This document shows, in pieces, positions 1 to 64,000 of a stretch of DNA of 64,000 nt (positions are counted from its first letter, which is position 1; every line of letters starts with the position of its first letter). The notes beneath the pieces were generated by a model. It made no database searches, was not told the origin of the DNA, and saw nothing but the letters and a program-made list of their open reading frames with translations. The translations under genes and the position numbers were made by a program. Source of the DNA: Verrucomicrobiaceae bacterium (lineage in GTDB: Bacteria; Verrucomicrobiota; Verrucomicrobiia; Verrucomicrobiales; Verrucomicrobiaceae); assembly GCA_019694165.1 (NCBI GenBank), contig JAIBCL010000005.1, positions 62,001 through 126,000 on the forward strand. The letters are read 5' to 3'.

Positions 1-2
1 TT

Positions 3-659
3 GGCCCTGAAGCGCGCAGGGACGCTTATTTTCAAATTGCCGAGGGCTGCATACGACCGGCCATCGTGCATGCGCTGGAGCCGGCCTTCGTGCCGTGGGC
101 CACGCCGTATGAGCCGTGGCTTTTCCACCAACTCGCCCGCCATCCGAAGTTCACCGGCGGTAAAGTCAGCACGCTGGACGAGCCCCACTTCCTCTACTGG
201 GCGGCCATGACGAAGGATCTGCAGCTCGATTTCTCGCCGCACAGCGGAGACGACTACGGCATCGCCTCCGCGATCAAAATGGGCCTGCCGCTGCTCATCG
301 GGGCCGGTGTCAGCGCCTGTCCGCTCATCTGCGCCGCTCGCGACATGTGGCTGCTGGATTCCGTGGTGGACAAGAAGTTCAAGACCGGCACGGGACGCTT
401 CGACACACGGGTGTACAAGCTCTTTGAAGCCTTCCAGTCGCTCGAGGACCTCGTCTTCCGCCTTGATGAAAAGATGAGCGCCTCGGCCTACAAGCACAGC
501 ACCGCGCATGTGCTGCACTTGCTGGGGATCATCGACGCACCCGAGGCGCACCCCGATTGCAGGGATCTGCGCGGTCCGGACGAACGCGCACGCATGATCG
601 AAGCCATGCGCCGGCCGCAGCGAGTGGCCGGGAAGCTCGGCATCCACTTTGGGAAGTGA
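3..659 (+). CDS. Dihydrodipicolinate synthase/N-acetylneuraminate lyase-like protein, C-terminal part
   Basis: The reading frame is open from the first complete codon at position 3, so the gene starts outside the window and about 218 residues are visible. The text resembles the C-terminal half of TIM-barrel aldolases of the DapA family found in PVC bacteria: a GGKVS(T)LDEPHF stretch, then SPHSGDDYGIA, then a glycine-rich segment GLPLLIGAGVSA, then helical C-terminal residues. The Schiff-base lysine cannot be assigned with confidence because the upstream half is missing. The next gene is convergent, so nothing about its operon is visible. The family call is from pattern memory and is moderate. 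Confidence 0.5.
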   Translation, partial: GPEARRDAYFQIAEGCIRPAIVHALEPAFVPWATPYEPWLFHQLARHPKFTGGKVSTLDEPHFLYWAAMTKDLQLDFSPHSGDDYGIASAIKMGLPLLIGAGVSACPLICAARDMWLLDSVVDKKFKTGTGRFDTRVYKLFEAFQSLEDLVFRLDEKMSASAYKHSTAHVLHLLGIIDAPEAHPDCRDLRGPDERARMIEAMRRPQRVAGKLGIHFGK

Positions 660-759
660 GTCGTAGCGGGCGCTCCGAATCGTCAAGGCTCGGTGCTCAG
701 ATTGAGCAGAGGCCGCCAACGGTCTCCGATGCAGGCAGGCACGACTCCAACAACGGGCT

Positions 760-2823
760 TCAACGTGCCGCCGCCTTTTCCTTTTCCGGCACGCTCCGCA
801 CATCGACGAGCAGCGCATCCACGGGGACGAGGTGGCGGTAGATGAATGCCTGCATCATGTCCTCCGCAGGCACGGCATCGACCACAAGCTTGTCACCATC
901 AGCCTCGGCGGAGCCCATGACCGAGATGGCCACCGGTTCACCGCCTTCGGTGGAGGGCACGGCGAGGGCCACGTCGGCGTTGTCCTTGCCGGCGGGGATC
1001 GTGGCATTGCGCAGGTCAAAGCCGCTGGGCGGACTCTTGAGCTGGAGCTTGATCTCGCCATCGAAGCCGTTCATGCGCAGCGCGTGCACCGTCAGCTTCG
1101 CACTGCCGCCGGGGGCGGCGTTCACGCTCGATGGCGTGACGCGCAGCGCGAACGACGGCTTCGCCTGCGTCACCTTGAGCCGGTAGGCGTGGGAAATGCC
1201 GCCCTGGTGCTGCGTGTCGGATACGCGCACCACGCACATGCCGCCGGGCGGGAGATCGACGACGAGGCGCGAGTCCGCATGGTGTGTGGTGAGGCCGGCG
1301 GTCGGATCTTCATGATCGTCGTTGGTGCCGATCTGCTTGCCGTAAATGTCGAAGGCAGTGAGCGTGGAGTCGAGCGGCGAGCCGAGCCTGCGGGCGAAGA
1401 TTTCAAAGACCATGGGCCTGCTGCCGCGGCCATTGACGCGGTAGTAGTCCACGTCGCCGGGTTTGTCGATGCGGCCGTTGACGACCATCGGCGGCTTCAC
1501 TTCGGTGGCCGATCCGGGCGTGTCATTGCTTTCGTGCTCGGGTTCCTCGTTCACCGCATCGACTTGGAACGGGATGGCATTGGAGCGCACGCCGCCGATG
1601 ACGGCCTGCTGGAGGATGATGCCGGGCTCTTCCGGCGCGGTGAAGCGCTGGCGGAACTTGTCGCCGAGATTCCCGCCCTGGAAGGTGATCTCGCCGGTGG
1701 TGCCAGCCTTCATGCCGAGCGGCGTGATGCCGACGAGGAACGGCAGCTCACCCACGGTGAGGCGGTAAACGAAGTCCTCGCGCCCGCGGTAAATCGAATC
1801 ATGAACCTCGATGTGGTAGTCGCCTTCCTCGGGAATCTTGAAGAAGACGACGGGGTCCGGATCGAAACGGTAGCCGCCGGCGAAGGCCACCTCGCTGCTC
1901 ATCGAATCCTGCAGCGATACGACGGCCTGGAACCAGCCCGGCACAGCGTCCGCGAGATATGGAATGAGGTGCCGCGCTTGCACGGACAGCACGACCTGCT
2001 CGTCCTTCCGTGCGTGGAAGGTGTAATGGTCCACCTCGCCGGGCAGGATGCGGCCATTGATGGTGACCGGGAGAGCGACCGTGGGCGTGACGGGTTTCTG
2101 CGCGGGCTTCTTCAGCGAGGCGGAGCCGCTGGAGTAGTTCTCAAAATCAAACGTGCGCTCGGGCTCGACCTCCAGCACTTCATCGTGCTGGCCGACGGCG
2201 AAGCGGAGCGGATTGCTCAGCCCCGAGGCCGTGCGCAGGCGCAGGAAGCGGAAGCCCGGCGCGGCACCCTCGGCCAGTGTGATCTTCACGCGCACCGTTT
2301 CGCTGATCTGCTGGTTTTGCTGCTGCTTCGGATCATTCCGCTTGCGGTCGAAATCAGCGAGGTGGCGCAGGTCCTTCTCGCTGATCCCGGCCTCGCGGAG
2401 CAGACGGCGGATGGTGGGCAGCACTTCGGACTGCGGCATCTTGTCGTCACGGCGCAGCTCGCGCATTTTCGACTGCATCTCGCGCAGCTTGTCGCGGATG
2501 TCACTGAGCGTGGTCTGCGGCGGCGGCTTGTCGTGGTCGATGATTTGCGCCGTCACACCCTCGCCGCTGCTGATCACGCCGGTGGGGTTGTCGAGGAACT
2601 GCCCGCCGAAGGTGACCTCCACCGAGGTGCCCCGCTTCGCGCCCGCCGGGTAAATGTAATTGATGCGCGGGCCGCGCTGGGCGTGCGCTGCGGGCGCGAG
2701 CATGAGCAGGGAAAGGCACGCGAAGACGCAGCGGCGGAGAGTGTTCAGTCGTGATCCAGCGTCCGGCCACAAACCCTGAATGCTGAATACTGAACACCGG
2801 CTTCTTCGATTATGCGTTTTCAT
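760..2823 (-). CDS. Secreted pre-peptidase C-terminal (PPC) domain protein, operon copy A
   Basis: This is a 687-residue exported protein. A signal peptide sits around residues 28-49 (hydrophobic CVFACLSLLMLAPAAHA). An N-terminal beta domain starts with YIYPAGAKRGT and contains a charged helical insert (about residues 100-175). Two PPC-like beta-sandwich domains follow at about 254-359 and 447-548, each beginning with NGRI..G(D/E)VD.Y and ending with a YRLTV-type strand. The start is supported by GGGAGG nine bases before ATG. It is the last gene of a four-gene minus-strand operon, 20 bases after the DUF1501 gene. It is a paralogue of 42521..44644, with which it shares domain order. PPC domains are usually non-catalytic binding modules of secreted proteins. 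The precise function is unknown. Confidence 0.85.
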   Translation of the reverse strand: MKTHNRRSRCSVFSIQGLWPDAGSRLNTLRRCVFACLSLLMLAPAAHAQRGPRINYIYPAGAKRGTSVEVTFGGQFLDNPTGVISSGEGVTAQIIDHDKPPPQTTLSDIRDKLREMQSKMRELRRDDKMPQSEVLPTIRRLLREAGISEKDLRHLADFDRKRNDPKQQQNQQISETVRVKITLAEGAAPGFRFLRLRTASGLSNPLRFAVGQHDEVLEVEPERTFDFENYSSGSASLKKPAQKPVTPTVALPVTINGRILPGEVDHYTFHARKDEQVVLSVQARHLIPYLADAVPGWFQAVVSLQDSMSSEVAFAGGYRFDPDPVVFFKIPEEGDYHIEVHDSIYRGREDFVYRLTVGELPFLVGITPLGMKAGTTGEITFQGGNLGDKFRQRFTAPEEPGIILQQAVIGGVRSNAIPFQVDAVNEEPEHESNDTPGSATEVKPPMVVNGRIDKPGDVDYYRVNGRGSRPMVFEIFARRLGSPLDSTLTAFDIYGKQIGTNDDHEDPTAGLTTHHADSRLVVDLPPGGMCVVRVSDTQHQGGISHAYRLKVTQAKPSFALRVTPSSVNAAPGGSAKLTVHALRMNGFDGEIKLQLKSPPSGFDLRNATIPAGKDNADVALAVPSTEGGEPVAISVMGSAEADGDKLVVDAVPAEDMMQAFIYRHLVPVDALLVDVRSVPEKEKAAAR

Positions 2824-2843
2824 GGCTCAAGCCCTCCCGTCTT

Positions 2844-4229
2844 TCACAGAATTTCCTTCAACATTCCGCCCGTGGGCACATTTTCCGATTTGTCGGGCAC
2901 GACATGGGTGAGCGTGCCGAGCGGATGCGGGAGAGTGGCTTCCGCCGGAATGCCAAGCTGGCCGTAGATGCTGCCGATCAAGTCGGCCGGATAAACCGGG
3001 CGATCCTTTACTTCCTCACCCTTCGCATCCGAGGAGCCGACGACTTGTCCGCCTTTGAAGCCGCCGCCAGCGAGCAGCGACGCGAAGCACTTGCCCCAGT
3101 GATGGCGGCCGCCATTCCACGGCGACTCGGTCTGCACCTTCGGCGTGCGGCCAAATTCACCGGAGCACCACACGATGGTCGAGTCCAGCAGACCGCGCTC
3201 CGAGAGATCGGAGATGAGCGCGGCCATGCCTTTGTCCAGCTCGGGCAGCTTGCGGTTCATCGTCTGGAAGTGCTGTTTGTGCGTGTCCCAGCCTTTGTAA
3301 TTGATGGTGATGTAGGGCACGCCTTTCTCGGCGAGGCGGCGGGCCATGAGGCACGACTGACCGAAGGTGTTGCGGCCATAGCGGTCGCGCACATCGCCGG
3401 CCTCCTGGTTCAGGTCGAAGAGCTTGCCTGCATCACCGAGAATCATCTCATAGGCCTGTTCCTCGTTTTGCACGATGGTGTTGAGCGTGGCATTCCCCGG
3501 CAATGCACCGCCGAGCGTGTTGATGCTGCGCAGGAACTTGCGCCGCTCCTGCTGGCGTTTCTCGGAGATGCCCGGAGCGATGATGCCCTCCACGGCGAAG
3601 ACGCTCGCGGCCGGATCGCCACCGGTGGCAAAGGGCTTGTACTTCGGACCGAGGAATCCAGCCTCAGAGAAGCGGCCCTGCGGCTCGGTGAGCACGATGT
3701 AGGGAGGAATCAATCCCTTGTAGCCCGCCTCGTAGCCGCGGAAATACGATGTGACCGCTCCGAGGCTGGGAAACACATCGCGCTCGGACGACCGGCCGGT
3801 CTGCACGAGATAGGCGGCGGTTTCGTGCCCGTTGTTCCCGTGCGTCATGCTGCGGATGAGCGAGTATTTGTCCGCAATCTTCGCGAGTTCCGGCAAAAGC
3901 TGGCCGATCTGCATGCCGCTCACGTTCGTGGCGATGGGTGCATCGAGCTGGCCGGAGTAGTCTTTTCCGGCCTCGGGCTTCGGATCGAAGGTGTCGATGT
4001 GGCAGGGGCCGCCCCAGAGCCAGATTTGGATGACGGAGCGGGCGCGGCCCGCGGGCAGCGGCTGCATGGCACGGACGGTGAATGGCTCCATCAGCAGCAG
4101 GCCGGCGGAGCCGTAGAGACAGCGGCGCATGGTTTCGCGGCGGGAGACGGGCACGCCTCCGAAGGCGGCGGCCATCCGGTTGAGGTCGCGCACCTCGGAT
4201 GACGAACGGGTGAATGGATGTGAGTTCAT
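2844..4229 (-). CDS. DUF1501 family secreted protein (sulfatase/alkaline phosphatase-like fold), operon copy A
   Basis: The protein has about 461 residues. I chose the ATG at 4229 because an earlier in-frame ATG at 4349 would overlap the upstream gene and add unlike residues. A twin-arginine-like N-terminus (SRRETMRRCLYGSAGLLL) suggests Tat export. Family hallmarks are WGGPCHIDTFDPKPEAG, SLIRSMTHGNNGHETAAY, NYKGWDTHKQHF, CSGEFGRTP and NGGRHHWG. DUF1501 proteins share the alkaline phosphatase/sulfatase superfamily fold and are very often encoded next to DUF1549/DUF1553 proteins, as here. The substrate is unknown. It is the third gene of the operon and a paralogue of 41138..42508. Confidence 0.9.
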   Translation of the reverse strand: MNSHPFTRSSSEVRDLNRMAAAFGGVPVSRRETMRRCLYGSAGLLLMEPFTVRAMQPLPAGRARSVIQIWLWGGPCHIDTFDPKPEAGKDYSGQLDAPIATNVSGMQIGQLLPELAKIADKYSLIRSMTHGNNGHETAAYLVQTGRSSERDVFPSLGAVTSYFRGYEAGYKGLIPPYIVLTEPQGRFSEAGFLGPKYKPFATGGDPAASVFAVEGIIAPGISEKRQQERRKFLRSINTLGGALPGNATLNTIVQNEEQAYEMILGDAGKLFDLNQEAGDVRDRYGRNTFGQSCLMARRLAEKGVPYITINYKGWDTHKQHFQTMNRKLPELDKGMAALISDLSERGLLDSTIVWCSGEFGRTPKVQTESPWNGGRHHWGKCFASLLAGGGFKGGQVVGSSDAKGEEVKDRPVYPADLIGSIYGQLGIPAEATLPHPLGTLTHVVPDKSENVPTGGMLKEIL

Positions 4230-4306
4230 GACGGGGCGGGTTGTGAGTTGGGTGTTATGAGTTGCGGGGCGGCGACTGCGCGCGTGTCGCCTTTGGTTGC
4301 TGCTTG

Positions 4307-6055
4307 TCAGTGGATGAAAATGAATTCCGGCTGGTTGACGAGCGCCCACACGAGGTCTTCGGCGATCTCCCTCGTGCCGGCGTAGCTCGCGTCCGCGTGC
4401 GCGGTCACAGCCGCCAGTTCCTTCTCCGTCGGCGGGCGTGACAGCACGGTGAAGTAGATTTTTTTCACCAGTTCGTCCGGCTTGCCTTTCATGTCACGGG
4501 CCTCGGTCACGAGCGGACATTCACTCACCTTTTGATGCACATGGCTGGAGTTTAGCAGGTGCAGGCGCTGCGCAGCGCTCGTGCTGCGATTGCGCTCGGA
4601 TTCAAAGCCCGTGTCACGCGGAGGACGGCCAAATAGTTCCAGAAACGAACTCGTGATGCTGCCGTCCGGCAGGCCGATGCCGCGCACGTTTTCCGGGATG
4701 AATGTATATGGCTCGGGGATCGGGCTGCTGTAGGACTCCTGCGTGCCGGTGAGCTGGTTCAGAGCATCGATCAGCACCTCGGCCTCCATGCGGCGGAGCG
4801 GATACCAGGCGAAATTGGCCTGCGTAGTCGTCGTCTCAAGCCCGGTGGGGATCGACGACAACTGGAAGGTCTGCGAATTCAAGATGATGCGGAACAGGTG
4901 CTTCATGTTGCAGCGTGACGTGGCAAACTCCCGCTGGAGAAGATCCAGAAGCGCCGGATTGCTCGGCGGATTGTCCGCGCGGCTGTCGTCCGGCTCATGA
5001 ATGATGCCGCGCCCCATGAGCCACGCCCACATGCGGTTCGCCATGTTGCGGCAGAACCACGGATTCTCCGGCCGCAGCAGCCAGTTCACAAAAGGCACGC
5101 GCATGTCTTCCGTCCGGGGATCGGCGGTCGGCCGTGTGCCGTCTGGGAAGACGGCGTTCTTTGCGAGGCCTTCCTTGTCGGCGGTCGGATCGAAATAGAC
5201 GATCTCCTCCTTCCACTCCGCCGTCGATTTGAAGGCTACCTGGGCAAAGAAGCCCGCGAGCGCATCAAGCTTCTTCTTCGGCCACTTGTCGGCGCGCTCG
5301 CCCATGAAGGTGAGCGCCACCGTGGCAGCGATGCCGCGGGGGCTGCGGTCCTGCATGGCGCGATAAAAGTTCACCTCACCCTCGCGGAAATTGCTGCCAT
5401 TGGCCACCAGCAGCTCATGCACAAACTGATGCAGCGGCTTGTTCCCGCGCACGCCGGCATAGATCCAGCGTGTGTAGGCTTGCGCCGCGTTTGGCCACAG
5501 CTTGATCGGAAACTCCGCCTTCACGCGCAGGAGATCGCCCCACTTCATCGTCCAATACTCGGCGAACTCGTCGCGCTTCAGCAGCTCGTCGATGAGACGC
5601 GCGCGACGGTCGGGATCTGTGGCGCTGAGAAACGCGCGGGCCTCCTCTTCGGTCGGCAGCGTGCCAATCACCGTGAGATAAGCGCGACGCAGGAACACGG
5701 CGTCCGAGCACACGTTCGCCGGCTCGATCTTGAGTTCACGCAGGCGGTCGAAGACGAGTTGGTCGATGCGATCACTCGCGGTCGCATCTGCACCCATGCG
5801 GTATTTCGCCGGGCCGGATTCATAGAGTGGATCAAGCGCGGCGAATGCCGCGGGAGCCATCAAGATCACAATCAAAGCCACGACGAGCCTGCAGCGCGTT
5901 GGAGTCCCTGCTGGGGACTTTGTCGGAGTCCCGCTGTCTCTGTGGGTGCGATGCAAGTAGAAAGGTCCGTCGAGAGCGTCCGAACCGCCCAAAGGCGGGA
6001 CTCCAACAAATGCCTCTCGTGTGGGTGTAGCCAGTGTTGCGGCAGATGACTTCAT
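4307..6055 (-). CDS. DUF1549/DUF1553 secreted protein, operon copy A
   Basis: A DUF1549 region is near residues 95-300, with CSDAVFLRRAYLTVIGTLPT and EYWTMKWGDLLRVKAEFP. A DUF1553 region follows at about 320-580, with NPWFCRNMANRMWAWLMGRG and NPPSNPALLDLL. There is no N-terminal haem-binding CxxCH, unlike the planctomycete PSC-type relatives. The hydrophobic export segment (LVVALIVILMAPAAFA) lies unusually far from the start, at about residues 56-72. The residues before it are encoded by a palindromic repeat (5898..6007) inside the gene. The paralogue at 39333..41117 has its signal peptide right at the start. The gene starts 6 bases after the RidA-like gene. No biochemical function is established for this family. 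Confidence 0.88.
   Translation of the reverse strand: MKSSAATLATPTREAFVGVPPLGGSDALDGPFYLHRTHRDSGTPTKSPAGTPTRCRLVVALIVILMAPAAFAALDPLYESGPAKYRMGADATASDRIDQLVFDRLRELKIEPANVCSDAVFLRRAYLTVIGTLPTEEEARAFLSATDPDRRARLIDELLKRDEFAEYWTMKWGDLLRVKAEFPIKLWPNAAQAYTRWIYAGVRGNKPLHQFVHELLVANGSNFREGEVNFYRAMQDRSPRGIAATVALTFMGERADKWPKKKLDALAGFFAQVAFKSTAEWKEEIVYFDPTADKEGLAKNAVFPDGTRPTADPRTEDMRVPFVNWLLRPENPWFCRNMANRMWAWLMGRGIIHEPDDSRADNPPSNPALLDLLQREFATSRCNMKHLFRIILNSQTFQLSSIPTGLETTTTQANFAWYPLRRMEAEVLIDALNQLTGTQESYSSPIPEPYTFIPENVRGIGLPDGSITSSFLELFGRPPRDTGFESERNRSTSAAQRLHLLNSSHVHQKVSECPLVTEARDMKGKPDELVKKIYFTVLSRPPTEKELAAVTAHADASYAGTREIAEDLVWALVNQPEFIFIH
5898..6007. repeat. Palindromic repeat element (about 110 bp) inside the DUF1549/DUF1553 copy A reading frame
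   Basis: The ends are inverted copies: GTTGGAGTCCC at the left, and its reverse complement GGGACTCCAAC at the right, an 11-base terminal inverted repeat. Secondary short hairpins lie inside each end: a CCCTGCTGGGG-type arm on the left and CCGCCCAAAGGCGG on the right. It encodes nothing on its own and looks like a REP/MITE-type element. Read through in frame, it gives a Gly/Pro-rich stretch between the start codon and the signal-peptide core of the host gene. Confidence 0.6.
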
Positions 6056-6061
6056 GATTCG

Positions 6062-7429
6062 TTATTCCTTCCTCGCTTCCGCTTTCCTGATGGGTGAGAA
6101 GGCCACGCCTTCGATCTCCACGAGCAGATCGGGCCGGCAGACATCCGCCTGCGCATAGATCGCCGGGATGCGGCCCAGCCGACGCTCACAGACGGCGCGG
6201 CACTTCTCGTAGTCGTCGTGATGCTTCACGTACACGCGTACCTTCGCGAGATCGTCGAGCGTGGCACCCGCATCGCTCCAGCCGAGCCGCGCGAAGTTGT
6301 CCGCATCAATCAGTCGCTCGATGTTGGTGAGCGTCTGGTCGGTTTGTTTTTCGATGTCGCCTTTGTGAACGGTCTCCGAGTTCACGATGCTCGCCGTACC
6401 CGAGACCCAGGTGGTGACGTGATCGCCCATGCGCAAGGCCATCGCGCGGGCGAACTTCGGCGTCTTCGGCGAGTAGTGCTCGGGATAGTCGAACGACGGC
6501 GTCTGCAGCGGATTCTCGAGCGGCAGCATCTGCACGTCGTCGCGCTTCGTTTGCAGCGCCAGGCACTCGGTGATCAGCCCCTGGCCCAGCGTGCCGATGC
6601 CGGTGCTCGCCGGATAAATCGCGTGACCATTCCTGCCATGCGCGAGCTTTCGCGAGTGAAATGGCACATGCGCGAAGAAATCCGTGCGCGCGCGGTTGAG
6701 TTCGCGATAGCGCTCGATGTCGCCCTCGATCTCGGTGATGCCACCTTGATAGAGCCAGGTGCGCAGCACGTCATCAAACGTCGCGCCTGCCTCGGCGAGC
6801 ACCGCGTTCATCCCCTCGAAGGCATCGACCGCCTGCTCGTAGGCCGAGCGGCCCTCGAGCCGCAGCGAGCCACCCGAGGCGTAAATCCAGCGCAGCCCGT
6901 CGTGCTCCACCGTGATCAATCGCGGGCTGAGAAACTCCACCTTCGTCGTGCGCGTGCTGATGGCCCACGCCTCGATGGCGATCACCCGGCCATCGCACGG
7001 CGGCTGCACGACGAAGAGCGTCAGCGGCATGTGGTCGCCATGATACGCCTCGAAGAGCTTGCGCACCTTTGGGACGTTGGCCGCGCTGTCCACGAACACC
7101 GTCTGCACCGTCAGCACCATCGGTTCGTTTTGCTGGCGGAGGATGGTGCGCATCGTCGTGATGGCCTCCCACACCTGGTCGCGAAAATCACCGCCGCCTT
7201 CCGGAGTGACCATCAATGCCACGCGCTTGACGCCATCGTAGCCGATGGTGGTGTGATGTTGATTTCCGAGCACGCACGGCGGCACCGCGTGGACGATGCG
7301 GCCCGACGATTCGCCGCCGGGCGTTGCGTAGCGCAGGGAGCAGCCGGATGCGTCGCAGCGGCCATCCAGCAATTCCCGGTCCGGCGTCATCCGGTAGCAG
7401 ATCGGAGTCTCGGCGACGGTTTCGGACAT
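6062..7429 (-). CDS. RidA-family two-domain protein with chorismatase-like N-terminal part, operon copy A
   Basis: This 455-residue protein has no signal peptide, so it is probably cytosolic. The N-terminal two thirds resemble the FkbO/Hyg5 chorismatase fold, itself related to RidA: RTWLYQGG near residue 220, RYRELNRARTDFF, then NGHAIYPASTGIGT. The last about 120 residues are a RidA-like domain (TWVSGTASIVNSETVHKGD, then VCRPDLLVEIEGVAF), with an arginine just before the final strand as in active RidA enzymes. It is the first gene of the operon, with AGAGAGGG before the start. It is a close paralogue of 37983..39326. Whether it is an imine deaminase, a chorismate-type lyase or neither cannot be told from sequence. 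Confidence 0.8.
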   Translation of the reverse strand: MSETVAETPICYRMTPDRELLDGRCDASGCSLRYATPGGESSGRIVHAVPPCVLGNQHHTTIGYDGVKRVALMVTPEGGGDFRDQVWEAITTMRTILRQQNEPMVLTVQTVFVDSAANVPKVRKLFEAYHGDHMPLTLFVVQPPCDGRVIAIEAWAISTRTTKVEFLSPRLITVEHDGLRWIYASGGSLRLEGRSAYEQAVDAFEGMNAVLAEAGATFDDVLRTWLYQGGITEIEGDIERYRELNRARTDFFAHVPFHSRKLAHGRNGHAIYPASTGIGTLGQGLITECLALQTKRDDVQMLPLENPLQTPSFDYPEHYSPKTPKFARAMALRMGDHVTTWVSGTASIVNSETVHKGDIEKQTDQTLTNIERLIDADNFARLGWSDAGATLDDLAKVRVYVKHHDDYEKCRAVCERRLGRIPAIYAQADVCRPDLLVEIEGVAFSPIRKAEARKE

Positions 7430-7489
7430 GACAGGAACCCTCTCTTTGTTGATGGTGAAATTAACCTGCGGTCCAATCTGGCCGCAGCC

Positions 7490-7514
7490 AAAGTTGCACC
7501 ATCAGTACAACTTT
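7490..7514 (-). promoter_or_regulatory. Candidate operator upstream of operon copy A
   Basis: A near-perfect palindrome: AAAGTTG at one end, CAACTTT at the other, with core GTTGTA-N7-TGCAAC when read toward the operon. It lies 63 bases upstream of the first start codon. The same core with the same 7-base spacer lies before the paralogous operon at 37914..37932. This is probably a binding site for a dimeric regulator. The regulator was not identified. Confidence 0.65.
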
Positions 7515-7703
7515 TAACGGTTAGCCCGCCCCGCCTATGCTGTCATTCACCGGGCAATAATTGCCTTCCCTTTCCGGCGCTTCCCCCGAGCGTCATGGTT
7601 GCCACCGGCGGGATTGCCTACAGGCCGTGCAATAGACCAGTTCTCAAAAAGAATGTCACATTGGTGCTGTACCTTTTAGAAACATGGCAATGAGTAGGCG
7701 GCG

Positions 7704-8069
7704 GTGGCCCGCCCGTGCATCGAACTGAACTTGGAGAACGCGACTCTCGCCGAGGTGCGCGTGGCCATAGACTGCACGCCGACAACGAAAGGCTTCCGCC
7801 GCTTGCAAGCGTTGCTCTGGTTGCATGAAGGCATGAGCCACGAGGAAGTCGCCGCGCTTTCCCATTTCAGTCCGCGCCAGGTGCTGCGCTTCATCCAGGC
7901 CTTCAACCTCGCCGGACTCGACGGCCTGATCCCGGGCCGCAGCAGCGGACGGCGGCGCATCGTGCCCAAGGAACAGCTCGCCGAGAAGATCGCGCGGGTG
8001 ATGTATCCGGGAGGCTTTTTCATTAGGGCCTTGTCACACCTCCGTGCAAGTTGCGCCCGCCGCCGATGA
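7704..8069 (+). pseudogene. IS630-like transposase remnant, N-terminal helix-turn-helix part only
   Basis: Residues 1-104 look like the N-terminal HTH region of IS630/Tc1-type transposases: RLQALLWLHEGMSHEEVAALSHFSPRQVLRFI, then GLDGLIPGRSSGRRR. The DDE catalytic domain is missing. After about residue 104 the frame runs into unrelated sequence and stops after 121 residues. The start codon is GTG. The stop codon TGA overlaps the ATG of the next gene (ATGA at 8066-8069), which is probably an accident of the truncation. No terminal inverted repeats were recognised, so the insertion sequence borders are unknown. Confidence 0.55.
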
Positions 8070-8770
8070 ATTCGCCTGCTGCATTTCATGCCCATGGTCC
8101 GTCGCATCTCGCCGCGCTGGCAGTCATCGCGCTGGCGGGAGGGGGACTTGTCGCACTCGCCCGGCGAAGACCGGACGCCGCCATCACGCGGGCTTGCGAG
8201 CACAGTCTGGCGGGGGTGCTGGTGTTGCTCACCTTCGGGCGGCTCGTGGTGCAGGGCGTGCGTGGTGAGTTCGACGTGCAGAGCGCGCTGCCGCTTCATT
8301 ACTGCGATGTGGCGGCGATGTCCGGTGCGCTGGCGCTGCTCACGCGGCGGCAGTGGCCGTGTGAGACGGCGTACTTTTTCGGCCTTGCCGGCACGCTCCA
8401 GGCGCTGGTCACGCCGGCGCTGCAGGTGGATTTCCCCGCGCCACGCTTCTGGCTGTTTTTCGGCTCGCACGGCGCGGTGGTCATCACGGCGCTGCATGTG
8501 GTGCTGGGCCTGCGCCACGCACCGCAGTCCGGCGCGGTTCGCAGGGCGATGATTGTGATGACGGCCTATGCCGTCGCCGTCGGCATCTTGAATTCGCTGC
8601 TCGGCACGAACTACGGCTTTCTTTGCGCCAAGCCGCCAACGGCCAGTCTCATGGACTACCTCGGGCCGTGGCCTTGGTACGTCGGCTCGCTCTGGCTCCT
8701 TGGGCTGGTGTTCTACATCGTGCTCGACCTGCCGTTCAGCATCCGGCGGCACCACGTTGCGCGCGGTTGA
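8066..8770 (+). CDS. TIGR02206/YwaF family integral membrane protein
   Basis: This 234-residue protein has about six to seven hydrophobic segments: near residues 15-30, 45-65, 75-95, 105-120, 130-150, 165-185 and 205-230. Family-like motifs are [28 protein letters not shown], and [12 protein letters not shown] followed by LGPWPWY. The start at 8066 gives a cleaner N-terminus than an upstream TTG at 8051. The function of this family is unknown. It sits just before pyrH, but the 68-base gap and its different role give no clear functional link. Confidence 0.75.
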
Positions 8771-8838
8771 TCCGGCCGGGTGATTTGGCCGTTGCATCCG
8801 ACTGCACTTCATGTTTGATGGGCCAACTTCCTCGGCTC

Positions 8839-9600
8839 ATGGGCGACTCCACTTCAGGCAAAAGAAAATTCCGTCGTGTCCTTCTCAAACTCAGCGGCGA
8901 GGCGCTGCGCGAGCCTGGCAGCCAGGACAACATCTCGCCGCCAATCGTCGAGGACATCGCCGGCCAGATCAAACAGGCGCACCAGACGGGCCTGGAGATC
9001 GCCCTCGTCGTCGGCGGCGGCAATTTCTGGCGCGGCGTGAGCGCCAGCAACCGCGGCATGGAGCGCGCCACGGCCGACTACATGGGCATGCTCGCCACCG
9101 TGATGAACTCCCTGGCCGTGCAGTCCATGCTTGAGGCCATGGATGTGCCCACCCGCGTGCAGAGCGCCATCGAGATGAAAAATGTGGCCGAACCCTTCAT
9201 CCGCCGCGTCGCCATGCGCCACATGGAGCTGGGCCGCGTGGTCATCTTCGCCGCCGGCACCGGCAATCCGTTCTTCTCCACCGACACCACCGCCGCCCTG
9301 CGTGCCAGCGAGATCGGTGCCGACGTGGTTTTGAAGGCCACGAAGGTTGACGGCATCTATGACTCGGATCCGAAGAAGAATCCCAAGGCCGTGCGCTACG
9401 ATCACCTCACCTTCCACGAGGCGCTCACCCGCCAGCTCAAGGTCATGGACGCCACCGCCTTCTCCCTCTGCTCTGAAAACAACATGCCCGTCGTCGTCTT
9501 CAGCATGAACGAGGCCGACAACATCCGCCGCGCCCTCGTCGGCGAGCCCATCGGCACCCTCGTCACCGCCACTGCGCCCGAAGTCGCACGCGCCGCCTGA
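8839..9600 (+). CDS. pyrH: Uridylate kinase (UMP kinase)
   Basis: The product phosphorylates UMP to UDP with ATP in the cytosol, the committed step to UTP and CTP after UMP. The protein has 253 residues, close to the usual 235-250. It shows the amino-acid-kinase fold: [11 protein letters not shown] at the N-terminus, [55 protein letters not shown] and a C-terminal [20 protein letters not shown]. An in-frame ATG at 8818 would add seven residues; 8839 fits family length better. The next gene, 39 bases on, is frr, the usual partner. The rpsB-tsf pair that often precedes pyrH is not here. Confidence 0.97.
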
Positions 9601-9639
9601 TCTCGCTTTTTGTTCCCAAAACCCAGCCAGCCCACCCCT

Positions 9640-10206
9640 ATGGACCCCGAGATGACAATGATGGAGGCGGAGGACGCCATGACCAAGGCGGTCGAGTACG
9701 CCATTCACGAGTTTGCCGCGGTGCGCACGGGCAAGGCCTCGCCGGCGCTGGTGGAGAATCTGGACGTGCATGTCCACAGCTACGGCAGCCACATGAAGCT
9801 CAAGCAGCTGGCCATGATCTCCACGCCTGATCCGCGCCTCATCCGCATCGAGCCATTCGATCCCGGCACGCTCCAGGACATCGACCGTGCCATCCGCGAA
9901 TCCCGCCTGGGTTTGAACGGCTCCATCGAGGGCAAGGTCATCCGCCTGCCCATCCCCGTGCTCTCCCAGGAGCGGCGTGAGCAAATGGTGAAGTCCATCA
10001 AGCAGATGGCCGAGGAATCCCGCGTGCGAGTGCGCGCTGCGCGCCGCGATGCCATCGAGGCGCTCAAGAGAGGCGAGAAGGACGGCGCCATCACCGAGGA
10101 CGATCTCCACCGGCTCGAAAAGGAAGTCCAGACACTCACCGACAAAAAGGTGGCCGATATCGACCATCATGTGGCGGCCAAGGAGAAGGAGATCCTGACC
10201 GTGTGA
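9640..10206 (+). CDS. frr: Ribosome recycling factor
   Basis: With EF-G, the product splits the post-termination ribosome. It has 188 residues from the ATG at 9640; an earlier in-frame ATG at 9610 would add ten poorly conserved residues. Family motifs are FAAVRTGKASPALVENLDV, YGSHMKLKQLA, RLIRIEPFDPGTLQDIDRAI and the helical end (RVRAARRDAIEALK, then EDDLHRLEKEVQTLTDK). It lies directly downstream of pyrH, presumably co-transcribed. Confidence 0.97.
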   Translation: MDPEMTMMEAEDAMTKAVEYAIHEFAAVRTGKASPALVENLDVHVHSYGSHMKLKQLAMISTPDPRLIRIEPFDPGTLQDIDRAIRESRLGLNGSIEGKVIRLPIPVLSQERREQMVKSIKQMAEESRVRVRAARRDAIEALKRGEKDGAITEDDLHRLEKEVQTLTDKKVADIDHHVAAKEKEILTV

Positions 10207-10313
10207 GGCGCGGGCCGCGAAGCGAGGGCGGTGGAAATGAATGCCGGCTTGAACCGCAAGGGCGCGATGAGCGCAGAGATTCTCCTCCAAACACTCCATC
10301 CCTTCCGCCCGCC

Positions 10314-10988
10314 ATGTTCCGTGCCGACGACTATCTCGATCTCTCGCAGACCAGCCACGCACACCTTTTCAAGGACGACGAGGAGCCGTGGGCAGCGCTC
10401 ACACGCATCGAAGCATATCTCGATTTCCGGCTTCAGGCTGTGGAACGCGCGCAGAACGTCTCCTGGGCCTACGTGGGCGAGAATGTCTTCATCGGCGAGG
10501 ACTCCATCATCGAGCCAAACGCCGTGATCAAAGGCCCGTGCTGGATCGGCAGGAACTGCCAGATACGCTCCGGCTGCTACATCCGGGAGAACGTGATCAT
10601 CGGTGACGGCGTCGTCGTGGGCAACTCCTCCGAGTTCAAGAATTGCATCGTCTTCAACGGCTGCGAGGTGCCTCACTTCAACTATGTGGGCGACTCCATT
10701 CTCGGCCACAAGGCCCATCTCGGCGCGGGCGTGATCCTCTCCAATGTGCGCCTCGACCGCCAGCCTGTGAGCGTGCGCGTCGGCGAGAAAAACTTCCCCA
10801 CCGGCCTGCGCAAGTTCGGCGCCATCATCGGCGACCACGCCGAGATCGGGTGCAACAGCGTGATCAACCCCGGCAGCGTCATCGGCCGCCGCAGCGTGAT
10901 CCATCCGCTCACCACCTTCGGCGGCGTGCTCGGGGAGGGCGTGATCTTGAAGAACCGCCAGCAGCACCAGGTGGTGCCACGCAGGTGA
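10314..10988 (+). CDS. Left-handed beta-helix acyl/nucleotidyltransferase-like protein (GlmU C-terminal type)
   Basis: This 224-residue protein consists of an N-terminal helical lead (about residues 1-45) and a hexapeptide-repeat beta-helix (about 50-215: VGENVFIGEDSIIEPNAVIKG, WIGRNCQIRSGCYIRE, and so on). The loop FNGCEVPHFNYVGDSILG matches sugar-nucleotide acetyltransferases related to GlmU. No N-terminal pyrophosphorylase domain is present, so it is probably an acyltransferase or sugar-nucleotide-binding protein rather than a full GlmU. The chosen start excludes an upstream arginine-rich extension that overlaps the end of frr. Confidence 0.8.
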   Translation: MFRADDYLDLSQTSHAHLFKDDEEPWAALTRIEAYLDFRLQAVERAQNVSWAYVGENVFIGEDSIIEPNAVIKGPCWIGRNCQIRSGCYIRENVIIGDGVVVGNSSEFKNCIVFNGCEVPHFNYVGDSILGHKAHLGAGVILSNVRLDRQPVSVRVGEKNFPTGLRKFGAIIGDHAEIGCNSVINPGSVIGRRSVIHPLTTFGGVLGEGVILKNRQQHQVVPRR

Positions 10989-10994
10989 AGCCCC

Positions 10995-11072
10995 CTAGCC
11001 CTTCTGCAGGTAGGTGAACGCGATGACTCCCGAGAGAAGGAAAAGGACTGCAAGTATCATTCCGGTGCCCAT
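10995..11072 (-). CDS. Possible 25-residue single-span membrane peptide
   Basis: A short frame beginning [15 protein letters not shown] and ending with a lysine-glycine tail would form one transmembrane helix. It lies between the beta-helix gene (convergent) and rpsN (divergent). No strong ribosome binding site is seen, and short hydrophobic frames arise by chance. The long hydrophobic run ending exactly after a positively charged residue is the only support. Confidence 0.3.
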
Positions 11073-11110
11073 GATGCGCCCGTGTTTAGCGCGGAAACCC
11101 GCGGCATCCA

Positions 11111-11124
11111 GGGAAAATTTTCCC
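11111..11124. promoter_or_regulatory. Perfect 14-base palindrome upstream of rpsN
   Basis: GGGAAAATTTTCCC lies 39 bases before the rpsN start codon. It is AT-centred in otherwise GC-rich DNA, as regulator sites often are. The downstream S14 lacks zinc-binding cysteine pairs, the type often controlled by Zur, but this palindrome does not match a Zur box exactly. Its role is an inference. Confidence 0.35.
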
Positions 11125-11163
11125 TTGCAGAAAGAAGACGGGCCGCCACTATACCCGCCCCTT

Positions 11164-11433
11164 ATGGCAAAAACCTGCTGGCTTGAACGAAACAAACGCA
11201 AAGCGAAAACCGTCGCCAAATACGCGAAGCTCCGCGAGGAGCTGAAAGCGAATGGCGACTACGTGGGCCTTTCCCTGTTGCCGCGTGACGCGAGCCCGAC
11301 CCGCCTGACGAATCGCTGCCGCGTCTCCGGCCGCCGCCGCGCCTACATCCGCCGCTTCCAGATGTCCCGCCTCACCTTCCGTGAGCACGCATCGAACGGC
11401 CTCATCCCGGGCGTGACGAAGTCGAGCTGGTAG
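11164..11433 (+). CDS. rpsN: 30S ribosomal protein S14, zinc-independent type
   Basis: The protein has 89 residues and the S14 signature at its C-terminus ([19 protein letters not shown], then [22 protein letters not shown] shortened). The CxxC pairs of the zinc-binding form are absent, so this is the C-minus form. It is encoded alone, outside a ribosomal protein operon, which is usual for this form. An upstream palindrome (11111..11124) may regulate it. Confidence 0.95.
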
Positions 11434-11496
11434 GCCCGGCTCGCGGCATCCGGCTCCCGTTCAGGGGCGGTAACGGCGCGGTATTCTCACAGAGCC

Positions 11497-11748
11497 ATGC
11501 CGACCTATTCCTACATCGCGGAGAAGCCCGAAGAAGGCTGCCCTTCGTGCCGGAAGGGATTCGACCTTCGCCGTCCGATGACCCGCCCCGCGCTCACTCA
11601 CTGCCCGCTGTGCCGCAGGCCTGTGAAGAAGCTGCCGGCAGGATTCAACACTCCCAAGGTCACCAAGCCGCTCTCGATCACCGACGCAAAGGCCGCCGGC
11701 TTCACCATCCTCGAAAAGCGGGTGGACGGAAATTACGAACGACTCTAG
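11497..11748 (+). CDS. Small FmdB-like zinc ribbon protein
   Basis: This 83-residue protein has two CxxC pairs (CPSC at about residues 15-18 and CPLC at about 39-42) that would hold one zinc ion. It starts MPTYSYIAEKP, as in FmdB-type regulatory-protein family members. The tail LSITDAKAAGFTILEKRVDG is charged. The function of the family is uncertain. A second, Ser-rich member is at 57495..57830. It is followed after 21 bases by the CNNM/CorC transporter gene on the same strand. Confidence 0.75.
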   Translation: MPTYSYIAEKPEEGCPSCRKGFDLRRPMTRPALTHCPLCRRPVKKLPAGFNTPKVTKPLSITDAKAAGFTILEKRVDGNYERL

Positions 11749-11769
11749 CGCTCTCCGCAAGCGCGGCCC

Positions 11770-13176
11770 ATGCAACTCATCGATCTCATCCCGGCCCTGG
11801 CCAGCGCGGAACTCGTCCGCGAGTGGCACTACACGACCGGCGGGCTGCTCGCCCAGGCCGCCATCATCGTCGGCATCGTGCTGGTGAACGCCTTCTTCGT
11901 GGCCGCCGAGTTCGCGCTCGTCAAAGTGCGCAGCAGCCAGCTCCAAGGTGCAGTGGACGACGGCTTGCGCGGCGCAAAACAAGCGCAGGCTGTAGCGCGA
12001 AATCTGGAGGCGTATCTGTCGGCCACCCAGCTCGGCGTCACGCTGGCGAGCATCGCCCTCGGCATGGCGGGCGAGCCGTTGGTGGCCGGCGTGATCGAGC
12101 CGCTGATGTTCGAGGCCGGCATAGAAAACACGACGCTCATCAAGGGCGTGTCTCTCACGCTCGCCTTCGGAATGGTCACCGGACTGCATGTGGTGCTCGG
12201 GGAGCTGACACCCAAGTGCCTGGCCATCCGCAAGACGCTCGGCATGGCGCTGATGGTGGCGGCGCCGCTGCACTGGTTTTATGTCGTTTTCCGGCCCGCG
12301 CTCTACGTGCTGTCCGCCGCGGCGAATCTCCTGCTCAAACATGTGTTTCACGTCAGTACCGTATCGGAATCCGAAATGGCCCACTCGGAAGAAGAGCTGC
12401 GCCACATTGTGGCCGAGAGCCAGAAGTCCAAGGAAGTGACCGAGACAGAAAAGGACATCCTGCTCAACGCGCTGGCCCTCAATGACCTCTGCGCGCGCGA
12501 CATCATGACACCGCGCAACCAGGTGGTCTCGCTCGACGTGGACGACTCGTTCGAGACGAATCTCAAGGTCGCCATCGAATCGAAGCACACGCGCTTTCCG
12601 CTCGTGGAAGGGCACCTGGACCAGACCATCGGTCTCATTCACATCAAGGATCTGCTCCGTCTGGTCAAGGAGGCCAATCCCGACCTGAAAAAGATCCGCC
12701 GCGACATCGTACCGGTGCCCGAGATGATGCCCATCGACAAGCTGCTGCGTGTATTCCTCGAAAAACACGCGCATCTGGCTCTGGCAGTCGATGAATACGG
12801 GGGCGCGGTCGGCATCGTCACGCTCGACAACGTCGTTGAGGAGATCGTCGGGGACATCCAGGACGAATTCGACTCCGAGAAGCCCGAGTTCCACCGCATC
12901 AGCGACGACGAATTCACTGTCGAAGGCACGCTCAACCTCTACGAACTGGCCGAGCTGGCAGGCATTGAGATCGAGAGCGAGGAGGTGACCACCATCGGCG
13001 GCTACGTCACCCATCTCATCGGCCACCTGCCAAAACCCGGCGAGAAGACGGTGATCGAGGACTTCGAAGTGACCGCCACCAAGACCGACCAACGCCGCGT
13101 CCAGCAGCTTCACTTCAAGCGCAAGCCGAAATCAGCGGCCACGGAGGAGAAGGACGCGGCCCAGGACCTCGGATAG
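11770..13176 (+). CDS. CNNM/CorC-HlyC family transporter (hemolysin family protein)
   Basis: This 468-residue inner-membrane protein has an N-terminal DUF21/CNNM membrane domain (about residues 25-205; helices such as IIVGIVLVNAFFVAAEFALV), then a CBS-domain pair (about 255-375; ARDIMTPRNQVVSLD and DEYGGAVGIVTLDNVVEEIVGDIQDE), and a C-terminal CorC_HlyC domain (about 385-455). Members of this family are implicated in magnesium or cobalt export or homeostasis. The hemolysin name is historical. The downstream gene lies 226 bases on and is not clearly in the same unit. Confidence 0.92.
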   Translation: MQLIDLIPALASAELVREWHYTTGGLLAQAAIIVGIVLVNAFFVAAEFALVKVRSSQLQGAVDDGLRGAKQAQAVARNLEAYLSATQLGVTLASIALGMAGEPLVAGVIEPLMFEAGIENTTLIKGVSLTLAFGMVTGLHVVLGELTPKCLAIRKTLGMALMVAAPLHWFYVVFRPALYVLSAAANLLLKHVFHVSTVSESEMAHSEEELRHIVAESQKSKEVTETEKDILLNALALNDLCARDIMTPRNQVVSLDVDDSFETNLKVAIESKHTRFPLVEGHLDQTIGLIHIKDLLRLVKEANPDLKKIRRDIVPVPEMMPIDKLLRVFLEKHAHLALAVDEYGGAVGIVTLDNVVEEIVGDIQDEFDSEKPEFHRISDDEFTVEGTLNLYELAELAGIEIESEEVTTIGGYVTHLIGHLPKPGEKTVIEDFEVTATKTDQRRVQQLHFKRKPKSAATEEKDAAQDLG

Positions 13177-13402
13177 CGCCAGCATTCCTGATCTGATGCG
13201 GCGTCGGTGTCTGCGGCAGGAAGCTCCGCTGCCTCTTCCGCTGTCAATGTGCCACAAGCCAGGGACGGCCCCGCCCGGATTCAGAAATTGCCGTCAGGCA
13301 TGCCCGGCGCATCCGGCGTGGGAGACACTCCCGGGCGGCAGGCAGAAACGCTTGATAAGCAGGCGGACCTCCGCCGTTCTCCCGCGTGCCGATCATTCCG
13401 CC

Positions 13403-15136
13403 ATGAAGACACCTTCCTTGCCGCTCGTCCTTGTCATCTCCAGCCTCACCCTGGCCGCCCGCGGGCAGCTCGCGCTGCCGCATGTGTTCAGCGATCACAT
13501 GGTGCTCCAGCGCGAGCGTGCTGCCCTGATCTGGGGGCGGGCTGCGGCGGGCGACGCGGTTACCGTGAGCTTCAAGGGCAAGACCGCCAATGCGAAGACA
13601 GATGCGGCAGGAGGCTGGCGCGCGGCCATTGAGACGGGCACGGCGGATGCGCACGGGGCCGAGCTGGTGGTGAAGTCCGCGGGTGAGACAGTGACGATCA
13701 AGGACGTGCTGGTGGGTGAGGTGTGGTTCGCTTCCGGCCAGTCGAACATGGTCTTCACCATGAACCGCGCCCCGGCCTACGAGGCGATGCTCAAGCAGGT
13801 CAATGAGCCGGGCCTGCGCATGTTTCTCGCCCCGCAAGTGACGGCGCGCGAGCCGCAGGTGGACATCGAGGGTGAATGGCAGCCCAGCACGCCGCAGACG
13901 GTGCCCGGCTTCTCGGCGGTAGCGTTCTTCTTTGCGCGGATGCTGCACCATGAGCTGGGCGTGCCGGTGGGCGTGATCAAATCCGCATGGGGAGGGAAAC
14001 CGGTGGAGACCTTCACCTCGCGCGAGGCCTTGCGGACGCTGCCGGGAACGAGGGCGCTGGTGGATGCGGCGGTAAGTTCCGACGCGGCTTACGATCAGGC
14101 CAAGGCGCAGGCTGCCTATGACGACCAATTGAAGAAGTGGGAGGCAGCCACCGCCGCGGAACGCAAGAAGCCAGCCGCCGAGCGCAAGCGCCTGGCGAAG
14201 AAGCCCGCGCCGCCCAAACGGGCCCTGGACACCGAAGGGCAGCCCGGCGTGCTGTTCGATGCGATGATCCATCCCTTCATCGGCTACAGCATGCGCGGTG
14301 CGATCTGGTACCAGGGCGAGGCAAACGCGAAGCCCGGCGCGGTGCCCTACGACCAGACCCTGCCGCTGATGATTCGCGACTGGCGGCAGCGCTGGGGCGA
14401 GGAATTCTCGTTTTACTTCGTGCAGCTCGCGAATTTTCACGCCCCGTCCACCGCACCCGGCACGCCGGACGCATGGGCGCTGCTGCAGGATCGCATGAGG
14501 CGCATTCTCGCCACCACGCCGAAGACGGGCATGGCCGTCATCAATGAAGTCGGCGAGGAAAAAGACATCCACCCAAAAGACAAGCAGACCCCCGGCGAGC
14601 GCCTCGCGCGCTGGGCGCTGGCAAAGGATTACGGCCGCGACATCATCTTCAGCGGTCCGCTTTTCAAGTCGAGCGAGACGCGCGACGGGACCGTCCGCGT
14701 GACGTTCGACCACGCAGGCGGCGGATTGAGATCGCGCGACACCGGAGCGCTGCAGCGCTTCGAGATCGCGGGTGCGGATCGCGTCTGGCACTGGGCCGAT
14801 GCAAAAATCGACGGTGCCGACGCCGTGCTCGCAAGCTCCGCGGAGGTGAAACAACCCGTCGCCGTGCGCTATGCCTGGGCCGCCAATCCGAAGGGTGCCA
14901 ATCTCGTGAACAGCGAGGGCATGCCCGCCTCGGTGTTTCGCACGGACGACTGGGACGACGTGGAAGTGAAGCCCGCCACCAGCGCCGTCGATGCACGCCG
15001 CGCCGAGGCCACCGCCATCAAGGAGATGAACGCCCGGCTCGCGAAGATGGACCGCGCCAGCGCGGAAGCGAAGGAACTCCGCAGGCAGGTGCAGGAGCGG
15101 CTGGCGAAGTTTAAGGCCGACGCGCCGAAGAAGTGA
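13403..15136 (+). CDS. Sialate O-acetylesterase (SGNH hydrolase family), secreted
   Basis: This 577-residue protein starts MKTPSLPLVLVISSLTLAARG, a signal peptide. I chose the ATG at 13403 because the region before it is not conserved-looking. The catalytic block is ASGQSNM (serine nucleophile), with GVIKSAWGGKP, the oxyanion block IWYQGEANA, and the Asp/His pair in EEKDIHPKDKQTPGE. A charged Ala/Lys insert (about residues 230-275) and a helical Lys/Ala-rich C-terminal tail are extra. Such enzymes remove O-acetyl groups from sialic acids or other glycans outside the cytoplasm and are frequent in polysaccharide-degrading Verrucomicrobiota. Confidence 0.9.
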   Translation: MKTPSLPLVLVISSLTLAARGQLALPHVFSDHMVLQRERAALIWGRAAAGDAVTVSFKGKTANAKTDAAGGWRAAIETGTADAHGAELVVKSAGETVTIKDVLVGEVWFASGQSNMVFTMNRAPAYEAMLKQVNEPGLRMFLAPQVTAREPQVDIEGEWQPSTPQTVPGFSAVAFFFARMLHHELGVPVGVIKSAWGGKPVETFTSREALRTLPGTRALVDAAVSSDAAYDQAKAQAAYDDQLKKWEAATAAERKKPAAERKRLAKKPAPPKRALDTEGQPGVLFDAMIHPFIGYSMRGAIWYQGEANAKPGAVPYDQTLPLMIRDWRQRWGEEFSFYFVQLANFHAPSTAPGTPDAWALLQDRMRRILATTPKTGMAVINEVGEEKDIHPKDKQTPGERLARWALAKDYGRDIIFSGPLFKSSETRDGTVRVTFDHAGGGLRSRDTGALQRFEIAGADRVWHWADAKIDGADAVLASSAEVKQPVAVRYAWAANPKGANLVNSEGMPASVFRTDDWDDVEVKPATSAVDARRAEATAIKEMNARLAKMDRASAEAKELRRQVQERLAKFKADAPKK

Positions 15137-15308
15137 GTCCTGGCTCACCTCACACAGCGCACGATCCGCACTATCCGCACAATCGCTGACAATATCAGCT
15201 CAACCGCCGGCTCTCCTCGCAACGTTTGTCACCGTCGCGCGGCCGGCCGCCCAACGACTGGGCGGCGGTCGCGCAAATCATCATCATCATCCTCATCCAT
15301 ACCGAACC

Positions 15309-15524
15309 ATGAAGTCATTGCTCTCCCTCCTCGCCGTCGGCCTCGTCACAGCCGGCATCGCCGGTGCCGAACCGGTGAACAAGAACTGCCCCGTCACCGG
15401 CAAGCCGGTGCTGCCGAACTGCAAGACCACCTACGAAGGCAAGGAAGTGGCTTTCTGCAGCGGCAAGTGCTGCAAGGAATTCAAGGCCGACCCGAAGAAG
15501 TATGCCGACAAGATCGGCAAGTGA
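15309..15524 (+). CDS. Small secreted YHS/TRASH-like cysteine protein
   Basis: The 71-residue product has a signal peptide (SLLSLLAVGLVTAGIAGA), then NCPVTGKPV and YEGKEVAFCSGKCCKEF, then DPKKYADKIG. The spacing of cysteines and the Lys/Asp-rich ending resemble YHS and TRASH metal-binding domains, so copper or another soft metal is possible. It is followed by a strong intrinsic terminator (15573..15605), so it is probably transcribed alone. Confidence 0.75.
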   Translation: MKSLLSLLAVGLVTAGIAGAEPVNKNCPVTGKPVLPNCKTTYEGKEVAFCSGKCCKEFKADPKKYADKIGK

Positions 15525-15572
15525 ACTCCGCCGCAGGCCCCGCCTGCGCTTCTTGCAAACATGAAAACGAAG

Positions 15573-15605
15573 ACGGCGGCCGGCACACCGGCCGCCGTTT
15601 TCTTT
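15573..15605 (+). terminator. Intrinsic terminator after the YHS-like gene
   Basis: An 11-base stem (ACGGCGGCCGG pairing with CCGGCCGCCGT) closes a CACA loop and runs straight into TTTTCTTTC. This is a textbook intrinsic terminator on the plus strand. Confidence 0.85.
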
Positions 15606-15661
15606 CGATGCCATCGATGACAAACCACGAAAAGAAGCGGGCCGGCCGCCGTTCGACCATC

Positions 15662-16351
15662 ATGCGTCATCTTCGTTTGCTGCTCCCATTGTTTTGCTGC
15701 TCGTCCCTCGCCGCCGCGGGTGAATTGATTCACGAGGATTTCTCGGGCGATGGTTTGCCAAAAGGCTGGGCCACCGGAGGGCGGCCGGGCTCGTGGTCAG
15801 TAGGCGACGGCGTCCTCCAAGGGGTGTGCGCCAGGGAAGATGATCACGGCCCCGCCGTCTTCGCGCCGCTGCAGGCGCGCGATCTCGATGTGAGCTTCAA
15901 GGTGAAGCTCGATGACAAGGGCAACTGCCTCTTTCTCATCGACGGCGAGTCCGCCTTCGGGGGCTCGGCGCACCTGTTGCGCGTCTCCATCTACGGCGGC
16001 ACGCTCGTCATCGCCCAGGATCGCGGCACGCCACAGTCACACATCGAGCAGGGCAAGGTCCGCGCGACGCTCGCCAAAGAAGGCAAAAAGCCGCCGGCAC
16101 CCACGCCCGAGCAGCTTGCCGATCCGAAATTCTACCGCACCGAGCGCCTCGCCGGCGCACCGCTCCAGGCGAAAGCGGGAGACTGGATCAAGATCGACGT
16201 CTCCCTGAGAGCCAACGATGTGACGGTGACCGCCAACGACACCCAGAAGCTGACGGCGAAGGGGACGGTCTTCGACGTCGCGAAGTCGCGCCTCGTCTTC
16301 CTCGTCGGCCAGGGGAAGAAGGTGTGGATCGACGAAGTGCGCGCACAGTGA
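15662..16351 (+). CDS. Secreted LamG/DUF1080-like beta-sandwich protein
   Basis: The protein has about 229 residues. A signal peptide (LRLLLPLFCCSSLAAAG) is followed by LIHEDFSGDGLPKGWATGG and an alternating beta pattern typical of concanavalin-like or DUF1080 (3-keto-disaccharide hydrolase) folds: DLDVSFKVKLDDKGNCLFLID, then LVFLVGQGKKVWIDEVRA at the end. No catalytic residues can be named. The frame extends upstream to 15467, but only the ATG at 15662 gives a clean signal peptide. Confidence 0.65.
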   Translation: MRHLRLLLPLFCCSSLAAAGELIHEDFSGDGLPKGWATGGRPGSWSVGDGVLQGVCAREDDHGPAVFAPLQARDLDVSFKVKLDDKGNCLFLIDGESAFGGSAHLLRVSIYGGTLVIAQDRGTPQSHIEQGKVRATLAKEGKKPPAPTPEQLADPKFYRTERLAGAPLQAKAGDWIKIDVSLRANDVTVTANDTQKLTAKGTVFDVAKSRLVFLVGQGKKVWIDEVRAQ

Positions 16352-16427
16352 CGCCCCCGTCGCGCCCCGCCAGCCGGCGAAGTTCCTGTTTGCAGGCGCT
16401 GGCATCCACTATATCGGAAGCCCCGCC

Positions 16428-17027
16428 ATGCCAACTCCGAAGAAACAGCCCGCGAAAACGAAGGCCTCCGCGGCCTCGATCAACGAGAACCTTGGCCGTC
16501 GCGTGAAGAAGCTCCGGGCTGATCGCGCGTGGTCGCTCGAAGACCTCGCCACGGCCAGCGGCGTGAGCCGCTCGATGCTCAGCGAGATCGAGCGTGAGCA
16601 CGCGAATCCCACGCTCACCGTGACGTATCGCATCGCGCAGGCCTTTGGCCTCAGCCTGCAGGATCTGATCGAGACGGCCGAGGCGGCGTCGAACATCCAG
16701 GTCATCCGCGCCGGCGGGCGCGGCCAGATCTTCCGCTCTGACAAGCAATGCCAGATCCGCACCCTCTCGCCGCTGAACCTGGAGAAGGAGACGGAGTTCT
16801 ACGAGCTGACGCTTCGACCAAAAGGCGGGCTGCGCAGCCAGCCGCACTATGAAGGCACGCGCGAGTTCCTCACCGTCGAGGAGGGCGCCGTGCGCATCGA
16901 ATCCGGCGCCGACATCGAGGAACTCGCCAAAGGCGACTCCGGCACCTACCGCGCCGATGTGCCGCACGCCATCATAAACACCAGCGAGGGGGAGAGCGTC
17001 GTATTCCTCGTGGTCATTTACCGGTGA
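16428..17027 (+). CDS. XRE-type transcriptional regulator with C-terminal cupin domain
   Basis: This 199-residue protein has a basic Lys-rich lead (residues 1-20), an HTH_3 domain (about 25-80: LGRRVKKLRADRAWSLEDLA, SRSMLSEIEREHANPTLTVTYRIA), and a cupin_2 domain (about 120-195: ELTLRPKGGLRSQPHY, TVEEGAVRIESGADIEELAKG, DVPHAI). Such proteins usually repress nearby metabolic genes and sense a small ligand in the cupin. No operator was identified. The convergent glycosyltransferase lies downstream. Confidence 0.9.
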   Translation: MPTPKKQPAKTKASAASINENLGRRVKKLRADRAWSLEDLATASGVSRSMLSEIEREHANPTLTVTYRIAQAFGLSLQDLIETAEAASNIQVIRAGGRGQIFRSDKQCQIRTLSPLNLEKETEFYELTLRPKGGLRSQPHYEGTREFLTVEEGAVRIESGADIEELAKGDSGTYRADVPHAIINTSEGESVVFLVVIYR

Positions 17028-17120
17028 TCTCCCCGATGCTCGATGCGGGGCGGTGGCGGGCCGGACATCCAGATCGGCGGAGAGAAATACGTCGTCCGCC
17101 GCGCTCGCGCTCCCGGATGC

Positions 17121-19037
17121 TCACCGGATCAGCTCCCGCAGCATTCGCAGCCACTCGGACTCGGCCGCACGCCGGTCGATCACTGGCGCCGCCATTTTCG
17201 TCTTCAAGTGGAAAGGCCCGAGCCGGATCTCACGGCGCACAAACGGCAGCGCCAGTTTCAAAACATCCACGCGGCGGGCGGCGGCAGCTTCCCCCGCAAG
17301 CTCGCCGAGGCGCGCATCGCTGTTGCTCACGAGATCGAAATCGGGGAGCAGCCGCGTGAGCAGGCCGCGCGGCAGCACGGGCTCCTCCTCGATCGCCGCG
17401 GTGACCTTCAAGCCGGGCCGCAGCTTCTTGAGCAGCCAGGCGGTGACTACCGCATCGCTGCGGTGCGCGTGCAGCACCCGCGCACCGCGCTTGCCGAGGG
17501 TTTCCGCCAGATAGACGGCGTGGCGCGCGCATCGGTAGAATGTGTCCGAATCCACGGCATCGCCCGTCTGTGGCCGCGCTGCCTCGACCCGCGCGCGCTC
17601 CTCGGCCCGGCGCAGCCAGATGCTCTCGATCACACAGGCATCGGGCAGGGCCTCGATGACTTTCAGCGTCGCACGGTCTCCACCCTTCCCGGCCCACTCC
17701 ACTTCTTCGGCAAGCCAGCGCACGCCTTCCCGGTGCGATGGCGCCTCGCCTACGAGTGCCGCGCCCTTCCACTCGCGCACCAAATACACGACGGAGTCCG
17801 CGGCCCGCGTGCGCTCCGGCAGGCGGCCGCTTCCAGCAAGCTCGATGAAGCGCGCACCCAGCACGCCGGCGGTCACATCGAGCGAAAACAGGCGCTGCGC
17901 CCGCGCGCGGCCCGCCTCTCCCATCGCGCGCCGACGTTCGACATCGCCGGCAAGCCCGCTGATCGCATCAGCCATCGCCCCTTCATCCTTCGGTGCCACG
18001 AGCAGGCCCGTGACGCCGTGCTCCACCATTTCCGGAATGCCCGCCACGGTCGTCGAGACGACCGGCAGCCCGCACGCCATCGCCTCGGTGATGACCGTGG
18101 GCAGGATGTCTGACGAGCCGGTGGAATCGACGATGCTGGCGAGCGCGAAAAGGTCCGCCGCGGCCAGCTCCCGCTTGATCTCCTCCTGACTGCGCACGCC
18201 GGGCAGCGTGACACAGTCCTGAACGCCTTCCGCCCGGATGCGCTCCTCCAACTGCGCACGCAAAGGGCCGTCGCCGATGATGCGCAGATCCAAGGTCACG
18301 CCACGCCGTTTCAGGATTCCGCACGCACCGATGAGGTGCTCAAAGCCCTTGAACTCCACGAGCCGCCCGACCGACACCAGACGCAGAGGTGTCCGCTGTT
18401 CCGCAATCGCCGCCGGGAAGTCGCTCAGCTCCGCGCCATTGTAAATGCGCGTGATCTTGGCCGCGCTTTCCGGGCATGTCCGGCACAGCAGCTCGCGGCT
18501 GTAATCGCTCACCGCCACCACGAACTCCGCCTCGCGCGCCATCTCGCGCAGCAGCTCGTCACACCCGAGATCGAACATGAAGTCCTGCGCGTGAGCCGTG
18601 AAACTGAACGGGAAGCCGAGCTTCTTCAGAAAGAGCGCCGTATGAGTGGCGCGGTTGGCGAAATGCACGTGCACATGCCGCACGCCGAGCCGCCGGAAAA
18701 GTGCGGCAAGGTACCACGCATTGCGCGCGCACACCGCCGGCTTGTAGTCCGCACCGTACCGGGCCAGGTGGTCATCTATCATGCCGCCTAGCGCGGTCTT
18801 GAACTCAGGAGCATCGGCGAGCGCGGCCACCACGCCTGGCTCAGGCACGTAGTGGATCTCCGCCTTCAACCGGTCCAGCCGCTCGTGCCGGAACGAGTTC
18901 CGCGGACGAAACAACGCGGCAACCTCGATCTCGAAGCCCATGCGCTCCAGCGCGAGCATCTCCGAGTCACAAAACGTCTGCGACACCACGGGATGGCGCG
19001 AGAAGAGATAGGCGAGACGCGGTTTGGCGACGGACAT
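17121..19037 (-). CDS. Glycosyltransferase family 4 protein with extra C-terminal Rossmann-like half
   Basis: The protein has 638 residues; MSVAKPRLAYLFSRHP at 19037 is the natural start. Residues 1-400 form a typical GT4 enzyme: HVHVHFANRATHTAL, SFTAHAQDFMFD, RIYNGAELSDFP, RLVSVGRLVEFKGFEHLI, then the donor site STGSSDILPTVITEAMACGLPVVST. Residues 400-638 are an added half (YRCARHAVYLAETLGKRGARVLHAHRSDAVVTAWLL) that resembles another GT-like N-terminal domain without a donor site. It probably acts in cell-surface glycan synthesis. An inverted repeat lies 65 bases upstream of the start. Confidence 0.85.
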   Translation of the reverse strand: MSVAKPRLAYLFSRHPVVSQTFCDSEMLALERMGFEIEVAALFRPRNSFRHERLDRLKAEIHYVPEPGVVAALADAPEFKTALGGMIDDHLARYGADYKPAVCARNAWYLAALFRRLGVRHVHVHFANRATHTALFLKKLGFPFSFTAHAQDFMFDLGCDELLREMAREAEFVVAVSDYSRELLCRTCPESAAKITRIYNGAELSDFPAAIAEQRTPLRLVSVGRLVEFKGFEHLIGACGILKRRGVTLDLRIIGDGPLRAQLEERIRAEGVQDCVTLPGVRSQEEIKRELAAADLFALASIVDSTGSSDILPTVITEAMACGLPVVSTTVAGIPEMVEHGVTGLLVAPKDEGAMADAISGLAGDVERRRAMGEAGRARAQRLFSLDVTAGVLGARFIELAGSGRLPERTRAADSVVYLVREWKGAALVGEAPSHREGVRWLAEEVEWAGKGGDRATLKVIEALPDACVIESIWLRRAEERARVEAARPQTGDAVDSDTFYRCARHAVYLAETLGKRGARVLHAHRSDAVVTAWLLKKLRPGLKVTAAIEEEPVLPRGLLTRLLPDFDLVSNSDARLGELAGEAAAARRVDVLKLALPFVRREIRLGPFHLKTKMAAPVIDRRAAESEWLRMLRELIR

Positions 19038-19101
19038 CGGGCGGCGTGACTTTGGCGGTGCGGCCGAAAGGTGCAAGCGAGGATGGAGGACGTGGGACTA
19101 T

Positions 19102-19120
19102 GACGCTTCGAAGAAGCGTC
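19102..19120. promoter_or_regulatory. Short perfect inverted repeat upstream of the glycosyltransferase
   Basis: GACGCTTC-GAA-GAAGCGTC, 8-base arms with a 3-base centre, lies about 65 bases before the glycosyltransferase start. No T-run follows, so it is more like an operator or a leader hairpin than a terminator. Confidence 0.3.
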
Positions 19121-19192
19121 AGGGAGCTGCACCGCCCCCCGGCCGGCCCGCGGTGCCCGTCAAGAATACCCCGCCGCATCACTCAGCAAAAA

Positions 19193-19614
19193 CTGCCGCG
19201 CGAGCCGAGCACCGGCTTCTTCAGTGCCTCGTCGTAGTTCACCACCATCCAGCGGATGCCGCCGTCGAGCGTGAGCACGAGTACGCGGCCGTAGGCGGCA
19301 TGCAGCGCGCGCTTCGTCGCTGCCGTCATCGCCGAGCTTCTCGATCATCACGGCGCGCATCCTGCGCCAGCAAAGTCTGGCGCAGCACGCGGGGGTCGAA
19401 CTGCTTGTTCTTCTTCAGCACGTCAAAGGACGCGCTCGCCGCGGCATCGGGTGTCAGCTCGGCGGAGAAGTTCAGTTCCGTCTGCACGAGATGCGTGAAG
19501 ACCTCCACCGTCTTCTTGGCGACCTTCACTTTGCTGTTCAAGGCTTGCAGCAGATCCTCGGTGCCGATCATGAACGGCCTCGCGCTGGAATTGTTTCAGA
19601 GGTCGCGCGCTCAT
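19193..19614 (-). pseudogene. Frameshifted remnant of an unrecognised protein gene
   Basis: Coherent protein-like text runs through three frames on the minus strand: MSARPLKQFQREAV, then GTEDLLQALNSKVKVAKKT and FDVLKKNKQFDPRVLRQTLL in the next frame, then RALHAAYGRVLVLTLDGG and WMVVNYDEALKKPVLGSRG in a third, ending at a TGA at 19193-19195. At least two frameshifts separate them. The start LKQFQREAV is reminiscent of helicase N-termini, but the rest is not recognised. It is probably a decayed accessory gene. Confidence 0.45.
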
Positions 19615-19662
19615 CGTGGTTTTGAGATTGAGTTTTCAGACCGCGTCCGCACTCCGGCGGGT

Positions 19663-19838
19663 GCGCAGCACCTTGGACTGCGGCAGCCCTGCTGCCATCG
19701 CAGTCTCCGCGCCCTGCCACGCCCCGGCGCTGCCGCGCATGCGAAGCCTCCGACACAAAACAAAGCTTCACGCCGCCGACGCCAGCAGGGCTGGCTCCCA
19801 AAAGCGGCAGCAGGCTGCCGCAGTCCAAGGCGCTGCGC
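19663..19838. repeat. Palindromic repeat element, about 176 bp
   Basis: The left end CCTTGGACTGCGGCAGCC... is matched by its reverse complement at the right end. The terminal inverted repeat is about 33 bases with one indel and one mismatch: GCGCAGCA at 19663 against CGCTGCGC at 19831. No coding sequence lies inside. It looks like a MITE/REP-type element and interrupts a remnant gene right after its first codons (start at 19864). Confidence 0.7.
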
Positions 19839-20060
19839 GCCGTCTGGTTCACGCGCGCGCTCATGCCACGCCTCCCGTGTTCGCGCCCTTCATGCCGAAG
19901 CGCAGGGCCAGGCTCTCGGGGATGGGCGCGTGCTGCACTTGGCCGGCGCGCACGCGCTGGCGCACGGCCTCCGGCTGCCAGGAATAAACCACCGCGCCAT
20001 TCACGCCCCGCACCGCCGCGCGCACGGCGGGCGCGAGGTCCGCGTGCCAGCGCGCTGGTA
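19839..20060 (-). pseudogene. C-terminal fragment of an unknown gene, then the first codons of a following one
   Basis: Minus strand, frame ending at TGA 19861-19863: WHADLAPAVRAAVRGVNGAV, YSWQPEAVRQRVRAG, IPESLALRFGMKG. It is cut off upstream by the palindromic repeat at 20061. Its TGA overlaps an ATG at 19864 (ATGA), beginning MSARVNQTA, which is immediately cut by the repeat ending at 19838. The tight overlap shows that this was once a two-gene unit. Confidence 0.45.
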
Positions 20061-20171
20061 GGGCGGCTGCTCCCGCAGCCGCCGCGAGAGGCCGCGATGC
20101 ATGCGAATGAGTTTGGCTGACATCGAAGACATGGGGCGTCCGGCGGCGCTTGCGGGAGCAAGCGCCCCGCC
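20061..20171. repeat. Palindromic repeat element, about 111 bp
   Basis: The left end GGGCGGCTGCTCCCGCAGCC and the right end GGCGCTTGCGGGAGCAAGCG, reading out as CCCCGCC, form hairpins themselves and are imperfect inverted copies of each other. It is different in sequence from the repeat at 19663..19838. It lies just upstream of murC-murB and truncates the remnant gene on its left. Confidence 0.6.
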
Positions 20172-20250
20172 TTGCGCGGCTTGTCGCCGCACACGGATTG
20201 ATTTGCCCCTCTCCTCGCCGAGGCTACTCTCACGGCCAATTTTTCGCGCC

Positions 20251-22590
20251 ATGATTCATCCCGTTCTCAGCCTCCTCAAAGAAAGCCGTCATCCGATGCG
20301 CATCGACCTCATTGGCGTCGCGGGCTCGGGCATGAGCGGGCTGGCTTCGTTGCTCATCGGACTCGGGCATAAGGTCAGCGGATCGGACAAGGTGACGACG
20401 CTGGAGACGGAGCGGCTGCAAAAGATCGGGCTGCAGTTTTTCTCGCCGCACTGCGACCGCGAGGTCGAGGACTGCGACATGGTCATCTACTCGTCGGCGA
20501 TCAAGCCGGGGAACGTCGCGTATGAAGCGGCCTACAAGCAGGGCATTCCGCTCGTGCGTCGTGCAGAGGCGCTCGCGGCGGTGATGGCGAACAAGAAGGG
20601 CGTCGTCGTCGCGGGCACGCATGGCAAGACGACGACCTCGGCGCTGACGGCGCATGTGCTGCGGCAGGGTGGACTGCATCCGTCGCACTATGTCGGCGCG
20701 GAGATTCCGATCCTCGGCACAAACGCGCATTGGGACACGAACGGCGAGCTGTTCGTGGTCGAGGGCGACGAGAGCGACGGCACGCTCGTGAATTTCCATC
20801 CGCAGCACTCGATCATTTTGAACATCGAGCCCGAGCATCTCGACTTCTACGCCGACATCGAGGCGATCAAGGTCGTGTTCCGCCAGCTTCTCAGCCAGAC
20901 GCCGGGCTATTGGGTTTACTGCGCGGAAGATCCCGTCGCGCGCGAAGTGTGCGCGGGCCAGGCAAACGCCGTCGCTTACGGCTGGACTCGCGATCGCGAT
21001 TTCTCGGCGAACATCACGGCGATGCGGCCTGATCAGTCCGACTTCGAAGTCTTCGCCGGCAAAGAAAAGCTCGGCGATGCCACGCTCGGCATTCCGGGGA
21101 AGCACAATGTCTCCAACGCGCTCGCCGCCATCGCGCTCGCGATAAAGCTCGGCGTGAGCTTTGAGTCGATCAAACACGCGCTGCAGAGCTTCCGCGGCGC
21201 GCGCCGGCGTTTCGAGATCCGCTACAGCGGCGAGCGCTTCCGTGTGATCGACGATTACGGCCATCATCCGAGCGAAGTCGCGGCCACACTCGCCACAGCG
21301 GCCGGATTGAAGCCGCAGCGCATCCTTTGCCTCTTCCAGCCGCATCGCTACTCGCGCACGCAGCTTTTGAAGAAGGAGTTCGGCGCGGCCTTTGGCAATG
21401 TGGACGAGTTGTTTGTCACCGACGTTTATCCCGCGAGCGAGAAGCCACTGCCCGGAGTGAGCGGCGAGACGATTCTCGAAGAGGTGCGCGCGTTCACTGC
21501 CGGTCAGAGCGGGCAGAAGCCCGAACGACAAACCAAGACGCACTCGACCCCGACGATGCAGATCGCTCGCGACATCGTGGGCAATGCGATCCGACCCGGC
21601 GATCTGCTCATCACGCTCGGCGCTGGCAACGTGCACGAGGTCGGCACCTGCATCTCGCGCGATCTCAAGGTCATCGAAGAGCTTTGGGCCATTCTCGAGC
21701 GCAACGGCGGCGGCGTGGCGAAGCTCTACGAGCCGATGAGCCTGCACACGACTTTCCGCATCGGCGGCCCCGCGCAGTATTGGATCGAGCCGCGCACCGA
21801 GAGCGGCTTCGCGGAAGTCATTCGCTTTCTTCGGGGCTCGGCGATTCCCATTCGCGTGATCGGTCGCGGGTCGAACCTTCTCGTCAAAGACGGAGGCATT
21901 CGCGGCGCGGTGATTCATCCGGGTAAGGGCGACCTCGAAGAAGTGAAAGTCGAAGGCAATCGCCTCATCGTGGGCGTCGGCGCTCGCTTGAAGAAAATCG
22001 CCAGCTCAGCCCGCGCTGCTGGCATCGGCGGCTTCGAGTGGATGGAAGGCATCCCCGGCAATCTCGGCGGCGCGATTCGCATGAACGCGGGCGCAATGGG
22101 CACGCAGACTTTCGATCAAATCGTCAGCGTCCGCTTCATCGACTTCGATGGCACCATCAAGGAGAAGTCACTCGCCGACATCACCGCACACTACCGCAAC
22201 GTGCCCGAGTTCGAAGAGCGCTTCGTCGTCAGCGCCACGCTCGAAGGCACGCCCGCGCCCCTCGACGACATCGACGCCAAACTCTCCGCCTCGCACACCA
22301 AACGCCGCGAGTCCCAGCCGATCGGCGCGAGCGCCGGCTGCGTCTTCAAAAACCCGCTGCCGCATCAAGCCGGCAAGCTCGTCGATGAACTCCAGCTCAA
22401 AGGCACCCGCGTCGGCAACGCCGTCGTAGCGCTCGAGCACGGCAACTTCATCGTGAACGAAGGCAGGGCCACCGCCCGCGAGGTCCTCGACCTCATCGAC
22501 GACATCAAAGAAGCCGCCCAACGCGAACGCGGCATCCAGCTCGAACTCGAAGTGAAAGTCATCGGCGAAGATCAGGCGCTGCCGCTTTAG
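20251..22590 (+). CDS. murC-murB: UDP-N-acetylmuramate--alanine ligase / UDP-N-acetylenolpyruvoylglucosamine reductase fusion (MurC-MurB)
   Basis: One 779-residue protein joins two successive steps of cytoplasmic peptidoglycan precursor synthesis. Residues 1-470 are MurC: GVAGSGMSGLASLLIGLGH, the ATP loop GTHGKTTTSALTAHVL, EGDESDGTL, and DDYGHHPSEVAATL. Residues 485-779 are MurB: TTFRIGGPAQYW, RGSNLLVKDGGIRGAV, EWMEGIPGNLGGAIRMNAG, the catalytic serine region GASAGCVFKNP and an end at LELEVKVIG. MurB makes UDP-MurNAc, which MurC ligates to L-alanine, so the fusion keeps them in order 2-1. The start may instead be the ATG at 20296 (MRIDLIGVAG). Confidence 0.95.
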   Translation: MIHPVLSLLKESRHPMRIDLIGVAGSGMSGLASLLIGLGHKVSGSDKVTTLETERLQKIGLQFFSPHCDREVEDCDMVIYSSAIKPGNVAYEAAYKQGIPLVRRAEALAAVMANKKGVVVAGTHGKTTTSALTAHVLRQGGLHPSHYVGAEIPILGTNAHWDTNGELFVVEGDESDGTLVNFHPQHSIILNIEPEHLDFYADIEAIKVVFRQLLSQTPGYWVYCAEDPVAREVCAGQANAVAYGWTRDRDFSANITAMRPDQSDFEVFAGKEKLGDATLGIPGKHNVSNALAAIALAIKLGVSFESIKHALQSFRGARRRFEIRYSGERFRVIDDYGHHPSEVAATLATAAGLKPQRILCLFQPHRYSRTQLLKKEFGAAFGNVDELFVTDVYPASEKPLPGVSGETILEEVRAFTAGQSGQKPERQTKTHSTPTMQIARDIVGNAIRPGDLLITLGAGNVHEVGTCISRDLKVIEELWAILERNGGGVAKLYEPMSLHTTFRIGGPAQYWIEPRTESGFAEVIRFLRGSAIPIRVIGRGSNLLVKDGGIRGAVIHPGKGDLEEVKVEGNRLIVGVGARLKKIASSARAAGIGGFEWMEGIPGNLGGAIRMNAGAMGTQTFDQIVSVRFIDFDGTIKEKSLADITAHYRNVPEFEERFVVSATLEGTPAPLDDIDAKLSASHTKRRESQPIGASAGCVFKNPLPHQAGKLVDELQLKGTRVGNAVVALEHGNFIVNEGRATAREVLDLIDDIKEAAQRERGIQLELEVKVIGEDQALPL

Positions 22591-22737
22591 CAGCCTGCTG
22601 AAAAAGCATGCAGCGGCTGCATCACCCGCCTTGCAGCCCGTGCGCCGCGCACCGAACCTGCTTCCACGCTCGTTTCAGCAGCGTGTCAGTTTCTTCGTGC
22701 TTGCCGACCGGGGCATCTGTCCGGTAGCATCGCGACC

Positions 22738-23226
22738 ATGAAAGCCTTCAAGCATCGCCTGCGCCTCGTCGTGCCCATGGCGCTGGTCACTCTCGGATTT
22801 CCAGGCACGGGCAACACCCAGGTGGTGCCCACGACTCCCAAGGGATTCAAGATGCGGCAGATCGGCGAGAACGGCGCGTCCGCCGGGATCGCGAGCACGC
22901 CGAAGCCGGCGGAGACGTCCTACCGCATGGTCACCTACATCGCCCTCAGTCCGTCGCGTCAATGGAAGAGCGCGGACGGCCGGTCGCTGCTCGGGAAGCT
23001 CATTGCGTTCGAGGACATTGTGGTCCAGACAAAAAACGCCGTGCCCGACACCAAGGCACCGCCGCCGATGCCGGCCACCATCACAGTCGTGCGCGATGGC
23101 AAGGCGCGGCTGCTGGTGGATTCCAGACCCTTCGAGATCGCGCTCGAACGGCTCGGCGAGGACGAGCGGAGCTTCGTCAAAACCATCGAGTCCGGCATGA
23201 AGGCCAAGGAGTCCAAGCGGCCCTGA
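22738..23226 (+). CDS. Secreted protein with SHD1-like (SLA1 homology) domain
   Basis: The protein has 162 residues. A signal sequence (LRLVVPMALVTLGFPGTGNT) is followed by a linker and then RQWKSADGRSLLGKLIAFED and TVVRDGKARLLVDSRPFEIA, then LERLGEDERSFVKTI. The pattern R.W..ADG......L..F.....V....DG....V....L...D..FV matches SHD1 domains found in many PVC secreted proteins. Its partner is unknown. It lies between murC-murB and metG. Confidence 0.6.
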   Translation: MKAFKHRLRLVVPMALVTLGFPGTGNTQVVPTTPKGFKMRQIGENGASAGIASTPKPAETSYRMVTYIALSPSRQWKSADGRSLLGKLIAFEDIVVQTKNAVPDTKAPPPMPATITVVRDGKARLLVDSRPFEIALERLGEDERSFVKTIESGMKAKESKRP

Positions 23227-23229
23227 GGA

Positions 23230-23310
23230 GCACGGACATTCTTGTCCCGTCGCGCTCTCTGCCGTCCTGCCATCGAGGGCGTCTGACGGGACCAGCGGAG
23301 GCCCCCGTGC
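23230..23310. repeat. Short palindromic repeat upstream of metG, about 81 bp
   Basis: The left end GCACGGACATTCTTGTCCCG contains the hairpin GGACA-TTCT-TGTCC, and the right end GACGGGACCAGCGGAGGCCC followed by CCGTGC is its imperfect inverted copy: GCACGG and GTCCCGTC are shared by both. No reading frame lies inside. It is probably another small repeat element, less certain than the others. Confidence 0.4.
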
Positions 23311-23418
23311 CCGGTTGTCTCTTCGCGTTTTCTCGTTTTCCGTGTTCCGTTTTTCACGGAACGGCACACATTGCGCGCCCGCTGAAAGCGAAGCACGAGC
23401 CCGCGAGCAATCTTCCCC

Positions 23419-25017
23419 ATGAAGCCCTATTACATCACCACCGCCATCGACTACACCAACGCCGCGCCGCACATCGGCCACGCGTACGAGAAGGTGCTGG
23501 CCGACGTGATGGCGCGCTTTCAACGGCTGAACGGACGCGAGGTGTACTTCCTCACGGGCGTGGATCAACACGGCCAGAAGGTGCAGAAGAAAGCCCAGGA
23601 GGCGGGCAAGGAGCCGCAGCAATTTGTCGATGAGATCACCGCGCACTTCACCGCGCTGTGGGAAAAGCTCGGTGTGAAGTATGACAGTTTTGCCCTGACG
23701 ACGGCACCGCCGCACAAGCGTGTGGTGCAGGCCATTCTCACGAGACTGCATGAGGCAGGGCAGCTCTACAAGGCCTCGCGCCGTGGACACTATTCCGTCC
23801 GGCAGGAGCAGTTTCTCACCGACAAGGAGCGGGGCGAGGACGGAAAGTTTGGCGACGAGTGGGGCGAGGTGATCGAGCTGGAGGAGTCGAACTGGTATTT
23901 CAAACTCAGCGAGCACGTCGACTGGCTCAAAGGCTACATCCGCAGCCATCCGGATTTCATTTTCCCTGCGCACCGCGCGCATGACGTGATCAATGCGCTC
24001 GAAGGCAGCGGCGGCATCGATCTCTGCATCTCGCGGCCAAAGGAGCGGCTGACGTGGGGCATTCCCCTGCCCTTCGATCCCGACTTCGTGAACTACGTGT
24101 GGTTCGACGCACTGGTGAACTACATCAGCTACGCCGGCTATCTCGCCGATGAATGCGGCAACACGGGCCTGCCCGACTTCAAGACGCTCTGGCCGGCGAA
24201 CGCGCATGTGATCGGCAAGGACATCCTCAGTCCGCCGCACGCGATCTACTGGCCCACGATGCTGCATGCGATGGGCTTCAGCGACGCGGACATCCCGCGC
24301 CTCGTCGTCCACGGTTGGTGGAACGTGAAGGGATCGAAGATGAGCAAGAGCCTCGGCAACGTGATCGATCCAAACGTGCTCGCCGACACCTTCACGCCCG
24401 ACGGTCTTCGCTTCTATTTGATGAAGGACATCGCCACCGGCTACGACGCCGACTTCAGCGACGAACGGCTGCTCATGGCCTACAACAAGGAACTCGGCGG
24501 CGGCCTGGGCAATCTGCTCAACCGCTCGCTGAACATGGCCAATCGGTATCGCAATGGCGTGGTGAAAATCGGCGGCCATGACGACGACATTTGCGTGTCG
24601 CTGCGCGAAACCGTGATCGAGGCATACACCGCCTATCCCGAAAAAATGGAATCGTGGGCGATTCACGAGGGCATCGAAGAAGCATGGAAAATCGTCACCG
24701 CCGCGAACGGCTTCATCGAGCAAACGCAGCCGTTCAAGCTGGCGAAGGACGAATCACAGGCTGCGCGCCTCGATGCCGTGCTGCATCATCTCGCGGAGTC
24801 GCTCGCGCATGTGAGCGTGCTGCTGGATCCGGTCATGCCGGTGATGTGTGGCAGGATTCGCGAACAACTGGGCTGGGCGCTGCCCGACAGCTTCAAGCTC
24901 ACCGATCTCAGATGGGGCCTGCTGCCCGACGGCCATCAACTCGGCCTGGGCACGCCGCTGTTCCCGCGCGTGGAGGTCGCATCGGAAGAAGGTGCGGGCG
25001 CGAAGGCACGTCCCTAG
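23419..25017 (+). CDS. metG: Methionyl-tRNA synthetase, short form
   Basis: The product charges tRNA-Met with methionine. It is a 532-residue class I synthetase with the HIGH motif in NAAPHIGHAYEKVLAD, the KMSKS loop in KGSKMSKSLGNVIDP, and an anticodon-binding helical domain at about residues 380-510. In the connective peptide the usual zinc-binding cysteines are missing (SRRGHYSVRQEQFLTD). The C-terminal OB-fold tRNA-binding domain found in long forms is also missing. The start ATG at 23419 gives MKPYYITTAIDYTNAAP, typical of the family. Confidence 0.96.
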   Translation: MKPYYITTAIDYTNAAPHIGHAYEKVLADVMARFQRLNGREVYFLTGVDQHGQKVQKKAQEAGKEPQQFVDEITAHFTALWEKLGVKYDSFALTTAPPHKRVVQAILTRLHEAGQLYKASRRGHYSVRQEQFLTDKERGEDGKFGDEWGEVIELEESNWYFKLSEHVDWLKGYIRSHPDFIFPAHRAHDVINALEGSGGIDLCISRPKERLTWGIPLPFDPDFVNYVWFDALVNYISYAGYLADECGNTGLPDFKTLWPANAHVIGKDILSPPHAIYWPTMLHAMGFSDADIPRLVVHGWWNVKGSKMSKSLGNVIDPNVLADTFTPDGLRFYLMKDIATGYDADFSDERLLMAYNKELGGGLGNLLNRSLNMANRYRNGVVKIGGHDDDICVSLRETVIEAYTAYPEKMESWAIHEGIEEAWKIVTAANGFIEQTQPFKLAKDESQAARLDAVLHHLAESLAHVSVLLDPVMPVMCGRIREQLGWALPDSFKLTDLRWGLLPDGHQLGLGTPLFPRVEVASEEGAGAKARP

Positions 25018-25073
25018 CGCCGGGAAATCTGTCACCGGCTGGATGGCGGAGCGGTTTCTTTTGTCATGCGCGG

Positions 25074-25796
25074 TCACGAGCGGGCTGCCAACCACGCCTT
25101 CCTTCGCTTTTCCGGCAGCTTCTCGATGGCGTAGCGCAGCATGGTGCGCGGCATCTGCGCGACGTGCGCCGCGAGAAAGCCTTCGAGAGTTTTCACATCG
25201 CGATTCCCCACCTCGCGCAACATCCAGCCGCAGGCCTTGTGCATGAGATCGTGCGTGTCGCCGAGCAGTGAGCGGACGATCTCGACGGTGTCGTCAAACT
25301 GGCCCCCGCGGATGAATGTCTGCGTGGCCAGCACCGCGATCCGGCGCTCCCAGAGACTGCGGGACTTCGCGAGCCTGCGGAGAACCGAGCGATCCTTGTC
25401 CAGCAACCATGCTCCGACGATGTGCGGCGCGCTGGTGTCCACGAGGTCCCAGTTGTTGATCCACCGGGTGTTTTTCAAATAGACGCTGAAGATGGACGCG
25501 CGGGTTTTCTGGTCGCCACGCTCGAAGCGGCGCACGAGACAGAACAGGGCGAGCAGCCGCTCCTCGTGAAGAGCTGAATGCAGCAGGGCGAGCACGTCCG
25601 CTTCCACCAGGCCGTCGCAGGACCGCACGAGAGCCCGAATCTGCGGCACCTTCAGACCGAGGAACTCGTCACCTTCACCGTACTGGCCGGGACCCGTCTT
25701 GAAAAACCGAAGTGCGACGGCTGCGTGTTCGGGTTTCGCCCGGAGGCGGAGTTCGGCACGGAGAGCGGCGAGGTTCACACTTGGCGACTCACACAT
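25074..25796 (-). CDS. DNA alkylation repair protein, AlkD-like
   Basis: This 240-residue all-helical protein has HEAT-like repeats (ALRFFKTGPGQYGEGDEFLGL, KVPQIRALVR, HEERLLALFCLVRRFERGD, RWINNWDLVDTSAPHIVGAW, SRSLWERRIAVLATQTFIRG, KACGWMLREVG, LEGFLAAHVAQMPRTMLRYA). The RWINNWDLVD segment carries the Trp and Asp residues expected for AlkD base excision of alkylated purines. Its start overlaps the end of the sugar phosphate isomerase-like gene by 8 bases, so the two are co-transcribed, though no shared pathway is apparent. Confidence 0.9.
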   Translation of the reverse strand: MCESPSVNLAALRAELRLRAKPEHAAVALRFFKTGPGQYGEGDEFLGLKVPQIRALVRSCDGLVEADVLALLHSALHEERLLALFCLVRRFERGDQKTRASIFSVYLKNTRWINNWDLVDTSAPHIVGAWLLDKDRSVLRRLAKSRSLWERRIAVLATQTFIRGGQFDDTVEIVRSLLGDTHDLMHKACGWMLREVGNRDVKTLEGFLAAHVAQMPRTMLRYAIEKLPEKRRKAWLAARS

Positions 25797-26844
25797 TCTC
25801 CCGCAGCCACTTCACGCTCTTCTCGAACTGCGCCTTCTGGTAGGCGATCTCGGCTTCCTTTTTGCCCGGGCCGTCGGGTGCCTTGAAGGTCTCGATCTTG
25901 TGACCACGCTTCGCGAGCGCCTTGAATCCGGCGAGACCAGCATCGGTCACCTTCGGATACGGCTTCATGTAGTCGGGATTCAGGAATGAGATGGGCTTCG
26001 CAAAGCCGGAGATGGTCTCGATGTTCAGCGGCGCACCGGGCGCCAGTTCGGCGAAGCGCCGGGCATACTGCTTGAAGTCCACTATGCCTTCACCGATGGC
26101 GGTCCACTGCACGACGGCGCCCTTTTCGTCCTCCCAAACCATGGAATCGCGCACGCTGCTGCAGTTCACATACGGACCGAGTGCTTCGAGATGCTGGAGG
26201 GGGTCCTCCATGGCCCATGTGGCGTTGCCGGGGTCGATGTTCGCACCCACATGGCCTTTGCCGGCGGCTTCGATGAGGCCCTTCAATTCGTCGGAGCGCA
26301 TGTCGCCGGCGTGGTTCTCGATGGAAATGCGCACGCCTTCGGTCTCGCAGCGGTTTTTCACGGCGCGCAGCGCTTTGACGCACTCCTCGATGTGGCGGTC
26401 GATGCCACCGTCCGCGGCGCGGTCCGACGCATCGCCGAGAACGCAGCGCGCGATGGGAGAGCCGCACATCTTTGCGATGCGGATGAGCAGCGCGAGATAC
26501 TCCTCCGGCGTGCCCTGTTCGGGCTTGAAACGGCGGGACGTCCTGCAAATGCTCATGCCGCCGGTGTAGAGCTTCAGCCCGGCGGCATCGGCCTGCGCCT
26601 TGAGCTTTTTCAAGTAATCGTCCTCAAAGCTCTCGAACGGGCCCAGCTCGGAGAGGAACAAGCAGTCGAGCTTCTGTGATGCCGCGTAGTCGATGAGCTG
26701 CGGCGCCTTCCAGCCCGTGGCCCGGACGGCGAAGTGATCAAGGCCGATCATCAGCTTCCCGCCGGCGGCACGCGCGGGATTTGAAACAGCGGCAGCCGCG
26801 AGCGCGGCGGCGGAAGACGAAAGGAATGAGCGGCGGGTGGGCAT
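25789..26844 (-). CDS. Tat-exported sugar phosphate isomerase/epimerase-like protein (TIM barrel)
   Basis: The protein has 351 residues from the ATG at 26844. The N-terminus MPTRRSFLSSSAAALAAAA is a Tat signal. The AP endonuclease-2-type TIM barrel shows GLDHFAVRATGWKAPQLID, LFLSELGPFESFEDDYLKKL, RISIENHAGDM (metal-ligand Glu and His region), NIDPGNATW and LNIETISGF. The protein is most likely a secreted hydrolase or isomerase acting on sugars; in PVC bacteria it is common and unassigned. It precedes the AlkD-like gene with an 8-base overlap. Confidence 0.85.
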   Translation of the reverse strand: MPTRRSFLSSSAAALAAAAVSNPARAAGGKLMIGLDHFAVRATGWKAPQLIDYAASQKLDCLFLSELGPFESFEDDYLKKLKAQADAAGLKLYTGGMSICRTSRRFKPEQGTPEEYLALLIRIAKMCGSPIARCVLGDASDRAADGGIDRHIEECVKALRAVKNRCETEGVRISIENHAGDMRSDELKGLIEAAGKGHVGANIDPGNATWAMEDPLQHLEALGPYVNCSSVRDSMVWEDEKGAVVQWTAIGEGIVDFKQYARRFAELAPGAPLNIETISGFAKPISFLNPDYMKPYPKVTDAGLAGFKALAKRGHKIETFKAPDGPGKKEAEIAYQKAQFEKSVKWLRENV

Positions 26845-26949
26845 GGCAAGAGAACGAAACAACAAGCCCGCGAAACTCACCAAACGCGCACGAAATCAGA
26901 TTCGCGACACCGGCGCGCCTCGCGGGCTGAAAGCAGGCGGCAGGCCGCT

Positions 26950-27489
26950 CTAACGCACAATGATCTTCACCGCCGTCATGCCCTGATGCGAGCGTGTGGA
27001 GACGATGATCTGCGCCAGATGGTGGCCGGAAGACCAAGGAGCATTGTTGATGGGCTTCACCTGGATGCCGTACGCACCGGAGCCGAGGTTTTTGAAGCCG
27101 ACGATGTTGTTGCTGAAAGGATACTGCTGGCCCGGCACGGTGAAGTGCTCCATTACGGTGAAGTTGCTCTGCTGTAGATCGGCGATGGGCACGCCTGAGT
27201 GAGAGACGACCGCCAGGATATTTGCAGGATGCGTGTTTCCCTGCGCTGCATTGCCGCCAGAACCCTGCGCATTCACCGTCAGCGCCTGGATCGAGCCGGA
27301 AGTCTTCACCGCCACGGGTGCGGGTGCGGCCTTCTTCGGCTCGGGAGCGGCAGGCTTTGCCACGGGAGCCGGGGCAGGCTTGGCGGCGGGTGCCTTGGCT
27401 TTGGGAGACGGCGTGCTTTTGGCCGCCGGCTTGCTCTTTGGAGCGGCCTTCTTCGGCGCTGGTTTTTTGGGCGCGGTTTTCTTTGCCAT
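26950..27489 (-). CDS. Protein with histone H1-like Lys/Ala/Pro tail and a C-terminal beta domain
   Basis: This 179-residue protein has no signal peptide. Residues 1-60 are almost only Ala, Lys and Pro with repeats such as APKKAAPKSKPAAK, like linker-histone tails. Residues 65-179 form a beta-rich domain (IQALTVNAQGSGGNAAQGNT, ADLQQSNFTVMEHFTVPGQ, LAQIIVSTRSHQGMTAVKII). Tail and domain together are unfamiliar. It could bind DNA or, if exported by another route, act outside. It is probably transcribed alone, since both neighbours are more than 100 bases away. Confidence 0.7.
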   Translation of the reverse strand: MAKKTAPKKPAPKKAAPKSKPAAKSTPSPKAKAPAAKPAPAPVAKPAAPEPKKAAPAPVAVKTSGSIQALTVNAQGSGGNAAQGNTHPANILAVVSHSGVPIADLQQSNFTVMEHFTVPGQQYPFSNNIVGFKNLGSGAYGIQVKPINNAPWSSGHHLAQIIVSTRSHQGMTAVKIIVR

Positions 27490-27705
27490 ATCGGGATTAT
27501 CCTGGATTTCCGCGAAGCTAGCAAAAACTCGCCGCCGTTGTCCAGCGTGGCGTTACGTTTTCGCAATTATGCGACAAGTTTTTTGGCAAAGTGCCACCCG
27601 AATCCCTCCGACTTTGGGGCTTGGCCGGGGCTGACCGGCAATCGAAGTCCCGATCAGGGGTGGGCGCGAAAGGTGTTCGAGAGCGGCCGGGAACCAAGGA
27701 AGGCC

Positions 27706-29121
27706 CTAGGCAGACATCCCGAAAACCTCGCGTGCATCCGCGATCGATCCCGTGATCGCCGCAGCGGCCACCATCACAGGGGACATCAGGATCGTGCGGC
27801 CTGTCGGGCTGCCCTGGCGACCCTTGAAGTTGCGGTTCGACGACGAGGCGCAGAGCTGATCGCCGACGAGCTTGTCAGGATTCATCGCAAGACACATCGA
27901 GCAGCCGGCACCGCGCCATTCAAATCCGGCGTCATTGAAAACTTTGTCCAGGCCCTCGTTCTCCGCGAGCTTCGCCACGATCTGCGAGCCGGGGACGACG
28001 ATGGCCTTCACACCCTTCGCGACATGCCTGCCTTTGATGAACTTCGCCACCTCGCGGAAGTCGGAGAGGCGTCCGTTGGTGCAGCTTCCAATGAAGGCGA
28101 CGTCGATCTTCGTGCCCTTGATCGGCGCACCGCCTTCCAGCTTCATGTACTCCAGCGCCTCCTTGATGGAGACCTGTGCGGCCGGCGTGGCACCGGACTC
28201 GACCGCAGGCACCTTCTCGGTCACGGCCACCGCCTGATCCGGGCTCACGCCCCAAGTCACCGTCGGCGGGATGTCCTCGGCCTTGATGTTCACCACGTCG
28301 TCGTATTTGGCGTCGGCATCAGAAGCCGCGGCCCGCCACTTCGCCACCGTCGCCTCCCAGTCATCGCCCTTTGGCGAATAAGGACGGCCTTTGAGATACT
28401 CGAAAGTCTTCTCGTCCGGATTCACATAGCCGCAGCGCGCGCCGCCTTCGATGCTCATGTTGCACACGGTCATGCGTTCCTCCATCGTGAACGCGTCGAA
28501 GACGCTGCCGCCGTACTCATAGGCGTAGCCGATGCCCCCGTTCGCGCCGAGCAGGCGGATGATGTGGAGGATCACATCCTTGGCATACACGCCCGGACGA
28601 AGCCGGCCGTCCACATTGATGCGGCGCACCTTCATCTTGCCCAGCGCCATCGTTTGCGTGGCGAGGATGTCACGCACCTGCGTGGTGCCGATGCCGAAGG
28701 CGATGGCGCCAAACGCTCCGTGCGTCGCGGTATGCGAGTCTCCGCAGGCTATCGTCGTGCCCGGCTGCGTGATTCCCTGCTCCGGCCCCACCACATGCAC
28801 GATGCCCTGCTTCCCGCTGCTCAGATCAAAATACGTGATGCCAAACTCGACCGCGTTCTTCCGCAGCTCCGCGATCATCGCCGCCGCGAGCGGATCGGCA
28901 AACGGCTCCACCTGGCTGTCGGTGGGCACGATGTGATCGACGGTCGCGAACGTGCGGTGCGGATACGCCACCTTCAGCCCAAGGTCGCGCAACATGCCAA
29001 AGGCCTGCGGACTGGTGACTTCGTGCACCAGATGTGTGTCGATGAGAAGCTGCGTCTGCCCGTTCGAAAGCGTGCCGATGACGTGAGATTCCCAGACCTT
29101 TTCAAAGAGAGTTTTGCCCAT
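27706..29121 (-). CDS. leuC: 3-isopropylmalate dehydratase large subunit
   Basis: This 471-residue aconitase-family enzyme isomerises 2- to 3-isopropylmalate in leucine synthesis and needs the small subunit LeuD. Motifs are [33 protein letters not shown]-type [41 protein letters not shown] and [15 protein letters not shown]. The last two hold the three cysteines for the [4Fe-4S] cluster. leuD is not in this window. The upstream genes on the same strand are a RidA protein and an RraA protein, 135 bases away. Confidence 0.97.
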
Positions 29122-29256
29122 GATGAATGATGCCGCCGGTCAAGGCGGGCGCGCAGCCTAGCATGGTTCAGGGGGCGCGCAATCCCAGCGCGCCACTTGG
29201 TTTCCCGGCCGGCCTCAGATCGAGAGCTGCGGCGACAAGCCCGAACCGGTGTGAAC

Positions 29257-29646
29257 TCATCTTTTCTTCACGGCGACGGCTTCGATCTCGAAGCGCAGCG
29301 TCGGCGGCAGGCAGCCGGTGATGGTGGTGCGGCTCGGAAATGGAGCCTGAAAGTACTCGCGGTACAGTTCGTTGAAAAGCGCCACGTCTGCGGGATCGCG
29401 GACGTAATTGCGCGTCTGCACGACGTGCGCGAGATCGCTGCCGGCGGAGAGAAGCACCTCGCGGAGGTTTTCCACCGAGCGGCGAAACTCGCCCTCGAAG
29501 GTGTCGGCCACGATCTTTCCCGTCTTGTCCACCGAGGCCTGGCCGGAGACGAAGATGAGATCGCCGACGACGACGGACGGGCTGAACGGCAGGTGCGAGG
29601 CGGGCGTGCCGGGATCGCGCGGGTAGGAGACGAGCGGGTGGTTCAT
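29257..29646 (-). CDS. Small RidA family protein lacking the catalytic arginine
   Basis: The protein has 129 residues, the usual size of RidA/YjgF trimeric proteins: FSPSVVVGDLIFVSGQASVD, EFRRSVENLREVLLSAGSDL, VVQTRNYVRDPADVALFNEL, then TITGCLPPTLRFEIEAVAV. In RidA enzymes an arginine precedes the final LP..(V/I).(I/F)E.E motif. Here that place is a cysteine (GCLPPT), so imine deaminase activity is doubtful. The gene follows the RraA gene by 18 bases and probably shares its transcript. Confidence 0.9.
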   Translation of the reverse strand: MNHPLVSYPRDPGTPASHLPFSPSVVVGDLIFVSGQASVDKTGKIVADTFEGEFRRSVENLREVLLSAGSDLAHVVQTRNYVRDPADVALFNELYREYFQAPFPSRTTITGCLPPTLRFEIEAVAVKKR

Positions 29647-29664
29647 GACCGAAGAATCGCGTGC

Positions 29665-30426
29665 TCACCACTCGCCGCCGCGCTTGAACTTCGCCTGCAC
29701 GTTGGCGCTGAATTTCGTGACGGCGGACTCTATGCCCGAGAGCAGCTCGGCGGAGGTGCGGCCTGATGAATCACGCGCGGCAGGGATCACCGTCGCGCAC
29801 TCGTTCGCATCCATGAAGCGCGCGGCATCGAGCAGCCCGGCCTGTTCCTCGGGCGGGATGACGATGAAGCCGTGCTTGTCGGCATGGATGAGATCACCTG
29901 GCCGGATGACGCGGCCGAAGACTTCGACCTCGCAATTCCAGCGCACGGGATGGACGTGCGCATGGCCCACGCAGAGGCGGCGGGCAAGGGCCTTGAAGCC
30001 GGCATTGGTCATCTCGTCCACATCGCGGATGGCACCGTCGATGATGGTGCCCACACAGCCGAGCGCACGGTGGATGTTGCTGTTCACCTCGCCCCAGAAG
30101 GAGCCGACGACGAGCGGCTTGTCGAGGTCCTGCACGATGACGATCTTCGGCCCGGGCACCGAGGCCATGTAGCGGCGGTATTCGCTGCCGGCACCAGGGT
30201 TTGCGGCGCGATGCCCCGCGTTGGCCGGTTCGATGACGACGGTCACCGCATAGCCCACCATCGGTCCCATCTGCGGCATGAAGTCGCGCGTTTCCTCGAG
30301 GTTGAATGCCTCGGCTCCGGAGTCGCGCTTCGTGATTTGTTCCCAACCGTTGTAGATGGTGGGCGTGTTCCAGCGCTTGAGCTGGAGGAGATCACTGTGG
30401 GAAAGAATGCGTGCGGGATCGGACAT
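29665..30426 (-). CDS. RraA family protein (4-hydroxy-4-methyl-2-oxoglutarate aldolase-like)
   Basis: The product has 253 residues from ATG 30426; a short lead from an upstream ATG looks unrelated. It shows the RraA fold: VIVQDLDKPLVVGSFWGEVN, GCVGTIIDGAIRDVDEMTNAGF, CEVEVFGRVIRPGDLIHADK and HGFIVIPPEE. The DGAIRD segment carries the Arg-Asp pair that binds metal and substrate in the family aldolases. Family members also include the RNase E inhibitor RraA, but length and sequence fit the aldolase-like group better. It is the first gene of the RraA-RidA pair. Confidence 0.85.
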   Translation of the reverse strand: MSDPARILSHSDLLQLKRWNTPTIYNGWEQITKRDSGAEAFNLEETRDFMPQMGPMVGYAVTVVIEPANAGHRAANPGAGSEYRRYMASVPGPKIVIVQDLDKPLVVGSFWGEVNSNIHRALGCVGTIIDGAIRDVDEMTNAGFKALARRLCVGHAHVHPVRWNCEVEVFGRVIRPGDLIHADKHGFIVIPPEEQAGLLDAARFMDANECATVIPAARDSSGRTSAELLSGIESAVTKFSANVQAKFKRGGEW

Positions 30427-30503
30427 GGCGGTGATGTCTGCGATTCGTTTGGCCGGAATGCAAGCGCGCGATGGCGGCCCGCGCATGACAGCAGCCCGCC
30501 AAC

Positions 30504-30537
30504 AAAAGCCCCGCGGCCGCTTGCGCGACCACGGGGC
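30504..30537 (-). terminator. Intrinsic terminator of the small heat-shock operon
   Basis: On the minus strand a 13-base stem (GCCCCGTGGTCGC with GCGGCCGCGGGGC, two pairs G-U) with loop GCAA is followed by TTTTG. It lies about 33 bases after the second sHSP stop codon. Confidence 0.85.
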
Positions 30538-30569
30538 AGGTTGCGGGGGTTTTTCGCCTGATCGAAAGG

Positions 30570-30950
30570 TTACTGGATTTCGATTCGGCGCGGCAGGGCG
30601 GTTTCTTTCACCGGAAGGCGCAGCGCGAGCACGCCGTGTTCGAGCGAGGCAGTCATCTTCTCCTCGTCCACCTCGGTGTTCAGCCGGAGGCGGAGCACGA
30701 AGTCGAGATCACTCAGCTCGCGGTGGAGCGGTTTCGAGCCGGTCGGCGCGGCGGATTTGCGCCTCGCATGGATGGTGAGCACGTTCTCTTCGAGATTGAT
30801 GCTCACGTCTTCCTTGGCGACGCCCGGCACTTCGACGCGCACTTCGTAGGCTTCCTTGGTGCCATCGACGAAATAGCGGGGCTTCGCGGCCGGTGTTTCG
30901 GCCGCGCGGGACGCGGCTTGGTTTTCAGTTGGAGTGCAGCAGGTAGTCAT
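30570..30950 (-). CDS. Small heat-shock protein (Hsp20 family), second gene of pair
   Basis: This 126-residue protein has a cysteine-containing N-terminus (MTTCCTPTENQAASRA) and an alpha-crystallin domain (about 30-115: YEVRVEVPGVAKEDVSINLEEN, HARRKSAA, LRLRLNTEVDEEKMTASLEHG, VLALRLPVKE). It ends PRRIEIQ, a shortened IXI-like tail. It is an ATP-independent holdase in the cytosol. It follows the first sHSP gene after 52 bases and is followed by a strong terminator, so the two form one operon under the sigma-54-type promoter at 31491. Confidence 0.92.
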   Translation of the reverse strand: MTTCCTPTENQAASRAAETPAAKPRYFVDGTKEAYEVRVEVPGVAKEDVSINLEENVLTIHARRKSAAPTGSKPLHRELSDLDFVLRLRLNTEVDEEKMTASLEHGVLALRLPVKETALPRRIEIQ

Positions 30951-31002
30951 GGTCGGCAGTGGGTAAATGGGTTCTAAGTTGTGGGTCCGGGGTATGCAGG
31001 GT

Positions 31003-31440
31003 TCAGGCGATCTCAATGGTCTTTGGCTTGCGGTGTTCCGCCTTCGGCAGCGTGACGCTGAGCACGCCGTGCTCGAGCCTGGCGGTGATGGCATCGGCCT
31101 TCACGCCGTCCGGCACCGAGACGGAGCGCGTGAGCGTGCTGCTCTGCTCGCCCTCGGCGGTCTTCTCCTTCTTCTCGACGGTGACGGTGAGGAGCTGGTT
31201 GTTCAGCTCGATCTTTACGTCTTCCTTCTTCACGCCGGGTACTTCGAACTGGGCGAAGTAGTTGTCCTTGTCTTCATGGATGTCCGCGAGGAGGCGCCCG
31301 GTGCCGCCGGCGCTGATGAACTCCGGCAGGCTGCCGAAGAACTGGCCGAGCGACGGGAAGGCGGTGAAAGGATTGCGGAACCAGTCGTCGAAATCGGTGA
31401 CGCGGCCAAGGCTGGAGGGGCTGAATCGTGTGAGTTTCAT
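31003..31440 (-). CDS. Small heat-shock protein (Hsp20 family), first gene of pair
   Basis: The 145-residue protein begins MKLTRFSPSSLGRVTDFDDW. Residues 10-45 are the usual aromatic N-terminal region (DDWFRNPFTAFPSLGQFFGS) and 50-140 the alpha-crystallin domain (DIHEDKDNYFAQFEVPG, VKKEDVKIELNNQLLTVTVE, ITARLEHGVLSVTLPKAE), ending PKTIEIA. It holds unfolding proteins in a refoldable state and probably forms mixed oligomers with the partner downstream. Transcription probably starts near 31480 from a sigma-54-type promoter. Confidence 0.94.
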   Translation of the reverse strand: MKLTRFSPSSLGRVTDFDDWFRNPFTAFPSLGQFFGSLPEFISAGGTGRLLADIHEDKDNYFAQFEVPGVKKEDVKIELNNQLLTVTVEKKEKTAEGEQSSTLTRSVSVPDGVKADAITARLEHGVLSVTLPKAEHRKPKTIEIA

Positions 31441-31490
31441 GGTGGTGTTTTGGATGTGGTTTTGGTTTCGGTTTGTCCTGCCGCTTTCAG

Positions 31491-31506
31491 TGCAAGGGCT
31501 GTGCCA
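31491..31506 (-). promoter_or_regulatory. Sigma-54 (-24/-12) promoter for the sHSP operon
   Basis: On the minus strand TGGCAC-AGCCC-TTGCA matches the sigma-54 consensus TGGCAC-N5-TTGCW exactly in sequence and spacing. It would start the transcript about 40 bases before the first sHSP start codon. A strong palindrome (31632..31652) lies at the distance expected for an enhancer-binding protein. Confidence 0.75.
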
Positions 31507-31631
31507 GCCGCTGCATCGACCTGCCTGTGCACCCGGTTTCACGAGGGAAAACCACCTCGCGCGCTGCATGTGCCGCCGCGCGACCGCGCGTCATGCTGGC
31601 CGGTGGTTGTGGCGGATTGACATGGCTCCAG

Positions 31632-31652
31632 TGCCCGCGTGTCACACGGGCA
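31632..31652. promoter_or_regulatory. 21-base palindrome, possible enhancer site for the sigma-54 promoter
   Basis: TGCCCGCGTGTCACACGGGC plus A is nearly self-complementary, with one mismatch pair and an odd centre. It lies about 125-150 bases upstream of the -24 element, a usual position for sigma-54 activator sites. It could instead serve the glycosyltransferase gene that starts at 31759 on the plus strand. Apart from this site and the promoter, the 318-base gap between the two genes shows nothing clear. Confidence 0.4.
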
Positions 31653-31758
31653 GCCGCATGTGCGCGATGGCGGAACCGGCCCCGGGCCGAAGCGCTTGCA
31701 AATCTCCGGCCCGATGCGACCTGCGGGCAGCCTCCGGGTGTCCTCAGCCCTCGCGTGC

Positions 31759-32955
31759 ATGAAGCGACTGCTCTTCGTCTCCAATCTCTTCCCCGACACC
31801 GCCGCGCCCTACTTCGGGCTCGACAATGCGACGGTGCTCCACGCGCTGGCGGCGCGGCACGGCTGGGACATCCGCGTGCTCTGCCCGCGATCCTCGCTCT
31901 CGCCCGGCGCGCTTTTCGGGCGCGGCCTTGCCTTGGCCTGCCGCGCGGAAGACCGTGCGTTCGACCCGCGCTTCGTCGCCGTGCCGTACGTGCCGAAGCT
32001 CGGCGGCGTGGCGAATCACACGCTCATGGCGGCAGCATTGCGCACACCGTGGGTGGTGCTGCGGAAGACATTCCCCTTCGACGTGGTGCTGGCCTCGTGG
32101 CTGTTCCCGGACGGTGCCGCGGCGGCGCGGCTCGCGGAGGAGAGCGGCGTGCCCTGCTTGCTCATCACCCAGGGCAGCGACACACACCAGTACCTCCTCA
32201 TGCCGCTGCGGCGGCGGCACATTCTGGGTACCATCGGGCGCAGCGCAGGCGTCATCGCACGCAGCGGCGATCTGGCCCGGCGCCTCGCAACGGCAGGCGC
32301 GGATGTCGCGAAACTACACACCATCTACAATGGCGTGGACGTCACCGTTTTCCGTCTGCGTGACCGCGCGGAAGCACGCCGCCAGCTCGGCCTGCCCCTC
32401 GATGCGAAGATGTTCCTCTTCGTAGGTAATTTCTTGGAAGTGAAGAACCCGCAGCTCCTCGTGCGCGCGTTTGCCCGGCACTGTGCCGCCAGCGGCGGCG
32501 GATCGAGTCTGCTCATCATGGCCGGTAAAGGGCCGCTCAGTGCGGAAGTGGCCGCCCTGGCAGCGTCGCTCGGCGTCGGCGCACATGTGAGACTCACCGG
32601 CCCGCTGGACTCTGCGCAAATCGCCTCGCATATGGCGGCGGCAGACTTGCTCTGCCTCTCCAGCCGGAGCGAGGGTTTCCCCAACGTGATTCTCGAAGCC
32701 CTCGCCTGCGGGCTGCCCGTGCTCAGCACCGATGTGGGCGGCATCTCTGAGCTCGTCACGCCGGAGCTGGGCATGCTCGTCCCGGAGGGCGACGAGCCGG
32801 CGCTGTCCGCTGCACTCAGAGCCTGCATCGACCGTGCATGGGACCGCGGCATGATCGCAGCCACGGGTGCGCGGCATTCATGGGCAGGGGCAGCCGCAGC
32901 GTACGATTCCCTGCTGCGCTCGGCCTTGCCCGCAGGACCCGGTGCCTGTGGTTGA
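31759..32955 (+). CDS. Glycosyltransferase family 4 protein
   Basis: The protein has 398 residues from ATG 31759 (MKRLLFVSNLFPDTAAPYFG). The N-terminal Rossmann domain contains FDVVLASWLFPDGAAAARL and LLITQGSDTHQYLLMP. The C-terminal donor domain contains TIYNGVDVTVFRLRDRAEAR, FLFVGNFLEVKNPQLLVRAF, MAGKGPLSAEVAALA and LCLSSRSEGFPNVILEALACGLP. This is a GT-B enzyme likely adding a sugar to a cell-surface glycan or lipid. It is unlike the other GT of the window (17121..19037) except for family motifs. Confidence 0.88.
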   Translation: MKRLLFVSNLFPDTAAPYFGLDNATVLHALAARHGWDIRVLCPRSSLSPGALFGRGLALACRAEDRAFDPRFVAVPYVPKLGGVANHTLMAAALRTPWVVLRKTFPFDVVLASWLFPDGAAAARLAEESGVPCLLITQGSDTHQYLLMPLRRRHILGTIGRSAGVIARSGDLARRLATAGADVAKLHTIYNGVDVTVFRLRDRAEARRQLGLPLDAKMFLFVGNFLEVKNPQLLVRAFARHCAASGGGSSLLIMAGKGPLSAEVAALAASLGVGAHVRLTGPLDSAQIASHMAAADLLCLSSRSEGFPNVILEALACGLPVLSTDVGGISELVTPELGMLVPEGDEPALSAALRACIDRAWDRGMIAATGARHSWAGAAAAYDSLLRSALPAGPGACG

Positions 32956-33096
32956 GGAAGGCCGGAAGCCCCCCTCCGTTCAAGCATGCCGCTGAGATGC
33001 CGTGCGGCGTTGCCGGAGCCGGCGCGGGCCTTCTTGCGCCTTGATTTGCACGACCGCCGCGAGTTTGATGTCAAACTGGCAGCCCGCCCCCCGTCC

Positions 33097-34380
33097 ATGA
33101 AAAACGCGCTCATCAAACGAACAACGGCCGTTGTGCTGGCAGTCCTGAGTCAATCAGCGGCATTGCTGGCGGTGCCGGCGAATGACAACTTCGCTGCCCG
33201 GGCAGTGCTCAGCCCGAGCGGTGCGCTGACGACGATCAACAACTCCGGTGCCTCGCTGGAGGCAGAGGAACCTGTCCCGTCCGGCTACACAGCATCGACG
33301 TATCAAGCGACAGCTTGGTGGAGTTTCTCGCCGGCGGCTTTCGACGGCTGGTATCAGATCGAAACCACCGGCAGTACCGTCGATACCGTGCTTGCCATCT
33401 GGACCGGCAGCAGCTTCGCCTTTCCTCTCACCTTGGTCCATGTGAATGACGAGGCCGCGCCTGGATCGGGCTCCAGCATGATCCGGTTCTTCGCCTCGGC
33501 AGCCGTGTCCTACAAGATCTCGGTTGCCAGCCGCTCGTCCGCCCGTGGCACGGTGGCGTTGAAGGCGACGACGCTGGGCGACGGCCCCTTCGCCTCTTTG
33601 ATCGACGCAGCCTTTTCTCCGCTCACTGTGAATGTCGGCGGCGCACCGGCGGCGACAACCGCCACGGTTACGATCGACACCTCCTACAGCGTCGATTCCG
33701 GTCAGCTCAGATTGTTCGACCCCGCAGGGTCCGTGGTCGCGACGGCTGCTTTTTCGTCGGCCAACCTCATTGATCCCTTCGGCATGGACTATGCCATACC
33801 CATCACCCTGCCCGCGAACAGCACCCCCGGCGGCTATCGCTGGAGCGTCAGCTTCCACACAAACTCGATCACATCATTTCCCGACGGAGCGCACGGTTGG
33901 GAGGCACTTTCTCCAGTACCGGCAGGTGCACCCCAGACGGTGACCGTCATCAGCGATTCCTACGCGAACTGGCTCGCCGCCAACAGCATGTCCGGAGCTG
34001 ACTCCGTGCGGAACGCAGACTACGACAACGACGGCTCGAAGAATCTAATCGAGTTCGCCTGCGGCTCGAATCCACGCTCGCCCGTGGTGCAGGCCGTGCA
34101 ACACTCCGGCGGCACCATCACCCAGACCGGCCTCCCTGTCGTCAGCACCGTCGGCTCGGGCGATCAGCAGCACCTGCGCATCGAATTCGTGCGCCGCCTG
34201 AACGACCCGTCGCTCACCTACACCGTCGAGTTCAGCGATGATCTCGCGTCTTGGACGAGCGCGGCCAATGCGCCCGTCGTCGTGGCCACGAGCACGTCAT
34301 TCGAGATCGTCGCCGTCGAAGACGTCGTCACCATCCCCGCCAAGACCCGCCGGCACGCACGGGTCAGGGTCACCCAGTGA
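33097..34380 (+). CDS. Secreted protein with CBM-like beta domains, unknown function
   Basis: The protein has 427 residues and a signal peptide ([20 protein letters not shown]). A beta domain (about 25-155) starts [20 protein letters not shown] and includes [20 protein letters not shown], similar to PPC-like or carbohydrate-binding sandwiches. The C-terminal third contains [21 protein letters not shown], the thrombospondin type 3-like calcium loop common at the end of Verrucomicrobiota secreted proteins, then a terminal beta domain ([15 protein letters not shown]). It is probably extracellular and adhesive or glycan-binding. Confidence 0.65.
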
Positions 34381-34538
34381 CGGTGCGTGGGATCGCGATT
34401 GGTTGTGATGGAGGGCGGCGGACTGGGTTTCCCAAAAGGGCGTCCGCGTGCAATGCGTGTTGCCACAATCAACCATCCAAACATCTCCGCCCCACACTCC
34501 GCTTGCGCGCGGAGACCTCCGGCTCATCATCAGCGCGC

Positions 34539-36074
34539 ATGGTCGCCCGCACATACTCCGCCACGCTTGTCGGCGTCAACGCCATCGAGGTGGAGATCGA
34601 ATCCCATGAAGCCGGCGGCAATCCGAAGATGATCATCGTCGGCCTGCCGGACACGGCGGTCAAAGAGAGCCGCGAGCGCGTGGTGGCCGCCATCAACAGC
34701 AGCGGATTCCTCCATCACGATGGCGTGATCACCGTAAACCTCGCACCGGCGGACATGAAGAAGGAAGGTCCGGGGTTCGATCTGCCGATCGCCGTCTCGC
34801 TCATCGCGCATCGTTGTAAAATCCCGATCCCCGTCTTGTCCGAGACCGCGATGATCGGCGAACTCGCGCTCAATGGCGAGCTGCGCCCCGTGCGCGGGCT
34901 GCTCGCCGTCGCGCTCGAAGCACGCGCGCGCGGACGGAAGCGCCTGCTGGTGCCGAGGCGTGCCGCCGTGGAGGCCAGCGTCGTGGCTGGCATCGAGGTC
35001 ATCGGCGTGTCGAACTTGCGCGAGGCGGTGGACTGCTTGAAATCGGACATCGAGATCGCTCCGGAACCATGTCGCGCCACAGAGTTCTTCGCCGCCGCGA
35101 GCAATTACGACATCGACTTCTGCGACGTAAAGGGCCAGAACGATGCGAAGCGCGCCATCGAGGTGGCCGTCGCAGGCGGGCATAACATCCTCATGATCGG
35201 CCCGCCCGGCACTGGCAAAAGCATGATCGCCAAACGCATCGCCACCATCATGCCCGGCATGAGCGAGGAAGAGGCCATCGAGACGACGAAGATCCACAGC
35301 GCGGGCGGCCTGCTCAGTGAATCGCACGCATTCGTCGCCACGCGTCCATTTCGCTCGCCACATCACACGATCAGCGATGCCGGCCTGCTCGGCGGCGGCA
35401 CGAATCCCGGCCCCGGCGAGGTCAGCCTCGCGCACAACGGCGTGCTATTTCTCGACGAGCTGCCCGAGTTCCGCCGCAGTACGCTCGAAGTCCTGCGCCA
35501 GCCGCTCGAAGACGGCAAGGTGACCATTTCGCGTGCCGTCGGCACCGTCACCTTTCCCGCGCAATTCATGCTCGTCGCCGCGATGAACCCATGCCCCTGC
35601 GGCTACTACGGCGATGCGAAACGCGAGTGCCGTTGCGGTCCGCCGCTCGTGCAGCGCTACCGCCAGCGCATCAGCGGACCGCTTCTCGATCGCATCGATC
35701 TGCATGTGGAAGTGCCGCTCGTCGATTACAAGGCGCTGACCACTCACGACGGCGGTGAGGCATCCGAACTCGTGCGCAAGCGCGTCGAGACCGCGCGGCA
35801 CATTCAGGCTGACCGCTTTGCCAAGCACCACGGCATCCACACGAACAGCTCGATGACCCCGCGCCTCATCAAGAAGCACTGCGAGATCGACGCCGAAGGC
35901 AGCGGCTTCCTCGAACACGCGATGAGCGAGATGAACTTCTCCGCCCGCGCGCACGACCGCATTCTCAAAGTCGCCCGCACCCTCGCCGATCTCGGCGGTC
36001 ACGAAAAAATCAGCGCCGACAACGTGCTCGAAGCCGTGAACTACCGCACCCTCGACCGAAATCTCTGGGCGTGA
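34539..36074 (+). CDS. comM: YifB/ComM family Mg chelatase-like AAA ATPase
   Basis: The 511-residue protein begins [20 protein letters not shown], the typical start. Residues 1-170 form the ComM N-terminal (Lon-like) domain ([37 protein letters not shown]). The AAA core has [20 protein letters not shown] (Walker A), [21 protein letters not shown] (Walker B) and CPCGYYGD and CRCGPP cysteine motifs. ComM proteins move DNA branches and assist natural transformation in several bacteria. Transformation in this organism is not shown, and the gene stands alone here. Confidence 0.95.
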
Positions 36075-36082
36075 GCACACGC

Positions 36083-37483
36083 TCAGGGTCGAGCCTGCTC
36101 CAGCATCACGATTTCGAGCCGGTAGTCGGTGTAGGTTTTCAAATCGCCACGCGCCCAGATCACGATGCGCGGACCGCCGGGCCAGGCAGGCATCACGGGC
36201 CGGAGATTGTCCTGCGCGGAGTTCGTCGTGATGGCGGACCATTTCCAATGCGCGCCGCCGTCATCGGTCGTGCCTTGATGAATCTCCCAGTGCCGTCTGC
36301 CGTCGGCGGTGCTCACGAGCGGGTGGCCGGTTTTCGGATCGGCGTTGGTGGAGATGAAAACGATGTTCGCATCCTGCGGGTCCAGCGCGACGAGTCCGGT
36401 GTAGTCGTCCTCACCTGCGTAGAGGCGCGTACCGGCGAAGGCCATCTCATGCACCTGCCATCGCGAGCCGTCCCAGCGCGCGAAGTGGTAGCGATGATCC
36501 TGGCCGCCATCGCCGCCCTTCTTGAGCGCGCGTGTCGCGGCTCCATCGCGCTGAACGGAGAAGATCATGCGCGGCCGGCCATCGGCATCGAGCCGGAGGT
36601 CCGTGGTCCACGCGACGTGATCGGCGTCGCCGTGGAACACTTCGGTGAAGCTGCGCGGCTTCAGCTTTGAGGTGCCGTCCGTGCCGCACTCGCCCGCGGG
36701 CGTGCCGTCGGAGCGGCAGAGTTTTCCGGCGCGGTAGAAACCGTGGTAGATGCTGTTGTCGTAGGCGCGCGGGTGATCGTCGGTGGTGATGAAGTGAATC
36801 GCGTCCTTCCCGTCGCCCGCGTAACGCAAGTAAGGCCGGCGGCCGTCCATGCCGGTGTAGCGCGGGTCGTTTTGCAAATCCTCGCGCGTCCATTCGAGCA
36901 ACCGCCAGCCGTAGCGCCACGTTTTGCCGCCGTCGTCGGAGATATTGCAGTTCGGATTGAAGCCGAGGCCGCGGTGGAAGTTGTGGATGCGCCCCTGCTC
37001 GGCCTCGAGGCGGAAGACGTTCGAGTAAGTGTAGCCGGCTCCGATTTCGAGCGTCTGCTCCTCGCTCCACTCACCGATGTCGGCCGGCTTCGTGGTGATG
37101 CGCCAGCGTTGGAGGTGATCGTTACCGTGCTTGCCATAGACAGCGAGTACGCGCTGGTCCGGCAGCACGAGCAGTCCGGCCACGTCGTGATCGTCGCGAT
37201 GAAATTTGTCGTGCAGCTCGTGGTGCGTGGTGACGCCCGTTTTGAAATCGTGCATCGTCGCCACTAGATCGCCCGCGTCCCATCCGCCGCCATCGTCACC
37301 GGCGATGGTGGTGAAGATGAGCCGGTCGTTCACGACGACGGCGCGCTCGCCCTGAAACCAGCACCAGCCGCCATTTGGCATGAGGACTTCGGGTTTCGGT
37401 TCCGCACACAGCATCGAAGCAGCTGATACAGCCGCGAGCCAGCAGGACAGGAGTCTGAAGAGCGTCAGTGTCGGTGTCTTCAT
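36083..37483 (-). CDS. Secreted BNR-repeat protein (BNR-4 type)
   Basis: This 466-residue protein has a signal peptide (LLSCWLAAVSAASMLCAE) when started at ATG 37483; another ATG at 37495 adds four residues. Longer upstream frame text comes from a repeat and is not part of the gene. A beta-propeller with GGWCWFQGERAVVVNDRLIF, NISDDGGKTWRYGWRLLEW, HVAWTTDLRLDADGRPRMIF and DDYTGLVALDPQDANIVFIS matches BNR-4 proteins, related to polysaccharide lyases and sialidases. No catalytic residues are assigned. A 251-base repeat lies between it and the operon B promoter. Confidence 0.8.
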   Translation of the reverse strand: MKTPTLTLFRLLSCWLAAVSAASMLCAEPKPEVLMPNGGWCWFQGERAVVVNDRLIFTTIAGDDGGGWDAGDLVATMHDFKTGVTTHHELHDKFHRDDHDVAGLLVLPDQRVLAVYGKHGNDHLQRWRITTKPADIGEWSEEQTLEIGAGYTYSNVFRLEAEQGRIHNFHRGLGFNPNCNISDDGGKTWRYGWRLLEWTREDLQNDPRYTGMDGRRPYLRYAGDGKDAIHFITTDDHPRAYDNSIYHGFYRAGKLCRSDGTPAGECGTDGTSKLKPRSFTEVFHGDADHVAWTTDLRLDADGRPRMIFSVQRDGAATRALKKGGDGGQDHRYHFARWDGSRWQVHEMAFAGTRLYAGEDDYTGLVALDPQDANIVFISTNADPKTGHPLVSTADGRRHWEIHQGTTDDGGAHWKWSAITTNSAQDNLRPVMPAWPGGPRIVIWARGDLKTYTDYRLEIVMLEQARP

Positions 37484-37544
37484 GGCTGGCTGCATGTGAT
37501 GAATGTCGGCGTGGCTCGCTGGTTCGGCTGGCGCATTGAACTCA

Positions 37545-37795
37545 GAGCCTGTCCGGCAAAAGCACCCGAGAATCACAAGGACGACGACAGGTATTGGGGC
37601 GAACGATTCATCTTCCCCCTCACCCCAGCCCTCTCCCAATGGGAGTGGGGGTGGAACCAACTGCCGCCCTAATCGCGCGCTGTGAGTCTTGTGGTAGGCG
37701 CGGCAGCGCCATCGTCTCCCTCTCCCTTGGGGAGAGGGCTGGGGTGAGGGGTATTTCATTTCTCGTGGTTCGGGTGATCTACCGGACAGGCCCTC
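37545..37795. repeat. Palindromic repeat element, about 251 bp
   Basis: The outer ends carry GCCTGTCCGG on the left and its reverse complement CCGGACAGGC on the right, continuing imperfectly with CACCCGA. The inner arms CCCTCACCCCAGCCCTCTCC and GGAGAGGGCTGGGGTGAGGG are perfect inverted copies. It contains no gene. It occupies most of the 499-base gap between the BNR gene and operon B; the rest of the gap holds the operator at 37914. Confidence 0.75.
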
Positions 37796-37913
37796 AACGA
37801 ACTGCGTGCAAGGCTTGCGACGCCGAATTGACGTTTACCCAGGGCGTGGGCCAAGACTCGCACAGCGAAGGGCAAGGACAGGCAGGTTTTGGCCCCATCG
37901 TGCCGACGTTAAT

Positions 37914-37932
37914 GTTGCAGCGTCGATGCAAC
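37914..37932 (+). promoter_or_regulatory. Candidate operator upstream of operon copy B
   Basis: GTTGCA-N7-TGCAAC, a perfect 6-base inverted repeat, lies 50 bases before the first start codon. The same core, spacer length, preceding CGTTAA and following CTT occur upstream of operon A (7490..7514). This pairing supports a shared regulator. Confidence 0.65.
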
Positions 37933-37982
37933 TTCTATTCAGGAAGCCGCACCCTCGAAAAAAAACCACGGAGGAGCCAGTC

Positions 37983-39326
37983 ATGTCACAAGTTCACGCC
38001 GACGGCCTTGTCGCCCACAGCCTCGCGCCTGATCGTCGCCTTCTCAGCAGCCGCGCTCTTTTCACGATGCGTCATGATGCTGAGGCCGCCGAACTGGAAT
38101 TCCCGCCGCATCTCATCGGCGAGCAGCATCACACGGTGATCGAACTGGGGAATGTGAAGCGGGTGGCGATGATGGTGACGCCGGAGGGGGGCGGGGAGTT
38201 TCGGGATGAGGCTTGGGAGGCGCTCTCGACCATCCGCGCGATTCTGCGCCAGCAGGGTGAGCCGATGGCGGTGACGATGCAGACGGTGTTTGTGCGTGAT
38301 CGCGCGGACGTGCCGGTGGCGAGGCAGGTGTTTGAAGCCTGCTACGGCGAAAAGATGCCGCTCACGCTCTTCGTGGTGCAGCCGCCATGCGACGGACGCG
38401 GCATTGCCATCGAGGCATGGGCGGTGAGCACGGCGTCGGCGAAGGTGGAGTATCACGGCGAGGATCTCGTGACGGTGAGCTACGACGGGCTGCGCTGGAT
38501 TTATGCTTCGGGCGGCTCGCTGCATCTCGACGGACGCACGCCGTATGAGCAGTCGGCGGAGGCGTTCTCCAGCATGAGGCGTGTGCTGGCGCGCGCGGGC
38601 TCGGGTTTTCAGGATGTGGTGCGCACCTGGCTTTACCAGGGTTGCATCACAGAGGAGGTGGATGGCGTGGAGCGCTATCGCGAACTCAATCGCGCGCGCA
38701 CGGACTTCTTCGCGGGCATCGACCTGGAGCACCGGCCCATTTCGGTGGCGAACAACGGCCACGCGATCTATCCCGCCAGCACGGGCATCGGCACGCTTTG
38801 CCACGGACTGGTCACGGCTTGCATGGGATTGCAAACGGAGCGCCAGGACGTGCAACTCCTAGCGCTGGAGAATCCGTTGCAAACCTCCGCCTTCGATTAC
38901 CCGAAGGAATACTCGGTGAAGAGCCCGAAGTTCTCGCGCGCGATGGCGGTGCGCATCGGCGATCATGTCACGACATGGATCTCCGGCACCGCGAGCATCG
39001 TGAATGCTGAGACGGTTCACAAAGGCGACATCGTGAAGCAGACGGAGCAGACGCTCACGAACATCGAGCGTCTGATCGATGCGCAAAACTTCGCTCGGCT
39101 CGGCTGGGAAGGCGCGGGTGCCACCTTCGATGATCTCGCGCGGCTGCATGTGTATGTGAAGCGCCCCGAGGACTACGAGGCGTGCCGCGCCGTGTGCGAG
39201 CGGCGCGTGGGCCACCTGCCATCCATCTACGCCGTGGCGGATGTGTGCCGTCCTGACCTGCTCGTGGAGATCGAAGGCGTGGCCTTCTCCCGCATTCGCA
39301 AACCGTCTTCCAAACCCGCCACATGA
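37983..39326 (+). CDS. RidA-family two-domain protein with chorismatase-like N-terminal part, operon copy B
   Basis: The 447-residue protein is a close paralogue of the one at 6062..7429: VKRVAMMVTPEGGGEFRDEA, MPLTLFVVQPPCDGRG, RTWLYQGCITEEVDGVERYR, NGHAIYPASTGIGTL, TTWISGTASIVNAETVHKGD and VCRPDLLVEIEGVAFSRI. GGAGGAG precedes the ATG at 37983. Upstream in-frame text lies in the promoter region and is not coding. It heads the second four-gene operon. It may act on a small imine, enamine or chorismate-like compound; this is inference from family only. Confidence 0.8.
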   Translation: MSQVHADGLVAHSLAPDRRLLSSRALFTMRHDAEAAELEFPPHLIGEQHHTVIELGNVKRVAMMVTPEGGGEFRDEAWEALSTIRAILRQQGEPMAVTMQTVFVRDRADVPVARQVFEACYGEKMPLTLFVVQPPCDGRGIAIEAWAVSTASAKVEYHGEDLVTVSYDGLRWIYASGGSLHLDGRTPYEQSAEAFSSMRRVLARAGSGFQDVVRTWLYQGCITEEVDGVERYRELNRARTDFFAGIDLEHRPISVANNGHAIYPASTGIGTLCHGLVTACMGLQTERQDVQLLALENPLQTSAFDYPKEYSVKSPKFSRAMAVRIGDHVTTWISGTASIVNAETVHKGDIVKQTEQTLTNIERLIDAQNFARLGWEGAGATFDDLARLHVYVKRPEDYEACRAVCERRVGHLPSIYAVADVCRPDLLVEIEGVAFSRIRKPSSKPAT

Positions 39327-39332
39327 CCTGCC

Positions 39333-41117
39333 ATGAAACCTCATCGGCTACTCGTCCTGCTGGCCGTCACTTCCGCGCTGGTCGCGGCTGACGCGCCAAA
39401 GGTTGCGCAACCCGCCGCGACACCGGCGCTGGCTTCGGTCAGCAAAACCAAGCCGGTGCCGTTTCCGAAATCGCCGCCTGTCAAACCCGCCGCGACACCC
39501 GAGCCGCCGCTCTATGAGAGCACGGCACCGGCGAAGGCGGAGTGCGAGATCGACCGGCTCGTCGTTGCCAAACTCAAGCCGCTCGGCGTGCAGCAAGTGC
39601 TGTGCTCGGATGCGGTGTTCCTGCGGCGCGTCTTCCTGGATGTCATCGGCACGCTGCCGACTGCGGCGGAAGCTCGCGCGTTTCTGGAGGACACGAAGCC
39701 GGGCAAGCGCAGTGCTTTGATCGACCAGCTTCTGCAGCGCGATGAGTTCGCGGTGTATTGGGCCATGAAGTGGAGCGACCTGCTGCGCATCAAGGCGGAG
39801 TTCCCGATCAATCTCTGGCCGAACGCCGCGCAAGCTTATCATCACTGGGTGCTCGCGTCGTTGGAGGACAACAAGCCCTACGATGAGTTCGCGCGCGAGC
39901 TGCTCACGTCGAGCGGCAGCAACTTCCGCGTCGGTCCCGTGAACTTCTACCGTGCGATGCAGAGCCGCACGCCGGAAGGCATCGCATCGACCGTGGCGCT
40001 CACTTTCATGGGCGTGCGCACTGATGGTTGGCAGCCGGAGAAGCTCGCAGGCATGGCGCAATTCTTTGCGCAGACGGGCTACAAGCCGACGAGCGAGTGG
40101 AAGGAAGAGTATGTGTTCTGGGACCCCATCGGCACGCACACGCTGGCGGGAAACATCGCGCCAGGAAAAGCATCCATCGACGAGATCGGCAAACCAGCGT
40201 CCGCACCCACTTCGGATGCGACCAGCGTCAACGCAGCGGGCGAAGCCGTGTTTCCTGATGGCAAGAAGGCGAAACTCACGCAGGATCGCGATCCGCGCGA
40301 GGTCTTCGCCGACTGGCTGATCACGCCGAAGAATCCGTGGTTCACACGCAATATCTCGAACCGCGTGTGGTCGTGGTTGCTCGGTCGCGGAATCATTCAC
40401 GCGCCGGACGACCTCCGTGAGAACAATCCGCCGTCGAATCCCGAGCTGCTCGCCTTCCTCGAAGGTGAGCTGGTGAAGGCGAAGTATGATTTGAAGCATC
40501 TCTACCGGCTCATCTTGAACTCGAATGCGTATCAGTCCTCGTCGCTGCTGCGTGACACGAAGCCCGAGGCGCAGGCGCAGTTCGCGCGCTATCCGCTGCG
40601 CCGCCTCGATGCGGAACTCATCATCGACGCGATCAACAAGATCACCGCCACCACCGAGCTTTACACCAGCGCGATTCCCGAGCCCTTCACTTACATCCCG
40701 CAGGGCGAGCCCGCGATGTCCATCGGCGATGGCAGCATCACCAGTCCGTTCCTTTCGCTCTTCGGACGCTCCGCGCGCGCCACCGGCATGGAGGACGAAC
40801 GCTCGAACAAGTTCATCGCGCCGCAGTGGCTGCACCTGCTGAACTCCAGCCAGATTCAAAAGAAGCTGGAGATGGGCTCAGGCATCAAAGACATCATCAT
40901 GATGCGTCGCGGTCCCACGCACACGCTGGAAGAGCTTTACCTCACCATCCTCTCGCGCATGCCCACGCAGGCCGAGACCGAGAACGCGATGTCCTACGGC
41001 GAGCCGCCGACCGGCGTGAACAAAGCGGGCAAGCCGCGCACCGGCAAACGCACCGAGGACTGGATCGACATCGCGTGGTCGCTCCTCAACAGCAGCGAGT
41101 TTTTGTTCCGTCACTAA
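39333..41117 (+). CDS. DUF1549/DUF1553 secreted protein, operon copy B
   Basis: The 594-residue product has a conventional signal peptide (MKPHRLLVLLAVTSALVAAD), a Pro/Ala/Lys linker, DUF1549 (CSDAVFLRRVFLDVIGTLPT, YWAMKWSDLLRIKAEFPINL) and DUF1553 (NPWFTRNISNRVWSWLLGRG, ENNPPSNPELLAFLEGELVK, RYPLRRLDAELIIDAINKIT). Compared with copy A (4307..6055), it has an extra stretch of about 25 residues in the middle (TLAGNIAPGKASIDEIGKPA). It starts 6 bases after the RidA-like gene, the same spacing as in copy A. Confidence 0.9.
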   Translation: MKPHRLLVLLAVTSALVAADAPKVAQPAATPALASVSKTKPVPFPKSPPVKPAATPEPPLYESTAPAKAECEIDRLVVAKLKPLGVQQVLCSDAVFLRRVFLDVIGTLPTAAEARAFLEDTKPGKRSALIDQLLQRDEFAVYWAMKWSDLLRIKAEFPINLWPNAAQAYHHWVLASLEDNKPYDEFARELLTSSGSNFRVGPVNFYRAMQSRTPEGIASTVALTFMGVRTDGWQPEKLAGMAQFFAQTGYKPTSEWKEEYVFWDPIGTHTLAGNIAPGKASIDEIGKPASAPTSDATSVNAAGEAVFPDGKKAKLTQDRDPREVFADWLITPKNPWFTRNISNRVWSWLLGRGIIHAPDDLRENNPPSNPELLAFLEGELVKAKYDLKHLYRLILNSNAYQSSSLLRDTKPEAQAQFARYPLRRLDAELIIDAINKITATTELYTSAIPEPFTYIPQGEPAMSIGDGSITSPFLSLFGRSARATGMEDERSNKFIAPQWLHLLNSSQIQKKLEMGSGIKDIIMMRRGPTHTLEELYLTILSRMPTQAETENAMSYGEPPTGVNKAGKPRTGKRTEDWIDIAWSLLNSSEFLFRH

Positions 41118-41137
41118 ACCCCAATCACCGAATCACC

Positions 41138-42508
41138 ATGAGCACGTCGAACCTCCATCAGCTCGGCATGACGCTCTGCCGCAACACCACGCGGCGCGAT
41201 GCCATGCAGATCGGTCTCTTCAGCACGGCGAGCCTGCTGTTTGCCAATGCTCGCGCCGCCACCGCGCCACCGCCGCAGGCATTGCCCGGCGCGCCGATCA
41301 AGACCAAGGCGAAGTCCATCATCCAGGTTTTCCTCTGGGGCGGCATGTCACACAACGACACTTGGGACCCGAAGCCTGACGCGGGCTACGATTACAATGG
41401 CCCGATGAAAGCGCCGCTCTCGACCAACGTCGCCGGCATCCAAGTCAGCGAATGGTTCCCGAAGCTCGCGCAGCAGGCGGACAAGTTCTCGCTCATCCGC
41501 AGCATGACGCACGGAAACAACGGCCACGAAACCGCCGCGTATCTCGTGCAGACCGCGCATCAGCCCGGCGAACGGCTCGCGTATCCGAGCGTCGGCGCGG
41601 TGTTCTCGTTCTTCCGTGGCAAGAATTACAAAGGCGCGCTGCCACCTTATGTCGTGCTCACGCAGCCGCAGGGCCGCTTCTCGGAGGAAGGTTTCCTCGG
41701 CGCAAAACTCAAACCCTTTGCCACCGGCGGTGATCCAAATGCCACACGCTTCGAAGTCGAAGGCGTCATCTCGCGCAGCATCAGCGACACGCGACAGCAA
41801 GCGCGGCGCGAATTGCTCGCACGCATGGACACGCTGCGACAGACCGCAGGCGGCGATGCGCAGATCGGCGCATCCGAGCAGATGAAGCTCGAAGCCTATG
41901 ACATGATCCTCGGCAAAGGCCGCGAGGTCTTCGATCTCTCGAAGGAGAAGCCCGACCTGCGCGACCGCTACGGACGCCACACGTTTGGACAAGATTGCCT
42001 CGCCGCGCGTCGCATGGTCGAAGCAGGCGTGCCATACATTGTGATCAACTATCCCGGTGGCTGGGACACGCACAGCAATCACTTCCAGACGATGGGCCGT
42101 CAGGCTCCCGAACTCGACCAGGGACTCGCCGCCTTGCTGCTCGATCTCAAAGAACGCGGCCTGCTCGACAGCACGCTCGTGTGGTGCTGCGGTGAGTTTG
42201 GACGCGGACCGAAGATCGACTGGCAACCGCCGTGGAATGGCGGGCGCAATCATCACGGCAAGGTCTTCTCCGTGCTCGTCGCCGGCGGTGGATTCAAAGG
42301 CGGACACGTCGTCGGTTCATCGGATGCGAAGGCCGAGGAAGTGAAGGACCGGCCCGTGTATCCGGTCGATCTGCTCGGCAGCGTGTATCAGCTCGCGGGC
42401 ATCGATCCGAAGGCCAAACTCCCGCACCCGATGGGACTCGAAGCCCATGTGCTGCCTTACGGTGAGGAGGGCGTGAAGTCCGCCGGTTTGCTCAACGAAA
42501 TCATGTAA
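41138..42508 (+). CDS. DUF1501 family secreted protein, operon copy B
   Basis: The 456-residue protein has a Tat-like N-terminus (TTRRDAMQIGLFSTASLLFA). DUF1501 motifs are FLWGGMSHNDTWDPKPDAGY, FSLIRSMTHGNNGHETAAYL, VINYPGGWDTHSNHFQTMGR, CCGEFGRGPKIDW and NGGRNHHGKVFS. Relative to copy A, the metal-site region HIDTF reads HNDTW here. The ATG at 41138, 20 bases after the DUF1549 gene, is preferred over a long upstream frame that overlaps it. Confidence 0.9.
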   Translation: MSTSNLHQLGMTLCRNTTRRDAMQIGLFSTASLLFANARAATAPPPQALPGAPIKTKAKSIIQVFLWGGMSHNDTWDPKPDAGYDYNGPMKAPLSTNVAGIQVSEWFPKLAQQADKFSLIRSMTHGNNGHETAAYLVQTAHQPGERLAYPSVGAVFSFFRGKNYKGALPPYVVLTQPQGRFSEEGFLGAKLKPFATGGDPNATRFEVEGVISRSISDTRQQARRELLARMDTLRQTAGGDAQIGASEQMKLEAYDMILGKGREVFDLSKEKPDLRDRYGRHTFGQDCLAARRMVEAGVPYIVINYPGGWDTHSNHFQTMGRQAPELDQGLAALLLDLKERGLLDSTLVWCCGEFGRGPKIDWQPPWNGGRNHHGKVFSVLVAGGGFKGGHVVGSSDAKAEEVKDRPVYPVDLLGSVYQLAGIDPKAKLPHPMGLEAHVLPYGEEGVKSAGLLNEIM

Positions 42509-42520
42509 CCACGCATCATC

Positions 42521-44644
42521 ATGAAAACGACATTGCTTGGGGTCGTGCTCGCCGCCACCGCGGCGATGACGTTCGCGGCACCGAAGGTGAAAGGCCAGTC
42601 CTCGCGCCCATACATGGGCTACGTCTATCCCGCCGGCGGCCAGCAGGGCACCGCCTTCGCGGTGAAGATCGGCGGCCAGGCGATCGATGACGTCACCGGC
42701 GTCATCGTCAGCGGCGGCGGTGTTTCGGCGAAGGTGCAGAAGTGCTTCAAGAAGATCGGCCCGCAGGAGATGACGCTGCTGCGCGATCAGTTGCGTGAAT
42801 TGAAAGCCGCGCGCAAAACCGCGAAGACGCCCGATCCCGCCGCAGATGATCTCATCGCGCGCATCGAGAAGCGCATCGAAGAATACTGCCAGCGCCCTGC
42901 GAGCGCCGCGCTCGCGGGGTTGGTCTTCCTCGAGTTCACCATCGCAAAAGACGCGGTGCCCGGTAAGCGCGAGCTGCGGCTTGTGGTGCCGAATGGCGTC
43001 TCGAACCCGCTCGCATTTCACGTCGGCCAGCATCCCGAGCACACGCGCAAGCCCATGCTCACCGCCGAGTTCATCGTGCTCGGCAAGGAGCAGCTCGCCC
43101 TGCGCAAGCGGCCCGCCGATGAAGAGGAAGTGCGCGTCACACCACCCTGCACGCTCAATGGCCAGATCGCGTCCGGCGAGATCAACCGCTACCGCTTCAC
43201 CGCGCGCAAAGGCCAGCGCCTCGTCATCTCCGCGCTCGCGCGGCAGTTGATCCCCTTCATCGCCGACGCCGTTCCCGGCTGGTTCCAGCCCGTGCTCGCG
43301 CTCTACGATTCGAAGGGCCGCGAGATCGCCTACCAGGATGACTTCCGCTTCAAACCTGATCCCGTCGTGCTCTTCGATGTGCCGCAGGACGGCGAATACG
43401 TCGCCGCCATCTCGGATGCGATTCACCGTGGACGCGAGGATTTCGTGTATCGCATCACCATCGGCGAGGAGCCCTATCTCACCAGCGTCTTCCCGCTCGG
43501 CGGTCCGGTGGGCGAGACGCACGCCGTGAAGATGCAAGGCTGGAACCTCGAAGGCGCGACTTTGAAACAACCCGCGAAGGACGCTGCCGCAGGCTTGCAA
43601 AGCGTCGCCGCCATCGTGAAAGGCGTCGTGTCAAACGCCGTGCCCTTCGCGCTCGATACCCTGCCTGAGACCTTCGACAAAGAACCGAACGACGCTCCCA
43701 CCGCCGCGCAAAAGGTCACGCTGCCCGTCATCGTGAACGGTCGCATCGACAAGAAAGGCGACTGGGATGTCTTCGAGTTCCAAGGCAAGGCAGGCCAGGA
43801 CATCGTCGCCGAAGTCTATGCGCGTCGGCTTGATTCACCGATGGATCCCGTGCTCAAGATCACCAGCGCCGACGGCAAGCTGCTCGCCTTCAACGACGAC
43901 CACGAAGACGCCGGCAACGGCGTGAACACGCACCACGCCGACTCCTACGCCGCACTGAAACTGCCCGCCGACGGCGTGTATCGCGTCCACATCGGCGACA
44001 CCGTGCGCGGCGGCGGCGATGAATACGGCTACCGCCTCCGCATCAGCGCCGCGCGTCCCGACTTCGCACTGCGCACCGTGCCCTCCAGCGTCACGCTGCG
44101 CACGAAGTCCGGCGGCGGAAACATCACCGTGTATGTGCAGCGCAAAGACGGCTCCACCGGCCCCATCACCGTCTCGCTCAAGAATCCGCCCGCCGGCATC
44201 TCGTGCAAACCCGTCACCCTCACCGGCACGCAAACCGTCGCACGCCTCGCCATCAAATGCGATCTGCCCGCCACCACGCAGCCCATCGACCTCATCGTCA
44301 CCGGCAGCATGGCCACCGCGCAAGGCAAGCCGCCAGTCCAGCACGACGCCGTCCCCTGCGAAGACCGCATGCAAGCCTTCCTCTGGCGCCACCTCGTCCC
44401 CGCGCAGGATTTGAAAGCCGTGATCTACGACGCCGAACACAAACCCGCACCTAAACGAGTGATGCCGCCGCCCTCACCCGCGGATGTGGAAGAAGCGAAG
44501 AAGAAACTCGCCGGCAGCACGGCGAAGTTTACGAAGAGCCAGGTCACCGGACGTTTGCGCCAGATCGAAGACCTCTATCAGGAAGGACTGCTCACCGACG
44601 CCTTCACGTCAAAGCGCGTGGCGGAATGCACCGTGCAGGAGTGA
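42521..44644 (+). CDS. Secreted PPC domain protein, operon copy B
   Basis: The 707-residue protein is a paralogue of 760..2823. Signal peptide LLGVVLAATAAMTFAAPK; N-terminal domain from YVYPAGGQQGTAFAVKIGGQ with a charged helical insert; PPC-like domains at about 210-320 (LNGQIASGEINRYRFTARKG) and 405-508 (VNGRIDKKGDWDVFEFQGKA); then a terminal beta domain. A Lys/Ala-rich C-terminal extension of about 70 residues (VEEAKKKLAGSTAKFTKSQV) is missing from copy A. It starts 12 bases after the DUF1501 gene and ends the operon. Confidence 0.85.
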   Translation: MKTTLLGVVLAATAAMTFAAPKVKGQSSRPYMGYVYPAGGQQGTAFAVKIGGQAIDDVTGVIVSGGGVSAKVQKCFKKIGPQEMTLLRDQLRELKAARKTAKTPDPAADDLIARIEKRIEEYCQRPASAALAGLVFLEFTIAKDAVPGKRELRLVVPNGVSNPLAFHVGQHPEHTRKPMLTAEFIVLGKEQLALRKRPADEEEVRVTPPCTLNGQIASGEINRYRFTARKGQRLVISALARQLIPFIADAVPGWFQPVLALYDSKGREIAYQDDFRFKPDPVVLFDVPQDGEYVAAISDAIHRGREDFVYRITIGEEPYLTSVFPLGGPVGETHAVKMQGWNLEGATLKQPAKDAAAGLQSVAAIVKGVVSNAVPFALDTLPETFDKEPNDAPTAAQKVTLPVIVNGRIDKKGDWDVFEFQGKAGQDIVAEVYARRLDSPMDPVLKITSADGKLLAFNDDHEDAGNGVNTHHADSYAALKLPADGVYRVHIGDTVRGGGDEYGYRLRISAARPDFALRTVPSSVTLRTKSGGGNITVYVQRKDGSTGPITVSLKNPPAGISCKPVTLTGTQTVARLAIKCDLPATTQPIDLIVTGSMATAQGKPPVQHDAVPCEDRMQAFLWRHLVPAQDLKAVIYDAEHKPAPKRVMPPPSPADVEEAKKKLAGSTAKFTKSQVTGRLRQIEDLYQEGLLTDAFTSKRVAECTVQE

Positions 44645-44732
44645 GGGTGGAAACCGGCCTTCTGAACCGCAGGACATTCGAACCGGGGCGGGTGCGCCCA
44701 GGCGCATGCAATGATTCGCAGGGTGAAGCCGC

Positions 44733-44760
44733 TTGATCCCCGCACGCCTCCGGCTACACA
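44733..44760 (+). promoter_or_regulatory. Possible sigma-70 promoter of the WalJ-like gene
   Basis: TTGATC and TACACA are spaced by 16 bases. Transcription from here would begin almost at the ATG at 44768, giving a nearly leaderless message. Sequence match alone; weak support. Confidence 0.3.
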
Positions 44761-44767
44761 ATGCGGG

Positions 44768-45619
44768 ATGTTGCGTCTCACAGTCCTAGGCAGTGGCAGT
44801 TCGGGCAATTGCGCCGTCGTGTCCACTGACGAGACCACGCTGCTCGTCGATGCCGGACTGAGCGCGCGTCAAATCGTGCAGCGCCTCGAGATGACGGGCA
44901 TCAGCCCGGATTCCGTAAACGCCATCCTGCTGACGCACGAGCACGGCGACCACACGCGCGGGATGGAAATCCTCTGCCGCGGCCGCTCGATCCCGATCAT
45001 CTGCACGCCGCTCACGCAGGAGTCGCTGGGCGGCAGCATAACCTTCAAGTCGCCGCCGCGTTGGCAGCTCATGCAGACGGGCTGCGCGTTCCAGTTCCGT
45101 GATCTGCGGATCGAGAGTTTTCCAGTGCCGCACGACGCGGTCGATCCCGTCGGCTTCGTGATCGAGGACTGCGAGTCGCGCCTTGGCGTGCTCAGCGACG
45201 TAGGCTTCATCACGAACCTCATCAAAGACCGCCTGCGCTCCTCGCACTCGCTTTTCGTCGAGGCAAACTACGACTCCCGCCTCCTCGAAGCCGACACGAA
45301 GCGACCGTGGGCCACCAAGCAGCGCATCAGCTCGCGGCACGGCCATCTGTCGAACGACCAGGTGGCCGAGTTGATCGAGGCTGTGGCACACCATGGTCTC
45401 AATCACATCGTGCTCGGCCATCTCAGTGACGACTGCAATGATCCCGACATCGCGACCCGCCGTGTGCTCGATGCGCTGAGAACGGCAAACATCGACGGTG
45501 TCACCGTCCGTTGCGCCGGACGCAACGCGCCCACGGAGACGCTCGAAGTGGCAAGGCGGACGGCCCACGAAATGAGCGCTCCGGCGGCGGCCGGGATGCT
45601 GCAGCCTGTTTTGTTATGA
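44768..45619 (+). CDS. MBL-fold metallo-hydrolase, YycJ/WalJ-like
   Basis: This 283-residue protein begins MLRLTVLGSGSSGNCAVVST, typical of the YycJ/WalJ family. The zinc site is LTHEHGDHTRGME; further ligands are in SFPVPHDAVDPVGF and LGHLSDDCNDP. Such proteins are metal-dependent hydrolases or nucleases linked with DNA replication or cell division in Firmicutes. The stop codon overlaps the next gene's ATG (ATGA), so the two are translationally coupled. Confidence 0.88.
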   Translation: MLRLTVLGSGSSGNCAVVSTDETTLLVDAGLSARQIVQRLEMTGISPDSVNAILLTHEHGDHTRGMEILCRGRSIPIICTPLTQESLGGSITFKSPPRWQLMQTGCAFQFRDLRIESFPVPHDAVDPVGFVIEDCESRLGVLSDVGFITNLIKDRLRSSHSLFVEANYDSRLLEADTKRPWATKQRISSRHGHLSNDQVAELIEAVAHHGLNHIVLGHLSDDCNDPDIATRRVLDALRTANIDGVTVRCAGRNAPTETLEVARRTAHEMSAPAAAGMLQPVLL

Positions 45620-46089
45620 CACGTCAGCGTCTCACCATCGTCGCCGCCCTTCTGCTGCTCCTCGCCGCGGGATCCGGCGTGCGCTTTCTCTTTTTTCAAT
45701 CGCCCGACGAACAAATCCAGCGCGCTCAGATGAAGCTGCTTCGTGCCGTCGAGAAGCGGGACTGGGGCACGCTCCGGGCGATCACCGCCGAAGAGTACGC
45801 TGATGACTTCGGCCTCGACCGCGAGACGGCGCTCAAGACCGCGCAGGACTTGCTCTCCGGCTACTTCACCCTGACGCTCAAGACCGAGACCACCTGGCTG
45901 CGCGGCACCAAGGAGAGCGGCGTGGTGAAGGTGAAGATCAAGATCGAAGGCAACGGCACTCCCGTCAGCCAGATGGTCACCACGCGCGTGAACTCAACCA
46001 AGGAGCCGTGGGTCTTCCACTGGCTGAAGAAGGGCCGCTGGCCCTGGAACTGGAAGCTCGTGCAGGTGCAGAACGAACACGTCCGATGA
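45616..46089 (+). CDS. Small membrane-anchored protein with NTF2-like domain
   Basis: The 157-residue protein has one N-terminal membrane anchor (LTIVAALLLLLAAGSGVRFLFF). The rest (DEQIQRAQMKLLRAVEKRDW, GTLRAITAEEYADDFGLDRE, WVFHWLKKGRWPWNWKLVQV) has the helix-helix-strand pattern of NTF2-like folds. The function is unknown. Its start overlaps the WalJ-like gene's stop by 4 bases, so the two are co-expressed. Confidence 0.75.
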   Translation: MTRQRLTIVAALLLLLAAGSGVRFLFFQSPDEQIQRAQMKLLRAVEKRDWGTLRAITAEEYADDFGLDRETALKTAQDLLSGYFTLTLKTETTWLRGTKESGVVKVKIKIEGNGTPVSQMVTTRVNSTKEPWVFHWLKKGRWPWNWKLVQVQNEHVR

Positions 46090-46155
46090 CCTGGGCGACG
46101 CGGCCGCGGACTCCTCCGAAAGGAACCTGCGCCGCTGCGAGTAGTGCTTCATCGC

Positions 46156-48387
46156 ATGAAAGCCATCCTCGCTCTTCTCGCTCTCGTCTCCACCGCCAAA
46201 GCCCAGACGCTGCCCGGCACGCAGCCGCTGGATCCCAATCCTGATTTCTCGGCGGCGATGGTCGCTGGCATCGACAAGTTTCTGCTGCGCGAGACGGCGA
46301 ATGCGAAAGCCGCGCGCGCCTCGCAGTGGCCGGGCGATGCGAAGGTGCATCGCGAGCATCTGAAGACGATTATCGGCGCGATCGACCCTCGCGTGCCATG
46401 CAAGGCGCTGGAACTCGTCGGCGACACGACGCAGCCAGCGCTGCTCGCGGAAACGGAGAAGGCGCGAATCCTACGCGTGCGCTGGCCGGTGCTCGATTGC
46501 GTGCATGGCGAGGGCATTCTCATTCAGCCGAAGGCGAAGCCCGTCGCGCGAGTGATCTACATTCCTGATGCCGATACGGAGCCGGAGAAGCTCGCCGACG
46601 ATGCGATGCTTGCCTACAGCGGTTGCGAGATCGTAATCCCCGCGCTGATCAGCCGTGCGAGCGATTTCTCGGGCAATGAGCGGCTCGGTGTGCAGACGAA
46701 TTGTCCGCATCGAGAGTGGGTTTACCGGCAGTCGTTCATCCTCGGCCGACATGTGATCGGCTACGAGGTGCAGAATATCCTCGGCCTCGTCGATTACTAC
46801 AGCGGTCAGAGCGAAAAGCTGCCGCTGCTCGTGGCCGGGCTCGGCGAAGGTGGCATGATCGCGTTTTACTCCGGCGCACTCGATGAGCGCATCAGTTCGG
46901 TCTATGTGTGGGGCTACTTCGCGCCGCGCGAAGATCTGTGGCAGGAGCCGATCTATCGCAATGTCTTCGGCCTGCTGCGCGAGTTTGGCGATGCGGAGAT
47001 CGCTTCGCTCATCGCGCCGCGACCGCTCGTGGTGCAGCACCTCGGTTTTCCATCGGTCGGCGGTCCACCGAAGGCAAAACAAGGTCAGCGCGAGGTCGCA
47101 GCGCCGGGAAAAATTGGGAAGCCGCCGCTCGACGCCGCGAAGAGCGAGGTCGAGCGCGCGAAGAAGATCGCGCCCGGCGATTGGATCATGCTGGCGACGG
47201 AAGAGCACGGCTTGAAGGAAGTCGTGAGCCATTTGCTGCCGAAGGAAGTAGCAGCGCAGATCGTGAAAGGCATCGAGCCCGTGATGCCGAACAAGAACGA
47301 GCAGCGTGCGCCTGTCGATGCCACGCGGCAGAAGCGCATGTTGCGTGAGATGGAGGCGTTCTCGCAGCGTCTGCTGTTCAGCACGGAGACCGAGCGGAAT
47401 AACGAGTTCTGGAAAAACCTGCCGCTGCCAAAGCCGGACACCGACATCGCCGCTGGCCTCGCTGCTTTTGAGAAGCACACCGCTGGCGAGCGTGATCGCT
47501 TTTGGAACGACGTGATTGGGCGCTTCCCCGACCCGAACATGCCAATGAATGCGCGCAGTCGGCTCGTGCGCGAGACGGACAAGGTGTCGATCTACGAAGT
47601 CACACTCGATGTTTGGCAGGATGTCTTTGCGTGGGGCTGGCTTTGTTTGCCGAAGGACCTGAAGCCCGGCGACAAACGCGCTGTCGTCGTTTGCCAGCAC
47701 GGACTCGAAGGCGTGCCCGAGGATGCAGTGACCGACGATCCGTCGAATCGCGCCGTGGCCTATTATCATGCGTTTGCGCAGCGGCTCGCCGAGCAGGGAT
47801 TCGTCACTTTTGCCCCGCACAATCCGTATCGCGGCAAGGATGCCTTCCGCACGCTCCAGCGGAAGCTCAATCCGCTTGGCAAATCGCTCTACTCGGTGAT
47901 CAACGGCCAGCACCAGCGCATCCTCGAGTGGCTCAAAGCGCAGCCGTTTGTCATCGCCGACAAGATCGCCTTCTACGGCCTCAGCTACGGCGGGAAAAGT
48001 GCCATGCGCACTCCGTCACTGCTGCCCGGCTACTGCCTCAGCATCTGCAGCGGCGACTTCAACGAATGGGTGCGCAAATGCGCCAGCACCGACATGCCGA
48101 TGAGCTACGTCTTCACGCCTGAGTATGAAATCTGGGAGTGGAACCTCGGCCGCACCTTCAACTACGCCGAGATGGCCGCGCTCATCGCGCCGCGACCGTT
48201 CATGGTCGAGCGCGGACACAACGACGGCGTCGGCCTCGACGAATGGGTGAACTACGAATACGCCAAGGTCCGCCGCCTCTACAACAAGCTCGGCATCGGC
48301 GACCGCACCGAGATCGAGCACTTCGACGGCCCGCACACGATTCACGGAGTTGGGACGTTTGAGTTTTTGAAGAAATGGCTGCGGTAA
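46156..48387 (+). CDS. Secreted tandem alpha/beta hydrolase (acetyl xylan esterase-like)
   Basis: The 743-residue protein has a signal peptide (MKAILALLALVSTAKAQT). It appears to be two alpha/beta hydrolase domains. The first (about 100-330) has LLVAGLGEGGMIAFYSGALD in place of the nucleophile elbow, so the serine is replaced by Glu. The second (about 470-740) has a good elbow (IAFYGLSYGGKSAM) and a late DGPHTIHG histidine. It resembles polysaccharide esterases such as AXE1/dienelactone hydrolase-like enzymes of PVC bacteria. A GTG at 46144 is an alternative start. Confidence 0.75.
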   Translation: MKAILALLALVSTAKAQTLPGTQPLDPNPDFSAAMVAGIDKFLLRETANAKAARASQWPGDAKVHREHLKTIIGAIDPRVPCKALELVGDTTQPALLAETEKARILRVRWPVLDCVHGEGILIQPKAKPVARVIYIPDADTEPEKLADDAMLAYSGCEIVIPALISRASDFSGNERLGVQTNCPHREWVYRQSFILGRHVIGYEVQNILGLVDYYSGQSEKLPLLVAGLGEGGMIAFYSGALDERISSVYVWGYFAPREDLWQEPIYRNVFGLLREFGDAEIASLIAPRPLVVQHLGFPSVGGPPKAKQGQREVAAPGKIGKPPLDAAKSEVERAKKIAPGDWIMLATEEHGLKEVVSHLLPKEVAAQIVKGIEPVMPNKNEQRAPVDATRQKRMLREMEAFSQRLLFSTETERNNEFWKNLPLPKPDTDIAAGLAAFEKHTAGERDRFWNDVIGRFPDPNMPMNARSRLVRETDKVSIYEVTLDVWQDVFAWGWLCLPKDLKPGDKRAVVVCQHGLEGVPEDAVTDDPSNRAVAYYHAFAQRLAEQGFVTFAPHNPYRGKDAFRTLQRKLNPLGKSLYSVINGQHQRILEWLKAQPFVIADKIAFYGLSYGGKSAMRTPSLLPGYCLSICSGDFNEWVRKCASTDMPMSYVFTPEYEIWEWNLGRTFNYAEMAALIAPRPFMVERGHNDGVGLDEWVNYEYAKVRRLYNKLGIGDRTEIEHFDGPHTIHGVGTFEFLKKWLR

Positions 48388-48551
48388 GCACTTGCCAGTG
48401 GCCGCAGTGACAATCGAGCCGGGAGTCCGGCAAACTGGAGCGCATTAGGCCACCATCGGCCTGCCCCAGGTGCTCAAGATGAAGCTTCACGCCGTCCGCG
48501 AGCGCAAGACGGACAAGCGCTGGATCACGCGCCCGCTACTCGAGCGCCCTG

Positions 48552-49469
48552 CTAAAGGGAGCATGTTTTCACCGCCTGCTTGAGCGACGCGAGCTTGTCT
48601 TCTTTCGCGGGGATGAACTCCTGGCCGAGAAATCCCGTGTAGCCGGTCTCGAGTATGGCCTTCACGATGGCAGGGTAGTTCAACTCCTGCGTGTCATCGA
48701 TCTCATGGCGGCCCGGCACGCCGCCGGTGTGGTAATGGGCGAAGAAGGGATGACTCGCGCGGATGGTGGCGATGACATCGCCTTCCATGATCTGCATGTG
48801 GTAGATGTCATAGAGCAGGCGGAAGTGCTCTGATCCCACCCGCTTGCACAACTCGACGCCCCACGCGCTGTGGTCGCACATGTAGTCCTTGTGGTTCACC
48901 TTGCTGTTGAGCAGTTCCATGCAGAGCCGGATGCCGAGCCGCTCGCACAGCGGAAGAAGGCGCTTGATGCCCTTCGCGCAGTTTTCGAGTCCCTCTTCAT
49001 CGCCCATGCCATCGCGGTTGCCGCTGAAGCAGATCACCTGTCGGAAACCGGCATCCGCGGCCGTTTTGAGCAGCGGCTCGTACGCCTGCACGAGCAGGTC
49101 GTGGTGCTCCACGCGATTGAAGCCCTTCGGGATCGGCCCGATTTTCACGCCCCCCGGCCCTTCGATGGTGGGAAAGCTGACCATCGCGCACTGGAGATCA
49201 TATTTCTTCAGCGTGGGAAAGTCGGGCGGATCGAGCAGCTCGATGGACTCCAGGCCGATGTTCTTCGCCGCCGCGCATAGGTGCTCGAGCGGGATTTTCG
49301 GATAGCACCATTTGCACACCGAATGGGAGATGCGCCCTCTGGCGGCGCCCGCCGCTTTTTCCGCCGCGCTGATTTGTTCCTCCAGCATGGATGTCACCGC
49401 GGAAATGCCTGCGGCAAGACCGAGCGTGCTTCCGAGATACTGACGACGGGAAATGGTTGGTGCGTTCAT
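48552..49469 (-). CDS. Tat-exported hydroxypyruvate isomerase-like TIM-barrel protein
   Basis: The protein has 305 residues. Its start at 49469 gives MNAPTISRRQYLGSTLGLAA, a Tat signal. The TIM barrel shows ISHSVCKWCYPKIPLEHLCA, GLESIELLDPPDFPTLKKYD, FSGNRDGMGDEEGLENCAKG, RLCMELLNSKVNHKDYM, FRLLYDIYHMQIMEGDVIAT, HTGGVPGRHEIDDTQELNYP and GYTGFLGQEFIP. The Glu, Asp, His and Glu residues of the AP endonuclease 2-like metal site are in place. It is close to the Hyi/hydroxypyruvate isomerase group, but being exported it probably has another sugar substrate. Confidence 0.88.
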   Translation of the reverse strand: MNAPTISRRQYLGSTLGLAAGISAVTSMLEEQISAAEKAAGAARGRISHSVCKWCYPKIPLEHLCAAAKNIGLESIELLDPPDFPTLKKYDLQCAMVSFPTIEGPGGVKIGPIPKGFNRVEHHDLLVQAYEPLLKTAADAGFRQVICFSGNRDGMGDEEGLENCAKGIKRLLPLCERLGIRLCMELLNSKVNHKDYMCDHSAWGVELCKRVGSEHFRLLYDIYHMQIMEGDVIATIRASHPFFAHYHTGGVPGRHEIDDTQELNYPAIVKAILETGYTGFLGQEFIPAKEDKLASLKQAVKTCSL

Positions 49470-49582
49470 GCGTGCATCATAAACAGCCCCCGCGGCGGAT
49501 TCCAAGCAAGGAATTCGTCATGACATGAACCGACAGACCGAAATGTGGCCGGCGGAAACTTGGGACGGCATGTCCCGCCCGG

Positions 49583-49762
49583 TCACTTCATCCGTCGGCG
49601 GATGGCGATGACAAAGCCGCCGATGATGACGACGGGGAGGCCGATCAACGCGCCCGTGGTGGCAAGGTAGGCTTTGCGCGCATGATTGCCCTGGAAGCAG
49701 ACGGCGCAGGCACTGGCCTGAACGGTGCCGAGCAGCAGGAAGCTGAGGGCGAGGGCTTTCAT
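49583..49762 (-). CDS. 59-residue membrane protein with CxxC motif, cytochrome oxidase cluster
   Basis: The start at 49762 gives MKALALSFLLLGTVQASACA, a cleavable signal or first helix, then AVCFQGNHARKA and a second hydrophobic segment (LIGLPVVIIGGFVIAIRRRM). The ACAVC pair would face the periplasm after processing. Starting 10 bases after the last subunit III gene, it is likely the last gene of the oxidase operon. It may help metal delivery or thiol chemistry during oxidase assembly; this is inference. Confidence 0.65.
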   Translation of the reverse strand: MKALALSFLLLGTVQASACAVCFQGNHARKAYLATTGALIGLPVVIIGGFVIAIRRRMK

Positions 49763-49772
49763 CGACCGGAGA

Positions 49773-50381
49773 TCATGTGAGATAGACGAGCACGTAGAGG
49801 AACGGCCACAGGCCGACGACAAAGTACCAAAACACCTGCGCCGCCCAGAAGCGCGTGACTCGCAGCGTGCCGCCCGCGAAGGTATGATAGACGTGCATCA
49901 TCAGCACCAGTGCGGCCACGGCGTGCAATCCGTGCGCGCCGATGATGAGGTAAAAAAAGCTGCCGTAGCTGCTCGATTGAAGCGTGAGGCCGAAGTGAAT
50001 GAGGCGCATCCACTCCATGCCCTGCACGGCGACGAAAAGTGATCCGAGCCAGACGGACCAGCGCAGGAGTTTCGCCGTGGCGGCGGCGGGTTTTGCATCG
50101 CGCATCGAGCGGGCCGCGAGCCACAGCAGCACGCCGCTGGCGAGGAGCACGAGCGTGTTCCCAGCCGTGGTGAGCAGGGGCAGGCGTGGCTGGCCGGGCG
50201 GCGGCCACTCTCCGGCGGAGCCGCGCACGACGAACTGCGCGGAGATCAGCGCGGCGAAGAACATCAGCTCGCACGCCACGAAGAACGACATGCCGAGCAC
50301 CGCGTCAGGGATGATCTGACGGCGCGTGTGCCGGCGTGGAACGTTAGGTACGGATGACACGGCGGCAGCGTTCATCATCAA
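49773..50381 (-). CDS. Cytochrome c oxidase subunit III-like protein, second copy
   Basis: This 202-residue integral membrane protein has about five helices: FFVACELMFFAALISAQFVV, LLTTAGNTLVLLASGVLLWL, LLRWSVWLGSLFVAVQGMEW, YGSFFYLIIGAHGLHAVAAL, FWYFVVGLWPFLYVLVYL. The motif GSFFYLIIGAHGLHAV and the terminal WPFLYVLVY are typical of subunit III. Its start overlaps the subunit IV stop (ATGA-type), so translation is coupled. It is unlike the other subunit III (50784..51371) in detail; the two probably form one oxidase together or alternate. Confidence 0.85.
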   Translation of the reverse strand: MMMNAAAVSSVPNVPRRHTRRQIIPDAVLGMSFFVACELMFFAALISAQFVVRGSAGEWPPPGQPRLPLLTTAGNTLVLLASGVLLWLAARSMRDAKPAAATAKLLRWSVWLGSLFVAVQGMEWMRLIHFGLTLQSSSYGSFFYLIIGAHGLHAVAALVLMMHVYHTFAGGTLRVTRFWAAQVFWYFVVGLWPFLYVLVYLT

Positions 50382-50740
50382 TGATGCGCAGGCTCAGCAG
50401 CGGCGGGCGGAGGCGTGGAGAGGCTCTTCCAGTTCACACCATGTGATTTCATGACATCGGGCGCCACGCCGTAGAAAAGCACCAGGAGGAAACACACCGC
50501 CATGACCAACACCCACCAGATGTACTTCCGCTCGATGTTCAGATGCATGAAGTAGGCGGCGACCATCAACGCTTTCACGACGGCGACTCCGAACGCAGTG
50601 ACGAGCAGGACGGTGAGTCCGCCCATCATCGGGCCGACGATGCTGACGACGAGCAGGCAGAGCAGGACGCCATACACCTTGTAGTAGAAGGAGGGTGGAT
50701 GGCTGTGATCGTGGGCTTCGGTGTGGACTGAGTCGGACAT
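50378..50740 (-). CDS. Cytochrome c oxidase subunit IV family protein
   Basis: The 120-residue protein has a His-rich N-terminus (TEAHDHSHPPS) and three hydrophobic helices (YKVYGVLLCLLVVSIVGPMM, GLTVLLVTAFGVAVVKALMV, AAYFMHLNIERKYIWWVLVM), then a Pro/Ala tail. The AAYFMHLNIERK segment is the usual hallmark of bacterial oxidase subunit IV. It sits between two subunit III-like genes. Confidence 0.88.
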   Translation of the reverse strand: MSDSVHTEAHDHSHPPSFYYKVYGVLLCLLVVSIVGPMMGGLTVLLVTAFGVAVVKALMVAAYFMHLNIERKYIWWVLVMAVCFLLVLFYGVAPDVMKSHGVNWKSLSTPPPAAAEPAHH

Positions 50741-50783
50741 GACGAGGAAGGGCGGGATGAGGTTCGTATGCGGCGTGTCTTTC

Positions 50784-51371
50784 TCACGCTGCGCTGGCGA
50801 TGTAGAACAGCGGGAAGAGGAAAAGCCAGACGAGATCGACGAAGTGCCAGTAGATGCCGATGTACTCGACACGCGGGAGGAATTTCCCTTTCGCCACATC
50901 CGGAAGGATGATGGCCATGATGGTCATGCCGCCCACCACATGCAGGGCATGAAGTGCGGTGGCCGTGTAGTAGAAGCTCCAGAAGACGCTGCGCGTGATG
51001 GTGAAGCCGTGGCTGATCTCGGAGGTGTATTCGTACGCCTTTACGCAAAGGAAGACGAGTCCGCCGAGGATGGTGTAGGTGAGGTACCTCTTCGCGTTGA
51101 CCGTGTCCTTCTTGGTGGCGGCGAGATGCGCGAGCACCACGGAAAGGCTGGAGGTGAGCAGCACAAAGGTGTTGAAGGCCCCGGCGGCCAGCTTGGTGTG
51201 CGCGGCCTCGGCGGCCCACTCGGGATGGCGCAGCCGGAAGAGGATGTAGCAGGTGACGAGACCGCCGAAGATGACGATTTCTGAAGCCAGCACCCACCAG
51301 ATGGCCAGACGGCCCGTCGGGATGCCGGTGACGCTACGGGTGGTGGCGACGGGGATTTGGAATGCGCTCAT
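50784..51371 (-). CDS. coxC: Cytochrome c oxidase subunit III
   Basis: The protein has 195 residues, starting MSAFQIPVATTRSVTGIPTG. Its helices include AIWWVLASEIVIFGGLVTCY, TFVLLTSSLSVVLAHLAATK, TYTILGGLVFLCVKAYEYTS, FYYTATALHALHVVGGMTIM and YWHFVDLVWLFLFPLFYIAS. The ALHALHVVGG and YWHFVDLVW signatures mark genuine subunit III. The gene is 34 bases after coxA. Confidence 0.92.
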   Translation of the reverse strand: MSAFQIPVATTRSVTGIPTGRLAIWWVLASEIVIFGGLVTCYILFRLRHPEWAAEAAHTKLAAGAFNTFVLLTSSLSVVLAHLAATKKDTVNAKRYLTYTILGGLVFLCVKAYEYTSEISHGFTITRSVFWSFYYTATALHALHVVGGMTIMAIILPDVAKGKFLPRVEYIGIYWHFVDLVWLFLFPLFYIASAA

Positions 51372-51405
51372 GCGATGCGGTTGGAAAAATTGCGCGGTGG
51401 CAGGT

Positions 51406-53115
51406 TCAGTTCGCGGCGTTCTGCGGCCAGTAGTCGTCCTCGCGGCCGGGCACGCTGTATTCATAGGGACCGCGGTGGACTTCCGGCAGTTCGGGCCAGT
51501 TGCCATGCGGCGGCGGCGAATCGGCGGCCCATTCGAGCGTGTTCGCCTTCCACGGATTCGCTCCCGCCGGCGCACCAGCGAAGAGGCTCTTGAGGACATT
51601 CCAGATGAACGGAAGCTGGAAGGCCATCATCACCAGCAGTGCATGCGTGGCGATGACACGCATCTTCAGCATACCCGGCGTCGCCAGCTCAGCGAAGCCG
51701 CTGTAGTCGTAGATGCGGCGGTGCTCGCCGGCGAGTCCGCTGAAGAAGAGCGGGATGAAGACGAAATTGAACGCGATGGCCGTACCCCAGAAGTGAATCT
51801 GGCCGAGGCGCTCGTCGAGCATCTTGCCCGTCACCTTCGGGAAGTAATAGGTGAAGATGGCGAAGCCGCCGAATGCGACGAGCGGGATGAGCGTGTAGTG
51901 GAAGTGCGCGACGACGAAGTAGGTGTCGTGGAAATACACGTCGAGCGCGCTTGAGCCGAGGTAGATGCCCGTCACGCCGCCGAGGAGAAATTCGACGATG
52001 ATGCCGACGGCCCAGAGCATGGGCACCTTGAAGTCGATCGACCCTTTGAACATCGTGGCGATCATGCCGAACATGATGACGGCCACGGGGATGGAGATGA
52101 TGATCGTCGTGAGACTGAAGATCGATGCCATGCGCGGGTCGATGCCGGCGACGAACTGATGATGCGCCCACACGACCATGCTCAGGATGCCGACCATGAA
52201 AGTGGTATAGACCATCGTCTTGTAGCCGAAGAGCGGCTTGCGTGAGAAGACGCAGATGATCTCGCACACGACGCCGAGTTCCGGAAGCAGCAGCACATAC
52301 ACCTCGGGGTGGCCGAAGAACCAGAAGAGATGCTGCCACAGCACCGGATCACCACCTTGCGCGCCAAAGAAGTGCGTGCCCACGGTTTGATCCAGCAGCA
52401 GCATCACCGCACCGGCGACGAGCGGACCGACGGACATCATGAAGATGATGGTGGCGATCACGATCATCCAGACGAGCACCGGCATGTCGAACATCTTCAT
52501 GCCCTTGGCGCGGGAGTTCATCGCGGTCGTGATGAAATTGATGCCGCCGAGCAGGAAGGCCACGATTTCGAGTGCGACGGCGAGGAGCCAGATCTTGTTT
52601 CCCCACGGCGTCATGTTGTAGTCAGCCTTGGCGGAGAGCGGCGGATACGAAGTCCACGCGCCGCCGAACGCGCCGCCCGGAGCGATGAATCCGAGAAGCA
52701 GAAGCACCGTGGAGAGGAAGAAGATTTGGAACGACAGGCGGTTCACGCGCGGGAACACCATGTCGTCGCACCCGATCATCAGCGGAATGCAGTAATTGCC
52801 GAGGCCCGCAAGCAGGACAGGCATCGCCACCCAGAAGATCATGATGGTGCCGTGATTGGTGACGAGCGAGTTGTAAGCCGCCGGGGAAAGCACGCCGTAG
52901 AACGGAATGTGCGCCGTCGGATTCGCCAGATGCATGCGGAACACATAGGACATGTACACCCCGACGACGGCCATGAACATGCCGGTGAGTGTGTACTGCA
53001 GGGCGATGACCTTGTGATCGCAGGAGAAGAGATACTTGCTGAAAAAACCTTGCGGCTCGTGATGCGCGTGCGCGTCGGCCTGATGTGCGGGCGCGGTGAC
53101 GGAGGATGGATTCAT
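51406..53115 (-). CDS. coxA: Cytochrome c oxidase subunit I
   Basis: The 569-residue catalytic subunit reduces oxygen to water and pumps protons. Haem and CuB ligands are visible in NHGTIMIFWVAMP, WFFGHPEVYVLLLPELGVVC (with the Tyr cross-link site HPEVY), WAHHQFVAGID and HDTYFVVAHFHYTLIP. Twelve or more membrane helices are expected. The start MNPSSVTAPAHQADAHAHHE at 53115 is His-rich; upstream text overlaps coxB and is excluded. The context is coxB upstream and coxC downstream. Confidence 0.97.
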   Translation of the reverse strand: MNPSSVTAPAHQADAHAHHEPQGFFSKYLFSCDHKVIALQYTLTGMFMAVVGVYMSYVFRMHLANPTAHIPFYGVLSPAAYNSLVTNHGTIMIFWVAMPVLLAGLGNYCIPLMIGCDDMVFPRVNRLSFQIFFLSTVLLLLGFIAPGGAFGGAWTSYPPLSAKADYNMTPWGNKIWLLAVALEIVAFLLGGINFITTAMNSRAKGMKMFDMPVLVWMIVIATIIFMMSVGPLVAGAVMLLLDQTVGTHFFGAQGGDPVLWQHLFWFFGHPEVYVLLLPELGVVCEIICVFSRKPLFGYKTMVYTTFMVGILSMVVWAHHQFVAGIDPRMASIFSLTTIIISIPVAVIMFGMIATMFKGSIDFKVPMLWAVGIIVEFLLGGVTGIYLGSSALDVYFHDTYFVVAHFHYTLIPLVAFGGFAIFTYYFPKVTGKMLDERLGQIHFWGTAIAFNFVFIPLFFSGLAGEHRRIYDYSGFAELATPGMLKMRVIATHALLVMMAFQLPFIWNVLKSLFAGAPAGANPWKANTLEWAADSPPPHGNWPELPEVHRGPYEYSVPGREDDYWPQNAAN

Positions 53116-53134
53116 GTGGGCGTGGAGTGCTGGC

Positions 53135-53926
53135 TTATTTCTGCGGAGCGGGCGCAGGTGCGGGTGTAGCTGGAGCAGGAGCAGGCGTCGGGGCCGCAGC
53201 CGGCGCAGCAGAAGGAGCACCGGCGCCCGTCGGTGCGGCAGAAGCCGCGGGTGGCATGACGGCGGAAGCGCCCTGCGCCTTCATCCACGCATCGTATTCT
53301 TCCTGTGTCTGCACAGTGACGCGCGCCGCCATGTAGCCGTGGCCGATGCCGCAAATCTGCGTGCACTGAACGTCATACTTGCCGGTGGCCGTCGGTTTCA
53401 CCCAGCCAGTGATGCTGCGGCCGGGAATCGTGTCCTGCTTGAACCGCATCACGGGGATGCAGAAGGAATGCAGCACGTCCTTCGATTGAAGATTGAGATG
53501 CACCGTCTTGTTCACGACAAGATGGAGGTCATCGACGGTCACGATGTCATCCGGCGTGTCGAGTTTTCCGTCCGGACCTTCGTGGCGGAACGTCCACGCC
53601 CACTGCTGGCCGGTGACGTCCACCTTGTGATCGGCGGCGGGCAGATCTTCCTTGATGTTTTTCCACACGCTGGCCGTCGCCACGTCGATCCAGCCGTCGC
53701 ACATCACCACCAGAATCACGGGACCCATCACCCAGCCCATCTCGCGCCATGACTTGCCGGTGATGTAAGCTGCCTTCGGGTTGTTCTTGCGGCGGTAGCG
53801 GAACGAAAAGTAAAACACCACCGCCTGCGCGACGATGAACCAGAAACCGATCAGCGCCGTGACGAGCCAGAAAAGGCCGTCGACGTCCGCCGCATATGAA
53901 GAGAGTCCTTTGATCCAGTGATTCAT
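53135..53926 (-). CDS. coxB: Cytochrome c oxidase subunit II
   Basis: The 263-residue protein has two N-terminal helices (GLFWLVTALIGFWFIVAQAV and WVMGPVILVVMCDGWIDVAT), then a CuA cupredoxin domain with QWAWTFRHEGPDGK, DVLHSFCIPVMRFKQDTIPG and CTQICGIGHGYM (Cys-x3-Cys-x3-His-x2-Met, the CuA site). It ends in an Ala/Pro repeat tail (APAPATPAPAPAPQK). No C-terminal cytochrome c domain is fused; a separate dihaem cytochrome (54178..54876) precedes it. Confidence 0.95.
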   Translation of the reverse strand: MNHWIKGLSSYAADVDGLFWLVTALIGFWFIVAQAVVFYFSFRYRRKNNPKAAYITGKSWREMGWVMGPVILVVMCDGWIDVATASVWKNIKEDLPAADHKVDVTGQQWAWTFRHEGPDGKLDTPDDIVTVDDLHLVVNKTVHLNLQSKDVLHSFCIPVMRFKQDTIPGRSITGWVKPTATGKYDVQCTQICGIGHGYMAARVTVQTQEEYDAWMKAQGASAVMPPAASAAPTGAGAPSAAPAAAPTPAPAPATPAPAPAPQK

Positions 53927-53937
53927 GCCATGCGGAG

Positions 53938-54111
53938 TTAGAGGACTTCGGTCACGATCATCGCGATGAAGGCGGCGCAGACCACGACGGTGACGCCGAA
54001 CATGATGAAAGCCACGCGGTGTTCATTGGCACCGGCAGCCGTATGTGAAACCGGCATGGCGGCTGTCGCTTCGGCGGAGCCGGCGCTCTGGGCGATGGAT
54101 GGTTGAGGCAT
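53938..54111 (-). CDS. 57-residue single-span membrane protein of the oxidase operon
   Basis: Between the cytochrome c gene and coxB a frame begins at ATG 54111: MPQPSIAQSAGSAEATAAMP, then HTAAGANEHRVAFIMFGVTV, then a hydrophobic end (VCAAFIAMIVTEVL) before TAA at 53938. It has one transmembrane helix at the C-terminus, as in small oxidase subunits. It is 11 bases before coxB and the codon use fits a real gene. It has no recognised family. Confidence 0.65.
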   Translation of the reverse strand: MPQPSIAQSAGSAEATAAMPVSHTAAGANEHRVAFIMFGVTVVVCAAFIAMIVTEVL

Positions 54112-54177
54112 GGGGTTGTGAGGTTTTGGGTTGAAAGGTAGAATTGAAATCAGAACGGAAGCGATCCCGGGAAGGGA

Positions 54178-54876
54178 TCACGGCTTGCCGCTGAGCGTCT
54201 TGATGTAGGCGATGATGTCGCGGTCAGCCTCGGCCACGGTCGCGCCCATGCCCTTGGCCATCGCGGGCAGCGCATCGCGCACCATCGGCACCATGCGGAA
54301 GCCCTCGGCGTCCTTCACGCCGCCGCGCACGCCGTTGCGGAATTTTGCCAGTTGCTCCTGGATGTACCAGGACTCCAGCGGCACCTGCGAGGGAGCGTGG
54401 ATGTTCGGGTCAGGATTACCCTGCGAGTTCGCACCGTGGCACGCAAGGCACACCATCGAGTAGAGCTGCTGGCCGCGCTTCACGTCGGCGGCGGCGTCAG
54501 TCTTCTCGGTTTTTCTCGGGAGGCTCGCCACGTAGGCGGCCACGGCCTTGATCTCGTCGTCATTCGCCAGCGAGCGCGCCATCGCGCGCATCATCAGGCC
54601 CTTGGTGTCCTCCGGATGCGCGCCACGCAGATCGGCGCGGAATTTCCTGAGCTGATTCTCGACGTACCAGGCGTCCACTCCCGCGATCGATGGAACACGG
54701 AGCGCTCCCGCCGTCATGCCCTGGGCATCAGGGCCGTGGCAGTTGATGCACCGGGTGAACAACAGCCGCCCGCTGCCAGCATCCGCCTCCGCCGCCTTCA
54801 TTTGCGTGGCGGCGCAGGACAGGACAACACACGCGAGAAGATGAGCGATGGAGGCGGAGAGATGACGTGGGCGCAT
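54178..54876 (-). CDS. Periplasmic dihaem cytochrome c
   Basis: The 232-residue protein has a signal peptide (SIAHLLACVVLSCAATQMKA) and two c-type haem sites, CINCH and CLACH, each followed by a cytochrome c fold: LRVPSIAGVDAWYVENQLRK with a methionine pair, and APSQVPLESWYIQEQLAKFR. The two halves are similar, as in cytochrome c4. It probably feeds electrons to the CuA site of the oxidase that follows. It is the first gene of the oxidase operon; the upstream gap is divergent. Confidence 0.93.
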   Translation of the reverse strand: MRPRHLSASIAHLLACVVLSCAATQMKAAEADAGSGRLLFTRCINCHGPDAQGMTAGALRVPSIAGVDAWYVENQLRKFRADLRGAHPEDTKGLMMRAMARSLANDDEIKAVAAYVASLPRKTEKTDAAADVKRGQQLYSMVCLACHGANSQGNPDPNIHAPSQVPLESWYIQEQLAKFRNGVRGGVKDAEGFRMVPMVRDALPAMAKGMGATVAEADRDIIAYIKTLSGKP

Positions 54877-55091
54877 GGGTGTGAAGGTCGGGAAAACGAG
54901 TCTCCACTACACGCATCATCCCCTTCTCAAATCCTGCGCAAGTGTGCGCCGATCTTTTGCTCACGCCATGCTCGCGACAGCGCCCGCCGGCGTTCCGCCA
55001 CCGCAGCATCCCGCAGACGATCCATCCAAAGTCGTATCGCCACATCTGGACAGGGGAGGGTTTGCCCGCATCTTTGCCGCCGCCTGATTTT

Positions 55092-56327
55092 ATGAATGCG
55101 ACTCTTCCTGTTTCACTTCTCGTTCCAGCCGCCGCACTTCCCGCCGAGGGCGCGGAGTTTGAGTGGCCCGCCGGCTTCCAGCCGAAGGCAGAGTTCAGGG
55201 AGTGGCTCCGTGTCTTCCGCAAGCTGTGCGGCGACTCCTCGCCACGGTTCCATGTGAGGAAGACGGACGTCGATCTGCTCTCGGACATCGAAGGCGCAAG
55301 CACGCTGCACTGGGTGAAGCTTGGCTTTGGCGAGGATGACTCCGCGCCGCAGCTCGAGGCATCCCCCGCCACCACGGCGCTGGACTGGAGTGCCGTGCTT
55401 GGCCGCGTGAGCGAAAAAATCGGTGCCGAGCACTTCATCGCCACGCATCAGGAAATGATCCGCGTCTTTCTCGAAGAGACGCGTGCCGCCGTCGCGGTGG
55501 CCACACGCGGGCTGGCCGGCGAGGCGGTGCCCGTGGTGTCCGTGCGCGTGGAGGGAGACAATGTGATCATCGCCTTCCACGGTGTCTGGCAGGCGGATGT
55601 GGCCGGGCTGAATTCGCTCAAGGGGGGGCTGCCGGTGAAGGGCCTGGCCGAGGCAGACCCTTCCACGCTCGATGCCTGCCTGGTGCTGAACGAGTCGGAA
55701 GTCGAAGGCCGCGGGATCGTCGAGGCCGTGCTCAGCGTGTCGATGCTGGCCATGGTATTCCAAGACCAGCAGCGGACCGTGCCGCCTCCGCCGCTGACCA
55801 CGCCCGCGCCCATCACGCAGGTGGTGCAGCAGCCCGACGACAGCCATGTGAGCGAGCCGCTCCCGGTGAAGTCCCAGAAACTGAAGCAGCCCGAGCCGCT
55901 CGTATATCCGAATGTGATCAAGAACGCCAACGGCGCCGAGCACAAGGTCGTGGTCGATATCGCCGCCCAGCGCGCCTTTGTCTTCATCGGCGACAAGCTC
56001 GCCTTCGAGACGCCGGTCTCCTCCGCCGCCAAAGGCCGCCACACGCCACGCGGCACTTTCAGGATCACCGAGAAAATCCGCAGCGGAAAACACTCCACGC
56101 TCTACAAGAGCCTCATGCCGTACTGGATGCGCCTCGACGAGAGCGCCATCGGCATGCACACCGGGCAGCTTCCCGGCTACGCGGCCTCCCACGGCTGCGT
56201 GCGCATGCCGGATGAAAGCGCGCGCTTCATCTTCGACCTCGTGCCGAAGGGCACCACCGTGCAGATTGTCGATTCCTTGAAGCCGAAGGTCGTCGAGCCG
56301 CCCGCCGAAATCGTCGCCCAGCGCTGA
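55092..56327 (+). CDS. L,D-transpeptidase (YkuD domain) with long N-terminal region
   Basis: The product has 411 residues. Residues 1-230 have no recognised domain, although they contain regular alpha/beta text (EFREWLRVFRKLCGDSSPRF, VSVRVEGDNVIIAFHGVWQA). A Pro/Gln linker follows. The YkuD domain at about 275-400 has VVVDIAAQRAFVFIGDKLAF, TPRGTFRITEK and the catalytic SHGCVRMP. It would make 3-3 peptidoglycan cross-links or attach proteins to the wall, in the periplasm. No clear signal peptide is seen, though VSLLVPAAALPAEG is weakly hydrophobic. Confidence 0.85.
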   Translation: MNATLPVSLLVPAAALPAEGAEFEWPAGFQPKAEFREWLRVFRKLCGDSSPRFHVRKTDVDLLSDIEGASTLHWVKLGFGEDDSAPQLEASPATTALDWSAVLGRVSEKIGAEHFIATHQEMIRVFLEETRAAVAVATRGLAGEAVPVVSVRVEGDNVIIAFHGVWQADVAGLNSLKGGLPVKGLAEADPSTLDACLVLNESEVEGRGIVEAVLSVSMLAMVFQDQQRTVPPPPLTTPAPITQVVQQPDDSHVSEPLPVKSQKLKQPEPLVYPNVIKNANGAEHKVVVDIAAQRAFVFIGDKLAFETPVSSAAKGRHTPRGTFRITEKIRSGKHSTLYKSLMPYWMRLDESAIGMHTGQLPGYAASHGCVRMPDESARFIFDLVPKGTTVQIVDSLKPKVVEPPAEIVAQR

Positions 56328-56343
56328 AGCACGCAGCCTCCGC

Positions 56344-56685
56344 TCAGTAACGCGGCATCTCCGGATCGACGTAGTCCGCCCACGCGGCGATGCCGCCGGC
56401 CATGCTCTGCACGTTTTCAAAACCTGTCTGACGCAGCCAGCCGGCGGCGCGCAGCGATCTCATGCCGTGGTGGCAGTAGATGACGATGCGCTGGCTCTTG
56501 TCCGGCAGCTTCGCCACCGCTTCCTCACCAAACCGGGTGAGCGGCATCAGCTCGGCACCCTCGATGCGGCAGATCCGCCATTCGTCCTCCTCGCGGCAGT
56601 CCACCAGGCGAAACGGCGCGTCACTCCGCGCGGCGAGGAGGCCGGCAGTTTCTTCCACCGAGATTTCCAGGGGCGGAGCAGCCAT
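56344..56685 (-). CDS. Rhodanese-like sulfurtransferase, single domain
   Basis: The 113-residue protein has the rhodanese fold, with LVDCREEDEWRICRIEGAEL, then RIVIYCHHGMRSLRAAGWLR, where CHHGMRS is the active loop with its cysteine. It ends NVQSMAGGIAAWADYVDP. It is cytosolic and probably moves sulfur or reacts with thiols. It lies between the two L,D-transpeptidases and precedes neither in an obvious unit. Confidence 0.92.
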   Translation of the reverse strand: MAAPPLEISVEETAGLLAARSDAPFRLVDCREEDEWRICRIEGAELMPLTRFGEEAVAKLPDKSQRIVIYCHHGMRSLRAAGWLRQTGFENVQSMAGGIAAWADYVDPEMPRY

Positions 56686-56698
56686 TCCGCTTCCATGC

Positions 56699-57316
56699 TC
56701 AATGCTGCACAGTCACCGGCGTGCCGATGGACACATGGTTGAAGAAAATCTCGGCCATGTGGGCGGGCATGCGCACGCAGCCGTGGGAGGCGGCGTAGCC
56801 GGGAAGGTAGCCTTTGTGCATGCCAGCCCCGCCGTTGAAGCGCATGAACCACGTCATCTCGGAGCCGAGGAAGCGCGTGCCGGGCGGCGGCTTGTCCTTC
56901 GTGATGTCCACGTTTTGCACCACCACCTCGCCATTGGCGTCCACAAAGTCGCCATAGAGATTCGAGCGGTGATCCTTGTCCTTCTCGAATATCTTGAACT
57001 TGCCGGTCGTCGTCGGATGCCCCTCGTCACCCGTGGAGAGGGAGGACACGCCGGCGAGTGTGCCGCCTTTGTAAAAGAACGCCCGCTGGTCGCTCAGGTC
57101 GATGACGATGCTGGACGGACCGCTCAGGCCCTCACCGTCCCAGTAGGACACCGTGTCAGTGGCATAGTTCGCCGAGCCGGGCACCGCCTGCGGTGAAAAG
57201 GCCTCCAGATACTGAGTTTGGGTGCGGGGGCCGTTCGTGGCGCATGACGCCAGCCCTGCCAGCGCGGCGGCAGTGGCGAGGCTGCGACGGAACCTTGATG
57301 TCAGCGAGGGTCTCAT
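56699..57316 (-). CDS. L,D-transpeptidase (YkuD domain) lipoprotein
   Basis: The 205-residue protein starts at ATG 57316 and has a lipobox at about residues 22-26 (LAGLASC), so it is probably an outer- or inner-membrane lipoprotein. The YkuD domain (about 65-200) shows SIVIDLSDQRAFFYKGGTLA, PTTTGKFKIFEKDKDHRSN and the active site SHGCVRMPAH. It is the second such enzyme of the window; it is shorter than the one at 55092 and shares the PGYAASHGCVRMP block with it. Confidence 0.9.
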   Translation of the reverse strand: MRPSLTSRFRRSLATAAALAGLASCATNGPRTQTQYLEAFSPQAVPGSANYATDTVSYWDGEGLSGPSSIVIDLSDQRAFFYKGGTLAGVSSLSTGDEGHPTTTGKFKIFEKDKDHRSNLYGDFVDANGEVVVQNVDITKDKPPPGTRFLGSEMTWFMRFNGGAGMHKGYLPGYAASHGCVRMPAHMAEIFFNHVSIGTPVTVQH

Positions 57317-57494
57317 GGCAATGCTCGTTCTTTCAGCGACGGGAGTGGAAAAATTGGCGCGCATGATCCTTCATCACGTTCCGGGTGTCCACCACTTCCT
57401 TGGTCCCTCGGGTCAAAAACTCATTGCGGCATCCGGGCTGGCGGGGCATTTTGGCCGCCCGCAGAATCCGAGCTGACTTCAGAACGATCCGTCC

Positions 57495-57830
57495 ATGCCC
57501 ACTTACGAATACGAATGCCAGAAGTGCGGCCATCATTTCGAGGCCGTGCAATCGATGAAAGACCCGCATCTCAAGGACTGCCCGCAGCAGGACTGCGAGG
57601 GGCCCGTGAAACGCCGGATCAGCCTCGGATCAGGTTTCATTTTCAAGGGCAGCGGCTTCTACATCACGGACTACCGAAGTGATTCGTACAAAGCCGCCGC
57701 GAAGAAGGACTCGGAGGCGGCCGCTGGTTCCTCTTCGTCTTCCTCATCGTCTGGAACATCTTCATCTTCCCCGGCCGGCTCGTCGTCTCCGGCACCTGCC
57801 GCGCCCGCGAAATCCGCCAGCGCGGCGTGA
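57495..57830 (+). CDS. FmdB family zinc ribbon protein with Ser-rich tail
   Basis: The 111-residue protein begins MPTYEYECQKCGHHFEAVQS, the classic FmdB start, with CQKC and a second pair in CPQQDCEG. A short VKRRISLGSGFIFKGSGFYI segment follows. The last about 35 residues are Ser, Ala and Pro, typical of the family. The function of the family is not settled; regulatory roles have been proposed. It is divergent from the lipoprotein transpeptidase. Confidence 0.88.
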   Translation: MPTYEYECQKCGHHFEAVQSMKDPHLKDCPQQDCEGPVKRRISLGSGFIFKGSGFYITDYRSDSYKAAAKKDSEAAAGSSSSSSSSGTSSSSPAGSSSPAPAAPAKSASAA

Positions 57831-57855
57831 TGGATGCACACCCCGCCTCCGCCCC

Positions 57856-58428
57856 GTGAAGCTGCTGGTCAAACTGCTCGTTCTCACCGGCCTCAGCGGC
57901 CTGACCGGAGCAGCCATCGTAGGGCACCGCGGTGCCGATCTCGGCAGCGTGCGCGGAACTGGCCCGGCCGAGGCTTCAGCGCAGGTGAACGACATCGCCG
58001 ACATGCTCACCCAGGCCGGCATCAAGCGCTCGGCGCCCGTCGAGATCGCCGAAGCGGACCTGAACCGTTTCCTCGCGGCAACGCTATCCGGCAGGCAGGC
58101 TGGGCGCACCCGGCGGCTGATTGATTTTGAGAAAGCCGTGGTCAACCTCGAGCCTGGAGATGCCAATGTGATCCTGTGCTGGAATCTCGAAGGCCACCAA
58201 ACCACGACATCGCTGCACCTGCGCGTGACGCAGGAGAAAGGCGAGCATCGTTTTGAGGTCACGCACGGCGCCTACGGGCGCATGCCGGTCGCACGCGGTT
58301 TCATGGCAGCCGTGATGCCTGCCTACACGGCGCTCATGGCGGCGATGAACCCTGAGATCCGGCAGGTGCTCGGCATGACGAAGATCCATTTTGCAAAGGA
58401 CAAGCTGGTGCTTGATCCGCGATTCTGA
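57856..58428 (+). CDS. Membrane-anchored hypothetical protein
   Basis: The 190-residue product is read from GTG 57856. Hydrophobic N-terminus (LLVKLLVLTGLSGLTGAAIV), then a soluble part with EIAEADLNRFLAATLSGRQA and RLIDFEKAVVNLEPGDANVI, then YTALMAAMNPEIRQVLGMT. Similar proteins next to DUF-type secreted genes occur in Verrucomicrobiota, but I recognise no family. It sits 22 bases before the large repeat-motif protein, on the same strand, so the two are probably one unit. Confidence 0.6.
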   Translation: MKLLVKLLVLTGLSGLTGAAIVGHRGADLGSVRGTGPAEASAQVNDIADMLTQAGIKRSAPVEIAEADLNRFLAATLSGRQAGRTRRLIDFEKAVVNLEPGDANVILCWNLEGHQTTTSLHLRVTQEKGEHRFEVTHGAYGRMPVARGFMAAVMPAYTALMAAMNPEIRQVLGMTKIHFAKDKLVLDPRF

Positions 58429-58450
58429 CATGCTGGCTCTCCCCTCGACG

Positions 58451-61279
58451 ATGAAGCCCGCGTGCCTCCAACCTCTGCTCCCGCCTCGCGCAGCCCAGCG
58501 GTTGGCGGCCGGCCTGGGGGCGCTGGTCCTGGCAGTCGGCGGACTGGCAATCGCCCAGAAACCGGCGGAACCTCCGCTTCCAGTGGCCGGCCCGCGTCGT
58601 TCCGCCGCTGCGCCGTTCGAGGGCCAGTCCCCGGTCGGGATACCGCCGCCGCCCGTGCCGCCGCTGCCCGGCAAGGAACACCGCGCCACACCCGCGCCAG
58701 CCGTGTCTCCCATCCCACAGCAGTCCGGCGATGCTGTTCCGGCGCAACTGAACGCCGCAGCACCCGGCCCGGCGCAATTGCCCGCCGGTTTCTCAAGCAA
58801 GACCCAGACGTCCACCAGTGCGAGCGGCCAGTTCAAGGTTTATGGGCGTGATCTGCAGACGCGCAGCCCCTTCACCGCCCGCTGCGATGAAGTGGCTGAA
58901 AAGCTCAACGCCCTGCTCCATGACGACGAACGCTGGGTGCTGCCCGTCGTCGTCGCGCTCAAGAGCGGCGCCGAGCTGCGGCTCGCGGGGCCGGCGGTGT
59001 CCACCACCATCTCGCAGATCGCCGACGGCGGATTCCACCTTCAGGTCAATGTGCAGTTGCGTCCCGATCTGCGCACTGCGGATTTCGACGCGGAACTCAC
59101 CCGCATCCTCCTGGCCGAGCGCATCCTGCGGAACAAGCGGGAAATCACCACCAAGCGCAGCATGGTGCTGCCCGAGTGGCTGCTCACCGGAGTTTTGCAG
59201 GCCACGAACTTCCGCGAGCGCTCGAAGCCCGGCGCGCTCTTCGCCGCCGTTTTCAAGAGCGGAAAAATCTACGGCATCGACGAGATACTCGACGCCGCCC
59301 CCGGCCAGCTCGACTCTCTCTCCCGCACGATTTACGAAACCTCATGCTGCGCACTGGTGCTCGCCCTGCTCGATCAAAACGAGGGGACCATGCGGATGAG
59401 AAAATTCATTTCCCTCCTTGCCGTCGATTCGCGGGATGACCGGAAGCTGCTGAACTTCTGCTTCCCGAACCTGGCGCTGTCGGCCTCGAGCTTGAACAAG
59501 TGGTGGTCGTTGCAGATGGCGTCGCTGGCCACGCCGACGGTGTTCGAGACGCTCGGGCCCACGGAGACGCGCCAGGCCCTCTCCCAGGCGCTCATGCTTC
59601 GCTACGAGACCACGCCGGACGCCATGCCGAAAACGTCGAACCCCGCCCTTGCCGCGGGTGATGAACCGCCTTCCGCCGGCACACCCGCCGAGGAGAAGAA
59701 GCGCAGCATGATCAGCCGTCTTCTCGGACTCGGCAGTGGAACCACAGCGGACAAGACAGCAACTGATCCGAAGCCGGCGGTGGCCAGGGCGAAGGCGAAA
59801 CCGCAGACCGAATCCGCTGCGTCTAAGCCCGAGGTGGCCCGCGCGAAAACCGAAGGCGAGTCCAGCCCCGGGCAGGAGGAAACACCCGAAGCGAAGAAGC
59901 GCGGCTTCCTCAGTCGCATGTTCGGCACCTCCAGCAATGCCTCCGACGAGCCGCCAAAGGAGGAAAAAAAAGAGATGGTGCCATCGGATCCCCCACCGCC
60001 TCTCAAGCAAACAAAAGCCACGGCCGGCGACAAGCCCGCCACAAACTCCGAAGAGAAGGAAGAAGCTCCGGCTGCAGAGGTGAAAAAACCCGGATTCTTC
60101 GGCCGCATGTTTGGCGGTGGCTCGTCAGGTGCCGAAGCATCGGAGCAGTCGCCGCCGGAAGAAAACAAAGAGAAAAAGAAGGACAAGGCCACTGCCGCGT
60201 CCGGTGAAACCGCAAAACCGGCGCCCAAAAAAGCGGACACGCCCGCCGCGACAGGAAAACCCGGCGTGAAAAACGAGGAGCCGGAAAAGCCGGCGAAGAA
60301 ACCCGCGGCGGGCGGGCCGGACGCCAGCGAAGACAGCCCCGAACCCAAGAAGCGCGGCTTTTTCGGCCGCATGCTTCACGGCGGCGACTCGTCCAAAAAA
60401 GAAAAGAGCGACGACGAAAAGCCCGGCGACAGGCAGGAGGAAAAATCCGGCCCAAAAAAGAAGACGAGCAAAGACGGCGCGGCCGTGGATGAGGGAGTTC
60501 CGGCTGCCGCCTCGCTCCTCGCTGATGACTGGCGCCGTGTGGGCCGTGACCTGCTCGCGAGCGTGGATGCATGGACTCGTGACATCTGCATCGTCTGGCC
60601 GGCGCTGGCGGACGGCCGCGCACACGAGGTGAAACTCAAGCTGCCCTTTGGCCGGAAAAAAACGACTCCTTCGCCCGAGGACGCAAAACCTCCGGAGGAG
60701 AAACCCGACAAAGCCGAAAAGGAACCGGACAGGAAAAAGCCTGAAAAAGCAGAACCAGCTCCGGAAAAGAAGGCAGAACCCGTGTCCAGACCCGAACCGA
60801 AGACCGAACCGAAGCCGCGCACAAAATCATCCGCCGCCAAATCGGAACACGAAAAGCTCAAAGCCGTGCCCGTCGCCATTCCGCTCGAGGACTACGCCAA
60901 CATCCTCAAGCGCAAGGATCGCGCGGAGATTCTCGACCGCACCGCAGTGACGCTGCACAAGCTTCTGCCGCGTGCCCACGTTCTTTTCCGTCCGGTGATC
61001 AACGAATACCTCGAGGTCGTGGCCGATCTGCGCAACGGCAAGACCAAGGACGTCGATGCAAGGCTCGCCGCACTCCGCGAACGCGCGTCCAAGACTTACG
61101 ACCTGGCCCGTGCGGTGCGTGATCACCTCGATGCCTACGAGGCCAACGAGACACGGAGCTATTCAGGCATGTTCGACGATTTCCTGCGTCTGCCCGACTT
61201 CATCGACAAGGAACTGCCCGTGCGCGACGATCCGCTCTCCCGCTACCTCGATGCGATGGATCTCGAGTTCGGACGCTGA
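58451..61279 (+). CDS. Large exported protein with folded ends and four KKxGF-motif repeats in a charged linker
   Basis: The 942-residue protein has a signal peptide (RLAAGLGALVLAVGGLAIAQ) when started at ATG 58451 (58430 is an alternative). A folded region is at about 130-385 (FKVYGRDLQTRSPFTARCDE, MVLPEWLLTGVLQATNFRER), somewhat like peptidase-MA folds without the HExxH zinc motif. A charged, disordered Lys/Glu/Pro linker at 400-780 carries four near-identical short motifs, at about 416, 482, 545 and 633: KKRSMISRLLG, KKRGFLSRMFG, KKPGFFGRMFG, KKRGFFGRMLH. A helical domain of about 140 residues ends it. No family is recognised. Confidence 0.7.
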   Translation: MKPACLQPLLPPRAAQRLAAGLGALVLAVGGLAIAQKPAEPPLPVAGPRRSAAAPFEGQSPVGIPPPPVPPLPGKEHRATPAPAVSPIPQQSGDAVPAQLNAAAPGPAQLPAGFSSKTQTSTSASGQFKVYGRDLQTRSPFTARCDEVAEKLNALLHDDERWVLPVVVALKSGAELRLAGPAVSTTISQIADGGFHLQVNVQLRPDLRTADFDAELTRILLAERILRNKREITTKRSMVLPEWLLTGVLQATNFRERSKPGALFAAVFKSGKIYGIDEILDAAPGQLDSLSRTIYETSCCALVLALLDQNEGTMRMRKFISLLAVDSRDDRKLLNFCFPNLALSASSLNKWWSLQMASLATPTVFETLGPTETRQALSQALMLRYETTPDAMPKTSNPALAAGDEPPSAGTPAEEKKRSMISRLLGLGSGTTADKTATDPKPAVARAKAKPQTESAASKPEVARAKTEGESSPGQEETPEAKKRGFLSRMFGTSSNASDEPPKEEKKEMVPSDPPPPLKQTKATAGDKPATNSEEKEEAPAAEVKKPGFFGRMFGGGSSGAEASEQSPPEENKEKKKDKATAASGETAKPAPKKADTPAATGKPGVKNEEPEKPAKKPAAGGPDASEDSPEPKKRGFFGRMLHGGDSSKKEKSDDEKPGDRQEEKSGPKKKTSKDGAAVDEGVPAAASLLADDWRRVGRDLLASVDAWTRDICIVWPALADGRAHEVKLKLPFGRKKTTPSPEDAKPPEEKPDKAEKEPDRKKPEKAEPAPEKKAEPVSRPEPKTEPKPRTKSSAAKSEHEKLKAVPVAIPLEDYANILKRKDRAEILDRTAVTLHKLLPRAHVLFRPVINEYLEVVADLRNGKTKDVDARLAALRERASKTYDLARAVRDHLDAYEANETRSYSGMFDDFLRLPDFIDKELPVRDDPLSRYLDAMDLEFGR

Positions 61280-61288
61280 CGCCGTTCG

Positions 61289-62245
61289 CTATTTCAGCGA
61301 CGCGTCTTTTTCGCCGTCGCTCTTCCGGTAGAGCTGCGTGGGGATGAGCGTCTGTGCCGGAAGATTTTCGCCCTTCGAGTGCTTCAAGATCGCGCGCGCG
61401 ATCTCGGCGCCCATGCGGTCCGGAAACTGGATGGGATCGGCATAAAGCTTGCCATCCTTGATGGCCTGCTTGCCCTCGGGCTGTCCGTCAAAGCCGACGA
61501 TGACCACTTGGTCCGTCCTGCCCGCCTTCTCCAGCGCGGCACGGGCGCCGAGGGCGGATGGATCGTTGATGGCGAAGATGCCGCGCAAATCCGGATGCGC
61601 CTGGAGCATGTCTTCGGCGGCCTTGAAACCCTTGTCTTTCGCGCCGCCGCCGTCGAGCTCGGCCACGATCTCGATCTTTGCCGCCGCCTTTTCGTTGTGA
61701 GCCGCGAGCACTTCCTTGAAGCCCTTCACGCGCAGGATGCACGATTCCACCTGCTTCAGGTCGAGGACGCCCACCTCCCCCCCCCGCGCACCGAGCGCCT
61801 CGATCATCGCCGCCGCAGCCTCCCTGCCGCCGCCAAAATTGTCGGTGGCGATCTGCGTGGCTATTTTCACGCCCGGCTCGTTGCACGGGATGTCCACGGT
61901 GAAGACGGGGATGCCGGCGGCGTTCGCCTCTTGTATGACCGGCACGATGGACTTCGAATCCGCCGGGCTGAGCACGATGGCCGCGCATTTCTTCACGATG
62001 AAGTCCTTCACCTGGTTGCTCTGGCGCGCGACATCGTTGTCGGCGCTGACCACGAGTGTGTCCCAGCCGTTCTTCTTTGCCTCGGCGGTCAGTTCGTCGC
62101 CGATGACTTTGAAAAACGGATTTTGCAAGGTGAGCAGCGAGGCGCCGATGAGGCCGCGCCCGGGCGCTGAAGCGGCAGGCTGTTTGCCGCAGCCCGGCAG
62201 CAGAATGCAGATGCCGGCGGTGAAAATGAGAAACGTGCGGTGCAT
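61289..62245 (-). CDS. Sugar ABC transporter substrate-binding lipoprotein, RbsB-like
   Basis: The 318-residue protein has a lipobox (LIFTAGICILLPGCGKQ). The periplasmic-binding-protein-1 fold is shown by IGASLLTLQNPFFKVIGDEL, LVVSADNDVARQSNQVKDFI, AAIVLSPADSKSIVPVIQEA, NAAGIPVFTVDIPCNEPGVK and GIFAINDPSALGARAALEKA. It binds a sugar for an ABC importer. The permease and ATPase are not next to it in this window. Starting at ATG 62245 avoids an upstream Pro-rich frame that overlaps the Sel1 gene. Confidence 0.92.
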   Translation of the reverse strand: MHRTFLIFTAGICILLPGCGKQPAASAPGRGLIGASLLTLQNPFFKVIGDELTAEAKKNGWDTLVVSADNDVARQSNQVKDFIVKKCAAIVLSPADSKSIVPVIQEANAAGIPVFTVDIPCNEPGVKIATQIATDNFGGGREAAAAMIEALGARGGEVGVLDLKQVESCILRVKGFKEVLAAHNEKAAAKIEIVAELDGGGAKDKGFKAAEDMLQAHPDLRGIFAINDPSALGARAALEKAGRTDQVVIVGFDGQPEGKQAIKDGKLYADPIQFPDRMGAEIARAILKHSKGENLPAQTLIPTQLYRKSDGEKDASLK

Positions 62246-62288
62246 GAGGGAAGGTCGGGCGTGGGTGCTGGCGCTGGGGGCGCGGTGA

Positions 62289-63449
62289 TCAGGCCGGGGG
62301 CTGGCCGACGGCAACGCGGACCAGAGAAACCACGGAGCCGCCGCTGCTCTTCGGTTTCGCTCCGGGCTTCGGCTTCTTTTGCTGCGGCGGTTCTCCTTCC
62401 TCCTGGAGGATCGTGTCGCCGGGCAGCGGCGCGGTGCCTTCCTCGGCCTTGGGTTCCTTCTCGGTGAATGCTTCCTCCTTCTGGTAGAGCTTGAGTCGGT
62501 CGCTGAATTCCTTGTCGAGCTTCTCGCGCTCGGAATCCTTCACCTCCTTGTCCTCGGCCAGCAGGGTGATGGCTTTTTTTTGCCAGAGCACCGCACCGAG
62601 AAAGTCGCCGCTGCGCGCCATGGCGGCGGCGAGGGTGTCGAGCATCTCGTGGCGCTGCTCGCCCGTGTCTTCTGAAATGGCCTTCACCGCCGCCTTTGCC
62701 AGCGTGAGCGCCGTGTCGCCATCGTGAAAAGCCGAGTCCGGACAGGTGGAAAGGAACCACGCGAGATCGTTCGTGGCCCATGGCTCGCCGGCGCGCGCCG
62801 CGCGGCGATACCACGCCTGGGTGCGACGGTAGTCGAGCGGCACGCCGGTGCCCGTGTAATACATGTAGGCCAGTTTGGTCATGGCCGGCACAAAGCCGGT
62901 CTTGGCGGCGCGCAGGTACCAGCCCGCAGCTTTCACCGTGCTCTTCTCGACTCCGTCGCCGCGCTCGAGCTTGTTCGCGTATGCCGCCTGCGCGGGAGGA
63001 AAATCCTGGTTCGCCGCCATGCGGAACCACTGGGCGGACTCCTTGGCGTCCTTCGTCACGCCCTTGCCGGTGTCGTAGAGAATGCCGAGGCTGTGCTGCG
63101 ACATGGCAAATCCGTTGCCCGCCGCCTTGCGGTACCACTCCACCGCCTTCGCCGTGTCCTGCTTCACGCCCACGCCTTCTTCGTAGAGCGATCCGAGCAC
63201 ATGCTGCGCGCGCAGATGGTTCTGGGCAGCGGCTTTCTGGATGAAGTCCACACCCTGCTTCTCGCTTTTCTTGACGCCCTCGCCAGTTACGAGGCGCACG
63301 CCGAGCTCGAACTGCGCATCCGGATCGCCGCGATCCGCCCACTGGCGCATCTCCTTCTCGTCAAAACGCTCCTGCTGCGCGGCGGCACCCGTCCAGGCTG
63401 CGAACACGAAAAATACAACGGCGATCAAACACGACACGGATTTTTGCAT
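62289..63449 (-). CDS. Sel1-repeat protein, secreted
   Basis: The 386-residue protein has a signal peptide (SCLIAVVFFVFAAWTGAAAQ) and about five Sel1-like repeats of 36 residues (PDAQFELGVRLVTGEGVKKS, LRAQHVLGSLYEEGVGVKQD, AMSQHSLGILYDTGKGVTKD, PPAQAAYANKLERGDGVEKS, VPAMTKLAYMYYTGTGVPLD). A helical section and a Lys/Glu/Pro tail follow. Such repeats form superhelical protein-binding scaffolds. It precedes the sugar-binding lipoprotein on the same strand, 43 bases away. Confidence 0.9.
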   Translation of the reverse strand: MQKSVSCLIAVVFFVFAAWTGAAAQQERFDEKEMRQWADRGDPDAQFELGVRLVTGEGVKKSEKQGVDFIQKAAAQNHLRAQHVLGSLYEEGVGVKQDTAKAVEWYRKAAGNGFAMSQHSLGILYDTGKGVTKDAKESAQWFRMAANQDFPPAQAAYANKLERGDGVEKSTVKAAGWYLRAAKTGFVPAMTKLAYMYYTGTGVPLDYRRTQAWYRRAARAGEPWATNDLAWFLSTCPDSAFHDGDTALTLAKAAVKAISEDTGEQRHEMLDTLAAAMARSGDFLGAVLWQKKAITLLAEDKEVKDSEREKLDKEFSDRLKLYQKEEAFTEKEPKAEEGTAPLPGDTILQEEGEPPQQKKPKPGAKPKSSGGSVVSLVRVAVGQPPA

Positions 63450-63697
63450 GGCCCGAAGTCTAGCCGAAGATTCACACCCGTCTCGGCTTTTGCGTGTTTT
63501 TTACGGACTTCCGTGTCGGAAGCCGTCCCTCGATACAACGCGGAGTGCCGGGCCGGTTGTTACCATCCCGCCGTTTCTTTGCTTGTCTGTCGGGACGCGG
63601 ACTGGTTTAATCCACTCCGCCATAAACGAAACTGGCCGATCGCCGCGGCTACCCGGCGGCAGCAGGGCCTTCCGTGCCGGCAACAGTCCAACGCGCC

Positions 63698-64000
63698 ATG
63701 AAGAAGTTCGCCCGTTTCCTCGCACCACCGCTTGCCGGCCTGACCATCTCTTTGTCGGGAGTGGCATCCGCGGTTTTTCCCACGGTTTACTTGAAGCCAG
63801 TCGTGCTGAAGCAAATCCACTCGCCCACCACCATCACGTATGCGCCGGACGGCAGCGGTCGCGTGTTCGTGTGCGATCAACCTGGCAAGATCTACATCAT
63901 CCAGGGTGGCATGATGCTGCCGACGCCGTTTCTCGACATCAGTGCGACGGCTTCGCAAGTTTCGGACCGCAAGGTGGTTTCCGTGGGCACGGGCTACAAC
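63698..64000 (+). CDS. Glucose/sorbosone dehydrogenase-like secreted protein, 5' part only
   Basis: An open frame of 101 codons runs from ATG 63698 to the end of the window. Signal peptide LAPPLAGLTISLSGVASAVF, then VVLKQIHSPTTITYAPDGSG and RVFVCDQPGKIYIIQGG, then a LPTPFLDI strand. This matches the first blade of PQQ-dependent sugar dehydrogenase-like beta-propellers of PVC bacteria. The rest lies outside the window. The 248-base gap before it is divergent with the Sel1 gene and shows nothing definite. Confidence 0.7.
   Translation, partial: MKKFARFLAPPLAGLTISLSGVASAVFPTVYLKPVVLKQIHSPTTITYAPDGSGRVFVCDQPGKIYIIQGGMMLPTPFLDISATASQVSDRKVVSVGTGYN

Follow-up and report, generated by a model that had tools for sequence, protein, structure and literature searches.

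In Escherichia coli, NsrR is an [Fe–S] repressor that senses NO. NsrR sites have been described upstream of hmp and ytfE in this species, with the published consensus gATGyAT-N5-ATrCATc (PMC1274295). In Streptomyces coelicolor the NsrR gene itself has an nsrR operator, the central 7 bp of the operator do not count among the key determinants of ScNsrR binding, and residues His42, Lys45 and Arg60 either touch the DNA or are positioned for it (PMC9338935). A separate literature concerns PSCyt/PSD gene sets with partners such as DUF1501. Verrucomicrobia and Planctomycetes have many of these sets, whose function is unknown; nothing is known of what PSCyt2/PSD1 neighbourhoods do, although carbohydrate metabolism has been suggested (PMC5615132). 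At the level of titles and abstracts, the literature searched yielded no description of an NsrR regulon in Verrucomicrobia. Here, we describe an inverted repeat upstream of two such gene sets that is very probably the docking site of an NsrR-like, NO-sensing repressor, tying both sets to NO metabolism.

The window, i.e., the whole stretch of 64,000 nucleotides analysed, encodes two paralogous four-gene operons. Operon B lies on the plus strand and includes a Rid-family/FkbO-Hyg5-like gene (37983–39326, 447 aa), a PSCyt2 (DUF1549) plus PSD1 (DUF1553) gene (39333–41117), a DUF1501 gene (41138–42508, start chosen by eye within the ORF 40826–42508), and a gene with a bacterial pre-peptidase C-terminal (PPC) domain (42521–44644). 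Operon A, on the minus strand, consists of a paralogue of the first gene (6062–7429, 455 aa, 66% identity), followed by counterparts assigned by eye from sequence likeness: a PSCyt2/PSD1-type gene (4307–6055), a DUF1501-type gene (2844–4229, start also by eye), and a PPC-type gene (760–2823). The first gene of both operons combines a Rid-type C-terminal domain with an FkbO/Hyg5-like part, and the two proteins score 174.5 and 170.8 bits against the FkbO/Hyg5 chorismatase model TIGR04444, below its cut-off of 325. As in the freshwater Verrucomicrobia neighbourhoods previously described (PMC5615132), the PSCyt2–PSD1 gene adjoins a partner family of unknown function; unlike in these neighbourhoods, the pair belongs to an operon of four genes, the first of which is Rid/FkbO-like, and the operon has a shared operator and, in relatives, nor neighbours.

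The sequence-only reading had reported one inverted repeat, GTTGYA-N7-TGCAAC, 5' of both operons, and both its positions and its distances to the start codons proved correct. Site B (GTTGCAGCGTCGATGCAAC, 37914–37932, plus strand) stands 50 bases 5' of the ATG at 37983, and site A (GTTGTACTGATGGTGCAAC, 7493–7511, minus strand) 63 bases 5' of the ATG at 7429. A pattern search of the whole window returned no further exact match, again as stated. In their 25-bp symmetric form, the predicted operators span 37911–37935 (plus strand) and 7490–7514 (minus strand), with position matrix scores of 26.5 and 30.6, respectively, while all other window positions score <8 and the best score over ten shuffled windows is 14.8. 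The two repeats share a CGTTAA flank on their 5' side, at slightly different distances from the repeat start (7 vs 8 bases). The surrounding DNA is otherwise unlike, as had been claimed: over 300 bp upstream of each operon, site included, A and B align with a local score of 13, compared to a mean of 11.8 and a maximum of 19 for shuffled sequences. A sigma-70 promoter was searched for upstream of operon B and not found.

At the genome scale, where scans were run on patterns and not on the position matrix, the repeat is nearly unique. The genome-wide scan for GTTGYA-N7-TGCAAC that had been proposed as a check returned only sites A and B as exact matches in the 7.8 Mb genome, with ~0.9 matches expected from base composition alone. 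When the 25-bp symmetric motif was searched with ≤1 mismatch, four sites were obtained across the whole genome, one each at the two operons, a dihaem cytochrome c gene, and an Rrf2-family regulator gene, against one match for a reversed-pattern control; since the letters of this motif were picked after the sites had been seen, the scan tests specificity, not discovery. Among 26 one-mismatch sites of the genome whose surroundings were classified, 25 fall within predicted genes and one (L218) is intergenic and weak; the cytochrome c site was the exception that mattered. Further exact matches in relatives (L035, L038, L039, L040, L078, and others) are located within predicted genes and were set aside as chance-like.

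The closest relatives identified by protein search are Prosthecobacter and other Verrucomicrobiaceae metagenome-assembled genomes, and the genome is probably itself a member of this family. In relatives, conservation of the site before orthologous Rid operons is partial: the site is kept in G022, G023, G025, G028, G030, G045, and G050, weak in G026, and absent in G003, G004, G005, G012, G024, G049, and G057. B-type operons in G022, G023, G028, and G050 carry a perfect repeat at −65 whose spacer differs, and A-type operons carry sites scoring 24–25 in six genomes (G022, G023, G025, G028, G030, and G045) and 16.7 in G026. In another family of the same order (G167 and G080), sites are located 158–179 bases upstream, and the G167 site could serve either of two genes since a divergent gene lies on its other side. 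The match between site and regulator is imperfect in both directions, i.e., the Rid operons of G003, G004, G005, and G024 are without a site although the regulator is present, and G028 has Rid operons with sites but no regulator of the relevant clade among the Rrf2 matches listed. A second element, approximately YCAAYNNATGCRTRG, was noted by eye upstream of operon A (about 7530–7550, minus strand). It is kept upstream of A-type Rid operons in two families, including many without an NsrR-type site (loci L084–L099, L118, and L124, by eye), and is probably an older promoter or operator.

The second place at which the repeat is conserved is upstream of a dihaem cytochrome c gene, where exact matches in relatives lie about 37 bases before the start. 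In the genome under study this gene is on contig C46, and its site is GTGGCA-N7-TGCAAC (L146, score 24.8). Across 63 scored cytochrome c promoters (one genome entered twice), scores fall into two groups, with 33 promoters at ≥16.9 and the remaining 30 at ≤2.6. The presence of this site follows that of the candidate regulator described below: in a table compiled by hand for the 62 genomes with a readable promoter, 27 have both, 2 the regulator only, 5 the site only, and 28 neither (p 2e-10, which overstates the case because the species are related and the matrix was trained on many such sites). The five genomes with a site and no detected regulator (G006, G007, G009, G027, and G030) are all drafts. 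NsrR-type sites were also identified at genes for HPP-family membrane proteins in G022, between two divergent HPP genes (L072:942–960), and in G023 (L073:5061–5079). Cytochrome c promoters (L126–L178) additionally show a tetramer, CGTT, exactly 6 bases 3' of the dyad and 12–16 bases before the ATG. It persists in many relatives without the dyad at this promoter, and is perhaps the −10 element of a near-leaderless transcript.

The candidate regulator was traced through a near-match on contig C12 and a perfect match in G001, both upstream of Rrf2 genes. The gene is outside the window on the same contig (C12, 320835–321212, minus strand), ~0.22 Mb from operon B, and its product has an Rrf2 domain (PF02082, 107 bits, cut-off 30). 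In all 28 clade orthologues with readable promoters, the dyad precedes the start of the regulator gene by 46–71 bases, and it is absent from the promoters of other Rrf2 clades. An alignment over 128 aa gives 44% identity to E. coli NsrR, and among solved structures the protein is closest to Streptomyces NsrR (5n07, E 2.6e-19). Among NCBIfam models, NsrR ranks first (112 bits) and RirA second (105.5 of 193, also below the cut-off). Scores against the NsrR equivalog NF008240 are 112 bits (G000) and 123 bits (G045), below the cut-off of 182, hence we name the protein NsrR-like and not NsrR. The alignment with E. coli NsrR shows no variation at residues C88, C96, C102, D6, and R10, D6 and R10 correspond to ScNsrR Asp8 and Arg12, and H37, K40, and the wing RGRGGG align with ScNsrR His42, Lys45, and Arg60. 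Cysteine spacing differs between the three proteins, being X7, X5 here, X4, X5 in E. coli NsrR, and X5, X5 in Streptomyces NsrR (ScNsrR Cys93/99/105). By analogy with these proteins, the regulator would carry a [4Fe-4S] cluster and sense NO. In most inspected relatives, the gene after the NsrR-like one encodes a protein of ~438 aa (EDEYENAPI..., L296:936–2249, minus strand) that matches no Pfam or NCBIfam model.

The motif itself is of the NsrR type. The symmetric matrix reads WWW-S-W-TGYA-N7-TRCA-W-S-WWW, and has the TGYA-N7-TRCA core and spacing in common with the published consensus (PMC1274295); its central 7 bp are unconserved, matching the ScNsrR operator (PMC9338935). We built this matrix from 61 Verrucomicrobia sites without any E. 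coli sequence (one entry, rrf2_G035, is a non-site scoring −3.4 and has a small weight) and applied it to 24 kb of E. coli sequence from the neighbourhoods of hmp, ytfE, and nsrR, where the hmp and ytfE promoters each gave one strong hit, at 23.6 and 26.4, respectively, and the next best score was 8.7. Sites A and B differ from the NsrR consensus at 4 and 3 positions, i.e., more than 2 mismatches in each case, and thus represent a variant motif: the half-site is mostly GTTGYA here and GATGYA in known NsrR operators, although GATGCA half-sites do occur before the regulator in G023, G025, G050, and G053. The system resembles those of E. coli and S. coelicolor in the Rrf2 fold, the three Cys, the Asp and the Arg, and the operator core, and its predicted autoregulation has a parallel in S. 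coelicolor (PMC9338935), whereas its predicted targets are Rid–PSCyt2–DUF1501–PPC operons, cytochrome c, and, in G022 and G023, HPP genes, not hmp or ytfE. Three things are new: the set of genes in the regulon, GTTGYA as half-site, and C-X7-C-X5-C as the spacing of the ligands. A CytR-like operator (TGCAA-N2-3-TTGCA, or AATGCAAC..GTTGCATT) was ruled out, as the arms are reversed here (GTTGCA..TGCAAC) (PMC3454398).

Taken together, we consider it highly probable that the repeat serves as an operator of NsrR type for an NsrR-like repressor that also controls its own gene, with NO releasing the repression of four promoters. As expected for this family, an NsrR-like Rrf2 homodimer would bind the repeat and, in its [4Fe-4S] form, would repress rather than activate both operons, the dihaem cytochrome c gene, and its own gene; NO (or loss of the Fe–S cluster) would damage the cluster, the dimer would leave the DNA, and the genes would be expressed. 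The suggestion that one dimeric regulator controls both modules, made from the two sites alone, is supported by the genome scan, by conservation in relatives, by the mirror-symmetric variation of the arms, and by a candidate regulator whose own gene is preceded by such a site. Beyond that suggestion, the first genes of the operons are paralogues, the regulon also holds the cytochrome c gene and the regulator, and the site is of NsrR type.

The same Rrf2 protein could instead read iron or Fe–S status, in the manner of RirA or IscR. We regard this as unlikely, though it deserves some weight: RirA is the second-best NCBIfam model, and SufS- and SufU-like genes (by eye) adjoin the regulator gene in this genome, whereas NsrR is the top-scoring model, the operator matches E. 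coli NsrR operators, suf genes are absent beside the regulator in G045, G023, and G043 (by eye), and the targets are linked to NO-reductase genes. With RirA, a rhizobial iron regulator, the protein shares the Rrf2 family; the motif comparison covered NsrR sites, which the operator matches. It is very unlikely that a different regulator reads the site. An XRE-cupin gene between the operons (16428–17027), present in 51 of 68 genomes, was rejected in this role on its genome distribution, as it is absent from G006 and G007 despite perfect sites and occurs in many genomes that lack the cytochrome c site. In G000, G012, and G049, a second Rrf2 protein is encoded next to nor genes, but it belongs to a clade of its own, and the nor regions scanned are without an NsrR-type site.

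Two further readings do without a DNA-binding protein at this site. The repeat might act as a hairpin in the mRNA leader, with a 6-bp stem and a 7-base loop, and both sites can indeed fold (−7.1 kcal/mol for A and −5.9 kcal/mol for B), site B even being listed as terminator-like by a scan. Such an RNA has hardly any probability, however, because conserved sites such as those of the cytochrome c gene in this genome and of G003 are unable to form it, and most regulator promoters (CATGCA..TGCAAG) keep the cores with outer bases that cannot pair. The degeneracy is mirror-symmetric, as for a dimer, with GTTGTA on the left in some species and TACAAC on the right in G003, and a double change in G001 preserves the dyad; a search of the window for Rfam matches returned none. 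Finally, the likeness of A and B might be a functionless relic of operon duplication. The operons are paralogous, with first genes at 66% identity, but the rest of their upstream DNA is alike only at the level of shuffled sequences, and the site precedes unrelated genes in many species; this explanation, contradicted by the four-site genome scan, is the least probable of all, and we give it practically no credence.

Under the NsrR-type operator reading, a link between these operons and NO is suggested by their neighbourhoods in relatives. A cNOR-type NorB (PDB 3o0r, E 7e-118), accompanied by NorQ-like and, as assigned by eye, NorC- and NorD-like genes, adjoins a Rid operon in G012, G026, G049, G022, G023, G028, and G050. 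Of 68 family genomes, 16 have a Rid operon and 11 have NorB, and every genome with NorB is one of those 16 (p 3e-9, uncorrected for kinship). From this gene neighbourhood, the Rid–PSCyt2–DUF1501–PPC module may serve NO reduction or NO stress; that the operon is an NO-responsive partner of NO reductase is, in our estimation, about an even bet. If true, this would be the first functional handle on the widespread and unexplained planctomycete-specific cytochrome gene modules. With the NsrR-type operator and the tie to NO-reductase genes, at least one branch of the PSCyt/PSD sets can be tested under a defined condition (NO). No NsrR-type site was found at the nor genes in the regions scanned. The second, nor-linked Rrf2 (C-X6-C-X5-C; L347:443–922, plus strand; L348:10420–10977 and L352:11300–11770, minus strand) is a candidate nor regulator that would read a different site.

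Several other features were noted in passing. NorB is 100% identical in G050, G022, G023, and G028 (L331–L334), which are classed as different species, and these four genomes look the same across the nor genes and operon B; either an island has moved recently or bins are mixed. Divergently upstream of A-type Rid operons lies a gene for a protein that looks secreted and has a bacterial globin domain (L084:4143–4757, L088:2246–2839, and L348:1812–2465, all minus strand; Pfam for the first two, likeness for L348). Within the window, a helix-turn-helix fragment resembling the N-terminus of an IS630-type transposase (IS assignment by eye) is located at 7704–8069 (plus strand), and a long imperfect inverted repeat (CCCTCACCCCAGCCCTCTCCC... 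/ ...GGGAGAGGGCTGGGGTGAGGG) at 37610–37760, between operon B and an upstream BNR-repeat gene (by eye). Also by eye only, a cytochrome oxidase type cluster is found at 49586–54876 (minus strand), including a second dihaem cytochrome c-like gene at 54181–54876.
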